A DNA stretch of 64,000 nucleotides from Bolinopsis microptera (Eukaryota > Ctenophora > Tentaculata > Lobata > Bolinopsidae). A program made the position numbers and the translations under genes. Location: positions 17,025,337 to 17,089,336 of the forward strand of contig NC_087080.1 in the NCBI RefSeq assembly GCF_026151205.1. The letters run 5' to 3'. Below are positions 1 to 64,000 of this stretch, one piece after another. The stretch's first letter is position 1. Every line of letters begins with the position of its first letter. The notes under the pieces were generated by a model. It searched no databases, had not been told where the DNA came from, and saw nothing but the letters and a program-made list of their open reading frames with translations.

Positions 1-590
1 ATCACAGGACTGGAGAGGATTGAGAGGCTTTAATTGTTGTGTTAATTGTGCATTATAAGTCGTTAGTTAAAGTGAGGTCACGTGATAGAAGCACTCATCT
101 AGTGAGGATATGGTGGAGTTAAATAACGCTGGTTTGATAAAACCGTCAGTACATTAATCAGGATAATTCCCATAATTTGATAAAAGCGAACCAAATGTTT
201 GGGAAACTTTCACAATTTTAATGGTAATCGGTCTGTACTGGTCTGTAGTGGTTGCATTTACAAGGTTTCTATTGTTGTTGAATTGTTACCAAATTATTAA
301 TCGTAATATCGACGTGCAGCAAAAGATTCACACGATTTAGTGCGATTGAGAGCTTTACAATAATGAATGATCCAGTTACTGATTTAAGGATAATAGACCG
401 TCAATATTTACAATTCATTGAGCTGCACTCTCCTCTGATGTGCCTTAAGAACGCCCGTAAGTATGGTTACTGAGCTCGCAGAGCTGTACTCTGATACCCA
501 TATTATTATATTACAGATCTACAGAACTTATCACTTCGAGATGGCAGGACTCTCATGCTGTCTATAGGTGATGATTAACTCTGAAAAACT
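1..590. other. Non-coding flank, nothing recognised
   Basis: AT-rich sequence with no reading frame that resembles a known protein and no exon pair with matching splice phases. No repeat structure was seen here. Confidence 0.5.
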
Positions 591-663
591 GGGAACAACT
601 GAGGAATGATCCCAGAACCTCGACATATCGCGTGCCTTGCTCTACCTATTGAGCTACTGTTCC
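591..663 (-). pseudogene. Degenerate tRNA-like sequence (tRNA pseudogene or SINE head)
   Basis: Read on the minus strand, these 73 nt fold with exact tRNA spacing. The acceptor stem is GGAACAG against TTGTTCC (six Watson-Crick pairs and one G-T). The D arm is GCTC/GAGC with an 8-nt loop containing GG. The anticodon arm keeps four of five pairs and the T arm is CTGGG/CTCAG with a 7-nt loop. Functional hallmarks are lost: position 33 is G rather than T, and the T loop ATCATTC departs from TTCRANY. The formal anticodon would be CGA, but there is no long serine-type variable arm. It is best read as a decayed tRNA or the tRNA-derived head of a SINE. Chance folding is unlikely because all stem lengths fit. 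Confidence 0.45.
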
Positions 664-1082
664 TGATTTTCGGAGCGAAATCACCACTCATATACAGCAC
701 AATTTCATGCTTTGTGCGGAATATCATTTATCAGTTATTAGATTATATATTCGCATATATATTCTACAGAACTACTTCCTCCAAATTGTGCGGGCTTCTT
801 AACTTATTACATTAGTGATTTGGGGAGGAACTTATTACATAAACTTTACTTATAATTTACTAATTTAGGGGGGTAAATATTTGTAGGTTAGCCAACATTA
901 GACAAATCATTTCACCCTAAATAGGTTTACTTAAACAGGAACAAATATTATAGTCAGACACTATAAAACTGTATGGGGTAAATTCCGTAATTTATTTAAC
1001 TTCAATCACTTATTGTTCACTCTGCTAATAGTCTTCACTCTTATTTTAGTTGAACTCAAAGTAGACAAAGGGTTGAGGTATA
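664..1082. other. AT-rich intergenic sequence
   Basis: No gene seen. It ends in GGTATA at 1077-1082, which recurs at 3617-3622 and is the probable target duplication of the next element. Confidence 0.4.
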
Positions 1083-1556
1083 GGGGGGGGGGGCCAATGA
1101 CTACCAATGGAGACTTTTGGGGACTAATGGGGACTAAAAATCATGGGGACTAGAGGTCAACTCGTTGACGTAATTCACTTTTTTTTTTTTTGTTGGGGAC
1201 TGGCCCGTGGTACCAGCCAATGTTTACTCAAAAAATATATATAATATCAATGGTAATAAGAAAATCATCCCCGTGGGGCACATGCATAAATACAAAATGT
1301 TAAGGAAATCTCAAACTATTCAATTTAGACTCTACCGGTAAAGTATGCAATGAAGGTTTATAACTTAAAGTTTAATTTTCTAATGGTTAATAGGTAAAGA
1401 TTAAAAACAGTAAAACAAGACTGAGCACTTCAAAATTTGTAGAATTTGTAACTTGATTTGAAATACGCGGCGATAAAAAATAATGTCCAATGTTGGCAGT
1501 GTAAATGATGAGATATGCGACGTTTATTGAGTGATGCATAAGTGTGTGCATATAAT

Positions 1557-3377
1557 CTAAGATGTAGAGACAAGGTTATTATCGGCATTTTGGTTTATGT
1601 TACGCTTTGATTTTCTTAGTCCTGTTATACAAAATAACATGAAATTAGGCCATTCGTCTTCGATGTTTTCATTTTGCTGATCGATGAGCATAGTTTTTAT
1701 ACAAGTTTTGTAAATGTTCAGGTTAAATAGACTAGGCGGGGAAGTTGCTGCAACATTATATCGGTTTATTGCTAATAATGGACCTTTAAAAAATACTGAG
1801 TTGTTGTAGGGGTGTTGACCATACTTTTCTGACCATTGTGTAGTGAGAATAGAATCCGTGTTAGTATTAAATAATGGTGCGCTTTTGGGAATTGTTTTCT
1901 TGAGAGACAATGGTACTAGATTAGGAAAGTTTTTCAATTTATGCATTAAAATGAGTGCGTTCTTTACAATGATACTGTGTACTGTCAATATTTTATGTAA
2001 ATAAAAGCCAGACTTAGTACTTGCTGGGGGGATACCGTCCTTGTACCAGTAATTGACGAAACCAGGTAATACTGCACGAAGGCCCATTTTCTGTTTTACA
2101 AAAAGTGATTCAATATGAGACTTAGCAGCAAAACCCCATACAAGGCTGCAATAATTAAGGTGTGACTGCACAAAACTTTGATAAATTTGAAGACGTGCTT
2201 CGAGAGGCAGATATTTTTTAAGTTTGTACATGACTCCTATGTATCTGGACATTTTCATTTTCATGGCAGAGATATGATAGGACCAGTTTAGTTTATCATC
2301 TATTATAACTCCTAAAAAACGGGCTTCTGTTTTTCTCTCAATTGTGACACCAGAAATTGTCACATCACGATAATTAAGATTCCTTTGTCGAGAGAAGATC
2401 ATATAATTTGTTTTCTTAAGGTTGAGAGCTAAACCATTATTATCTACCCACTTAACTAAAGCATCGCTAAGAGTTATTAGTTTATCGTAAACTTCATTAA
2501 GATTTTCTCCTATCAGGAAGATGTTGGCATCATCTGCGTACATAATGAAATTGGCTATATCTGATATTTGAGGCAGGTCGTTTATGTAGATTATAAAGAG
2601 TAAAGGTCCTAATATTGACCCTTGAGGCACGCCGTATAAAATTTGGTTGGTTGAAGATTTTGACGAGCCAATTGATACAAACTGTTTCCTGTTAGTGAGA
2701 TATGACTTGAACCAGTTTAAGGCTTGACCTCTTATGCCGTAATGGTCCAGCTTGCGCAAGAGTATGGAATGATCCACAAGGTCGAAAGCTTTGCTGAAGT
2801 CGATTAAAAGAAGTAAAGTTACCTGCTTTTTAGACATTGAATTAAGAATGGTGTCTTTTGCGTTGAGAAGAGCATGTTCACAAGACCTACCCGGGCGAAA
2901 ACCGTATTGGTTTTCACATAGTATGCTGTATTTATCTAAAAAACTTAAAACTCGGTTATGCATTAGCTTTTCAAATACTTTAGAGAATGAAGCAAGAAGA
3001 GATATTGGTCTGTAATTTTTTATGTCAGATTTAGATCCACCTTTGTGAATTGGGACCACCTTCGCTTCTTTCAAAGCCTGTGGAAAGATCCCCTGTTCAA
3101 AAGAACTGTTGACAACGTGGGCTAGTACACTAGTAAAACTGGGACAACTGTTAGCGATTTTTAGAGGTTCAATTTTAGTGTCTAGTGTGGCTTTATTCTT
3201 AAGCAGGTTTATGACGTCCTCAATTTCTGTGGCAGTGACTGGCTTTAGGTAAATACTACTTGGAGTGGCGTTGCGAAGTGTGCTCTGGGTTCCACCAGGA
3301 TCAAAAGTGGTCCTACTACTAATTTCATTTGTCCCCATAAGTCCCCAGAATTTTTGACAGTTATTTATGGTTTTCAA
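1557..3377 (-). CDS. 5'-truncated LINE reverse transcriptase
   Basis: A 606-residue open frame containing a complete non-LTR reverse transcriptase. Residues about 115-128 carry NYRPISLL, about 155-165 QYGFRPGRS, about 191-203 motif A (LIDFSKAFDLVDH, with D193), about 249-260 GVPQGSILGPLL, and 280-283 the catalytic YADD. The thumb follows, with FLGVIID and a CSLVWG motif. The usual N-terminal APE endonuclease is missing, so the copy is 5'-truncated. The frame itself has no internal stop, which suggests a recent insertion. A 12-nt T tract at about 1181-1192 on the plus strand is the likely poly(A) tail, placing the 3' end there. The start codon is only the first Met of the open frame. The motifs resemble the CR1/L2/Jockey group, but the clade was not tested. 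Confidence 0.85.
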   Translation of the reverse strand: MKTINNCQKFWGLMGTNEISSRTTFDPGGTQSTLRNATPSSIYLKPVTATEIEDVINLLKNKATLDTKIEPLKIANSCPSFTSVLAHVVNSSFEQGIFPQALKEAKVVPIHKGGSKSDIKNYRPISLLASFSKVFEKLMHNRVLSFLDKYSILCENQYGFRPGRSCEHALLNAKDTILNSMSKKQVTLLLLIDFSKAFDLVDHSILLRKLDHYGIRGQALNWFKSYLTNRKQFVSIGSSKSSTNQILYGVPQGSILGPLLFIIYINDLPQISDIANFIMYADDANIFLIGENLNEVYDKLITLSDALVKWVDNNGLALNLKKTNYMIFSRQRNLNYRDVTISGVTIERKTEARFLGVIIDDKLNWSYHISAMKMKMSRYIGVMYKLKKYLPLEARLQIYQSFVQSHLNYCSLVWGFAAKSHIESLFVKQKMGLRAVLPGFVNYWYKDGIPPASTKSGFYLHKILTVHSIIVKNALILMHKLKNFPNLVPLSLKKTIPKSAPLFNTNTDSILTTQWSEKYGQHPYNNSVFFKGPLLAINRYNVAATSPPSLFNLNIYKTCIKTMLIDQQNENIEDEWPNFMLFCITGLRKSKRNINQNADNNLVSTS

Positions 3378-3431
3378 GTTAGTTTAATAACGATACGATC
3401 GAGATGTTTTGTCCAAGATAAGAGTAGGATA

Positions 3432-3535
3432 AATCTAAATGGGGACTAATGGAGACTTTTGGGGACTAATGGGGACTAAAAATCATCTAAATGGGGACTA
3501 ATGGAGACTTTTGGGGACTAATGGGGACTAAAAAT
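3432..3535. repeat. 52-bp direct repeat, two copies
   Basis: Two adjacent copies start at 3432 and 3484, each beginning ATCTAAATGGGGACTAATGG. The same GGGGACTAATGG words occur at 1104-1160 on the other side of the LINE, so this is part of the host element. Confidence 0.7.
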
Positions 3536-3622
3536 CATGGGGACTCGGGGTAAAATCGTTGACGTAATTCCCCAAGTCCCCAAAAGTAGTCATTGGCCCC
3601 CCCCCCCCCCCCCCCCGGTATA

Positions 3623-4985
3623 GGTACTATTCTATCTGAGCAATACTGGATTAAAGGGTTGAGGTATACTATTCTATCTGTGCAATACTGGATTAAACTT
3701 GGCTAATGAAGAAGTATTCACATATTATATAATAATACACATAATGTGTTTTATTTTCGCACATGATGGAATTAATTGTATAAAATGAGCGTGTATTCAA
3801 TACTACTATCTTGCAGATCGCCTATCGATCTAGAAGAATGTTTGCAATAAATACCATTGTCTATTCTAGATTAACAGTTTTAAGGAGTTATGAAAATGTC
3901 TAATAGGGTTATAAAATATAAATTTACAAGACTTGGTTACAATCTATATTAATGATATGGCTTTCAATAAAATCCTACCATACGATACTATTATCGTATG
4001 GACAACTCCCCGAGACGAAACATTTCAAATGTTATTCGATACGCCCTTAAAATGCTGTTGGAATTTTTGAAAGAACAATTTTGTGCCGACTAGACCAAAA
4101 GATGGGCTCAAATATTGAAGATCCGGATCTTATATCAATGTTAACTTAAGTCCAATAAACATTTGGTTTGTGAACTTAGTCACTATTTTTAAGGATTCCA
4201 ACAGCTATTGAATCCCAGCTATTGTTGAAGATAGTCTAGTTATAACAGTTATACCATATTTGTGTAGAGGATGATGAGCATTTGCTGCACTTTTTAGCAT
4301 ATCACGTGGCATTTCATCACTTCCAATCTATTAAACCCCAAACTAATCACTCCTCCTGTGCTATGACGTTGTAGGCTCAATGTGACGGTACTTTAACTAC
4401 CATCTTGCTCGATATTGGCCCAAATAACAACTGGTTTTGCGCAATGTTACACATTTGGGGCATCATGGCGTCACTATTCATTAAGATATGGAAATAAGGC
4501 TATGAAGTAAGACGAGGAGGCCATAGAGACCAACCATTGGGGATCCTGGACCACAGGTCATTATATTATACAAATATCCATCATTTATACAACTTGGAAG
4601 AATGCCAACTCATTATAATCACATAATACCCAGGTACAAACACTTATCAGACATGTTCACATATTAACACGCAGTAATACCCTCACTACTGCACAGTGAC
4701 TGTAGTGTAACTAGTGTTACTAGTGTACTAACTGTTACCCAGGCCGGGGAGCCGTTATTCTGGCATAAGTTGAGATATAATACTTTATAATAGGCAGCGT
4801 GTTATAAAAGAGGCTTGTTTTGCAGATCATTATAACCGGTCGGTCCAGCAGGTGGAGGGAGAGTTAAACACTTGTCAAAGTAATGGTTACATTTATATTA
4901 CAATAAGTTTTACAGAGTATTATTATCCTGATATTTCTAGACAAGGCTGGTGTCAGTTGGTGGGATTGAGGATGTGAACAAGCTG
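3623..4985. other. Intergenic, nothing recognised
   Basis: About 1.36 kb without a recognisable gene. The first part repeats a roughly 50-bp flank (GGTATACTATTCTATCTG type) seen beside the preceding element. Confidence 0.45.
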
Positions 4986-5738
4986 GTCACGTTATCAGCC
5001 TGACCACGTGACCAGTCAGCCTGACCACGTGACCAGTCAGCCTGACCACGTGACCAGTCAGCCTGACCACGTGACCAGTCAGCCTGACCCGTGACCAGTC
5101 AGCCTGACACGTGACCAGTCAGCCTGACCACGTGACCAGTCAGCCTGATCACGTGACCAGTCAGCCTGATCACGTGACCAGTCAGCCTGATCACGTGACC
5201 AGTCAGCCTGATCCTGACCACGTGACCATTCAGCGTGATCACGTGACCAGTCAGCCTGGTCACGTGACCAGTCAGCCTGATCCTGACCACGTGACCATTC
5301 AGCGTGATCACGTGACCAGTCAGCCTGATCACGTGACCAGTCAGCCTGACCACGTGACCAGTCAGCCTGATCACGTGACCAGTCAGCCTGATCACGTGAC
5401 CAGTCAGCCTGACCACGTGACCAGTCAGCCTGACCACGTGACCAGTCAGCCTGATCACGTGACCAGTCAGCCTGATCACGTGACCAGTCAGCCTGACCAC
5501 GTGACCAGTCAGCCTGATCACGTGACCAGTCAGCCTGACCACGTGACCAGTCAGCCTGACCACGTGACCAGTCAGCCTGACCACGTGACCAGTCAGCCTG
5601 ATCACGTGACCAGTCAGCCTGACCACGTGACCAGTCAGCCTGATCACGTGACCAGTCAGCCTGACCACGTGACCAGTCAGCCTGACCACGTGACCAGTCA
5701 GCCTGACCACGTGACCAGTCAGCCTGATCACGTGACCG
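4986..5738. repeat. 21-bp minisatellite with an E-box per unit
   Basis: About 35 tandem copies of a 21-bp unit. Nearly every unit contains the palindrome CACGTG inside a CCACGTGACC or TCACGTGACC context. Two units are longer and carry an extra GATCCTGAC with GTGACCATTCAGCG. The period is a multiple of three and lacks stops, so both strands show long artificial reading frames. These are not evidence of a gene. CACGTG is the core site for bHLH factors of the Myc/USF type, but function is untested. Confidence 0.95.
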
Positions 5739-6597
5739 AGCAGATCATTGTTGTGACAGCTGGTCAAAGAAGGGAGGGGCTTGTGATCCTTACTGTTTAT
5801 ATTTTAGTGTCTGATTTGAAGTGAGAGAACCTCACATAGTTCTATAAGCCTGAGCGGTAAAGATTGGATTGATAGAGGAGTATGGTATAATATAGTCCAT
5901 GTTTTGATTAAACACAGTCCATATCAACAGATTAATTCCACCACATTTCAGGGAGATGAGACAGACTAATTTTCAAAATATCACACGAGTTCCAACTAAC
6001 TACCATCAACTATTTTTGAAGTTACAAAATTACAAAAATACCGGCCAAAAGTGATGAAAAATGTTCATGGGAAATTATTTTATTCTACTTTTAAGGGCCG
6101 ACCAAACTTCAGTATTATTATTATAGACGGTGGACGGTGGTACGGGCAAGGTAGGACAGCTGGTGAGTATGTCAACAGGTTCTCAATTACTCAAACAGTA
6201 ATGATGGCAACTCCTGTAACACATCTGGAGTTCAAGTGTACTTCTTAAGGCAGAATTTTCCCTACATTCCTTAGATTGTTTATTATAACTGGAAGTCAAG
6301 GATACGGAGTATGGCCAGACTATCAGACATTTCATACTGCATTTCATACTATATGTATATATATCTAATGTTGAGCCAAGCTAATGGAGTCATGGACATC
6401 AAGTGGTCACCTCCCTTTCAATGAAATAAGTCTCCAGCACTTAGGGCCCCACTTAGGCCCCCCACTTACCCCCACTTACCCCACTTACCTCTCAATAGAT
6501 AAGAGTCCCAGACTCCACATGCTCATAGTCAGAGTGACATTGTCAACAAACGCGCTCAGGTCACATACCACGTCCCCTGCAAGCCACTTGTCCGCAA
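5739..6597. other. Spacer between two tandem arrays
   Basis: No gene recognised. Around 6445-6490 there is a short run of CCCCACTTACC-like words. The reading frames present are short and have no domain features. Confidence 0.45.
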
Positions 6598-9500
6598 TAG
6601 TGGTGATAATAGTGGTCGGTATCACTACTGCTCCTGTAGGAATTGTTATAAAATACACTTGGTAGTAAAATAGTGGTGATAATAGTGGTCGGTATCACTA
6701 CTGCTCCTGTAGGAATTGTTATAAAATACACTTGGTAGTAAAATAGTGGTGATAATAGTGGTCGGTATCACTACTGCTCCTGTAGGAATTGTTATAAAAT
6801 ACACTACTTGGTAGTAAAATAGTGGTGATAATAGTGGTCGGTATCACTACTGCTCCTGTAGGAATTGTTATAAAATACACTTGGTAGTAAAATAGTGGTG
6901 ATAATAGTGGTCGGTATCACTACTGCTCCTGTAGGAATTGTTATAAAATACACTAGTAAAATAGTGGTGATAATAGTGGTCGGTATCACTACTGCTCCTG
7001 TAGGAATTGTTATAAAATACACTTGGTAGTAAAATAGTGGTGATAATAGTGGTCGGTATCACTACTGCTCCTGTAGGAATTGTTATAAAATACACTTGTC
7101 CGCTATAGTGGTGATAATAGTGGTCGGTATCACTACTGCTCCTGTAGGAATTGTTATAAAATACACTTGGTAGTAAAATAGTGGTGATAATAGTGGTCGG
7201 TATCACTACTGCTCCTGTAGGAATTGTTATAAAATACACTAGTAAAATAGTGGTGATAATAGTGGTCGGTATCACTACTGCTCCTGTAGGAATTGTTATA
7301 AAATACACTTGGTAGTAAAATAGTGGTGATAATAGTGGTCGGTATCACTACTGCTCCTGTAGGAATTGTTATAAAATACACTTGGTAGTAAAATAGTGGT
7401 GATAATAGTGGTCGGTATCACTACTGCTCCTGTAGGAATTGTTATAAAATACACTCGGTAGTAAAATAGTGGTGATAATAGTGGTCGGTATCACTACTGC
7501 TCCTGTAGGAATTGTTATAAAATACACTTGGTAGTAAAATAGTGGTGATAATAGTGGTCGGTATCACTACTGCTCCTGTAGGAATTGTTATAAAATACAC
7601 TTGGTAGTAAAATAGTGGTGATAATAGTGGTCGGTATCACTACTGCTCCTGTAGGAATTGTTATAAAATACACTTGGTAGTAAAATAGTGGTGATAATAG
7701 TGGTCGGTATCACTACTGCTCCTGTAGGAATTGTTATAAAATACACTTGGTAGTAAAATAGTGGTGATAATAGTGGTCGGTATCACTACTGCTCCTGTAG
7801 GAATTGTTATAAAATACACTTGGTAGTAAAATAGTGGTGATAATAGTGGTCGGTATCACTACTGCTCCTGTAGGAATTGTTATAAAATACACTTGGTAGT
7901 AAAATAGTGGTGATAATAGTGGTCGGTATCACTACTGCTCCTGTAGGAATTGTTATAAAATACACTTGGTAGTAAAATAGTGGTGATAATAGTGGTCGGT
8001 ATCACTACTGCTCCTGTAGGAATTGTTATAAAATACACTTGTCGCTAATAGTGGTGATAATAGTGGTCGGTATCACTACTGCTCCTGTAGGAATTGTTAT
8101 AAAATACACTTGGTAGTAAAATAGTGGTGATAATAGTGGTCGGTATCACTACTGCTCCTGTAGGAATTGTTATAAAATACACTTGGTAGTAAAATAGTGG
8201 TGATAATAGTGGTCGGTATCACTACTGCTCCTGTAGGAATTGTTATAAAATACACTTGGTAGTAAATAGTGGTGATAATAGTGGTCGGTATCACTACTGC
8301 TCCTGTAGGAATTGTTATAAAATACACTTGGTCGCTATAGTGGTGATAATAGTGGTCGGTATCACTACTGCTCCTGTAGGAATTGTTATAAAATACACTT
8401 GGTAGTAAAATAGTGGTGATAATAGTGGTCGGTATCACTACTGCTCCTGTAGGAATTGTTATAAAATACACTTGGTAGTAAATAGTGGTGATAATAGTGG
8501 TCGGTATCACTACTGCTCCTGTAGGAATTGTTATAAAATACACTTGGTAGTAAAATAGTGGTGATAATAGTGGTCGGTATCACTACTGCTCCTGTAGGAA
8601 TTGTTATAAAATACACTTGGTAGTAAAATAGTGGTGATAATAGTGGTCGGTATCACTACTGCTCCTGTAGGAATTGTTATAAAATACACTTGGTAGTAAA
8701 ATAGTGGTGATAATAGTGGTCGGTATCACTACTGCTCCTGTAGGAATTGTTATAAAATACACTTGGTAGTAAAATAGTGGTGATAATAGTGGTCGGTATC
8801 ACTACTGCTCCTGTAGGAATTGTTATAAAATACACTTGGTCCGCTAATAGTGGTGATAATAGTGGTCGGTATCACTACTGCTCCTGTAGGAATTGTTATA
8901 AAATACACTTGGTAGTAAAATAGTGGTGATAATAGTGGTCGGTATCACTACTGCTCCTGTAGGAATTGTTATAAAATACACTTGGTAGTAAAATAGTGGT
9001 GATAATAGTGGTCGGTATCACTACTGCTCCTGTAGGAATTGTTATAAAATACACTTGGTAGTAAAATAGTGGTGATAATAGTGGTCGGTATCACTACTGC
9101 TCCTGTAGGAATTGTTATAAAATACACTTGGTAGTAAAATAGTGGTGATAATAGTGGTCGGTATCACTACTGCTCCTGTAGGAATTGTTATAAAATACAC
9201 TTGGTAGTAAAATAGTGGTGATAATAGTGGTCGGTATCACTACTGCTCCTGTAGGAATTGTTATAAAATACACTTGGTAGTAAAATAGTGGTGATAATAG
9301 TGGTCGGTATCACTACTGCTCCTGTAGGAATTGTTATAAAATACACTTGGTAGTAAAATAGTGGTGATAATAGTGGTCGGTATCACTACTGCTCCTGTAG
9401 GAATTGTTATAAAATACACTTGGTAGTAAAATAGTGGAGATAATAGTGGTCGGTATCACTACTGCTCCTGTAGGAATTGTTATAAAATACACTTGGTAGT

Positions 9501-11632
9501 AAAATAGTGGTGATAATAGTGGTCGGTATCACTACTGCTCCTGTAGGAATTGTTATAAAATACACTTGGTAGTAAAATAGTGGTGATAATAGTGGTCGGT
9601 ATCACTACTGCTCCTGTAGGAATTGTTATAAAATACACTTGGTAGTAAAATAGTGGTGATAATAGTGGTCGGTATCACTACTGCTCCTGTAGGAATTGTT
9701 ATAAAATACACTTGGTAGTAAAATAGTGGTGATAATAGTGGTCGGTATCACTACTGCTCCTGTAGGAATTGTTATAAAATACACTTGGTAGTAAAATAGT
9801 GGTGATAATAGTGGTCGGTATCACTACTGCTCCTGTAGGAATTGTTATAAAATACACTTGGTAGTAAAATAGTGGTGATAATAGTGGTCGGTATCACTAC
9901 TGCTCCTGTAGGAATTGTTATAAAATACACTTGGTAGTAAAATAGTGGTGATAATAGTGGTCGGTATCACTACTGCTCCTGTAGGAATTGTTATAAAATA
10001 CACTACTTGGTAGTAAAATAGTGGTGATAATAGTGGTCGGTATCACTACTGCTCCTGTAGGAATTGTTATAAAATACACTTGTAGTAAAATAGTGGTGAT
10101 AATAGTGGTCGGTATCACTACTGCTCCTGTAGGAATTGTTATAAAATACACTTGGTAGTAAAATAGTGGTGATAATAGTGGTCGGTATCACTACTGCTCC
10201 TGTAGGAATTGTTATAAAATACACTTGGTAGTAAAATAGTGGTGATAATAGTGGTCGGTATCACTACTGCTCCTGTAGGAATTGTTATAAAATACACTTG
10301 GTAGTAAAATAGTGGTGATAATAGTGGTCGGTATCACTACTGCTCCTGTAGGAATTGTTATAAAATACACTTGGTAGTAAAATAGTGGTGATAATAGTGG
10401 TCGGTATCACTACTGCTCCTGTAGGAATTGTTATAAAATACACTTGGTAGTAAAATAGTGGTGATAATAGTGGTCGGTATCACTACTGCTCCTGTAGGAA
10501 TTGTTATAAAATACACTTGGTAGTAAAATAGTGGTGATAATAGTGGTCGGTATCACTACTGCTCCTGTAGGAATTGTTATAAAATACACTTGGTAGTAAA
10601 ATAGTGGTGATAATAGTGGTCGGTATCACTACTGCTCCTGTAGGAATTGTTATAAAATACACTTGGTAGTAAAATAGTGGTGATAATAGTGGTCGGTATC
10701 ACTACTGCTCCTGTAGGAATTGTTATAAAATACACTTGGTAGTAAAATAGTGGTGATAATAGTGGTCGGTATCACTACTGCTCCTGTAGGAATTGTTATA
10801 AAATACACTTGGTAGTAAAATAGTGGTGATAATAGTGGTCGGTATCACTACTGCTCCTGTAGGAATTGTTATAAAATACACTTGGTAGTAAAATAGTGGT
10901 GATAATAGTGGTCGGTATCACTACTGCTCCTGTAGGAATTGTTATAAAATACACTTGGTAGTAAAATAGTGGTGATAATAGTGGTCGGTATCACTACTGC
11001 TCCTGTAGGAATTGTTATAAAATACACTTGGTAGTAAAATAGTGGTGATAATAGTGGTCGGTATCACTACTGCTCCTGTAGGAATTGTTATAAAATACAC
11101 TTGGTAGTAAAATAGTGGTGATAATAGTGGTCGGTATCACTACTGCTCCTGTAGGAATTGTTATAAAATACACTTGGTAGTAAAATAGTGGTGATAATAG
11201 TGGTCGGTATCACTACTGCTCCTGTAGGAATTGTTATAAAATACACTTGGTAGTAAAATAGTGGTGATAATAGTGGTCGGTATCACTACTGCTCCTGTAG
11301 GAATTGTTATAAAATACACTTGGTAGTAAAATAGTGGTGATAATAGTGGTCGGTATCACTACTGCTCCTGTAGGAATTGTTATAAAATACACTTGGTAGT
11401 AAAATAGTGGTGATAATAGTGGTCGGTATCACTACTGCTCCTGTAGGAATTGTTATAAAATACACTTGGTAGTAAAATAGTGGTGATAATAGTGGTCGGT
11501 ATCACTACTGCTCCTGTGGGAATTGTTATAAAATACACTTGGTAGTAAAATAGTGGTGATAATAGTGGTCGGTATCACTACTGCTCCTGTAGGAATTGTT
11601 ATAAAATACACTTGGTAGTAAAATAGTGGTGA
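6598..11632. repeat. 73-bp satellite array, about 69 copies
   Basis: A near-homogeneous 73-bp unit runs for about 5.03 kb. Each unit contains AGTGGTGATA about ten bases before GGTATCACTACT, arms that can pair into a hairpin. The junction segment is mostly CTTGGTAGTAAAA. A few units instead carry a variant junction (GTCCGC or GTCGC type at about 6588, 7098, 8040, 8330 and 8842), and a few lack part of the junction. Copies are almost identical, which suggests recent expansion or ongoing homogenisation. Minus-strand ORFs in the array are shadows of the repeat. Confidence 0.97.
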
Positions 11633-14600
11633 TATCTCTAACACTTCATTTAACACATCTATATCTATATCTGTGTTAAGTGGACGGTATAAAATATACA
11701 ATATCATTCTACTTCAGCAAGCTTTTAAAATTCCAATTTGAATGCATGGTGAATTATTGAAATCTTTCAGAGCTGCTCCAAACAGAGTTCCACCATCGCC
11801 GGTACGTGTTTATGTAAAAGTAGCACAATATCCTACTTTTATGCTATCATGATACTAGTATTAGTAGTAGCAGTAGGTAGAAGTAGTAATATTGCATTGG
11901 AGCGTGTCCGATGGTATCGTAATATGTGAAATTGTGTGAGGCGTGTTCGAGAAGGGGGGATCAGGTATCAAGTGCCGTACGTGACGCCCCCCCCCCCCCC
12001 CCCCCCCCCACATCTTGAGGTTTTACTGTAAGTTTTAGATTTGTTTATACACGTCCCCGCCACAATAGCTAATTTGATATCTTTTGTGTGGACACAAGTA
12101 CAAGTGTCTCTACTAATTCTGGGCAGCAAAGCACATTCGATTAATCTGCAGAAAAATGATCAAATCGGAGGATAAAGCGCTCACTTATTTGATTGGAATG
12201 ACAGGAATTAAAGTGGAATGTAGGACACGTGACCAACTTCAGATTATCGTAACTAACATATTTCTACAGAACTGCTTCTCCGAGCTTAATCCTGATGATG
12301 GGGCCGTATAAGGGTGAAGATAAAGAATGTGTTTTATATTCCGGTATGCAGAATATAAACGATTGGAAGTATTAAATTCAAAAGTGACAAGGATGGGATA
12401 AAACTATTCTATAGTTATATAATATATAAAACTATTAGGATAAATTTAATCCTGCAGGACGGCAATTTAGTCATTAAATCAATTTTGGTTGTTAACAGTT
12501 AAAATATCAGGGCATAAGTCTTAGACAGAAGTCTAAATTAAGAATACCGCGTACGGCGTACTATACACGTACGGCGTACACAGTGTGTAATGTGCAGTAG
12601 AGGTACAGTGAATATTGTACATGAACCAGGTGGTCCATGTAAAAAGGGCTAGTTTAATGTCATTACCCATTAAGTTACGTCACAATCATATCACTAAAAC
12701 ATATCCTAAGATTGAATTGTAGGGTTCTATGAGAGCTGCTGTAACTGAGCAAACCAGATAAATTCCAGACCCATTTGTTAGAAAGTAGACCCTTGTTAAG
12801 AGAGGGAGTGTGGTAAGGTCGGACCTACTATACTATACAGACTTATATACTAGACCCTACCAGATGGGGTATGTGAAGTGTGGTTTCTATGATGTGTGGA
12901 ACATTACCAATGACTATTGTTTCAACAAGATATAGTATTACAGTATCATTACTGATAGCGACAAAACGTTTACTATACTACTGTTAACTGTATCACTACT
13001 ACTATTACTGTACCACAGTGTTATTAAGGAGGAACAAGGAATTGTGGAGTTTCTGAAGGTTGTAGTTTTTATGCGTCAAGTTTAAATATGTCATTGAAAT
13101 AAATTGTTTCGATATTATTGTATGATCTCCAAACAAAAATTACCAATACATGATTGTAAATAGCTTTGAATTGGCAAAATTAATAACTCAACAAATTGAA
13201 ATTGAGTCACTTTAGGTTATACAAACGTTGGCTTATTTGTACTTAATTATGTATTATACACATAACCACAGTCTACATTACATTATAATATTATATTATG
13301 GTAAAGTTATAATATTGAATCGGAATACTCTGCCACAATCACAGAATCACTGTAAAACCTTGGCCTTCAATGAGGGTTAGTCTAAAGATTTATACATCTT
13401 GAATTGCCAGGAATCTCACTCTGAGTGAGAGAAAATAGCCTATTATGAGACAAGAGAAGAGGATCCCTCTACTACAATAAATTCCTTCTGTAACGTTCTC
13501 AATAGATATGTAGTGTTTTAATTAGTTCGAAACGCTGTTGAATAATCCAACCTGAAAGTACCTAAAGTCTGCGAATTTGGCGAATTGTTCAGCTTGTGGT
13601 GTTTTTGTCTCAAAATTTGCCGCACACAAACAAGTTTTAGTGTTTAGGCAGGAATGGCACTTCTTGCGCAATATAATATTGCATCTTACGAAATGAAGCT
13701 GCTCAATCGCCAATCGAAAGTTTGCGTCAATTTGACTAACCTGAGATATTTTGCTGAATTCTATATTAATTTAAGGCAAATGATCTGGCAACGGAAAATT
13801 AAAATGAAAAGACCAGATACTAATTGCTTCATTGATAGACATAATTTGTCACTGTACTTGGAACAAAAGAATATAAAGCATCAAGTTCTAGGTATTTGAT
13901 GATATGTAGTTTCATTGTTTCCGCCATTCCACTGACGACGAGACAATGTCGAGAAAAACATGTTTTTAGGAGAAAGATGCATTGTTGTAGAATAGCTTGG
14001 CAACATCATAGATTGTTACTGTCTACTTTTTTACATTATTAGAACAGGAGAATAAATAAAATAAAATAATCTCCGCTCCCTTAAGAACTTGATTCTCCCT
14101 AATAATCTCCCTCAACAACTAATTCTTAATTTGTATTCCTTGCAAAAGTCTCACCGCATTTATTTAACTCTTTTATTCAACAATTTATTTAGTGACATTA
14201 TCGTCGCATTACAGCAGTCGACGAGACACTTAGTTAAATTGCTAAGCTGACAAATAACGTCAGGAACATATTATTATGAGGGACATATTACGTCCCATTG
14301 TCCTTTGCCTATTTACCAGCCTGCAGTTTTATTATTTAAATAAAAACCCTAACTTGTCAGCTCTGTAGTCAAGATCTCTAGTGTAATAGCATAATAAGTT
14401 ACTGCGACCTGCAGTCACCTATCTTTAGTGTAAACATATTTTTCAAGGAAGGAAGTTCCCAGACTTTGTTCTCTCAGCTGGGGATCTCACTAACAGAAGC
14501 CAGACAAACCTGCACGAAGCCTGGACTAATATCCCTACAGTTTAGAGTGGTACTAACTACTAGGATAGACAATGATCGTACCTCTTGGGTCAAGGTTACT

Positions 14601-15115
14601 CAGTTAGTAGGTTAGTAATAGTGTGTAATAGTTGGTAGTAATAGTAGTTCTGTGTCTTTAGATAGAAACACCTCATTTCGGGGTCACTCAGTTCAGGTCT
14701 AGCTCTAGCAGATAAAGTACAGTATAGTATTATATATAGTGCAGGATAGTAGGTATAAAGATAGAGGGTACCGGGTATGATCTGACTGACAATTATCTAG
14801 TTCTGTGTCATGTCACTGTAACAGTGCAAGTTCTGGTATGTCACGTGGTACGCCATGACTCTGAACTCAGAAGTCTCACAATGGTGTGGTAATTCTACTG
14901 ATATATAGTGACACAATATGTCACTTCCGTAACATGTCATGTTACACGTCACGACCAACGACCTTGAAACATCGCTCATTGTTGTCTCACCTACTAGAGT
15001 ATATAAATACACTACTAGAGTATATTTACACTACTAGAGTATATTTACACTACTAGAGTGTGGGCTATTGGTCGGCATCAGACCAGCAAGAGGGAAAATG
15101 TTTCATTTGGAGTAA
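11633..15115. other. Non-coding region with a C tract and small repeats
   Basis: About 3.5 kb with no recognisable gene. It contains a 22-bp C run at about 11988-12009, a pair of GTACGGCGTAC words near 12550 and 12570, and a three- to four-fold repeat of ACTACTAGAGTATATTTAC at 14991-15058. Short frames (for example 13654-13899) have no domain features. Confidence 0.5.
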
Positions 15116-16771
15116 TACGGGTATATGGCCCCCAGAATATAGGTGGCCCCCAAAATATAGGTCATGTTAGTGGATACAGTTCTAACCAAGATAAGCGATA
15201 CTAATGGGATCTGTTACTGCTAGGTTGGAGTAAAACATGTAACTAATGTTTCTGGATACAAATTGTGGACCTACATGAGGTATTTTGGTATATTTGGTCA
15301 TGACAGCGAAAGATTTAAACGATGTTGTCATTTTCTAGAGGGGTAAATATGGCGAAAAATTGTCATGACAAAAATCTGTCCAACACATGCCATTAAGACT
15401 ACTGGTATGAGTATAAGTATTATTTTAAGCTATCTTTTCATCGAGACATCTGCAAACTGACAATTTGGAAAAAAGTTATGGCCACCACAATTTTACGGGC
15501 CCCCAGAATATAGGTCTATACGACCCCCAGAATATAGGTTGGTCAAAAACCCTGAACATGCCCAAAACCATGCTTTGGGATGCTCTACTTGTAGCTAATA
15601 GTCTCCTGAACCCACATATCAAGTTTTATCAAAATTGGATAAAAATTGGCCGAGTTATGGGATAAAAACAAAAACCATATGCCCATATTTGGGCATATGC
15701 ACCAAATTTGATCGATTTTGGTCCATAAATTGGTCAAATATCAATATTTTTGAATGAAACCAACTTTATATGGAAGGTAAGCATATATTACACATTCTCT
15801 ATGATTATCAGCTCAATATCTACCTAACTGTGGATTATGTGTTCAAATAATCGCAAAAAATGAACAAAATCGCCCATATCTCAAACTGACTTCGCTCAAA
15901 ACAATAGAACTCAATAGGGTTTCAATATTTTCACATGAAATTTTCAGAATCAACGTAGAATTGTCTCATGACCTTAAGTTTTGGGACAGAATTTTGAGTT
16001 AGGCCTTTAAAAAAATTTGGCGGCTAAAAATGTCTGATTTACAGTCATTGAGGTGCACATTGTATTGATACAGATAAAAACAGCCCCCCTCAATCATATC
16101 TAGGGACACTCCTTCAATCTTATTTAAGTATTTAGTTAAGATCCCTACTAAATGAGTGCATGAAAGCTTTTTAACTAGTAAAATTAAAGATTTTACTCAT
16201 TACGGGTATATGGCCCCCAGAATATAGGTTTTTAAAAAAAAATAGCGACCAAGATTCTGCATTTTCTCTGTCACCCTGAGCATTAAGGAATGTGGGGTAG
16301 TGATGAGAAACAGTTAAAGAACATATGCTGAAGAGATGGCATCATCAAAATGTATGAAGGTGGAGTATTTGAGGACGATTTTTGCATACCTATATTCTGG
16401 GGGCCGTAGTTTTTGATTTTTTGTTATTAAGTATACTCTAAACCATTTCAATTTAGTATCTGGAGCCATTGGCATCATCAATACAGTCTCAGCAACATAT
16501 TCTGACTGCATATAACTGTCTGTGACAATTTTAGAACAACTTAGGAACAGATGTTTGGACCTATATTCTGGGGGCCCTGTAAAAAAATGGTATTTTTACA
16601 GGTGAAAAAAAAGTACACTTAAAAACCTAATAATTATTTTCAACTACCCAAGAAACATTTAAAGGGTTATTATGTACATATTTACAGCCTTAAACATGCT
16701 TAGAAGTAGTTTTAACACCTGTTTCTAAGTGCTCAAAAAGCGACCTATATTCTGGGGGCCATATACCCGTA
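15116..16771. mobile_element. 1.66-kb inverted-repeat element with repeated subterminal motif
   Basis: The left end TACGGGTATATGGCCCCC and the inverted right end match over 29 bp without a mismatch, ending in ...AATATAGGT. TAA lies next to both ends (15113-15115 and 16772-16774), a possible 3-bp target duplication. The core GGCCCCCAGAATATAGGT also occurs inside: forward at about 15146, 15498, 15521 and 16210, and inverted at about 16390 and 16561. A full copy of the terminal repeat starts at 16201, so 16201-16771 could itself be a 571-bp element. No transposase frame is present. Confidence 0.8.
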
Positions 16772-16774
16772 TAA

Positions 16775-19321
16775 TCAAGCGAGTAGTCTGTAATACCATT
16801 AATATAGTGTATGTTTGGAGTAGTGTGGTACAATTGAAGCTAGGTTAGGTGATATATATACCTAATATAACTATATCATGTACGTGTTAGACTTCTTAAA
16901 TATGGAAATAACAAGTAACATTGTTAAATTATTTTGTAACTCTTAAAAGTTTAATTTACGATAATAATCTCCGCCGCACAAGTATCTTAAACCTCATCTG
17001 CTCAGAAAATAACTCGAGGTATACGAGGTTAAGACGTAGGATGAAGCTAGATCAGAGTTAGAACGAGATACTCTATATCATTAATTCTCTACACTGTTTG
17101 TTTGATTGGATCAGTGAAATGACCCATTGTCAACTGACCGGCCTGATTTACTTAGTACAGAATGAGTGAGAATCACGAGATAAAATCGCAACTTCTTGGA
17201 TTTGTGTTTCTCAGAGAGATTATTCAATATTTCATGCTTTAGATTTCGCCTTTATGAGCACCTGTTAGAAATTAAGGTGAAAATTTTGAATATTTTTGAT
17301 AGTAGGGGGTGACCCCTGTGAGTTATTAAAGTTTAAATGGTTACTTCTGGGACACCCTGTATAATCTTAAAATTTTAGGAAATAGTTTTCTTAAAGAAGT
17401 CCCTTAATTCAAGATCCTATTTCAAAAGCACGAGCTAGTGCAAGGAGAGGTACATTGTACTATGTGCATTAAATATATAAATCATATCATAACACAATTT
17501 AATCACATTGAGCAGATTGAAATACTATTATATACCGGATATGATAAACTAAATATGATCACATCCCTCATACTTTAAGGCTAATAGATTTGGTCATTTC
17601 ATTTTCAATCCTATCATATTGAATATTACATATCCTCGTGAATCTATATAATAATCTATATAGATTCCGGAGTGATTTCTGGCTCCAATTTGTTAAGTGT
17701 AACATTTAAGTGTGAATATTTCTCAATTCAAATGAAATCCACCAGCCCCTAATGTGGGGCACATGTGCGAATATTACTGTGGAAAACAGGCCACCTGTCT
17801 TTACTAGCGGACTCATTTGTTAGATCAATGTATTGTCACATTTACTTACATCGAACTAAAACACCTTATCACGTGGTTAGTCACGTGGTTCACCAACACT
17901 AAACACTGAAGGGTATTCTGAAGGAGCAGTATATAACACTAAACACTGTATATCATACTCGACTCTCAAGGGTTGTATCTTAACATGAGGTTAAGGTTGA
18001 CACGTGGTGTTACGAAGCTGTTAAAGAGACACTTTACCAATTCCACGACCAAGTACACTGTCTTTGACTAGAACAGTGATTTTCTAAGAGTTTACTTTCT
18101 GTATACAGTACTGAGTAGCTCCGGGGAGAGCTGTTTCAACACCTTGGCAGAATTCCTGGTTTATTTTCTTAATGACAACATCGGATCTTAATTACAAATT
18201 ATTACAGAATTACAAAGTTTGTGAAGATGTTATTATCTTACATTTTAATCCCGGTTAACAGAGACAGAGGAAATCCGGCTTGTTTCTAAAAATTAGTCGG
18301 TGAGGAGTATTATTACATCATATTATAGCCACCAGTCCTTCGCAAAATTGGCTATCAAACCCGTGCTGCAAAAAGTCGTGCCTTCCTGATTGTGCTAAGA
18401 GATGAAATTATCTTTTCTAACAGCTGGTAACCAGCCGAGGAAGCTGGTTTGAGGCTACCCAGATATCTGAGCCTGTCCACCACGAGATCGCATTATTTAG
18501 GCATGGTTCAGTGACCAGGGTAAGCAATAACTTGATATAAACCAATCTTGGTGGGACATCTCCCACGACTTATTGAAACCAGGTGTGGTTGTAAGTGGAG
18601 GAATGCAGTGAGCTGTATCTCTGTATCTTTTTTAGCAGCTTCATGTAGTTTCTAGAATATAGATATTGTATTTTAAGTGTGATAACAGATGGAAATTGAA
18701 AAGTTTTGATAGCAAATATTAAGTAGAACTGGCAGGTATTTGAAGCAATTATTTGAAGCAGAAACACGTTTTCAATATTTATGAAGAAATAAGTTGCAAA
18801 GTCATTAGAGGTCATTGTGTAGTACTAACTCAGGGCTTACTACACAACAGAGATTTGGACAATAGACATGGAGACTGGTGGTAATTTGCCTATACTCCTA
18901 TATTCCTACAGTAAAGTAGTAACAATTGAGTGACACTAAGTAGGCAACAGCTGCACTGCTAAACTAGCACAGTAAAAAGTTAATGAGCCTGATCAGGAAT
19001 AGTTCATATTCTGTGGAATACTTCCACCAATCACTGGGGCTTAACGTTCTAGTAAATAATACTACCACCAATCACTGGGGCTTAACGTTCTAGTAAATAA
19101 TAGTCCCGTAGCTCGCAAACATCTGCCATAGCAAGGTATATAATACAAATAACATAATATAGCGTAATGAGATATTTCCACAACTGTCTCATAAAAACAT
19201 ATTTTAAACTCTGTACAGTGTACCTAAGACCTCGACTACTGTACAAATAAAACCAACCTGAAATATTACGTGTGTATTTAATTGATTAATAATTAATAAT
19301 TAATTAATTGCATGCACTCAC
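16775..19321. other. Non-coding region or GPCR intron
   Basis: No exon could be supported, although the GPCR on the minus strand must continue to the left of 19322. CACGTG occurs several times near 17872-18004. GGGACACCCTGTATA near 17349 resembles the ends of mariner-like repeats, but no partner end was found. Confidence 0.4.
19024..19104. repeat. 41-bp direct repeat, two copies
   Basis: CCACCAATCACTGGGGCTTA begins at 19024 and again at 19065; both copies continue into AACGTTCTAGTAAATAATA. Confidence 0.85.
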
Positions 19322-19661
19322 CAACGATGAAGTCAGCAATTGCCAGACTGAAGAGGAAACTGTTGGCAACTGTTTGTAGTTTTCTCACAGATGATATTGA
19401 GTAGATGATGTGGAAATTTCCTGAAAATTTATTATTTAATTTATTTAATGGGACGGTTATACGATAATAATGTGAACTGGAACTGTGAGGTTTGAATGAA
19501 AATGAGAAAGCCAGTAGCAGCTTTCTTAATTAATTTTAATTCCTGTAAACTAAATCCAAACCTGCCACAGAGATGATGCTCATGACAGTGAATGCAAGTG
19601 TCATGACTATTCGTTGCATGCTCATTCCTCCAGCTATCACTTCTTCATGCTCTGACCCCAT
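19322..19661 (-). CDS. Class A (rhodopsin-like) GPCR, first two exons
   Basis: Two short exons join on the minus strand. Exon A is 19661-19562, starts with ATG and ends with one base of a Gly codon before a GT. Exon B is 19420-19322, preceded by TTTTCAG and followed by GTGAGT. The joined 66 residues give a first membrane helix ending in the helix-1 motif GN, an intracellular loop with VRKLQT, then NSFLFSLAIADFIVG, the classic helix-2 LAxAD motif. The phases match exactly (1 then 1). The N-terminus before helix 1 is short. Downstream exons with helices 3-7 and the DRY motif were not found in the window to the left, so the receptor is either partial or has a long intron. The ligand class is not inferable. 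A TTTTTAG acceptor lies 11 nt before the ATG. Confidence 0.72.
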
Positions 19662-20101
19662 TGAAGTAACAGCTAAAAATATTTGTTTTTGGATCAAAAA
19701 AATCGTCAAAAAACGAGGTCCAAGATTTTCAAAATCGAATAAAAAATGTTCTAAGGCCTATCTCAAAATTCTGGCCCGACAATCTCTTCTAAATGGTCCT
19801 TAGAACATATCCTGAAAGTTTCAGGGTGATTGCTCAAAAAATGTAGGAGAAGATAGATTTTTAGACTCGATTTTCAGGGCGCGCGATTCAAAATCGCTCG
19901 CGCAATACAATTACACATAAGCGCTGACCTTTGACCGGCAATAATTTCGGCTAAGAACAATATTTTTCCATGGGACCAAAAACAGCTGATAGATATCACT
20001 CCCCTCTATCAGAAACAACTATAAAGTCAATTTCGAGAGAATTTTGATGAAGACCCCCCCCCCCCCCCCCCCCGGCCCCCTTAAACATCCGATAAAGGAC
20101 T
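19662..20101. other. Upstream of the GPCR; C tract
   Basis: No gene recognised. An 18-bp C run followed by GGCCCCC lies near 20056-20081, just before the retroelement fragments. Confidence 0.4.
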
Positions 20102-20343
20102 GTGCCACACATCTCTGAAGCCATGGAGCTGCTAGAAGACAAGATAAGACAAAAGCTTCTACCAAAGATGCTGGGCAGGGAGATCTCTGACTTAGAGAGA
20201 GATGTGTTAAGTTTACCGATAAGATTGGGAGGATTGGGCATTGGTAAACCCCACAAAGAAACCAGTTTGAGTACACAGCCTCCAAGCTGATGACTAATGA
20301 GCTGACTATTATTATAAAGGGTCTCAATAAGAGGTCTCGACTG
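20102..20343 (+). pseudogene. Retroelement C-terminal fragment (LPIRLGGLGI region)
   Basis: Residues around 20206-20250 read LSLPIRLGGLGIGKPHKE. After a frameshift the next frame continues with NQFEYTASKLMTNELT, up to about 20340. This is recalled as the stretch after the reverse transcriptase in a multi-copy invertebrate retroelement protein family. The same family's later segment appears at 23509-23730, so this copy is probably split by later insertions. Non-functional. Confidence 0.5.
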
Positions 20344-20344
20344 C

Positions 20345-21592
20345 CTAGGCGTCAGACCTTTTGATACAATAGATCATGGTACATTACTTGTCAAATTACA
20401 GGGCTATGGGATACGTGGGGTGGCAAATGATCTTATAAAAAGTTACTTAACAAATAGATCACAATATACTGAAGTTGTTGGTGAGAAATCTGACGCCTTG
20501 AAAATACAGTTTGGAGTCCCTCAGGGTTCGATTCTTGGACCTCTCTTATTTCTCCTATATATTAATGATATCGCCAACAGCTCCAGTTTGGGATCATTTG
20601 TCACCTTCGCTGATGACACCAATATATTTGTGACTGGGAAATCTAAAAAGGAGGCATATATGCGTGGTAATTCTCTTTTAGCTAGTTTATATTCCTACAT
20701 GCGAGCAAACAAACTCCATGTCAACTTGTCTAAATGCTGTTTCATTCACTTTAAACCAGCATCGTCCTCCCAGACTGACAATAATTCTGAATATACTCTA
20801 ACCATTGATAACTTTCCAATAAAACAAGTTGCATCTGCTAAGTTTCTGGGAGTCGTCATCGATGAAAAGCTAACCTGGGAAGAACATATAAAATCACTTA
20901 GGCGTTCTCTCAGCCATGCAACATCAACTCTCTGCCGCCTACGCTGCTCCCTCCCAGATTTCTTACACCGCCAGTTGTATTACACTCTATTTGAATCACA
21001 CCTCTCCTATTGTATCACGGTTTGGGGTGGGGCAGCCAAAACTCGTATAAGTTCTGTATTCAAAGCACAAAAATATTGTCTCAGGGTACTGTTTGGCGAC
21101 AGGGAGGCATACCTAGATAAATTTAAGACCTGTGCTCGTGCTCGACCGTTTGGCAACCAAAATCTGAACAAAAAATTTTTCTTGAAAGAGCACACGAAAC
21201 CTTTGTTCAAGGAACACGGAATACTTGCCGTCCAAAACCTGTACACTTACCATTGTTTCCTTGAGCTCTATAAAATCATGAAATTCCGTGCTCCGATTTC
21301 CCTCCATGAAAATTTCACCTGCTCAAGTAGGAAACCCACCCTTATACTAAGCCAAGCAGACCCCCCTGACAACTTCAATAGCAGAACGACTCGTATTTGG
21401 AACGTAATTGTGCCTAAGCTTGGTATACGTGACTACTGTCTAAGTGTGGCCTGCCTGAAGTCTAGGATGAAGCAATCACTGCTCGTCAACCAGCATAACC
21501 ATGCTGATCTTGATTGGACAAACAAAGATTTCGAATGCTCTAATCTAAATTTTGACATTAAGTCTACCCTAGGGTCCACACATCCAAAATGA
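20345..21592 (+). CDS. 5'-truncated LINE reverse transcriptase
   Basis: The open frame begins inside motif A (PFDTIDHG) and continues through GYGIRGVANDLIKSYLTNR, GVPQGSILGPLLFLLYINDI, the catalytic FADD box (about 20610-20621), KFLGVVIDEKLTW, and the thumb motif SYCITVWG. It ends at the stop at 21590-21592. The palm lacks its first half and the catalytic Asp of motif A is replaced at the breakpoint (LGVR before PFDT). The endonuclease is absent. The remainder has no internal stop. An ATG-initiated product is not likely; this is a dead-on-arrival 5'-truncated copy. It resembles the CR1/L2 group by motif pattern. Confidence 0.8.
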   Translation, partial: LGVRPFDTIDHGTLLVKLQGYGIRGVANDLIKSYLTNRSQYTEVVGEKSDALKIQFGVPQGSILGPLLFLLYINDIANSSSLGSFVTFADDTNIFVTGKSKKEAYMRGNSLLASLYSYMRANKLHVNLSKCCFIHFKPASSSQTDNNSEYTLTIDNFPIKQVASAKFLGVVIDEKLTWEEHIKSLRRSLSHATSTLCRLRCSLPDFLHRQLYYTLFESHLSYCITVWGGAAKTRISSVFKAQKYCLRVLFGDREAYLDKFKTCARARPFGNQNLNKKFFLKEHTKPLFKEHGILAVQNLYTYHCFLELYKIMKFRAPISLHENFTCSSRKPTLILSQADPPDNFNSRTTRIWNVIVPKLGIRDYCLSVACLKSRMKQSLLVNQHNHADLDWTNKDFECSNLNFDIKSTLGSTHPK

Positions 21593-22354
21593 TTATCTTG
21601 AAATTGAAAATTAGCTGGGTGTGCATTTTCCTTTGTCTTACTAACGTGTGTGAGCGCAGTGTAGTGAGAAAGTGTTTTTAACAGATTTATTATTAGACTT
21701 AGGATTATGATTTTTAATATATTACATTGATATAAGATTTATTTTTGATAGGTACTTAATAAAGTTGATGAATTTCCCTCCCTATTAAAATTTTAAACCC
21801 ATTTAGTGAAAATTGATAAACGAAGATCTAGATATTGATACATATTATAACCAACATTGCTTATATTCTGCCTTGTAAACAAAGAGCAAATCTTCTTAAT
21901 GCCTTCTTCCTGTCCTAAAACTAAAACTTCATCCTATTAAAGTAAAGGCCAGTTGTTACCACAAGCTATCATACCGTCCCTCTCAAAAACATGCCTCAGC
22001 CTCCATCAAAAACAATTTTAGTTTTCAGTCCTTCTAGTTTCCAAAAATCTACCGAGCTAGTGTTCTGGTGTGCACAAAAGCCCCTAAGCCCGTGCATTCC
22101 TTGCCCCGCTAGCTGCCAGTCCTTGACAAACTTCCAATAGCAAAGATCAACTAGTCATTTACAAATTGAGCACTATACAATTTTAATTGTTTTAAATATT
22201 TGACTTTGTAAAATGAGCTAAAACATTGATTTATTAGTTTCATTGATTTATTAGTTTCATTGGGTAGTTTTCCTCTGGCCCGGGATCAGCTGACCCTAGG
22301 GACCAGAGGATAAAGGTGTAGAAACTATATGTATCTACAAAACTTTCAAGGTTG
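21593..22354. other. 3' flank of LINE, nothing else recognised
   Basis: AT-rich sequence probably including the LINE 3' untranslated region. No tail or target duplication could be fixed. Confidence 0.4.
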
Positions 22355-22900
22355 TTTTTACAAGAGACAGGGCTTGCTGCGCAAGGGAAGAAAAGCGGGA
22401 GAAACACTCACAAATTATACAAATAAATATTATAAAACATAGCAAAAAGAAATTCAAACAATCCTACACTACTACAAATGTTTATTACATACTACAATGT
22501 GATACATGATAATTATATGCTGTATAGACAAGAAACAGGGCTTGCAGGGCAAGAGATGGATCAAAGGGACTAGTCACAGAGTGTAATATACAGTGATTCA
22601 GCAAGAACCCATTGCTGAATCTGGCACACAAAATACCACAATCAATACAAAAATATACAATATTATATCAAACAATATGTTTATACAAGAATCAGGGCTT
22701 GCAGAGCAAGAGAAGAAAAATAAGAGAAAACTACCATCAACTGTATATACCGTAGTCCATCAGATAGGTAATCATTACTAATACACAAATCAGCAGGGCT
22801 AACAACAATATAAAATCCATAATAAATACTCAATCTACCCAATATACGAGTTAAAAATTGTATAAACAAGAGACAGGGCTTGCATAGCAAGGGAAGAAAA
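22355..22900. repeat. Diverged repeat, about 155-180 bp, four copies
   Basis: The words ACAAGAGACAGGGCTTGC and close variants, each followed by GCAAGGGAAGAAAA or similar, recur near 22361, 22528, 22684 and 22864. They lie directly past the 3' end of the minus-strand LINE fragment at 22990-23455 and may be its 3' untranslated repeats. Confidence 0.6.
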
Positions 22901-22989
22901 ATAAGAGGACCAGGTAAAAAGTGTTTATTAGAGTACCCAGTGAAAATTAAACTAAAAAAAAGAGTATTTACAGTGTATTATACACTCAA

Positions 22990-23455
22990 ATATATTATAT
23001 GTCTAAGACCATCCTGAGAATCCTGGCTGATCCAAGCAGAGCTGTCTTCTGGAGATTAGAGATGCTCAGATTGCAGTGGACTGCGTCGAGGTGTTTACGA
23101 AAGTTTATGGTGATAGTTCCTAATGCGCCTATCACCACGGGGACGATTGTGACCTTTCGTAAATTCCAGTTCTTCTTAATTTCTCTTTTCAGGTCTTGAT
23201 ATTTCAGAATCTTTTCTTGTTCTCTATCCAAGATCCGGGTATCTCCTGGGACTGCAACGTCAATGATGGTTGCTGCGTTGGTTACCTTGTCTACCAGGAG
23301 GAGATCCGGTCTACAGTGTTCGATAACGTGGTCCGACTGGACATGGAAGTCCCACAATATCTTGACTTGTCCGTTCTCCAGCACCTTCTCTGCCCGGTGT
23401 TCGTACCACCTTTTACTGCGTGGGAAGCCGTATTCCTTGCACAGACTCCACTAAC
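22990..23455 (-). pseudogene. LINE 3'-terminal coding fragment
   Basis: The minus-strand frame reads CKEYGFPRSKRWYEH, then ILWDFHVQSDHVIEHCRPDL, IIDVAVPGD, EKILKYQDLKREIKK, VTIVPVVIGALG and LGSARILRMVL. This order (WDF, RPD, IDVAxPGD, KYxDL, PVVxGALG, LGxARILR) is a familiar C-terminal domain after the reverse transcriptase of a LINE group common in invertebrates. The reverse transcriptase itself is missing, so this is a 5'-truncated copy. The frame is intact over about 150 residues. Confidence 0.65.
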
Positions 23456-23508
23456 TATTATTATTATTATTAAATCTAAAATAGTTAATAATTTAATTAA
23501 TTATTAAC

Positions 23509-23730
23509 AGGCCCCTTAACGTGGGCAATAACATACGCTATGTGATAATGACCCACAATCACATCAGAGACACAATGGCAAATCTCCTGCGTGAGGTATG
23601 TCATGATGTGAAGGTTGAACCCCAGCTACAGGTAAACGAGGGTGACTGTCTCAACCCCAAGACTATAACTGCTGACCAAGCTCGGCTTGATGTATCTGCT
23701 AGAGGAGTTTGGACTCCAATCTCCATTTGA
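23509..23730 (+). pseudogene. Retroelement C-terminal fragment (HNxIRD...ARLDVSARG)
   Basis: The frame contains THNHIRDTMANLLREVCHDV, EPQLQ and QARLDVSARGVW. These motifs belong to the downstream part of the same recalled protein family as the fragment at 20102-20343, in the same orientation. In intact members the two are separated by roughly 150 residues; here by 3.2 kb that holds two other retroelement fragments. It ends at a stop before the usual FFDVRV-type end. Confidence 0.5.
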
Positions 23731-24310
23731 TAAGACCTTTCTTGAAATTAGGGTTTCACACCACCAATCGCTTATAAAATAGGACAAAGACTCTTCAAGA
23801 AGTATACGAAATTAACGAGATCGAGAAAAAAGATGAGTAACTAGAGAGAGTGTTGAATTAAATATGGAGAAGGCAACCTCCAACCCAGCTGTATTTCTCA
23901 CATCTGGCTCAGGTATGTCGAAAGAGTATAGCAATTTGTAAACAGATAAGCAGATCTCATAGCCAGAAATAGGAAGGAGATGTATTGTACAGCAGGGTGT
24001 CAGAATTATTGGCGTGTTTGAAATTGTATGTGTATTTTATGATGAAATCAATATTTTTCGACGGGTCATAACTTTACTTCTGAATATCGAAATTACAAAA
24101 TTCAAAAACTGGTCTGTAGATAATCGTCTGAACTTTTTCAGAATTTAAAAATTTTGTGTTGATGTACCTCAAAACCCATAATTTAGGCCGTTATTTAAAG
24201 GGTCGATTCCATACTTGGTTAGATTTACGAAGGAGTAAGGGATTTATGTACCTCAGTATGACCGTATACGGAAGTTGGTCGATTTTCTCGTTAGTGTTCA
24301 GGCTTTCAGC
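23731..24310. other. Intergenic, nothing recognised
   Basis: No supported gene. An ATG at 23863 opens a short frame that runs into a GT at 23910, but no partner exon was identified. Confidence 0.4.
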
Positions 24311-25765
24311 TTATGCACTCCTGCGCGCAGTGTTGTGACCTCCCTTCGTCGTATTTTACACACATTTGGACGTTGGCAATTTATTCCATCGATAATTTTA
24401 AAGTTTTAACATTTTTATATTAAATTCTTTTTTTAATTTAGTTCTAAAACGATTGAGCTTGCTTTCTGTGAAAATTTAATGTACTTTCGTAAAATAATTT
24501 TGATGTGGCAGCGATTTGAAAAGGAAATTAGTTAAAAATAATACAAAAAAATCGGACATTTTTTGATATTAAAACATGAATAACTTGGGCTGTGTTGACA
24601 GTAGAAAAATTTATTAACCTCTATCCGACAGCTTTAAAATTTTTCTACGCGCCGCGCAAATCCACGCGCGCATTTTAGCGTGTCAAAATCGTTTAAAACT
24701 AGAATTAGTTGATGAAGGAGCATAATGCAGATCATACGTTGTACGTGTGGCTTGAACATTATGATTTCGCGCCATTTTTTGTTTCTGCACTCGCTTTGAA
24801 CTTTCATGGCTTTAACAGCAGTTATCGACTGACGACTTTGCTGTATTACATAGTGTACTTGGTACATAATTGATCAACGATAATAGGAGGAACCCCTGCA
24901 AGCTTTAAAGGGCTCGTGTTACTTTAACATCACTTTTGAATTTCACGAAAGCAGATAAAAGGTAGGTTTTCGTTGAATCAAAGTAAGCTAATATCAATTA
25001 GAACGAGTATAATTGTGTTACTTTAATACATCGCTTGGTACTGTATTTTATAGTTAACTAACGACATTCTCGCTTTAGGTTATTTTATATAAAACACTTT
25101 TATCATTGTTGATTGTGACTTGTCCAATCATTGCACTAGTTTATTACAAAGATTATCAAAATCTTGCGGTAAAATTATTATACAAGCACCCATAAATGAC
25201 AAAAGTCATTTAATTTCAACATTCCTCATTGCTTTTGTGATTTCCTGCAGCTCTTACTACTGGGCAGCTCTTACTACTGGGCAGGTCACCCCGTGGTGGT
25301 TCATGGAGGCGTCTAAAAAAAACTGACTGAACTATAATCTAAATATGATAAGTGCTTATTAACCTCTCTGCTTTAATTCAAACCTTTTATAGAATCTACA
25401 TATGAACTTACAATATTTTGCAGTTTTAGTGACGTTGCAGAAACTCCGGAATACTGTGGATTGGGAGGAGGAGAAAGTGATAATTCTGTTATATGGCCTG
25501 TTTCTAGGACACGATAAACTTCCTAATAAGGTATTTTTTTCAGGATACGATAAACTTCTTAATAAGGTATGATCTGTAGCTAGGACACGATTAACTTCCT
25601 AATACAGTATGTGTAGATGATAACCTTCCTTCCTCTTCTAGATCAGATGGCTAAGTTACGGTGCAAAGACGGGTAGCTTGAGACTACCCGTTGTTACCTA
25701 TAATCTAACTCACTCTTTCCACATACGCGGCTAACCTGTTCCCGATCAATATTCAGGTAGTGGAG

Positions 25766-26272
25766 AACTTAGAGTTAGATTATTTATTCCGCTTTTTGAT
25801 TTTCCCCAGTCTTCATGCTAGATTCCCGTTCATTTTAGAGCCTCATTTAATCAGTCGGCCTTACTAAAGAACCTCTCACCCTAATAAGAACACGTAACTT
25901 GAAGTCTGATCGACTACATAGCTTTCGCTACAGCACTAACACGTGTATTTACAGAGGAGCAAAAGTTTGCGGAGGCATCCTAGAACGGTACATATTTTAA
26001 CATATCATGCACGGGTGCCATTCTGTTTGTTTGGTTCACAGTTATTTCCTACTCCTAAACTCCGTGTTCGGACTTTTGATTTCTGTACCAGTTTATCATT
26101 AACTTAGAGTTAGATTATTTATTCCGCTTTTTGATTTTCCCCACTCTCCATGCTATTATTGCTAGATTCCCGTTCATTTCAGAGCCTCATTTAATCAGTC
26201 GGCCTTACTAAAGAACCTCTCACCCTCTTAAGAACACGTAACTTTAAGTCTGATCAACTACATAGCTTTCGC
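25766..26272. repeat. Direct duplication of about 165 bp, 335 bp apart
   Basis: The segment beginning AACTTAGAGTTAGATTATTT at 25766 recurs at 26101. The copies run to GCTTTCGC at 25928 and 26272. The second copy has a small insertion (TGCTATTAT). Confidence 0.85.
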
Positions 26273-26456
26273 ATACCGTTTCGTATCACGTATTTATCAT
26301 CTCTCCTTCTTCAGAGACTGGCTTTATTTCAACATACCGTATCGTATCACGTTTTTATCGTCTCTCCTTCTTCAGAGACAGGCTTTATTTCAATATACCG
26401 TATCGTATCACGTTTTTATCGTCTCTCCTTCTTCAGAGACAGGCTTTCTTTCAGCA
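26273..26456. repeat. 61-bp tandem repeat, three copies
   Basis: Units begin ATACCG at 26273, 26334 and 26395 and share CTCTCCTTCTTCAGAGAC. Immediately adjacent to the larger duplication. Confidence 0.9.
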
Positions 26457-26765
26457 TGGTTACCCAGAGACTTGATGGTATCAGGGTTCTCGATGTTCTG
26501 AGTAATGAATTTAGTTTTTCCCTTCATTCATTCTAAGTCCCACTGTGGCAGCAACCCTTTCTATCTCTTGCATCAGCGTCTCTGTCTCCTTTTCAGTATC
26601 TGCTATCAGAGCAATGTCATCCACAAAACCAGTGACCGATATCTTCTCCACCTTGACTCTCCTACTCCTATAAGGCTAAATGGTAAATCCTATTTCAGGG
26701 TGCTTGCTTAAGGCTTGTCTCATGCAATAGTCTAGGGCTATTATAATGAACAGGTACGGTATGGT
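26455..26765 (-). pseudogene. Reverse-transcriptase fragment (FVDD box)
   Basis: The minus-strand reading gives PYLFIIIALDYCMRQAL, then VTGFVDDIALIADTEKETE, IERVAATVGLRMNEGK, and after a one-base insertion TKFITQNIENPD. The FVDD box and the following helix identify motif C and D of a LINE palm. There is an in-frame TAG near 26677 and a frameshift near 26523, so it is dead. It lies inside the 24316-28384 element. Confidence 0.65.
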
Positions 26766-28389
26766 GCTAACATCTGCAAGATCTTAAGGAGAGAGTGGCG
26801 TGACACACCCTCTGTAATCAATAACATTTTGCGAAACTTTCAGAAATACTAAGTTTGACCCAGATTTAAAGGTCGCTAGACTGAATGTAATATTTCAGTT
26901 AACAACTCTACCTCGATTCGATGCAGTGCACAGTGGGAAAGGTTGAAGTTGACGTTCAAGCAGTCACCCTGCCGAACAAGAAATCTTTCAGGCCAAGAGG
27001 CTAGGTGACTAGAAACTCAATCACTATATCCGTGAAACTTGTCGGGAGCACTGTTATGTGAGTTATTTTACCTTCTAAATTCCAATGAGCATGAAAATTA
27101 CCCAGGTTCATAAAATGCACGAAAATGAACAAAAATTAATATTCTCCTAAAACTAAAAGTGCTCAGAACGGTTTAAAACTGGCCGGAAAGCGTTTAGATT
27201 GGTCCTAGGACCACTCAAACCAAGTTTGGGAATCACTGCATGTCTACAACCGATGTAACCAATGTTCCAAAATGTTCCAATTTTGTCCCAATAACTCGTT
27301 CACCAGCCTACCTCCGTTCACCAGCATGCGCTGTGACCGTCATGGTCACGGCGCAAGATGCGCGGATTTTAAAATGGAGGGAACACATTTTAATTGCCAT
27401 TGTACATTATAGTACATAGTGGAGTGTGGAGTGTGTGGTCTGATACTTGATAGTAGACAGAGGTTATATTTGAAACATTCCCGGTGCCTTCAACTGTTCT
27501 TTACTGTGCATGCACTGACTATTTGATTGCTTAAACGAATAGGCGAGCCTTCAAAAACATTAGTTTCAATGTTTTCATAGTTTTATGATGCAAATATAAT
27601 TTTTCCATTTACATAACTGATAATACCCCCAATATCTTTTCAGTTGTGGAGGTCGGACCGAAACTGTAATCAGACACTAAACATTGACGAGGACCAATTA
27701 CTCTACTCTTTCAATGATTAATAAAGATCGCTGATTGCTTTTACTAATGTATAATGTTAAAATGAAAGAGAAACTATCGAGACGAAAGAGAAAAAGGCAC
27801 TCATTTATTTATAGTTTTATGTCTTAACAATGATATTCGAAAGCTAATTTTAAAAACTGGCTCTGAATCCTTGCTAAATGATTTGGGAAGGTGTAAGGGC
27901 TTAATATGCCTGTAGACATCATTTTCAGTGGGTTTTATGAAGTTTATGATTAGAGTATATTTTGGGACTGAAATAAGCGCAAGACCTTCGACGTTTCTAT
28001 TCCTACTGTTTTTTTAATTTAGCAAATATACAAACAAATTTTATACTGTTGTAAAGATAAAATATTTAGTTATCGGATAGAGACTTGAAAATTAAGTATT
28101 ACAATAACCAAGCTAAAATATTCAATGTTAAACTCAAAAATTTTCACGCGTCTATGAAGAAATATTTAGTTCTGCGCGTAGTTTTTTGGTCACATCTACG
28201 GCAAATTTTCGCCAATTTTGTTCATAGTTTCAAAATGTTATTTAGTAGACAAATTACTTTCGGACTACATCCATATTGTTTATTTAAGTCTAAAAGAAAC
28301 AACATTTATTTGACTTCAAAATTGTTCAATCTGAATACGAGCTAATTACGACGAAGGGAGGTCACAACACTGCGCGCAGGAGTGTTATG

Positions 28390-28806
28390 CTTTTGTTAGG
28401 GATTGGGTTAGGGTTAGGGTTGGGATCAGATTTCACCTAGCCATGAGTCTAGTACGAGTACTGCGTGACGCGCTTAATTCACCTCCAACCTCCTGTGCCG
28501 CTTTCGGCGGTCGCGCGCTACTGCAAGCGAGAGGGCTCTGGTTTACTTTGGTTTACTGGGCGCCTGTCATTCCGCCGAATCTTTATTCGTTTATATTTTT
28601 ATGAACATAATAGCCTGGGGTTTCACCTAACCATGTGCTTTCGCGTCACTTCGGGCGCCCTTGTTTACCGCCGTGAGGCGGGCGCGCGCTACTCAATTAA
28701 ACAAATAATCAATTAGAGCAAGGATGAGATAGAGTTAAAGTTTCGAATAGTCGTTCAGGGCCAGCTAGAGAGCGGGTTGAAAAAGTCACGTGACAGTCGA
28801 GTGTTG
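28390..28806. other. GC-richer repeat block with a telomere-like stretch
   Basis: No gene. It starts with TTAGGG-type repeats at 28396-28425. At 28566-28625 GTCATTCCGCCG is followed by ATTTTTATGAA and AGCCTGGGGT, the same word order as in the inverted ends of the transposon at 54098-58404. Confidence 0.5.
28396..28425 (+). repeat. Short interstitial telomere-like repeat
   Basis: Imperfect TTAGGG units in a row, including GGGTTAGGGTTAGGGTTGGG. Only about four units, so a relic of repair or a transposon end is as likely as a telomeric origin. Confidence 0.6.
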
Positions 28807-28929
28807 TAGCGCGATGCACTACTGGGTCGCGCGCGCATCAAATAATGCTTCTCGCAATCGGCGAGATGCACCACTGTGCCTCACCGAGCTGCGAAGGATT
28901 GACATCGTGAATCAAAGTAGTGCGTGGAG

Positions 28930-29955
28930 GCTCAATACATTATAAACAATGGACAAGCTATTTCACTTTTCACAGCGAAATGAACAGAGGGGTGTTTGAA
29001 TTTGTTATTATTTGATACATGTTTCGTATCCAAATATCAGAGATATTATGGATACACCATGAAGGAACATCTCTGCGCGGCGTAAGTAAATTTACAAGTT
29101 CGCGCGAAAAATTGTCTTATTTTCCTGGCGCTTTGTTCTTGCGCCGGGAGTGAATCACTAATTAGCTAACTACTTCACTAGCATAATCTACAATCTAGAT
29201 CTACAATACGAAGTAAGAGTTACCACGTTACTCTTTTATTTCTCCGTTAAGCCTACAATTCTAATAACTAACAATGGATTATGAGGTCAATTAAATGTCC
29301 ATAGATATGGATTATAGAAATTATATAAACACATAATTGAACAGCATGAGACAAGTGGAAAACTAACAAACGAATAGATTTCAAGCTCGTAAAGGATCGT
29401 TGCTGGATATTGGAGATTTCAAAACTGTAGTCCGACAGTCAAAGTTCTCTTGTCTAACTTTAGTGCGTATCGAACTTGACTCCAGATAGAGCACTTTAGT
29501 TCGACAGAGTCGAACCTCAGGGTTTGTCGAACTACATGGTAAGTGACGAACTAGAGTGCGTGTCGAACTTGGGTACGTGTACCGAATTTACCATGGTAAA
29601 AACATCTTCACACCGTAAAATGGGCAAAAGCTACAATAACGGTTTCTCCGACATTGTTTACAGCGGGCAATATCCTTTATTTCATTCAATTCTTCTGAAG
29701 TGTTCATGACCAAATTACGGCTTTTGCCGGGACAACCTATACACCCTTTTAATTTTGACAGGGCAGCTCAGAAGTAGATGGTTCTAAAACAAAACATAAA
29801 TAAATCTAATCCCTTTAAAATAAATATGCTACCTTCTAGCTTACTCATAGAACACAACTCGGAATGAGCTTTTATACTTCATATTCAAATCAAGCGGTAA
29901 GTAAATATTGATAATATAACTAAATCTACTGCATTATAATCCACCTTGCGTGGCT
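28930..29955. other. Non-coding interior of inverted-end block
   Basis: No gene recognised. Several TCGAACT words repeat between about 29460 and 29580. Confidence 0.4.
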
Positions 29956-29959
29956 GAGA

Positions 29960-30240
29960 GGACCAATTCGTTCTCTCGACAGTTCAGGACTCAGAACCCC
30001 TTAAATTTTTTAATGGCAGGTCTATCCTGTGAAGGCACCAAATAAATCTTTGCAATTCCCATCCAAAATTCTTCTCTAAGAGGGCTATAATCCCATTGTG
30101 ACGTCCGGTGTTGACGTTAGTGGCGTAACAGCCACAAGATCTTAGTGGCGAGTTGTCTAATGTCGATCCTAAGCTCATCACAATGCTGCATCTTTTCTCC
30201 CGTCAAGGTAGAGCGACTCCACGTCTTTCAGATTCCGAAG
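29960..30240 (-). pseudogene. Transposon-associated protein fragment (NTGxxxGIIxLLE...LH)
   Basis: The minus-strand frame contains ATNVNTGRHNGIIALLEKNF and CLHRIDLPLKNL. I recall this pattern (NTG, GVI, LE, then LHxNELPLRHL) from the central part of a large multi-copy protein family in invertebrates, probably transposon-encoded and not formally named by me. Only about 50 residues are left. The C-terminal part of what may be the same family is in the gene at 55363-57275. Confidence 0.4.
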
Positions 30241-30601
30241 GTCTTCTAACTCATTCTCTTTAGATCGCTGCACTATCTTTGGATTTCTTCAGTCTCCTGA
30301 AATATATTATGTCACAATAGATCATTAGATGATACGTAAAGATACTGTACAGGCAATCCATGATTGTTGATTTGTTTGCATACCCAAAAATATTTCTTTT
30401 GTATTAATAGCTTATAAAAACCCCAACATTAGGATGTATTTGAAAAGTAACTTAAAACGACATGCAGAGCGACCAATAACGCCTGAATCAATGCTTGGTA
30501 GCACAAACCGGAGGTTAAAAATGAATATTTGACCACATGGTGACATGGTTGTTGCATGGGTCACTTGCAAGTTCATATATCACATACCTACTTGGTTTTA
30601 C

Positions 30602-31614
30602 ATTTCGGAAAGCAGCGTGGGTTTCAGAGTTCCGACTCCACTTGAGGATATGCTCCTGATAGCGTAATCCAGTTTCTTTATATTTGGGATAACCTCCGAA
30701 ACAGAAACCATGTCCCCCTCCGCCGCTTTTGTGGTGATGTAGAATGGCTTCAGTACCGCAATAGCTTTGGTCAGAAGATCCCAATCGTGAGGAGTCATCT
30801 GCAAAATTCAGTTGATCAATACTTAGCCTGTACATTGAGAAGTGAGCTAGGAATTAGGAGGTCCAGCGGACAAGAATTTGTTCCAGTTACATTCCAGGGA
30901 CATTGATTCTCTAAACTTGATGTTAACTAGTGCTACTCAGAAAATGAGAGATGAGTCAAAAGAGCTGCATGTAAACTGACCTGTTGAGATGCAGACAACG
31001 ATAACTCTGCATTTTGAGCGGTGATTGTTATTGCATATTTTTTATTCTGAAAGGCCTGGAACATCATGTAATAACTGTTCCATCTCGTGTCCACTGCAAC
31101 TGGTCTGATGAGAGTTGCCTCTACTGCTTGATTTTCATTCAGTAGACGTTTACCTGCATGTGCGGGATAGTTTAACATATGATAGTTAAGAAATGATAAA
31201 CGCAAGTCGTAACAATGATAGTTTTGCCAAGATTATGTCACTCAACGAACATGTACCTACGGCAACATTTTAATCAAACGTTATTAATGTGTACATTTCA
31301 GTAAGAAAATATTTTGAATCAGCCGTTATTATCAGATTAAGTATGTGACAATGAAATCATCAAACAGAAAACCTAAGGTAAATGTAGTGATTCTCACCTG
31401 CAGGGGTTCTAAACTCCTTGATAAGACTCTTGATCTTTTTGATAAGCCAGTTAACTCCACTTTGAGAAAAACAGAATTCTTTACGATGAGATTCAGTAGA
31501 TGGAGAAAACAGGATCCAGGCGGAAAAAGCCTTTTTCATGTTCGAAGCAGTGTCGCTGATAACGCAGTGAAGTTTCTCTTCGGACAGACCCCATGCCTGC
31601 AGTACAAATGACAC
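30602..31614 (-). CDS. hAT-family transposase-like gene, three spliced exons (partial)
   Basis: Exon 1 (31614-31398) encodes WGLSEEKLHCVISDTASNMKKAF-type sequence, the hAT catalytic-domain motif around the second Asp (SDTASNM). It ends with CTGCAG before GTGAGA. Exon 2 (31153-30981) continues in phase with KRLLNENQ, then DTRWNSYYMMFQAF, the conserved hAT TRWNS box, and ends at CAACAG before GTCAGT. Exon 3 (30798-30602) starts after TTTTGCAG with HDWDLLTKAIAVLKPFYITT and SVSEVIPNIKKL, the helical region near the C-terminal dimerisation domain. Joins are in phase (1 and 0) and no stop interrupts the 190 or so residues. The BED finger and the dimerisation end were not found. It is either an intron-bearing hAT element or a domesticated ZBED-type gene. 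Confidence 0.65.
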
Positions 31615-31813
31615 ATTGTTCTTTAACGAGCCACGTAATAATTTGTAATTAGAAACTATGTGGGCAGCTAACGGTTAATATTTTCTACTATCAAAAAGCT
31701 AAGCGCACTATGATGAACTCGAAATGAGCATGTATTTCGAATTTTACAATCTATATGGCATTGGCAGTCCTGAGTTCTGAGTTTGAACTTTGATCATGGG
31801 GTTAGAAATAAAA

Positions 31814-33279
31814 TATTAGCCTGTACTGGCTCAATAAAATGTGACCTCCAGATCAGTAAAATTAAGGGTGCTGGAAGAGCTGCATAGAGTCCACTAGTAT
31901 TTAATATTAGCCTGTACTGGCTCAATAAAATGTGACCTCCAGATCAGTAAATTTATGGGTGCTGGAAGAGCTGCATAGAGTCCACTAGTATTTAATATTA
32001 GCCTGTACTGGCTCAATAAAATGTGACCTCCAGATCAGTAAAATTAAGGGTGCTGGAAGAGCTGCATAGAGTCCACTAGTATTTAATATTAGCCTGTACT
32101 GGTTCAATAAAATGTGACCTCCAGATCAGTAAAATTAGGGGTGCTGGAAGAGCTGCATAGAGTCCACTAGTATTTAATATTAGCCTGTACTGGCTCAATA
32201 AAATGTGACCTCCAGATCAGTAAAATTAAGGGTGCTGGAAGAATTTGCATAGAGTCCACTATTATTTAATATTAGCCTGTACTGGCTCAATAAAATGTGA
32301 CCTCCAGATCAGTAAAATTAAGGGTGCTGGAAGAGCTGCATAGAGTCCACTAGTATTTAATATTAGCCTGTACTGGCTCAATAAAATGTGACCTCCAGAT
32401 CAGTAAAATTAAGGGTGCTGGAAGAGCTGCATAGAGTTCACTAGTATTTAATATTAGCCTGTACTGGCTCAATAAAATGTGACCTCCAGATCAGTAAAAT
32501 TAAGGGTGCTGGAAGAGCTGCATAGAGTCCACTAGTATTCAATATTAGCCTGTACTGGCTCAATAAAATGTGACCTCCAGATCAGTCAAATTAAGGGTGC
32601 TGGAAGAATTTGCATAGAGTCCACTAGTATTTAATATTAGCCTGTACTGGCTCAATAAAATGTGACCTCCAGATCAGTAAATTTATGGGTGCTGGAAGAG
32701 CTGCATAGAGTCCACAAGTATTTAATATTAGCCTGTACTGGCTCAATAAAATGTGACCTCCATATCAGTAAAATTAAGGGTGCTGGAAGAGCTGCATAGA
32801 GTCCACTAGTATTTAATATTAGCCTGTACTGGCTCAATAAAATGTGACCTCCAGATCAGTAAAATTAGGGGTGCTGGAAGAGCTGCATAGAGTCCACTAG
32901 TATTTAATATTAGCCTGTACTAGCTCAATAAAATGTGACCTCCAGATCAGTAAATTCAGGGGTGCTGGAAGAGCTGCATAGAGTCCACTAGTATTTAATA
33001 TTAGCCTGTACTGGCTCAATAAAATATGACCTCCAGATCAGTAAAATTAGGGGTGCTGGAAGAGTTGCATAGAGTCCACTAGTATTTAATATTAGCCTGT
33101 ACTGGCTCAATAAAATGTGACCTCCAGATCAGTCAAATTAAGGGTGCTGGAAGAGCTGCATAGAGTCCACTAGTATTTAATATTAGCCTGTACTGGCTCA
33201 ATAAAATGTGACCTCCAGATCAGTAAATTTAGGGGTGCTGGAAGAGCTGCATAGAGTCCACTAGTATTTAATATTAGCC
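31814..33279. repeat. 91-bp tandem repeat, about 16 copies
   Basis: Units begin TATTAGCCTGTACTGGCTCA (first at 31814, next at 31905). They share GACCTCCAGATCAGT, GGTGCTGGAAGA and CATAGAGTCCACTAG. Variation is mostly single-base, with TTTGC against CTGC as a recurring difference. Confidence 0.95.
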
Positions 33280-34196
33280 CCAAAAAAGCGGTCCTGGTCG
33301 AGCCTTGGCTTTAACGAGTTGGAAGCAACCAGAGAGATGGTTAGATGTATAAATTTGGGGATTGAAGTGGTTTGCAATAACCAGAGAGATGTTAAACAAA
33401 TTGAACAACAGGTTGAACAAAAAAGCATGTGTAAAAAGTTATCGAGTGATAAAATAGGACAAAGGAGAAAGCATAGATATGATCTTAGGCAGCTAGACGC
33501 CAGCTAGCTCATCGCGGTGTCACATGACTTTAATACCACGATATCATTGGTCATCTATATATCCAATGCGAAATATAAATATAGCGCGTTTTTCATGAAT
33601 CAGTAGCGCCGTACAAAAATTAAGCAGTCTGGAACAAAATTACAAGTTTTCAGTTTACAGACATATTGAAACATTTCAATTTTTGTTTGCATGAAGGTTC
33701 TAATGACTTAATAAAGTCGTTTAGATAATAAAAATACTACAAAGATACCAAGTAAACTCACAAATATTGCAACTTGGTTAAAAACAATGCATTTAACTGT
33801 TTTGGTGGCGCGCGCGCCATCTCAGTCAATTACTCCCATATTTGGTCAAATAGGATAATAGGGACGCAGAATATGCGTCCCTCTAAAAAGTCCGATTCCC
33901 TTCATGGTATGCCCCTTTTTCCGCCTTCGGCGGCGCGCGCTTCGCGCGCGAAAAGTGGCATGCAACGTATGTCAAGTTATTATATATTCAAATTACAAAA
34001 TTTGAAAGTACATTTTTTGCTCGGACGTGGTTTATATGTTATTTGTCAGCCGTTAAAATTATAACTGTTGCATATATAAGTTGGCACAGTTACATCTCCA
34101 CTGAAACCACACTCCTTAAACTTCGTGCATTGCTGTAACTTCTTTCAAATTTCATGAATCGAAGTAAAATCTTTTGCAATGTATTAAGAATTAATA
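33280..34196. other. Non-coding interior with GC hairpins
   Basis: No gene recognised. The frame at 33319-33507 has no domain features. GC-rich CGCGCGC words are clustered at 33810-33950. Confidence 0.4.
33907..33964. other. Nested GC hairpins
   Basis: Two adjacent perfect hairpins, CCGCC-TTC-GGCGG and CGCGCGC-TTC-GCGCGCG, sit between outer arms TGCCCCTTTT and AAAAGTGGCA that can also pair. Together they form a compound cruciform of about 56 bp inside a transposon-rich block. Confidence 0.7.
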
Positions 34197-34322
34197 TTTG
34201 ATTCACGATGTCAATCCTTCCCAGCTCGGCAAGGCCCAATGGTGCATTAGTGCATTTTGCCGATCTACGGTTGCGAGAAGAATTATTTGATGCGCGGCGC
34301 GGCCCAGTAGTGCATTGCGCTA

Positions 34323-35987
34323 CAAAATTAATATATACACTTTTACAAATCATTTGGAATACTTTTGAAAAGGCATAACATGCTCAAAAATACTACCAAC
34401 GTATTTCTCCGTAATAACGATAGCGTGAGTAGCTTTCGTCGAGGTCTTTCGAAATTGATCTTAGAAGATTTCCCGTTCAATTTTGGACGTGGAACTAAAC
34501 AGCAACTCAATGCAAATTCACATAAGCTTGAAATTGCGTAGTAGAGCAATGGACACAATTTGTGATTTGATTTATTGATCGCTATGCTGTATGCACGAAT
34601 ATTCGTTTAAGAACCGATGATCGATGGGCTAGCAGTATTGCTATACATTACATGAGTTGTTTGTCCACACAGTGCTTGCACACCCAATACAACACCGGCG
34701 GCGTGTTACACAATCCTTTTTCTAACATTCTCGAACATCATCGAAAATGGAAATGTGGTAAATTTTGGTTCTCCACAGGGTCTCAGCATTTAGTTTCGAA
34801 GGTTCTAAGCTAAAGTGTCAATGTAATTGATCCTCAGAATCGTTAAGTCCTTCAGTAGTAGGACTGATGATAAGATTAGATTATATTCGTAAATCATGAC
34901 CAGCAGATATGACACCAGCAATATACAAAAGTTAAACTGGAGAATGATAAGTCTACTTGAGTGCAGAGTTATCTTGCAGCTTTTGATGGTTTGTCCTTCT
35001 CTGTTCGAACAATAGATAATCTTGAAACCTATTTATTGGTGCCTTTTATCTTCAACATACACCATCTAATGTTTAAGGAATGCTATTGAATCTACTAGTT
35101 CAACAAATATTTCACTTGATAACAAGCTTGCAGCGCTTGTGAAACCGTAAAATGCTTGTAGAATCAAATCTGTCTTATCTGCAACCATTCGATGTCTGGT
35201 GATGACATTCCAAACCAGTCACAATCACAAGTAAACTATTTCAGCATACATTACTAATTTGTCAGCTATCTAAAGCATTATGTATTACCCTCTAACAAGG
35301 CGTTGCATCTGAGTAAACAACTAACTGTTAGACAGTGTATTGGATGGAATGTATACAATCTCAAACCAATTACCTATGAACTATCAAACTCTCAATCTGA
35401 TTTATTATGTTTCAACTTATCGAATTGAAAGCAGAGTTTATTTTTTAAAACTTTTAAATATCTTCACACGATTAACTTATTCCCCACATCACATTGCTTT
35501 TACTAGTTTTTTTTACTAGTCTTTAACTACATTTTTTGCCCACAAATAGGGCATTGCGTAAGTCAATTTTGAGTTAGCTGACCGTGTTTTAAGATTTGTA
35601 AATTAGTCCACCAACTGACAAAACAATTAGACCCTTTCTGATTTTTTGATATTTGTTTCTGATGAGAAACATTTGCAGCTGTTCGAAAATACGACTAATC
35701 CAAAACCCTCTCCAGTAGACACATTGTCATTGCAAATATAAAAACCAGTCCATAGATAGACCAGCTGTTGTGTCCCTGTGGTATCGTGACGGATTGACTT
35801 TCACAGACAAATCTCTCCATAGTGTCCATCTATCGCAAGGACGCACAGTATTGATTGTGCAATGCTAAGCTAAACTATTCCAGAAGGAGCAAAAACAGCC
35901 AGGATGAAGTCATTTTCTTAGTAGACAGAGCTACAAAAACGGTCTCAACTTAAAATTTATCTGCTTGATCTTCTAAGAGTTCTCATA
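34323..35987. other. Intergenic, nothing recognised
   Basis: About 1.66 kb of AT-rich sequence without a recognisable gene, RNA or repeat. Confidence 0.45.
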
Positions 35988-36021
35988 AATTAGAATTAGA
36001 ATTAGAATTAGAATTAGAATC
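35988..36021 (-). repeat. TTCTAA microsatellite tail of the LINE
   Basis: Five to six copies of TTAGAA on the plus strand, directly at the expected 3' end of the minus-strand LINE. Confidence 0.75.
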
Positions 36022-36449
36022 AAATTTACACAGCAATACAATAAGAATAAAAATAATTTAAGAAGCTTCAATCTGCTGTGCAGGACATTCAAGTCAGTCG
36101 AAAACTGTTAGCAGAACACCCTTCTAGGGACATAAGGATATAGTATGTAAAACATAATGAGTAATAAATTAATGAGTGATAAAATAAGATATGATTTAAC
36201 AGTGAACTGTGGGCATGAAGGTAACAATTAAGATTACATAGATGCCCACTTTGGGATTACGTTAGTAATGTTATTTACAGTTATATACAGAGAAGTATAG
36301 AACAATAATAGATTGGCAATGATAACAAATGGGAACGAATAAAGGAGATGTTTAAAGTTCTATACTTCTGGAAAAACCTAGGTCATATATAACGCAGGGG
36401 GCCTTTCCACCCGACAAAAACTCCAGCACCATAAAATTTGTTTCAGTTG

Positions 36450-39447
36450 TCACATAGCTAGAGTGTAGAAATAGTCGAAACTATTGTTTATTTCATAGGA
36501 TGAGACTCCTTGAATTACATCTGACATAAATTTAGATTTCATACATTGTGAGAATTTTACACTACATTCTATAGTCCTTATGTTCTCTGGAATTGTATTC
36601 CAACATTTTGCACCTAAATATGTAAAGGTTTTGTGTGTTCTGGATTTGTGAATATAAAGGTTGCACCTCTCAGCATCACGTGATCCTCCGGATACATAAG
36701 AAAATTTATCTGTGAATGATGATGGTGCAGCCTCATTAAGAATTTTATACATATACGTTGATAGATGGAGTTGTCTTCTTTAAGTGTAAGGGTAACCACT
36801 TCATATTTCGATATACATTTACTGATGGTTCCTGCCAATGAACATCCAGAGCAATTTTTGCTACTTTCTTGTATAATATATCAAGAGAATTAAGTTTGGT
36901 TTTGGCAGCCCTACACCATATTATATCCAGGTAGTCAAATTGGGGGAGCATAAGAGCATTTACAAACATTTTTCTATATTTCAGTGGAAGAAGATTTTTC
37001 GACCTGTATAATGCCCCTATTCTTTTAGCAATTTTTGATTTCACATAATCAATATGGTCTTGAAAGTTCAATAAATTGTCTATCATGAGACCTAAATATT
37101 TTTGAGATTTAGTTTCTTCTATAAATAGGCATTCTTTTTCCAAATCCAGAGGGATTGACAACGTGTCCAGATTAGGTGATCTATCAAATACAATGAATGA
37201 AGATTTTGCAGCATTTAGTCTTAGCTTGTTGATTCTAAGCCATTCATACACAATTTTCATATCCTTAATTACATTCTCATATATGCCTCGGGAAATGTTA
37301 TCAAAATATAGTGCACTATCATCTGCAAATAAGTAAACAGTAGATTGTGTGCAATTTCTACTGAGATCATTTATGAATAAACTAAATAGAATTGGTCCTA
37401 ATATGCTACCCTGTGGCACACCTGTTTTAACAGGGAGTGATGTGCTTACATTACCACGTATTTTTGTGTGTTGCTTTCTGTCCCCAAGGTAGCTTTTGAA
37501 CCACTTTATGACAAAGCCATCAACTCCATAATACTTAAGTTTTTTTAATAAAATATTATGGCTTACTGTGTCAAAGGCCTTTTTGATATCTAAGAATACA
37601 ATTGCAGGTTTCTTCTGTGATTCCTTAGACGTAAATATTTTATCAAATAGATTAAGCATTAGAAAAGTGGTGGAATGATCTTTTCTAAAACCATACTGAT
37701 GGTTGGTAAGCAGTTTATTTGTTTCAACATACTCTGTAAGCTGTTGGTTAACAAAATATTCTATGCATTTTCCAAGTAGGGGGAGTATGGATATTGGCCG
37801 GTAGTTATTTGGATCATTAGGGTCACCAGTTTTAAGAATTGGAGTGACTGATGCAATTTTACATGCCAACGGCATTGTTCCACTTTTCATACTAAGGTTT
37901 ATAATATGAGCTACTGGATCGATGATTTGGGGAATAATATACTTATATATTTTAATGGGCATGATATCGTTAATCGATTTATCTGATGGTATACTGAGTA
38001 TATATTCTTTTACTTGTTCAACAGTCACCTCTTCGAATACAGAGAGTTTACACTCTGTTGGAGGCGGCATATATTCTAGGAAGTCGTCTGAATCCTTTTC
38101 CTTAATCGATTCTTGTATTATTGTACCAACTGTGGCAAAATGCAGGTTAACTCCGTTAACATTTAAGTTGCTTGGGGAAGAGCTACTTATTTTTCCAGGT
38201 AAGTTTGAAGCATGTTTGATAGTTTTCCAAATGCCTTTTAAATCGTTTTTTGCACTTTTCACAGTAAGGTCCTGAACAATATTTGTACGTCTGTTTTCTT
38301 TGGATAATTTTGTAACATAGTTTCTTTGGGGACGATAGTTATCCCACGAAGTAGAGCATTTCTTATGTAGTTCACTTTTTCTGCATTTACATATTCCATT
38401 AATACAATTACACTTGAATTTGTTTAATTGTCCTAAACACTTTTTATACTTTCTGAAAAGCATCTTCTTCTTCCGTATTTCTGCCAACAGTTCTTTAGAG
38501 GGATTACAGAGAAAGTTACTATTACATTTTATCTGTTTAGGTGGACAGTAATTATCATACGATTCCTGGATGTGATGATTAAGTCCATCTAGGGCATGGT
38601 CTACATTAGTACAGCTTAGAATATTACTGTAGTTGCTGCAGGATCCCAGAAAATAGCTTAAGGCTTTCAGATTGTTTAAGGAGTGGTCTCTGATAAGAAC
38701 CTTCTGGAATTTACTAGCTTTACTTACTTTAAAGTCGAGAACACATTTGAGAGCTTGGTGATCTCCTATTCTATCATCAAGTACTTTACACTCTATGAAA
38801 TTAGAGTAACAGTTAGTCATGACAACATCTATTGTGCTCTGCGTTATCCTACCATCTAAGTTTGCAACTCTAGTAATTCCTGTAACAGTCTGTATCATTC
38901 CAAAGAGCTTCATTGTTATATCTAACTTTTTATAATCTAGATCAGATAAAGAGTTTTGGTTAACATTAACATCGCCAATCCATATTACTTTCTTACCCTG
39001 AAGTTTCATCATACATTCAGTCATATAATCAAGGAAAGTATCTAGGTGACAAAAGTTTTGTGATCTGTAGAAGCAGCAAATGTAAAGATTGGCATCCTTG
39101 AGTTGTATCCATATAGCTTCGATTTTAGAAATATCAGAGTAAGTTATATCTAAATTGAGTAATTTGTGGTTTACATTTTGGTTGATCAATATACCACACC
39201 CTCCTCTTCCTCTATCGTTAGGTCTATCACACCTTATAAAATCAAAGTTTAAGGGGAAGTTAAGTGTACTAGTGTCTATATCAGATTTAAGGTTTGTCTC
39301 ATTAATTCCAATTATGTCAAGCTTTTCGCGAAATATTAGCTCCTGTAGTTCGAGAGTTTTTGCCAGATTAGTCAGGCCACCCTGTATATTACATAGACCA
39401 AGAGAGAGATTATCGTTTATTGAGGTACGAATGTGGTAATAATAAAG
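36450..39447 (-). CDS. LINE ORF2: APE endonuclease + reverse transcriptase (one frameshift)
   Basis: The frame opens after a TAA at 39450-39448 with LGLCNIQGGL, then LDIIGINET (catalytic Glu), RPNDRGRGGCGILI, WIGDVNVNQ, STIDVVMTN and IGDHQAL, a full APE-type endonuclease. The reverse transcriptase follows: NNYRPISILPLL, YGFRKDHST, motif A VFLDIKKAFDTVSH (about 37560-37602), GVPQGSILGPILF and FADD (near 37320). A one-base deletion near 36775-36785 shifts the last part. The other frame (to 36450) continues with MYKILNEAAPSSF and GAKCWNTIPENIR, the usual C-terminal domain. There is no ATG before the endonuclease core, so translation would need reinitiation at a non-ATG codon, or the start has mutated. 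Catalytic residues all appear intact. Confidence 0.9.
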
Positions 39448-39623
39448 TTAAAAGGAGGACAAATCTATACGTTTCTTCTTCAAGCAATTTAAATAAAATT
39501 CATGACATTTAGTTTTATGTCATGCTGATTTATTTGTGACTTAATAATTTAAAATGTGATTCTTTGATAAAAGTATCAAATACTCATTTAACTACAGAAC
39601 TTTCTACAATCTGAATGGAGAGA

Positions 39624-41360
39624 CTAAGTTTGCTCATTGTGGGATAAATATTTTAAATGTTTCGCCAACCTGGCGATTCCCTTGATATTAAGGTGAACAT
39701 TATCTATTCCCTTTTTGAAAAATACCTGTTTCCTTACTCCAGTAACTCGGCTGGTAAATAGTCTATTGGTACGTTCTAAATCTATATAATTTAACCCATG
39801 GCTAGAGCAGGTGTTAGAAATAAACCTATTTAATTCGTTGATAACTTCATTTTTGTTATAACTGTTCCTAGGTAAAATATTTATAACTGAAATTCTTGCT
39901 CCAATAAACATTCCCCAAAGTATACTAAGTATTTGATCAATTCCTTCTGTTGCATTTTTCATAGAAATATAATTGTTACAGACAGAATCTACGTAGTTTG
40001 TGCCTGTTAGTATGAAAACACGCTTTACATCCTTTTTGTCCAGTTTTTTGAACTCCTCATCATGTAACAGCCTATTTAACATTTGAGCAGAGTTCGCTCC
40101 AGGGTAGAAGAACACCTTAGCTTTCTGCTTCCTCGAACTTAGTAGAGTTCCGTTGAGGTCCCTGAACATACTGCTGCTGATGTAGATGGTATCAATTGGC
40201 AGGTCACTTGGGATCTGTTCAAGTGAAGGAGGCGCTGCAGTTGACTTGGCTGAACTCTTAACTCTGGAATGGTGGACTTCAAATTCACTTTCGTTGTAGG
40301 GTACATATCCACTAGCTGTAGAAGGTGATTTTCTTGGTTGACTGCAGACAACTGGTTTGATAAGTCTAAAAGTTAAACTGATCCTTTTGTCTGTGCATAG
40401 TGGATCGGGACATAGTTCATGGTTGAATTGATGTTGGGACTTTTTGGACATAAGACATACATCTCCATGTTCTAAAATTAGGGAAGTCACCACTTGTCCT
40501 GTTTTGATTTCAGTCAACTGCATCATCCTGGAAGCACCAAGGGACACTGTTACAATGTACGAATCTTCTTCAATAAATTCTTCATTGTCACTATGAGCAG
40601 GCATATGTTCCTCTCCAGATTCATAGAGATTGACCAGAACACTGTTGTAGTTGTATTCTGGGAATAGCTCATCTAGAAAGGAACATATACTTGCCATGTA
40701 AGATCCCTGGGGGATCTTCTTTGGGTCATGCATTCCTCCACTGTACACGTAAGGATGTTTCCCAAAGTAGACTGATTTCCTGTTATGGAAGTGGTGGCTG
40801 AACTTTAATTCCTCAAATAAGATTTCAACAGAAAATTTGCTGAATGGTGCCTGTTCAATAAGTTCAACAGGTGTGATGGCGATATCAGGGATTTCATAGT
40901 CTGTAGTAAGGTCTGAACTTGACACAGGTGTTAAATCTAATCCTGCATAATATTCACCACTTCTTGGAATAACTGAGCCAGTGTCTGTAATCTCGCTGGT
41001 TGAAATGTCTATGTTGTTAGAAATAATTGATAGAGGTGCTTCTACATAGCCATCATCATCAATCAACAAAAATGATTCTGGTACCTCACATTCATTGTCA
41101 TACTGAATGTTATTGTTGCTGGAGTCCGTTTGCACTGATACATCGGAACACTTGTATTGAGCAATTGATTGGTTTCCACTTTGAGGCGAAATAGTTTCAT
41201 TAATCTCTGCTATTGTTTGTGAGGTTTGAACAATCTCCTCTAAAATGAACACTTTACGCTCCAGAAACTTCACGCGAGTTTCAAGATCTGAACAGTTTTT
41301 ACATTTTGTATCACATTCCATCAATAATTTGCCGAAAAATGTTTCCAATGAATCGTTCAT
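39624..41360 (-). CDS. LINE ORF1: coiled coil + AlkB-like 2OG-Fe(II) dioxygenase + SGNH esterase
   Basis: A 578-residue intact ORF. Residues about 15-55 hold a CxxxxCxxC cluster and a predicted coiled coil. Residues about 185-335 form an AlkB-like dioxygenase: NSVLVNLYESGEEHMPAHSD carries the iron ligands H256 and D258, H314 is the distal ligand, and R326 and R332 give the RxxxxxR signature (RISLTFR). Residues about 390-570 form an SGNH hydrolase: nucleophile region YISSSMFRD (Ser about 396), LTGTNYVD with N455, and DNVH with D553 and H556. Esterase domains in ORF1 are known for CR1-type LINEs, and AlkB domains are known from some plant RNA viruses, where they repair alkylated RNA. Having both in one LINE ORF1 is unusual to my knowledge. 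Inference: the protein binds element RNA, removes methyl or alkyl marks and has a lipid or acyl esterase activity. Starts at the first ATG; ends 176 nt before ORF2. Confidence 0.9.
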   Translation of the reverse strand: MNDSLETFFGKLLMECDTKCKNCSDLETRVKFLERKVFILEEIVQTSQTIAEINETISPQSGNQSIAQYKCSDVSVQTDSSNNNIQYDNECEVPESFLLIDDDGYVEAPLSIISNNIDISTSEITDTGSVIPRSGEYYAGLDLTPVSSSDLTTDYEIPDIAITPVELIEQAPFSKFSVEILFEELKFSHHFHNRKSVYFGKHPYVYSGGMHDPKKIPQGSYMASICSFLDELFPEYNYNSVLVNLYESGEEHMPAHSDNEEFIEEDSYIVTVSLGASRMMQLTEIKTGQVVTSLILEHGDVCLMSKKSQHQFNHELCPDPLCTDKRISLTFRLIKPVVCSQPRKSPSTASGYVPYNESEFEVHHSRVKSSAKSTAAPPSLEQIPSDLPIDTIYISSSMFRDLNGTLLSSRKQKAKVFFYPGANSAQMLNRLLHDEEFKKLDKKDVKRVFILTGTNYVDSVCNNYISMKNATEGIDQILSILWGMFIGARISVINILPRNSYNKNEVINELNRFISNTCSSHGLNYIDLERTNRLFTSRVTGVRKQVFFKKGIDNVHLNIKGIARLAKHLKYLSHNEQT

Positions 41361-41605
41361 GATGTTGAGTTGGTTGAGTTGGTTGTAGATAAAAAGATTG
41401 ATTGAAGTCGATTGAAGTTGATTGAAGTTGATTGAATAGATTTGATACCTCCAATTACATTACATTTTTGTCATGTTGGTCATTTTGGTCATACCTCAAT
41501 AAATGTAATAGATTTGTAGTGTTGTAATTAGTTTAAAATGATGGTAGTTGCTGAACATTTATAGCTTTCCATGGCTCTACTGCTAAGACTATTTGTGTGA
41601 GCTCT

Positions 41606-41745
41606 CCTTACCATCCTAATTGGTAAAGGCCTCAACATTGTGCTCCAAGGACTTCTATTCTATCCCAACTGTATCCTTACCATCCTAATTGGTAAAGGCC
41701 TCAACATTGTGCTCCAAGGACTTCTATTCTATCCCAACTGTATCC
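41606..41745. repeat. 69-bp tandem duplication upstream of ORF1
   Basis: CCTTACCATCCTAATTGGTA begins at 41606 and at 41675; both run to CCCAACTGTATCC. It lies 5' of ORF1 and could be a promoter repeat of the LINE, as seen in some LINE leaders. Confidence 0.85.
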
Positions 41746-42429
41746 TGCAGTCGATTTAGCTCATCTCCATGGTAGCAATGAAATGAGGGATTAACTTTCA
41801 TCTAATAATTTCTTAAAGAAGATTTGATATAGATGGAGTTGTTCTCATCAGATTACAGATAGTTCCCTCTTACTTGTCGCATAGATATAGGTAGAACTAA
41901 GCCAAGTGCGGTCTTGATTGAGTGGAAGTGCACACTCGTTATTGAACTAGAATTGCACCACTCTTTGTTACCAACACAGCACCTTTGGAATTTCTGTCCC
42001 AAGAACTGACTGTAAGAGGATCATTACTCGATTTATTCTATTCTATGAGTTTCTCTCTTGCACAGTAAGTACTGCCACTACATTAAAACACGAGAGAGCG
42101 GAAGACAAGTGTGATCAGGACTCGTTTGCACATTTAAAGATTTGCACTTTTTAAAGTTTTGCACTTTTAAAAGTTTTGCACTTTTAAAGTGCAGCACCCA
42201 TTTGATGGAGGCTTAAATTACAACTTTTCGTATTCACTATTTAATTTTATGTTTTTGAGACCCCAATACCCACAATGATCTTGTGTGCCTCTTAAGATTA
42301 GACTTCTATCTCTATTTTGTATCCCTCTTTGATTTCGGAGTGAAAAATGTTGATCTGACCCTCCCCCACGATTATGAACTGTATGGTTCACTAGAACCTA
42401 ACTATTCTTAAATTTATAGGCAAGTCACC
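41746..42429. other. Upstream region of RPL38
   Basis: No gene recognised. A run of GCACTTTTAAAGTTTTGCAC words occurs at 42130-42190. If the downstream cluster is a single transcription unit, its promoter would be expected here. An ATAG acceptor lies 10 nt before the RPL38 ATG. Confidence 0.45.
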
Positions 42430-42875
42430 ATGCCGAAGAAGATAATGGAAATCAAGGATTTCCTTCTGAAAGCCAGGAAAACTGATGCCAAATCAGTGAA
42501 GATAATCAGAACTAAAGACAAAGTAAAGTTCAAGGTAATTGTTAATCAAGTTTACTTTACCTCAATGCCAATAGTGCCTTTTTGATCGTTGTTTGTCTTA
42601 GCCATTTGGATTTTACTCTACTGTAGTGCCTTCGACTTCTCATACATTTATGCAAATTTTGATTGTCACTACAGTTTATAGTTTAATCCTACCGCCAGTG
42701 GAACTGTATTCAGAACAAAACATAGCTTAACGCCATAGCCCACCAGCTCACCATGTTATTCCTCCAGGTCAGATGCAGCAGCTATCTCTATACCCTTAGT
42801 GTAACGGATCCAGAGAAAGCCGACAAACTGAAACAGTCCCTGCCTCCTGGTCTTACTGTCAAAGAGTTGAACTAG
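42430..42875 (+). CDS. RPL38: Large ribosomal subunit protein eL38
   Basis: Two exons, 42430-42534 and 42768-42875, with GT..AG ends and phase-0 joining. They encode 70 residues, the usual eL38 length. The N-terminus [20 protein letters not shown] and the C-terminal [15 protein letters not shown] match the family closely. eL38 is a small basic protein of the 60S subunit. The ATG is 10 nt after an ATAG acceptor-like site. An AATAAA lies at 43224-43229, shortly before the next gene. First gene of the collinear ribosomal cluster. Confidence 0.97.
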
Positions 42876-43288
42876 ATTTCCAATTCATTTTACCTAACTT
42901 GTTTGATTTATCTCCAATTTATGGGCCCCCTATGTATCCCGCTGTCCCCAGACAAGATGACCCATCTCCATCAAGTTTTGTACTTTCTTGGGCAGAAAGT
43001 ATGCATTTAAAATTTAGTTTTGAAAGGTCATCTTGCTGGAAATCCATGTTACAATTGAGCTTTCTATCTTGTTGACAACATTATTTTACAATGTTCACAA
43101 TTCATAAGCTATAGTGCGGTGACTAGAATTGAAGTAGGGCTGTCCTCAAACTGTTGAAGCATTACTAAGTGGCAGCAGCAATGGGTTACATAGGGGTATC
43201 GACAATCCTGCAGTCCCAAGCGAAATAAAATATTATTACTAAACTGCTTCATTGGTGTCTTAATCTAACCATTGTGTTTAATCTAGCC

Positions 43289-44264
43289 ATGGTTAGAGTA
43301 AAGGCTCCGGCTATGCGGGCCAAGTCCAAGGATGAGCTGCTGAAGCAGTTGGAGGATCTTAAGACAGAGCTCTCCACTCTACAGGTCTGTGTGCACGGTG
43401 TGTTCTGATTTATTTTTACTTCGTTTTTTGCTCATGTAAGATTTTAGTCACTCTATATTTGCTCTGTCGATTATAGGTAAAAGTTTTTTGACCTGAGCTG
43501 AATTAATCTTGGGTGTCAGTTGGTTTTTAATTTTATATGCTCCAAAGTGAATGTTTCGCAACCCCATAATTTGTTGTTTTCCAGGTCCAGAAAGTGACTG
43601 GCGGAGCCACAAACAAGCTCAGTAAGATCAAGGATGTCAGGAAGTCCATTGCTCGGTGTCACACAGTTCTCAGATCTAACCAGAGAGACAACCTCAGGAA
43701 GTTCTACCAGAAGAAGAAGTAAGCAATTTCCTTCTTTTGTCTATAGCAAACTTTGTGTCTCTCCACTTTTTGTCTCCATTACTTGACCTATTTTTTATTG
43801 GGGGGGGGGGGGGGGGGGGGGGGGTCCAACTACATTTTTGTACATGGCCACCAGATTTTTGCCAAAGTACATGTACAAAAATGTACAAAATATGTTTTTT
43901 CCTGTTCCGTTTACAGGGATTTCCGATTTTTTGTACATTTTTTATGACCATTAATGTACATGGCCATCAGATTTTTGCCAAATGTACGCTAAATTAGTGT
44001 ACAAAAATGTAGTTGGACCCCCCCCCCCTGTTAAACTCTTAGATAGGATAAATTTGTTTGTTGCTAACGATTTAGAAACATTTAAGCCTCTATTTGGAAA
44101 TTAACATCAATCTCCTCTCCAGGTACATCCCACTGGACCTGAGACCCAAGCTGACCCGTGCTCTGCGACGAGCCCTCACTACCCACGAAGCAGCTCGCAA
44201 GACGAAGAGACAGCAGAAGAAAGAAGCTCATTTCAGCCAGCGAGTGTTTGCCATAAAAGCATAA
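43289..44264 (+). CDS. RPL35: Large ribosomal subunit protein uL29
   Basis: Three exons: 43289-43384, 43585-43718 and 44123-44264, joined in phases 0 and 2, giving 123 residues, the same length as vertebrate RPL35. Family landmarks are [43 protein letters not shown] and [11 protein letters not shown]. uL29 sits at the peptide exit tunnel. Intron 2 carries a G/C-tract-ended MITE (43800-44028). The ATG follows a CTAG acceptor-like site by two bases. The central segment [14 protein letters not shown] departs somewhat from other animals. Confidence 0.97.
43800..44028. mobile_element. G/C-tract-ended MITE in RPL35 intron 2
   Basis: A run of 25 G is followed by TCCAACTACATTTTTGTAC, and the inverse GTACAAAAATGTAGTTGGA precedes a run of 11 C. 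Inside, TGTACATGGCCA and AGATTTTTGCCAAA occur twice in direct order. No coding capacity. The design (G run, then a short inverted repeat) is like that of 1083-3616, though the inverted sequences differ. Confidence 0.8.
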
Positions 44265-44640
44265 TTTTACAACGGTTTTTATTTATTGTAACTCGTGTTT
44301 CATTGCTTTTTTAACTCGTTCAGTCTTGAATCTCAAATTGATAATTTCGTAAATTACAAATTTCATGATCGTCTCGTTTAGTTTTTGGCTTGGCAATATA
44401 ATAGATTAGGACACTCGTGGGGAGTTGAGTAGAATCTATTCTTCGGTTTAGAGGGTTAGAGGGCTGTAATAACTCTGATTTTTTCACTTAAAAGTGAGTT
44501 TTCTCCCTGAAAGTAAAGGCAATAACCACTAATGTCCAGAAATAGATCAATAGTTTTTGATGAGTTATGGTCTGCTCGTTACATTTAAACATTCTGATAA
44601 TAAAATACATTAAACTTAATACAACCCACCGATCTTAGCA

Positions 44641-44718
44641 ATGAGAGATAAGTGGAAGAAGAAAAGAATGAGGAGACTGAAGAGAAAGAGGAAGAAGATG
44701 AGAGCTAGATCTAAGTAG
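44641..44718 (+). CDS. RPL41: Large ribosomal subunit protein eL41 (copy 1)
   Basis: A 25-codon ORF, MRDKWKKKRMRRLKRKRKKM followed by RARSK, the exact family length and pattern of the most basic ribosomal protein. It is intronless, and TCTTAG lies directly before CAATG. A second copy with an identical 78-nt coding sequence lies at 46727-46804. AATAAA precedes it by about 40 nt and probably belongs to the RPL35 transcript. Confidence 0.93.
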   Translation: MRDKWKKKRMRRLKRKRKKMRARSK

Positions 44719-45183
44719 ATCGCTCTATCCCCTCTCAGCTTCCTAAACTCTCTCCCTTAACATCTCTGTTAAATTACCACTCCCTCCTCAACTATGTATA
44801 AATCCTTCCCTCTTTGGAGATTCCTTATCAGATTCCCTGTCACTAGATTTAGTAGACTTCTTAGCAAATAAGTGCATAGATCTTGACGATTTGACTTTTT
44901 AAGTTTTAGTCAATTTTTGTTGTTATTTATTTGTGTATAGAATTTTTGTGGGAAATTTGATAGATATTATTGCGGTATTTGTTAAGTTTTATTTGATTTA
45001 TTGGGTTCTCAAACTATTCAGTTACATTGTTACTAAGTTCTGTCAAAAATCATCCCCTTAAAACTTGAATGATGAATCATCTGCAACACTAATAACTTTT
45101 CTTATCTTGATTTTTAGCATATCAGAAATTGATTAAATTGTATATTAAAAATTACTCAATCAAATAACTTCCTCTTTCTAGCA

Positions 45184-46436
45184 ATGGTAAAACGAGCAGC
45201 AGAACCTGAGACTGAGGAAAATGCGGAGAATATCGACTCAGACTTCAGCGACAGTGACGACGCAGCGTCAGTGTCCGACACGGAGAGTGTAGAAGAGTCA
45301 GCACAGGGAAAGAGACTCCGTCTTGCCAAACAGTACCTAGACAAACTAGAAGGAGAGCAGCTGAACACGGAGAATGATAGTGAGATAAACAGAGATTTGA
45401 TAGCGCACCGGTTACAGCAGGATGTTCTAGCAGAGAAGGGGAAGCTGGAGATCAGGGTTGGTAAGAGGTTGTGTGTACTAGAGAACAAGTTCACACTTAA
45501 AGGTCACAGAAAATCACCTACCAGTCTAGCTATTACTGCTACTCACCTGTTCTCAAGTTCTAAGGACGGTGCGATCATTAAGTGGGATATCAGTACGGGT
45601 AAGAAAGTGACAGTTGTAAAACACGACTCTAAGAAACAGATTCTCGCTCTAGCAGCATCTTCAGACAACCTGTACCTAGCTAGTGGAGGGGAAGACAAGA
45701 TGATAATCTTGTGGGATATTGCCACCATGACTTTTGTTAAGTGCTTCAGAAAACACAGAGGGGCTATAACAGCTCTAGCTTTCAGACGGAACAGTCATCT
45801 TCTTATGTCGGGGTCAACTGATCGTAGTGTAATCCTGTGGAACTGTGATGATAAGCTCTATATAGAGAGTCTGTATGGGCACCAGGATATAGTAACTGGT
45901 ATGGACAGCTTCTTACAAGAGCGGGTAGTGACAGTGGGTGGGCAGGATAAAACTCTCAGACTCTGGAAGATTCAGGAAGAATCTCAGCTGGTGTTTAACG
46001 GCCACAAGAACACAGTTATAGACTGTGTTTCCATGTTGAACGAGGAGCACTTTGTCACAGGGTCCCAGGATAACGTACTTTGTGTGTGGCACATTAAGAA
46101 GAAGAAACCTGCTATCACAGAACTGAAAGCTCATGCTAAGGGTAGCTGGATATCAGCTGTAGCGGCTCTTAAGAATACTGAGTGTTTTATAAGTGGGAGT
46201 AATGGGGGAAATGTTAAGGTCTGGGCTTGTGCTGAGACCTACAGATCAATGGCGCTGATTAAATCTATAGAAGTAGTTGGAACTGTTAATTCAATAGTCA
46301 TACCACAGATAATTCTTGTTTTGTTTTGGGAGTTGGCCAGGAGCCTAAAATGGGCCGATGGTGGTGTAATAAGGACGCTAGGAATAGAGTTTTAGTTTAT
46401 CCTATGGTAATTGAGGATGAAGAGGTTAACAGATGA
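45184..46436 (+). CDS. RRP9: U3 snoRNP protein RRP9/U3-55K (frameshift near the C-terminus)
   Basis: A single-exon WD40 protein. It has an acidic N-terminal stretch (residues about 8-45), then KRLRLAKQYLDKLE, HRLQQDVLAEKGKLEIRVGK and at least six WD repeats (KGHRKSPTS, KHRGAITALAF, GHQDIVTGMDS, GHKNTVIDC and others). This is the RRP9 architecture, which binds the U3 snoRNA box B/C and acts in early 18S rRNA processing in the nucleolus. The continuous frame stops at 46395 with an unrelated tail. In the +2 frame the expected end GVGQEPKMGRWW and RNRVLVYP continues to a stop at 46434-46436. The shift lies at about 46301-46315 and fits one missing base, either a real mutation or an assembly error. 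The ATG is two bases after a CTAG acceptor-like site. Confidence 0.93.
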
Positions 46437-46726
46437 TAAATCATACTTTCTTTTAACGATTTATCAGAGAATTAAGAAACTAAACTAAACGAAAGCTCTT
46501 GTGTAATGATACTGTTTTGATGAAAATAAAGTTATGAATTTGTTCACGTTTGTTGATTTCAATATATTAGATGGTTAACTTGATCTTCGGAAAATAAACT
46601 TTAGAGAAAGCTTGAAAATGTATGCTTTGATAATTAATGTGAATAATTTCACATAATAATCCAATTTATTTTTTCAACGTTAAGGGCTATAAAGCTTACC
46701 AAATGTGATAATAAAATATCTTAGCA

Positions 46727-46804
46727 ATGAGAGATAAGTGGAAGAAGAAAAGAATGAGGAGACTGAAGAGAAAGAGGAAGAAGATGAGAGCTAGATCTAA
46801 GTAG
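46727..46804 (+). CDS. RPL41: Large ribosomal subunit protein eL41 (copy 2)
   Basis: Coding sequence identical to copy 1. The upstream TGATAATAAAATA and TCTTAGCA are also shared, with about 25 bp missing between them relative to copy 1. Downstream only CTCTTTGGAGATT is shared. This indicates a segmental duplication with coding identity kept by selection or gene conversion. AATAAA at 46710-46715 lies just before the acceptor-like TTAG. Confidence 0.93.
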   Translation: MRDKWKKKRMRRLKRKRKKMRARSK

Positions 46805-47217
46805 ATCCCCACCATCTTCAGATGTTTGGTTTTGAATCTTCTCTACCCCACTCACTCTCTGGCTCTCTTTGGAGATTAGTTGACCATCCTTGAAAAAGAC
46901 TGGCCAAGAAATTTTTTAGATGTCACTTTGAAAACGAAGACCTAGAAGTGAATTTGTTTTGGATGCTTTTAGACCATTTTTATTTATTCGATTGTTTTCA
47001 GTCAACCTGTGTCCAATTATTGCCTCCTGATTTTAATTAAACAATTACAAAATAAGTTGCCAACATTTATCAATTTCAACTCTGGTTATATTTTTGTGAA
47101 TATTGAATTAAAATCATCATCTTGACTGTCTTTCTTACTTCTGATAATTTACTATTATACAATTATTAGCTGATTAACTAACCCCATACCATTGTAATAG
47201 CAGACCCATCTCCCAAG

Positions 47218-47544
47218 ATGACCACATCAGAGCTTGCTTGCGTTTACAGCGCCCTCATCCTTCACGACGACGAAGTACCCATCACCGCCGACAAGATCAA
47301 CGCTCTGTGCAAGGCTGCCAACGTAGAAATCGAGCCAATCTGGCCATCACTGTTCGCTAAATGCTTGGGTGACAAAGATGTTGGATCTTTGATCAACGCA
47401 ATCGGAGCCGCCCCAGCTGGTGCTGGTGCCGCCGCCGCTACCGGTGGTGCCACTGAAGTCGCCGCCGAGGCTGAAGCTGAGCCAGAACCTGAATCAGAAG
47501 AGGAAGAATCAGATGATGACATGGGCTTCTCATTATTCGATTAA
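47218..47544 (+). CDS. RPLP1: Acidic ribosomal stalk protein P1
   Basis: A 108-residue single-exon protein. It has the P1 dimerisation domain ([42 protein letters not shown]), an Ala/Gly-rich hinge, an acidic [16 protein letters not shown] stretch and the stalk tail MGFSLFD. In most animals the tail reads MGFGLFD, so one Gly is Ser here. The stalk tail recruits translation factors. An ATAG acceptor-like site lies about 17 nt before the ATG. Confidence 0.96.
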
Positions 47545-47764
47545 TAATTTATCTCTGATGTGTTTTTTAGCTATTTGATATGCTCGTTTTATTTGTTCGC
47601 AACATTATGTCTTAACTTGAATCTGAAAAAATGCTCAATGTTTAAAATTATGAGGATTATTTGACATGAAATTTTGTAATTAGATCTAAATATCAGCCGG
47701 TGAATTGTTTAAAGATTAATAGAGCACCCCAATCTGACTGTCTGTATATCACGTGACAGGAGCT

Positions 47765-50700
47765 ATGAAGTATCTGCAGATAATACTATCTATATTACTA
47801 CCTGTTCTGATAACATTGTTACCTCTCACTCTACCTTTCTTATCCCTGGTAAGTTTAACGTCCCCTTTCATAAGAACTTATCAGTTTTAAGTCTAGTTGC
47901 AAATTTTATCATTAGATCCATTTCTATTCGTAGTTGTTCAACAACTGTAGTTTATCAGATTACTTTTAAGTCTAATGTAACGATATAATAGTCGGCCCCT
48001 GCTTCAAGATATTTACTCATTGTTCGTTTCAGAGCGATGTTGTACTAAGTTGGGTATGTGTAGTAACTCTACTCTCGCTCTACAGCGCCGCATTCCTTTC
48101 TATATGTACTCCACAAATCACCAAACCTGCATCTAGGCAAGTTTCTTACATATTTGGGAAATATTATAGATCGTCATCTTTTGAACGAGGTTTAAACATG
48201 TCAGGAATTTGAATTTGCAACTACTAACTACAAATGTAAAACTCTTCATATTGAACTAATTTGTTGTTCGAGCCGCCCCGGTTATAGCCTTTAAATTTTC
48301 AGGTTAGATAGTATTAAGGCGTATTTCAAGAAGGAGATTCTATTGATCATTGCAACAAATATGATCTTCAGTTACTTCGTATCCGACTGCGTTAATATCT
48401 GGTATGTTAAGTCGATAGAAAACGTTTTCTCCAACTTTCTGAATTGAAAACACACATAAATCGTGTACTTTAAGGATCCCAGTATTGTACTGAAAGTTAG
48501 TCTGCTTTAATAGTGTCACCCATCTTTGATGTTCTGCATTTTCAGGTTTGACGATGTGCTCCAAGTTAACCTCAGCTTGTTTTGGTGCACAGTTACCTCC
48601 CAATATTTCATGTTCGATAGTATTGTGAACTTCAAGTACAAGTATAGTACTTCTGTCGTTAAGGTATACAAATTTATGAAATTTTGCGCACTACAGACTT
48701 GAACTCTTTTTCTTTATGTAAAAGCAACTTTAGTTCGTAGCAGAATCACTTTTGGTTTATGTTGGGGAGTGTACGGTCCTAAGTCAACAAATTTCAGGTT
48801 CATTATTTTGTGATGCCGCGGTTTAGAGAAAACTTAAAAGAAGTCTTGAAGGTACGTTGGATAGTGGCAACCTTTCTCACAAAGGGTCTACAGCACCGTT
48901 TTCTGTAACGCGCGAAAAGGGTCTCAAAGTGGTGTGTTGGAAACGTTCAACACTTTTGTTCTCAAAATTGCGCCGCGCACGCGCAACTTGAACAATTAAC
49001 GCAGCTTTTACCGACTGCGAGCTAGAAATTTCGAAGTCTGAGCCTGAAATGTCATCTTTTACAGGTTCTGAGGTATCCAGCACCTGCTTACATCCTCTTC
49101 TGTAAGTGTTGAAGCTTGTCTGTCTACCCTCTATTGATTTCTATGCCGTAAAACGTATGTCTCTGCCGCAGTACTGGTGAAATTCGGTCTTCATTAGATA
49201 GGGGTCGTTCACATTACGTTATCAATATTTAAGCAATTTTTACCCCCCCCCCCCCCCCCCCCCCCATCCGTAATCAAGACCCAACAACCCCCTCCTGACA
49301 GCAATATTACGTAATCATGGCCTGGACCCCCCTCTCCCCCTTAGACATTTTTCCCTAGAAAACACTTTTCTTTATGTTTCATGTTACCCTGATCATGCTA
49401 TCATGATGAGCCAAAATCATTTTTATGATATCCAGCCAAGCACCTTCTAAACTACTTACTATTATAGCCAGATACCCCCCCCCCCCCCCCCCCCCGTAAG
49501 CATTTGAAAACCCCCCGGCCCCCCCTCGGCTGATTACGTAATATGTGAACGACCCCACACTGTCGAAAATAGCGTTATTGTCCTTTAAGTATTTTATCAG
49601 CTGAACTCAAACTTTTCAGACAAAGACATCACAGCGTTGACTAGTAGTGTTTGTGGCTCACCAACTGAAGAATTATCATTCTACTTTCTGCTTCAACCCA
49701 CTACAATCCTAAACATCCTTATCACATCACTTGCCACCTACACTTTACTTAGTGTTAGCTTCCAAGCCGTCATCCATGTTGCTTCTCAGAGCGCTCTACC
49801 AAAGGTACCATTTCTAAAAGCTCTGAAATTAATAAACCCCCGTAACTAGTGGTAAGTGGAGACCCTAGCTCTACTTCTGATACTTAACCGTGACAGCAGC
49901 AGCACCTATTTTATAGTTTATCTCAAACTACCCACCAGGTTAAAGGTCAAGTCTCGATAGAAAATGTGCAGAAAGTCTCTCCAGTGAGGACGTGAGAATC
50001 CGGCACAGTGCCATTACAGATCTGTTACGAGAGTGCAGCAACAGTTTCACTTCCAGACAAATAACGCTGAGTCTCCAAGATGGGCACCCGGTTATATGGC
50101 ATCTTGTGTACAAGGAGTGGCTGAAAACCTTGTACTTATTCAACAAGTCCGTCGGAGAGAAACCCGTTTCAGCCCCAAATACTGAGTTCGCCAAGACAGA
50201 GACAGTAAAACCTGTTGGGAGGGCCCTGGTTGAGGAGAAACCGACGCAACTTTTCTCATTAAAAGAGCCTAGCTCCCCAATAATTGAGCAAACTAAACAG
50301 GCAGTGGCGAGCAAGATCTCTAAGGTTCTATCGGATGTTGGGAACGATGCTTTAGTTAGTTTCAGAAAGAGTGCCAAAGACTACCTTGTTGGTAGTAGAT
50401 TAGGTGAGACTTTTCCTTCTAGTACTCTGCTACCTGTTATACTGTTATAGTCTGCAATGTCAGCTGTTCTTCTTACAGGATATCACTTGTACGTTTAGTT
50501 TAATCCTTATAGTTTTCACATATTTTCATCACGTTTAGCATGTCTAACTTAATGTGTTCAGGGAAGTACCTTCTGACGGAACAGGCAGAGATAGTGTCTG
50601 AGAATAAGTTGAAAGATCTCGGTTTCATGGTCCACGGGTCGGCTCTCTGTGAAATCCTGTGTTGTGTGGCCCCGTCCGAAGATAAGTACGGGGTTGTTCA

Positions 50701-51087
50701 ACTCGTCCTGCCAGAGATATTGAATACTGTCTCTGCTACTCTTAAATCTATCGACCAGGTATGTGCTTAAAAGTTATCCCAGTTTTCAAATGGAATGTAG
50801 CATTTTGTGAAAAGTTTCTTTTTGCCGTACCAGTGTCCAAAAGATGATTCACTGCACGTACCTGTCAAAGATATGCAGTACCAGATTATGAGCATATTAT
50901 CACCAGACTAACGTCTAACCCACATAATCACCAGGTTCCTATAGTCGGCAGCACAGTATCTCACTCCCAGCTAAAGAGATCTCTACACCTCTTCCTGCAC
51001 CATGTTATAAACACTTACCAGACCAGCATCTTCAATCTGACCCTCAGCAGCGAGACTACAACACTACTGCAGCAGTGCTGCATCTGA
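47765..51087 (+). CDS. NDC1: Nucleoporin NDC1 (transmembrane nuclear pore protein)
   Basis: Eleven exons: 47765-47848, 48033-48136, 48303-48401, 48546-48663, 48798-48851, 49065-49101, 49620-49804, about 49972-50403, 50562-50758, 50834-50857 and 50935-51087. The N-terminal half has several hydrophobic helices. The soluble C-terminal half has ITLSLQDGHPVIWH, matching the LSQPGGHP box of NDC1, then APSEDKYGVVQLVLPEILNT and the terminal helix ending LLQQCCI. NDC1 anchors the nuclear pore complex in the membrane. Exon 2 ends with a GC donor (AG|GCAAGT). The exon 7/8 join is uncertain: the phase-0 CAG at 49936-49938 would hit a stop, so a later acceptor, a different donor or a one-base error is needed. 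The stop codon lies in the first unit of the 54-bp array that follows. Confidence 0.82.
49201..49556. mobile_element. MITE in NDC1 intron 6
   Basis: The left end GGGGTCGTTCACATTACG and the right end inverse CGTAATATGTGAACGACCCC pair with a 2-bp difference. Two long C runs (about 49243-49265 and 49476-49495) lie inside. No coding capacity and no clear target duplication. Confidence 0.7.
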
Positions 51088-52875
51088 AGTGTTGTCCTCA
51101 GCAGCGAGACTACAACACTACTGCAGCAGTGCTGTATCTGAAGTGTTGTCCTCAGCAGCGAGACTACAACACTACTGCAGCAGTGCTGCATCTGAAGTGT
51201 TGTCCTCAGCAGCGAGACTACAACACTACTGCAACAGTGCTGCATCTGAAGTGTCACCCTCAGCAGCGAGACTACAACTCTACTGCAGCAGTGCTGCATC
51301 TGAAGTGTTGTCCTCAGCAGCGAGACTACAACACTACTGCAACAGTGCTGCATCTGAAGTGTCACCCTCAGCAGCGAGACTACAACACTACTGCAGCAGT
51401 GCTGTATCTGAAGTGCTGTCCTCAGCAGCGAGACTACAACACTACTGCAGCAGTGCTGCATCTGAAGTGTTGTCCTCAGCAGCGAGACTACAACACTACT
51501 GCAGCAGTGCTGCATCTGAAGTGTTGTCCTCAGCAGCGAGACTACAACACTACTGCAGCAGTGCTGCATCTGAAGTGTTGTCCTCAGCAGCGAGACTACA
51601 ACACTACTGCAACAGTGCTGCATCTGAAGTGTTGTCCTCAGCAGCGAGACTACAACACTACTGCAGCAGTGCTGCATCTGAAGTGTTGTCCTCAGCAGCG
51701 AGACTACAACTCTACTGCAACAGTGCTGCATCTGAAGTGTTGTCCTCAGCAGCGAGACTACAACACTACTGCAGCAGTGCTGCATCTGAAGTGTTGTCCT
51801 CAGCAGCGAGACTACAACACTACTGCAGCAGTGCTGCATCTGAAGTGTTGTCCTCAGCAGCGAGACTACAACACTACTGCAGCAGTGCTGCATCTGAAGT
51901 GTTGTCCTCAGCAGCGAGACTACAACACTACTGCAGCAGTGCTGCATCTGAAGTGTTGTCCTCAGCAGCGAGACTACAACACTACTGCAGCAGTGCTGCA
52001 TCTGAAGTGTTGTCCTCAGCAGCGAGACTACAACACTACTGCAGCAGTGCTGCATCTGAAGTGTTGTCCTCAGCAGCGAGACTACAACACTACTGCAGCA
52101 GTGCTGCATCTGAAGTGTTGCCCTCAGCAGCGAGACTACAACACTACTGCAGCAGTGCTGCATCTGAAGTGTTGCCCTCAGCAGCGAGACTACAACACTA
52201 CTGCAGCAGTGCTGCATCTGAAGTGTTGTCCTCAGCAGCGAGACTACAACTCTACTGCAGCAGTGCTGCATCTGAAGTGTTGTCCTCAGCAGCGAGACTA
52301 CAACACTACTGCAGCAGTGCTGCATCTGAAGTGTTGTCCTCAGCAGCGAGACTACAACACTACTGCAGCAGTGCTGCATCTGAAGTGTTGTCCTCAGCAG
52401 CGAGACTACAACACTACTGCAGCAGTGCTGCATCTGAAGTGTTGTCCTCAGCAGCGAGACTACAACACTACTGCAGCAGTGCTGCATCTGAAGTGTTGTC
52501 CTCAGCAGCGAGACTACAACACTACTGCAGCAGTGCTGCATCTGAAGTGTTGTCCTCAGCAGCGAGACTACAACACTACTGCAGCAGTGCTGCATCTGAA
52601 GTGTCACCCTCAGCAGCGAGACTACAACACTACTGCAACAGTGCTGCATCTGAAGTGTTGTCCTCAGCAGCGAGACTACAACACTACTGCAGCAGTGCTG
52701 CATCTGAAGTGTTGTCCTCAGCAGTGAGACTACAACACTACTGCAACAGTGCTGCATCTGAAGTGTTGTCCTCAGCAGCGAGACTACAACTCTACTGCAG
52801 CAGTGCTGCATCTGAAGTGTCACCCTCAGCAGCGAGACTACAACTCTACTGCAGCAGTGCTGCATCTGAAGTGTT
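51041..52875. repeat. 54-bp minisatellite derived from the NDC1 3' end, 34 copies
   Basis: The unit starts CCTCAGCAGCGAGACTAC and includes GCAGCAGTGCTGCATCTGA, that is, the last 14 codons of NDC1 and its TGA plus 9 more bases. The period is 54 bp, so the TGA repeats in the NDC1 frame in every unit while the other two plus frames and one minus frame stay open for 550-630 codons. Variation is limited to a few sites (GTCACC for GTTGTCC, GCAACAG for GCAGCAG, CTCTACTG for CACTACTG). GCAGCA and TGCTGC in each unit form a short palindrome. The long ORFs are not considered genes. Confidence 0.95.
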
Positions 52876-53284
52876 AATGTTTGACCTAAGAGTTGTTTTC
52901 TGCTCATTAGAAAATCAACAAGTCTAACCTGAAAAACTTCTCACTGGAACTTTTTTAATTGATTTCATCTCTATGGTAACGGGTTGTGCTTCTCAAAATT
53001 CTCAACATTTCGGATGACGTGTTTTATTCTATTTTAACTCAATTTATTTGTATTTTGTAAATTATTTGTTAAGAAATTTTACCGTATATAACGAATTTAA
53101 TTTTTTGGTAATCTGAGTAAGTTTCTTTATTTTCTTAGTATTGCTTTAACATGCTACGTCAGTACTGTAGACTGGAACTAAGATCAGTAATGTAAAACAG
53201 TGGCCTCCCCCCGGAAGGTGCTGGCTTGAGATTCCTCAAGCCAGAGTTATAGGCAGTATCTCTGTAATAAGATAGTTAAAGTTT
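52876..53284. other. Downstream flank of NDC1 array
   Basis: No gene seen. A 10-bp perfect hairpin, CTGGCTTGAG-ATTC-CTCAAGCCAG, is at 53221-53244. Confidence 0.45.
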
Positions 53285-53642
53285 CAATACTGATATTTGG
53301 CAGCCTTTCTTGTCGCTGCAATTAGTCAAATGTCTGGCGCCGGTAAGCAACATCTTTATTAAAGGGAACAAGGAAAGTCCTCATTCCTGGCCCATAATGT
53401 CTATCTTTGTCGGAATAGTGTATCAAATGTCTACAGCGTTAAACTTTGTCACTCTTCTCCCAACATTGTTTGCTAAATACGACAGTCTACGAGCTAAAAG
53501 TACAGCTTTAGTAGTACTAACAATGAATAGTATTACAATTCCTCCATTCCAGGCTCTAGTGATGTTATCACCAGTTCAGTTCACTGCACGAGCGGCAGAC
53601 CCACAAAAGGCATCTGTTGATTATACTAATAGCACTAAATAA
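53285..53642 (+). CDS. Possible terminal exon of a multi-pass membrane protein
   Basis: An open frame begins after TTTGGCAG (acceptor-like) and ends at TAA 53640-53642, with AATAAA four bases later. It has two hydrophobic stretches (WPIMSIFVGIVYQMSTALNF and STALVVLTMNSITIPPF) and a polar tail. I do not recognise the protein and no upstream exon was found. Terminal-exon status rests on the acceptor, the hydrophobic pattern and the poly(A) signal. Confidence 0.35.
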
Positions 53643-54089
53643 AACAATAAAGACCGAAATAATAATAATTAAAATATTTTACGAAGATGAAAAGTAAAAC
53701 TTAAAAGTTAACCCGATTAACTTATTACACCGTTTATTGCATTTTACGTTCAATAGATTAGCTTCACTTATACAGTTCGCTTATACAGTACGTATCAGTA
53801 CGTAATATTAGTCCAATAACATGACCCAATCCACCGTAGGCAGTGGGGTTACTTAAACGCTAATACGAACGTCCCTAGTTTGCACCTAAAGGTTCAAACA
53901 ATAGCTTCAACTGCGTCCTGGTGCTGGTGTCCTTCACATAAAGGACCTGTTGCTAGACCCCTCTTATCTTGCTAGACCCCTATTACCACACCTGCAGCTG
54001 TTTATCTCGTTAATATAAAGACTAAAGAGCTGCCCCTTTGACCAGCTCCTGTGGCCCAGGAGTTTCTTATCAGTAGCGCTTAAGAATCC
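53643..54089. other. Intergenic, nothing recognised
   Basis: About 450 bp between the possible terminal exon and the transposon at 54098. No gene or repeat identified. Confidence 0.4.
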
Positions 54090-54097
54090 CTGTCATT

Positions 54098-54966
54098 TAG
54101 GGACTACGGGTGGAAGATGAATAATTGATATTCCAACAGCAACTTGTTCCCTGCATTGTGCTGATTCCGGGAAGCATTCTGTTTACGCTCTCATCATTCT
54201 GTAGGATGAGATATCGTTCATTTAAAATTGGGTAATTATAGGCCTGTCAAGGATTGCAGCCTAATTAAGAGCTGATCAATTGCAGCTAGTTGTGCCATAT
54301 AAGGGATAACTGAGGTCACGTGACATTCAGTCCTATCACGTGACCGCTAATCCTATCACGTGACCTTGATTCGTAAAGCCTCGGGCACGTGATCACATTC
54401 GTAACGTGTCGTATGCCGACTAGGAGATTTTGTGACGTCACCAGAGCTGAAGCTACTTGATCAGGCCTTATATGGAATAATATCGTGTATCGGGTGTAAT
54501 TGGACCTAATTAGAGCAGCTGAGCGCTCAATTATAGCAGCATCTGGTACCACCTTCTGAAACCCAGCAGACAGCTGGCCCAGAGAATCGAAATTAGAAGG
54601 ATTTTTTATTGATGGAAATCGAAGCGGAAACCTTGTAACCCTATGTTTTCGATGACGCCGAACAAGATTAAACAGGTTATAATTGTCCTACTCTCGTGTA
54701 AATTGCTCTAAAACGTGATTGAAATTTTAATGATGCTATCAACTGTAATACAGTTTTTACATTAAGCTGAGCGGCGTAACGGCTGGCATTCCTGGGCCGC
54801 ACTCATCCCAGATTGTCATTCCGCCGCAGCTTCAATTTTTATGAATATTACAGCCTGGGGTCCCCAGGTAACGACTGGAACCGCTATATCTGCCTAATCT
54901 CAGTTATTGTAAATAACGAAGCCTGTGATCCGCACATCAGGCATTGAACGGGCTTGAATTGAACGT
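54098..54966 (+). repeat. Left long inverted repeat
   Basis: Begins TAGGGACTACGGG and ends near GAACGGGCTTGAATTGAAC. Includes CACGTGAC words about 54316-54363 and the motif GTCATTCCGCCG followed by AGCCTGGGGT. Confidence 0.9.
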
Positions 54967-55362
54967 CGTGTTATTACTATGAGAAAAATCATAGTATCGG
55001 GTAAATTTTTTCAAAATGCACTTGAATGTCATCAATTTGATTAAGTTATCATAAGTTGAATAGCTGGCGCATTTACAGTGCTACGTTTTCAATTATTCTA
55101 CGAACACTTGGAATTAAAATCTATATATATATATTGCATTGTTTAATACTTATAATCAAGATTCCTAAGTTCAGTGTGTGGACGAAGTATAGCGATGGAA
55201 TCACTAACATATTTATGACTGTTTGATATTTCTTTGCTGCAGTCTGCATATCATCCAGAGAAAGCTAATTTTAAAGAAGTAGTCTCGAAATTTTCGGGAA
55301 TAAACTCAATATTGTGAAACATCATACAAAATATTATATAACGAGTGTTCTCTTTTAATAAA

Positions 55363-57275
55363 TCATTTCATTAGTTTTTTGAACTTCCTCTGTTTTCCTG
55401 GATTTTGTTGCCTATCCTCAGAGACAACAATATGGTGCCCTGCTTTCATGTCTTTGTTAGCACACTTCAGCTTTGATTCTGTCATCAGTGCCACCGCTCT
55501 TTCGACTGCTTGCTGGTGGCAGGGATATTTCGTCACCAAAGGTGATTCAATGAACCTGTCGAATTGATCAGGATCAGAGGGATGCACTCTTACTACCGAT
55601 GGAATAGTGACAGCAGCCCACTTCAGCTCTTCTGAAATATAACTTGTTATCATAAACTTTCCTTTTTAAATTCAATACCATCCGTATTGTTTTCACTTTG
55701 ATCTTATAGCTTTGAATACAAACGTATGTCAATAACTTTATTAATACAATAATATAATATTTTAATAGTTACGTCATAGTTAATACAATTTGAAATGAAC
55801 TTACTGCATGCAGTTTTGTAACAGAGACCAAATAAATGGTACGGCATAAATACGAAACAGATTTTATTTAGTTAGATGAACTTACTGAATGGGGTCGACA
55901 TCGTCAGGAGTTGAGGAACAGCTAGGCTGGTTGTAATCTGCTGCTAATCCAGTTATATTCCCGGAGTTCGAAGAGGATGGTGACTGTTCAGGAGATCTCA
56001 CTCTTGTGGAAAGATTGGTCAACCTGTCCCGCATATTCCTGAAAAGAATGAATTCTAGATTATTTAGTTGATTTAAATATTATATATTATACATCTTAAT
56101 CTAGTTCCGGTGAACCTGCATCCACTCTGATTCTAACATAGACTCCCTTCCGACCGATTTACTTTTACTTATTATTCCTGACATCACTTTAAAGCTTTAC
56201 TGAGTAAACATTACATCTATCAATGAACTAATCTTGATTCGAGAATCGAGAGAGATATTATTTAAGAATTTTAGATATATCAGAGCATGTGTATAATCTA
56301 TCAGTCTTATCCGCTCCCAGTATCTTATCTTAATATATTATCTTAATATTATCTTAATAATATAACTTACTGTAATGGATCAGGAACATGGGGATCAGGT
56401 ACATGGTGATCGTCTGCAGCACGATCTCTACCAAGAAGGAACTCCTTGTCCAAGAAGGAGTCAAAATTTTCAATCGTTTCCCTTTTCCGCATGTTCTTAC
56501 GCTTTTTCAATTTGTCGTAGAGGCCCTTGATCTTCCTGAATTATAATTTCATTAATATTGTCATTTCAAAATAAAATGAAAACAATTTTTCTTACCTTGT
56601 TGCCAGAACTAAAAGGGCTGTCATTGCTAGATGAATATCATGAGATCACTGACGGGATCATCGTCGACGTGGCTGGATCGGCAATATACTGCAGTCTCGT
56701 GTGAAATATTGCTCTGGCCAGCATGAAGTGCAGTCTTTGCTCAATTAAATGTAGAAAGTTTCTAAATTACATTACTGTAAGAGAAACTAAGTGCCTAATA
56801 TAAATATGCATACAGTACAACTACAGATTGTTCAATGTTCATGAATCATTGGTTTCATGGTTTTAAACATTATATACATCTGTAGATTAATTTATGAAAG
56901 ATCGATCGGCTATATTTCTCTTATTTTCCCAGCAAAAAATATATGTTTGAAACCGGACTGATGTATCGTGAACAGCCTGTAGGGTAAATACCTAAAAAAC
57001 ACTAGCACTCACTTGACAATATTGCAAGGCTGAAAGAAGTCCGTTTGCCTGTACATTTCGATGGTACTGTAATGACTTAATATCAAACTTGAAACCTCGG
57101 CCAGCATTAAATCTACATGAGTCGCATGGTTTTCCTTGCGGCTCAAAAGAAAACGAAGGATGTCCTTGTTTGTCGAAGGACTGTGACATGGAAGGCTGTC
57201 ACACGTTCCATCAATAAAATCGGACAACTTCATTGCAATATTGAGAAAACTATTTGAGAAATGATCACTATTCAT
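55363..57275 (-). CDS. Transposon-encoded gene, four putative exons, unnamed family
   Basis: Minus-strand exons with acceptor and donor signals: 57275-57013 (ATG, ends before GTGAGT), about 56535-56371 (after ATTCAG; KKRKNMRKRETIENFDSFLD, FLLGRDRAADD), about 56040-55887 (RDRLTNLSTRVRSPEQSPSS), and about 55625-55363 (after TTTCAG; LKWAAVTIPSV, YPCHQQAVERAVALMTESK, then a basic tail). The motif PCHxQAVER followed by VTEAS-like residues is recalled from the C-terminus of a large multi-copy invertebrate protein family, probably transposon-encoded. The catalytic centre of that family seems absent, so this may be a deletion derivative. Exon phases were checked only in part. No function assigned. 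Confidence 0.45.
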
Positions 57276-57528
57276 ATAGCGGTGTTACATTGATTTTAGT
57301 TACGTTGCAATTTTACTCGACTCTTATCAGTTCACTTCTTATCAGCGCGATCGCAGTAAGTTTTACTGTGTGCAACAGTTACATAACTGTAACTGTATAA
57401 TACACATAACATTAACTCTGTAATGCACTTCAAACTGCAGTATAAAGAGTACGCACTTCGCACAAATGACAAGAAGGTAATAGTAATACGATTTTTGGTA
57501 TTAATATCTTAATATTAATAACACGGCT

Positions 57529-58404
57529 TGTTCGATTCAAGCCCGTTCAATGTGGTCAATACCTGATGTGCGGATCACAGGCTTCGTTATTTACAATAAC
57601 TGAGATTAGGCAGATATAGCGGTTCCAGTCGTTACCTGGGGACCCCAGGCTGTAATATTCATAAAAATTGAAGCTGCGGCGGAATGACAATCTGGGATGA
57701 GTGCGGCCCAGGAATGCCAGCCGTTACGCCGCTCAGCTTAATGTAAAAACTGTATTACAATTGATAGCATCATTAAAATTTCAATCACGTTTTAGAGCAA
57801 TTTACACGAGAGTAGGACAATTATAACCTGTTTAATCTTGTTCGGCGTCATCGAAAACATAGGGTTACAAGGTTTCCGCTTCGATTTCCATCAATAAAAA
57901 ATCCTTCTAATTTCGATTCTCTGGGCCAGCTGTCTGCTGGGTTTCAGAAGGTGGTACCAGATGCTGCTATAATTGAGCGCTCAGCTGCTCTAATTAGGTC
58001 CAATTACACCCGATACACGATATTATTCCATATAAGGCCTGATCAAGTAGCTTCAGCTCTGGTGACGTCACAAAATCTCCTAGTCGGCATACGACACGTT
58101 ACGAATGTGATCACGTGCCCGAGGCTTTACGAATCAAGGTCACGTGATAGGATTAGCGGTCACGTGATAGGACTGAATGTCACGTGACCTCAGTTATCCC
58201 TTATATGGCACAACTAGCGCAATTGATCAGCTCTTAATTAGGCTGCAATCCTTGACAGGCCTATAATTACCCAATTTTAAATGAACGATATCTCATCCTA
58301 CAGAATGATGAGAGCGTAAACAGAATGCTTCCCGGAATCAGCACAATGCAGGGAACAAGATGCTGTTGGAATATCAATTATTCATCTTCCACCCGTAGTC
58401 CCTA
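57529..58404 (-). repeat. Right long inverted repeat
   Basis: Inverse of 54098-54966 with a 9-bp extra stretch (TGGTCAATA) near 57556 and a few substitutions. An identical 78-codon frame in both arms is a product of the symmetry, not a gene. Confidence 0.9.
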
Positions 58405-58532
58405 CTGTCATTAGTAGGGTCGTATCACCTCCAGGCATCAGGAGACCGATAAAGCTAAAACATCGTTTACATCTTTAGGTACAAACCATGCGATCCTTCA
58501 TATAGCCGGTCTAATATTTGTTTTATTTTCTT

Positions 58533-58982
58533 AGTTGGTAGTTTGCACAATGCACTCCTACTTCTGGAGCTCTGTGAGTTGGTAGTTTTCACTCCTGGAG
58601 CTCTTAGTTGGTAGTTTGCACCCCTGGAGCTATGTGAGTTGGTAGTTTGTACTCCTGGAGCTCTGTGAGTTGGTAGTTTGCACTCCTGGAGCTATGTGAG
58701 TTGGTAGTTTGCACTCCTGGAGCTCTTAGTTGGTAGTTTGCACTCCTGGAGCTATGTGAGTTGGTAGTTTGCACTCCTGGAGCTATGTGAGTTGGTAGTT
58801 CACTCCCGGAGCTATTTGAGTTGGTAGTTTGCACTCCTAGAGCTGTGTGAGTTGGTAGTTTGCACTCTTGGAGCTCTGTGAGTTGGTAGTTTGCACTCTT
58901 GGAGCTCTGTGAGTTGGTAGTTTGCACTCTTGGAGCTCTGTGAGTTGGTAGTTTGCACTCTTGGAGCTCTGTGAGTTGGTGG
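58533..58982. repeat. 31-bp minisatellite, about 14 copies
   Basis: Units contain GAGTTGGTAGTTTGCACTC and TGGAGCT. Length variants lack part of the CTGTGAG segment. The minus-strand reading frame across it is a shadow. Confidence 0.92.
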
Positions 58983-59570
58983 CAGATTTCCACTGCACGT
59001 AGTCCGAGTGATTAGATGATTATAATTTTATCAGAATAGGCAAGTTCTCGTATGATATTCATATACTGTAGGTAGATGCACCTCCTACTGATATAGCATA
59101 GGGAGCTGGAGTGGGGACTCTAATATCTTTTGTCCATACTATGAATCATTGAATTTATCGTCTAAATCTAAGTGCTAAGACTAATGCTGACAAGCTCTAC
59201 AATTCAACGCTTAAAATAAGGATCCTATTCATTTATACCTTGCTTAATTGAACCTGATGAGGTCTCCTAAATTATTTGAGTGGCATGATGCTCCAAGGGA
59301 CTCCCGTTTGCGTGTTATACGCTCCGGCGACTCGTTCATCCCACCTAGTACAATGTCCAAATTTCCTGTAAACGCTGCAGCATCCTCCAACCAGATTTTC
59401 AGTCTTCCTTGGTGGACCTCTTGATAATTCCACACGTGTCCAGTAATAAGCAGGGGTGCCTGGTATTCTGGTCACATGTCCATTGTACGTCTAGTTCTAC
59501 TGGACTCATCTGACTCTAAGCTGCTGAGCACGTTGTAGCATCTCGTACATAAATCACAGGGCTCTGATAC
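58983..59570. other. Spacer between minisatellites
   Basis: No intact gene. A minus-strand stretch at 59285-59440 reads GPPRKTENLV and, in the next frame, EDAAAFTGNLDIVLGG with ITRKRES. It could be a decayed LINE C-terminus, but support is weak. Confidence 0.35.
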
Positions 59571-60735
59571 TGATAGTTAGGTTGAAGGTTATGCTCTGAT
59601 ACTGATACTGATAGTTAGGTTGAAGGTTATGCTCTGATACTGATACTGATAGTTAGAATGAAGGTTATGCTCTGATACTGATAGTAAGGTTGAAGGTTAT
59701 GCTCTGATACTGATACTGATAGTTAGAATGAAGGTTATGCTCTGATACTGATAGTAAGGTTGAAGGTTATGCTCTGATACTGATACTGATAGTTAGGTTG
59801 AAGGTTATGCTCTGATACTGATACTGATAGTTAGGTTGAAGGTTATGCTCTGATACTGATACTGATAGTTAGGTTGAAGGTTATGCTCTGATACTGATAC
59901 TGATAGTTAGAATGAAGGTTATGCTCTGATACTGATAGTAAGGTTGAAGGTTATGCTCTGATACTGATACTGATAGTTAGGTTGAAGGTTATGCTCTGAT
60001 ACTGATACTGATAGTTAGGTTGAAGGTTATGCTCTGGTACTGATAGTTAGAATGAAGGTTATGCTCTGATACTGATACTGATAGTTAGGTTGAAGGTTAT
60101 GCTCTGATACTGATACTGATAGTTAGGTTGAAGGTTATGCTCTGGTACTGATACTGATAGTTAGGTTGAAGGTTATGCTCTGATACTGATACTGATAGTT
60201 AGGTTGAAGGTTATGCTCTGATACTGATACTGATAGTTAGGTTGAAGGTTATGCTCTGATACTGATACTGATAGTTAGGTTGAAAGTTATGCTCTGATAC
60301 TGATACTGATAGTTAGGTTGAAGGTTATGCTCTGATACTGATACTGATAGTTAGGTTGAAGGTTATGCTCTGATACTGATACTGATAGTTAGGTTGAAGG
60401 TTATGCTCTGATACTGATACTGATAGTTAGGTTGAAGGTTATGCTCTGGTACTGATAGTTAGAATGAAGGTTATGCTCTGATACTGATACTGATAGTTAG
60501 GTTGAAGGTTATGCTCTGATACTGATACTGATAGTTAGGTTGAAGGTTATGCTCTGGTACTGATACTGATAGTTAGGTTGAAGGGTATGCTCTGATACTG
60601 ATACTGATAGTTAAGTTAGGTTGAAGGTTATGCTCTGATACTGATACTGATAGTTAGGTTGAAGGTTATGCTCTGATACTGATAGTTAGGTTGAAGGTTA
60701 TGCTCTGATACTGATAGTTAGATTGAAGGTTATGG
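59571..60735. repeat. 38/32-bp minisatellite, about 31 copies
   Basis: The main unit is CTCTGATACTGATACTGATA followed by GTTAGGTTGAAGGTTATG. A 32-bp form lacks one GATACT. Shorter units often carry GTTAGAATGAAGG or GTAAGGTTGAAGG, so two sequence classes are interleaved. Confidence 0.95.
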
Positions 60736-61284
60736 TATTCTCTCTAAGGGCCTTCTAATCGGAGGTAAAATCTCCGAGCTTATGCTGGGTCACTTGGTCT
60801 CATTTATGTTTTTTAATCTAGAGAGACGAGGAAAGTGCACTGTGTAAGCTTACAATATGTATGTACTAGTACTACGGGGGGGGGGGGGGGGGGGGGGGGG
60901 GGGGTGTAACCCAAAAAAACCCAACTCCTACCCAAGAAAAGGTAATACTGGGATTGGGTTTTTTTGGGTTTTTTTGGGTTTTTTAAACAAAATTTAAACA
61001 AAATTCTAGCCATTTCATTAATTGTATTGAATGTGAATTATTTCCCACTGAGTCTTACCTACGTGTTGTTCTCATGTCTTAACTTAATAGATAGTTTACA
61101 TAGTATATAAGTGTGTTTATAATTATATTGATAGTATGTTATCACGATAGCAAACAGGATGTCTCGTTCATTGAGATATAATCCATATGAATGCACAAAG
61201 TGGAAATGTGCCAAACGTGGCAAATGTGTTCTCCTGTCATGGAAGGAGGCTATGGCGAAGGTCAAGGGCAAGTCAAAGCACATG
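60736..61284. other. Spacer with G-tract repeat
   Basis: No gene. Contains the G-tract element described separately and the 3' flank of the LINE fragment. Confidence 0.4.
60876..60990. repeat. G tract plus inverted ACCCAAAAAAACCC element
   Basis: A run of 29 G is followed by TGTAACCCAAAAAAACCC, then an internal segment, then GGGTTTTTTTGGGTTTTTTT. The two AC-rich arms are inverse complements, giving a small foldback. The last bases of the window carry the same AAACCCAAAAAAACCCAAC motif. Confidence 0.7.
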
Positions 61285-62340
61285 ACTTAAATTACTTGAG
61301 TCCGGCTTCAGAGTCCGAGTCTCGATGATGTGTCTCCAAAGCTTTCTGTCCGCCATAAGCTCCTTAATCTCCCCAGTGTTTTTGAGTCCAGTGTCACTTA
61401 TTAGGTTATCGACGAAGGTGAGCGGTGGTCTACCCCTCCCTAGGTTCCCAAAGGAGAAGTTGGTGTGCTGCCAGGTCATCATGTCGCTGGATGTGCCCAG
61501 CCAACCTCATTCTTCTGGCCTGTATCTTCGAAATAACTCTTGGGAGTGATCCAAAGACCTCCTTGTTGGTGCGATGTCCTATCCAGTCCACGTTTAGGGC
61601 CATCCGAAGCATTCTACTGTAACATCCGTCTATTCTTTTCCTCAAAGATTCTGTTATTGTCCACGTTTTCGTTCCATACAGGAAGATTGATTCAACCGTA
61701 GCTTGAACAGACGGATCTTTAAATCTCGGCGCAAATTGGACCTCCATATAGCCTACATTTTGTGGTAGGCAGCCCATGCCTTGGCCTTGCGTAACCTAAA
61801 GTCGTGCTCCGTTGTACTAAAATCCTCAACTTCTTCTAAGGCATGTCCGTCCTTAGAAATTATTGTGTGTGGCTCCTCTCCTACTAAATTAACTGTAAGA
61901 TGCTTGGTTTTAGACAAAAAAGATTTCATGCCTCCTCATCAGATGAGGCTTCTGTAGGACTGTAGCATGTGATGACAGTGAGCCTGGGCTTTCCATTAAG
62001 AGACATGGTGAGGATCCTTGCGCTGTAAGATTTTATAACTTTATAAGACTTATAGCCTCATATGCGCTGCTGTCCTCGTCAAGATGATTTCTACTCTCCC
62101 ATTAGAAGCGCCAGCTGCGTTTCTCCACGCAGATGAGATCACTGGATGAATCCCTTTGTTCATCTTTTTTATTCTGGTATTCTCAGCAATCAGCATGCAC
62201 TACCCGATGTTCGATTCTTGCAGGGCAAGGATGTGCAGCTTGCTTCGAGAAAATAGTTCTGCAAGTTCGATGCGTTTGTGCTATTCTCTGGCTGTTCTTA
62301 TGTTAAATGTGCTAACCTTAGCAGTCCTTTTACATGATAC
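61285..62340 (-). pseudogene. Internally deleted LINE (endonuclease start and RT C-terminus)
   Basis: On the minus strand, 62340-61920 retains pieces of an APE endonuclease (STFNIRTARE, LHILALQESNIG, WRNAAGASNGRVEIIL, GKPRLTVITCYSPT). It then jumps to the late reverse-transcriptase region (HLTVNLVGEEPHTI, DFSTTEHDFRLRKAKAWA, VESIFLYGTKTWTITESLRK, CYSRMLRMALN, ARRMRLAGHIQRH, and in another frame RGRPPLTFVDNLISDTGL). The central palm with the catalytic Asp box is missing. Several stops and frameshifts. The pattern resembles RTE-like LINEs common in invertebrates. Confidence 0.7.
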
Positions 62341-63166
62341 AATACAATTGATGTTCATATTTTTTTGATGTTTTCTTGTTTGACTTTCTGTAGTGTTGTG
62401 GAGACCGAGTCATCAGCTTCTGTAATAGCAGCGTAATTACCCCGGCAACCACTTCCGCTAGAAAAATAAGGGGCTTTAACCCTTAAGCTGTTGATAAACT
62501 TCATCTTGACTTTTCAGTTGGCTCACAATCCTGTGCAGTACCCTACACATTGGCAGTGGATTGTGTTCTTAACTCTTGCGCCACTAAAAGGTTAAGGGCA
62601 TCCGCTTGAACAATAGCCATCTTTAACTCTCACCATAATATCTTGGGTATCTTGAGCATGTAATTGCACGAACATATTGCTAAACAAGACAAATGTGACA
62701 CTTTCTTTTTCTACCTAACAGCATCAGTTGTAATCCTTACCCAATCGTCACCTGCTCCAGTGTGGGACTTTCCGATTTTATCCCAAAGCATAAGGAGGTT
62801 AGAGTGAGAACAGAGCTACACTTTAGCGGGGACTAACCCTTCCCTTGACTACCTCTTTACCCGGTACCCCGGGATAGGGAGCCGTATCCTGACTACCAGA
62901 GTGTGGTCCAGTCTAGCTGGGTCATAGTAGACTAGGTTGAACAGGGTAACAGCCAACACCTCTTTAGCTACTGTGCAATCCACAGTAAAGATTTACGAGT
63001 CTCAAAGCCTCTTGTAGACCAAGAGTTAAGGAGTCAATAGATCAAATTATTGAACTTCCGGGGCTCAATGTCTCCCGTCGACCGTCCTGCCTTTAGCCTG
63101 GACCCCCTGTCCAATATCCAGTCTTCACCACGCGGAGGTAGTGGCTTTCATCATGCTGTCCGATGA
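62341..63166. other. Intergenic or LINE leader, nothing recognised
   Basis: No gene recognised. It lies upstream (minus strand) of the decayed LINE and may be its leader. Confidence 0.35.
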
Positions 63167-63853
63167 GTGTCTGGAAGAGGGCACCAGCAGGATACCCCTT
63201 TTCAAAGTTCTGGGAGCCTCACATCAGACCAGGGCTTCCACCCAGCTATGAAGAAGGGAGTCTCAAGGGGTAGAGAACTCCTTCAAGAACACTATAGCTT
63301 TGAAGGAGAGGCTTTCCAACCATCTTCTGACGGAGCAGAAAGTGACGAAGCGGAAACAGATGATGAAGAAGAGGAAGTGGAGGATATTGACTCATCAGAG
63401 GAATGGGCGAAAATAGTAACTGTGTATGGTGATGCTCTGCATCATGATACGGCTGTTGAGGTTTGCCTCAATGGAGGGCGAGATCGAATGCCATCCCAGT
63501 CAAGATTTTAGCGACTCCAGGGCCATAAGCAAGCGAAGATATCACTTAATATCACATGTGATCATGCAGCTGATGGTAACTGCAAGATTCTTTCAGTTGG
63601 AGATAGAGCATGGTTTCTCGTTAAGCGGATGATCAGGAAAACGGAAACAGAGATCGTGAAGGTGAGAAGAAAGGCTTTATTCCTCTCGTACCGGTTGCGG
63701 TCAGGGTTGGGGTCATCAGTGAGTTGCGTCCCTACTAACTCAATTTGCCATGGCCATCGAAGTGAGCATTACATATGGCTGATATCATATCTGGATGGCC
63801 AACTTCTTCTGAGCACATCAGTGAATAAAATACTGCTTTTGGGTGATATTTAA
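63167..63853 (+). CDS. Acidic hypothetical ORF interrupted by one in-frame TAG
   Basis: The frame 63167-63511 encodes 114 residues with an acidic centre (SDEAETDDEEEEVEDIDSSE). After the TAG at 63509-63511 the same frame stays open to 63853, with CDHAADGNCKILSVGDRAWF and MIRKTETEIVKVRRK. Open frames on both sides of a single stop suggest a disrupted gene or two exons. The part before the stop has no obvious splice donor at the break. Not recognised; could belong to a repeated element. Confidence 0.35.
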
Positions 63854-63962
63854 GCGATTATATCTATTGTGATGTTGTAGTGATGAACCACAACAGTGAT
63901 GTTGTACTGATAATTGTTTTGCTAGGTGCCTACATGATTTTATTTCTTCAAATGAAAAATTT

Positions 63963-64000
63963 GTAAAAAACCCAAAAAAACCCAAAAAAACCCAACTCCT
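63963..64000. repeat. AAAAAAACCC repeat cut by the window edge
   Basis: AAAAAACCC words followed by CCCAACTCCT, matching the arms of the element at 60876-60990. The remainder lies outside the window. Confidence 0.6.

Follow-up and report, generated by a model that had tools for sequence, protein, structure and literature searches.

This locus raises the question of why a LINE would place an AlkB-like dioxygenase and an SGNH esterase together in its ORF1 protein, and whether that pairing belongs to one odd element or to many transposons of the same genome. The window, by which we mean the whole 64,000-nucleotide stretch of Bolinopsis microptera DNA analyzed here, contains an ORF1 that reads from an ATG at 41360 to a stop at 39624 on the minus strand. 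An earlier note on this DNA had claimed an intact 578-residue ORF without stating its strand, and the frame is indeed uninterrupted over that length. Its product, ORF1p, is the first protein of a recently active non-LTR retrotransposon and joins an ALKBH2/3-type dioxygenase to a LINE esterase. The features on which the argument draws are the following.

35987..41538, minus strand: LINE copy of family F1, ~5.55 kb, with an (ATTCTA)n 3' tail, delimited by the alignment limits of copies
39624..41360, minus strand: LINE ORF1 (578 aa) with predicted coiled coil, then AlkB dioxygenase, then SGNH esterase; frame intact, copies with open frame
41196..41291, minus strand: predicted coiled-coil helix, residues 24-55 (AlphaFold, low pLDDT)
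40353..40883, minus strand: AlkB-type 2OG-Fe(II) dioxygenase, residues 160-336 (Pfam, PDB profile, structure)
40587..40595, minus strand: iron-binding motif H256-S-D258, its H and D invariant in 20 transposon AlkBs
40365..40421, minus strand: H314 (iron) and R326/R332 (2-oxoglutarate, RxxxxxR), invariant in 20 transposon AlkBs
39627..40208, minus strand: SGNH esterase, residues 385-578, with S397, N455, D553 and H556 (PDB profile, structure)
39448..39623, minus strand: ORF1-ORF2 spacer, site of the F1/F2 identity jump (F1-F2 alignment)
36745..39447, minus strand: ORF2, APE-type endonuclease and reverse transcriptase (Pfam)
37084..37827, minus strand: reverse transcriptase domain, ORF2 residues 541-788 (RVT_1, E=2.4e-39)

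The boundaries of the element follow from its relatives. Sister copies and a sister family start aligning at about 41538 (blastn), and sister copies stop in the (ATTCTA)n repeat tail (about 35987-36025), which gives a copy length of ~5.55 kb. As the earlier note had it, an endonuclease-reverse transcriptase ORF adjoins ORF1 downstream on the same strand (39447-36745); Pfam recognizes only Exo_endo_phos and RVT_1 in it, with no RNase H, and the frame of the window copy is lost after residue ~892 of the 998 aa found in sister copies. With an APE endonuclease, a reverse transcriptase (RT), no RNase H and a short-repeat tail, F1 fits a CR1/L2-like LINE of the Jockey group by its sequence features. 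Whole or near-whole F1 ORF1 occurs at 14 genomic places with 93-100% identity, all 14, including the window copy, being open frames; 12 of the 13 other copies are 97-99% identical over the protein and one is 93% identical. These near-identical, intact copies are spread over many chromosomes, and nearly all of the 41 copies of the F1 3' end among the matches listed are 98-100% identical, from which we conclude that the family moved recently.

Several observations concern the surroundings of the element and the start of its second frame. In families F1, F2 and F3, no ATG precedes the endonuclease motifs in the ORF2 frame (window 39447-38900, minus strand, for F1), F4 and F5 having one, and translation of ORF2 in the former three may initiate at a non-AUG codon or in some other way. 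A perfect 69-bp tandem duplication (window 41605-41746) adjoins the 5' end of the LINE on its upstream side and lies outside the element as the aligned sister copies define it. The window has two more fragments of LINE RTs, both of this broad RT type, at 1560-3383 (minus strand) and 20318-21589 (plus strand), AlkB and SGNH not being detected beside them; they are probably 5'-truncated copies. Large minisatellites occupy 6596-11634, 31812-33279, 51042-52875, 4995-5737 and 59561-60716, a 73-bp unit being repeated 69 times across 5 kb in one of them, and tandem repeats account for the long ORFs at 51 kb and 5 kb, which are artefacts. The long uninterrupted frame at 45133-46392 (plus strand) is a WD40-repeat host gene, which we take to be possibly the U3 snoRNP protein RRP9.

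The AlphaFold model of ORF1 consists of the helix at residues 24-55 and two confidently predicted domains, with disordered linkers between. The N-terminus is a single helix, predicted with low confidence and preceded by a CxxC (C20, C23) of which both cysteines are kept across the F group. The domain that follows is of AlkB type: Pfam places 2OG-FeII_Oxy_2 over residues 202-332 (E=1e-20, 75.2 bits vs a cut-off of 31.2), a PDB sequence search with the single protein matches ALKBH3 (5e-8), and a profile of ORF1s from 11 families matches ALKBH3 at 7.7e-27 and ALKBH2 at 6.6e-26. Its pLDDT is mostly 72-94, and the predicted model has the double-stranded beta-helix fold, superposing on ALKBH2/ALKBH3 with Z 21-22 and rmsd 2.2-2.5 Å over ~172 residues (VIA-align). 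The dioxygenase residues that the earlier note had named (H256, D258, H314, R326, R332) proved correct, and they are, together with E260, invariant in all 20 aligned transposon AlkB sequences. E260 aligns with D135 of E. coli AlkB, is also a glutamate in three non-transposon ALKBH2/3-like genes, and is typical of AlkBs that repair m1A/m3C. The position of E. coli AlkB Asn206, a 2-oxoglutarate contact, is Ser in 20 of 20 transposon AlkBs, so cofactor use may differ. Judged by fold and conserved residues, the dioxygenase of ORF1 is apparently catalytically competent.

In the C-terminal domain, Lipase_GDSL_2 covers residues 419-561 with E=1.6e-5, under the Pfam curated cut-off for this single sequence. 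The 11-family ORF1 profile matches the LINE ORF1 esterase 4c1b at 1.8e-9 and the PAF-acetylhydrolase-like 2hsj at 3e-11; the domain is thus detectably homologous to the known zebrafish LINE ORF1 esterase. The domain is modeled with pLDDT mostly 84-95, and its predicted fold matches PAF-AH and sialate O-acetylesterase with Z ~18. S397, N455 and H556 are invariant across 11 LINE families; D553 is invariant in the F group, and the C families have no Asp at the expected column. Of the esterase residues proposed earlier, N455, D553 and H556 stand, and the serine, then placed at about 396, is S397. Profile searches, the modeled fold, conservation of the catalytic residues, purifying selection and the multiplicity of copies fully bear out the earlier reading of this frame as a LINE ORF1 combining the two enzymes; profile matches, the predicted double-stranded beta helix and further genomic copies were all looked at, and none speaks against it.

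By implying a single odd element, that reading was too narrow, since the pair is usual in at least 15 LINE families and is found in Helitrons as well. Every intact LINE ORF1 that we read in the 265 Mb genome carries both AlkB and SGNH, across at least 15 families and two distant RT types. Searching the genome with PF13532 gave at least 151 places over the cut-off among at least 588 candidates, mostly long open frames of recurring lengths. The arrangement around the pair varies by group: ORF1 reads N-terminal CxxC/coiled coil, AlkB, SGNH in the five families of the F group; PHD, AlkB, SGNH in the four families of the B group; AlkB, SGNH in the two families of the C group; and AlkB, coiled coil, SGNH in the D group, whose ORF2 RT is only ~26-29% identical to the RTs of the other groups. 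An endonuclease-RT ORF2 lies downstream of ORF1 in F, B, C and D elements. When five RT classes were picked blind to ORF1 from the top of the RVT_1 search, a sample of top-scoring RTs only that leaves out remote LINE clades, AlkB lay upstream in 5 of 5, as an intact AlkB-SGNH ORF1 in four, where Pfam agrees on the AlkB, and as an internally deleted ORF1 with parts of both domains in one. No relative was found in the viral contigs and prokaryote genomes searched with the F-group alignment. As a separate observation, the N-termini of several AlkB-SGNH ORF1s bear PHD-type zinc fingers, some of them weak, and several ORF2s have PHD/C1-like cysteine-rich N-termini.

The pair also occurs outside LINEs. 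A continuous frame of 3388 aa (contig C10, 16874382-16884545) encodes SGNH, AlkB, a long low-complexity stretch, Helitron_like_N and PIF1, with Pfam E-values of 1.9e-21 for AlkB, 3.3e-22 for Helitron_like_N and 6.8e-22 for the PIF1 helicase. Because a Rep domain and a PIF1 helicase share one frame, its sequence identifies it as a Helitron. The order SGNH-AlkB is the reverse of that in LINE ORF1, and both domains stand ahead of the Rep-helicase. Several related frames of 2200-3366 aa are among the PF13532 matches. The Helitron AlkB domain is basic, with a net charge of +9 to +11. We know of no report of a Helitron with N-terminal SGNH and AlkB in one frame.

The AlkB domain has been maintained by selection in these elements. 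A check of dN/dS in pairs from four element groups, rough because dS is near saturation in several, gave values of 0.06-0.21 that indicate purifying selection (F4/F5, 0.105; F1/F2, 0.114; B3 pair, 0.18; D pair, 0.056; Helitron pairs, 0.17-0.21). In each LINE pair for which the two domains were compared, AlkB is better conserved than the esterase (83% vs 65% in F4/F5), and in most pairs it is also better conserved than the N-terminus. Trees of AlkB, SGNH and RT concur in holding together the F group, the C pair and the B pairs, with some forks open, and the transposon AlkBs form a group of their own apart from three host-like ALKBH genes with moderate support (86/73). Positions 271 and 328 of F1 are Thr and Ser in 20 of 20 transposon AlkBs, and Ser and Asn in the three host-like genes and E. 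coli AlkB. The common T271 and S328 and the joint grouping favor, without proving, a single origin of the transposon AlkBs and their later passage between elements, and they disfavor separate capture of a host AlkB by each element type, the joint grouping having support of only 86/73.

ORF1 also appears to move relative to ORF2. Families F1 and F2 are ~65-70% identical in ORF1 DNA and 97.5% identical in ORF2, the identity rising abruptly from ~55-65% to 97.5% at ~39465 in the ORF1-ORF2 spacer, and F4 and F5 show a like pattern with the identity switch at the ORF2 start. Such an abrupt change at the junction indicates that ORF1 was exchanged, or ORF2 homogenized, as a module. Together with the recurrence of the pair in Helitrons, ORF1 exchange between near-identical ORF2s suggests ORF1 to be the component that undergoes swapping and diversification. 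A bolder proposal, which we regard as possible but on the doubtful side, is that AlkB and SGNH constitute a mobile two-enzyme module across unrelated transposons (two distant LINE RT lineages and Helitrons), whose parts would cooperate on modified nucleic acid to clean or unmark the element's own copies.

The best explanation that we can offer for the fusion, and one to which we give about an even chance, is that ORF1p coats the element's RNA while its AlkB domain strips m1A/m3C so that the template stays copyable, that the esterase acts on lipids, and that in Helitrons the pair guards single-stranded DNA. The predicted coiled coil would let ORF1p multimerize, and we infer that the protein binds its own element RNA. 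The AlkB domain probably doubles as a nucleic-acid-binding surface, because esterase-type ORF1ps are otherwise without one, though the net charge of the LINE AlkB domains, near zero or negative (-12 to +4), is not what a strong RNA-binding module would be expected to show. With Fe(II), O2 and 2-oxoglutarate, the domain would remove methyl groups from the Watson-Crick face (m1A, m3C), and doing so before or during target-primed reverse transcription would keep the RNA template copyable, because m1A and m3C block reverse transcriptase; ALKBH2/3 remove both. Resemblance to ALKBH2/3 makes this removal of alkyl or methyl groups from template RNA plausible, while the RNA "editing" in the earlier functional reading has found no support. 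The esterase probably works on lipids or membranes in RNP assembly, as proposed for ZfL2-1, and in Helitrons the AlkB-SGNH pair would shield the single-stranded DNA intermediate; its presence there shows that a role on RNA alone would leave part of the pattern unexplained.

The same enzyme might instead erase host-set m6A (or m1A) from element RNA, serving to evade epitranscriptomic silencing and not to repair damage. The ALKBH5-like protein of an orchid Gypsy element removes m6A in vitro and was interpreted along these lines (PMC9289625), and the ctenophore genome holds MT-A70 (m6A writer) and YTH (reader) domains; however, the nearest relatives of the transposon AlkBs are ALKBH2/3 and not ALKBH5 or FTO, a glutamate invariably occupies the position of AlkB D135, and Helitrons move as DNA yet bear the pair. 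We think m6A erasure unlikely, and since m6A-writer, m6A-reader and m1A-writer domains are all present in the host genome, the host machinery does not discriminate among the rival readings. The substrate could also be DNA, with the enzyme protecting single-stranded intermediates (in LINEs the first-strand cDNA made in target-primed reverse transcription, in Helitrons the rolling-circle strand) or demethylating target- or donor-site DNA. Single-stranded nucleic acid is what LINEs and Helitrons sharing the pair have in common, ALKBH2/3 act on DNA, the Helitron AlkB is basic, at +9 to +11, and the PHD in B-group ORF1s and the zinc-finger-like ORF2 N-termini hint at chromatin work; yet RNA is the classical partner of LINE ORF1p, and we judge this reading unlikely.

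Chemistry would be irrelevant if the AlkB fold were a mere nucleic-acid-binding module replacing the RRM of other ORF1s, an idea to which the missing known RNA-binding domain of esterase-type ORF1ps lends some appeal (PMC3905857). We consider it improbable, as all iron and RxxxxxR ligands are invariant in 20 sequences from distant elements even though the domain has otherwise diverged. That the pairing is an artefact of misassembly, of a host AlkB gene misread as part of a LINE or of chance similarity has a negligible probability, since near-identical copies are numerous and lie on different chromosomes, the families number at least 15, profile E-values go down to 1e-27 and structural Z exceeds 20; copies and statistics rule out chance. 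Insertion of a host ALKBH gene next to a LINE is likewise rejected: in many families a single frame encodes both AlkB and the esterase. Template protection by demethylation remains our preferred reading. Were the enzyme active, the ORF1 of these LINEs would include a nucleic-acid demethylase, and this would be direct evidence that methylated template bases, be they damaged or marked by the host, exert a selective pressure strong enough to elicit a transposon-encoded answer. With one protein, two questions become testable: the role of the esterase-type ORF1, and a possible restraint of LINEs by epitranscriptomic marks.

LINE ORF1s with an esterase were already known, as was one LTR element bearing an AlkB; our search of the open-licence literature found no report of AlkB in a LINE or Helitron or of the AlkB-SGNH pair, a result that, coming from papers of that kind only, argues weakly for novelty. 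Plant RNA viruses (Betaflexiviridae and relatives) carry an AlkB domain in their replication protein, and by description, not sequence, they resemble the present elements as RNA-based parasites with an AlkB, the partner domains being other ones. Human ALKBH3 and ALKBH2 share with the transposon AlkBs the fold (Z 21-22), the iron and 2-oxoglutarate residues and a glutamate where AlkB has D135, but are only ~21-25% identical to them, and the transposon AlkBs differ in having Ser instead of AlkB Asn206 and in being fused to SGNH, coiled coil or PHD. Helitrons with accessory domains likewise combine Rep (Helitron_like_N) with a PIF1 helicase, and the one described here differs by the N-terminal SGNH and AlkB within its 3388-aa frame.

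The closest architecture is the Type IV (esterase) ORF1 of CR1/L2 LINEs such as zebrafish ZfL2-1 (4c1b; PMC3905857, PMC4120745), which likewise has a C-terminal SGNH domain and is followed by an ORF2 with APE endonuclease and RT; its coiled coil has a counterpart in F1 in the helix predicted at low confidence. Esterase-type ORF1ps of this kind have coiled coils but lack a structural RNA-binding domain, and their esterase binds phospholipids (PMC3905857). No AlkB has been described there, whereas here AlkB sits between the predicted coiled coil and the esterase, so that F1 ORF1 departs from the Type IV definition, under which the esterase is the only globular or enzymatic domain besides coiled coil or zinc finger. 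A survey of the Jockey superfamily found the esterase-type ORF1 confined to vertebrate L2/CR1 groups. The closest precedent for a retrotransposon-encoded AlkB is the ALKBH5-like protein of a Phalaenopsis Ty3/Gypsy element, which binds RNA and removes m6A in vitro (PMC9289625). That system is an LTR element of a plant with a separate, ALKBH5-like ORF and no esterase, whereas the AlkBs described here are ALKBH2/3-like, fused to SGNH, and carried by many families of LINEs and by Helitrons.
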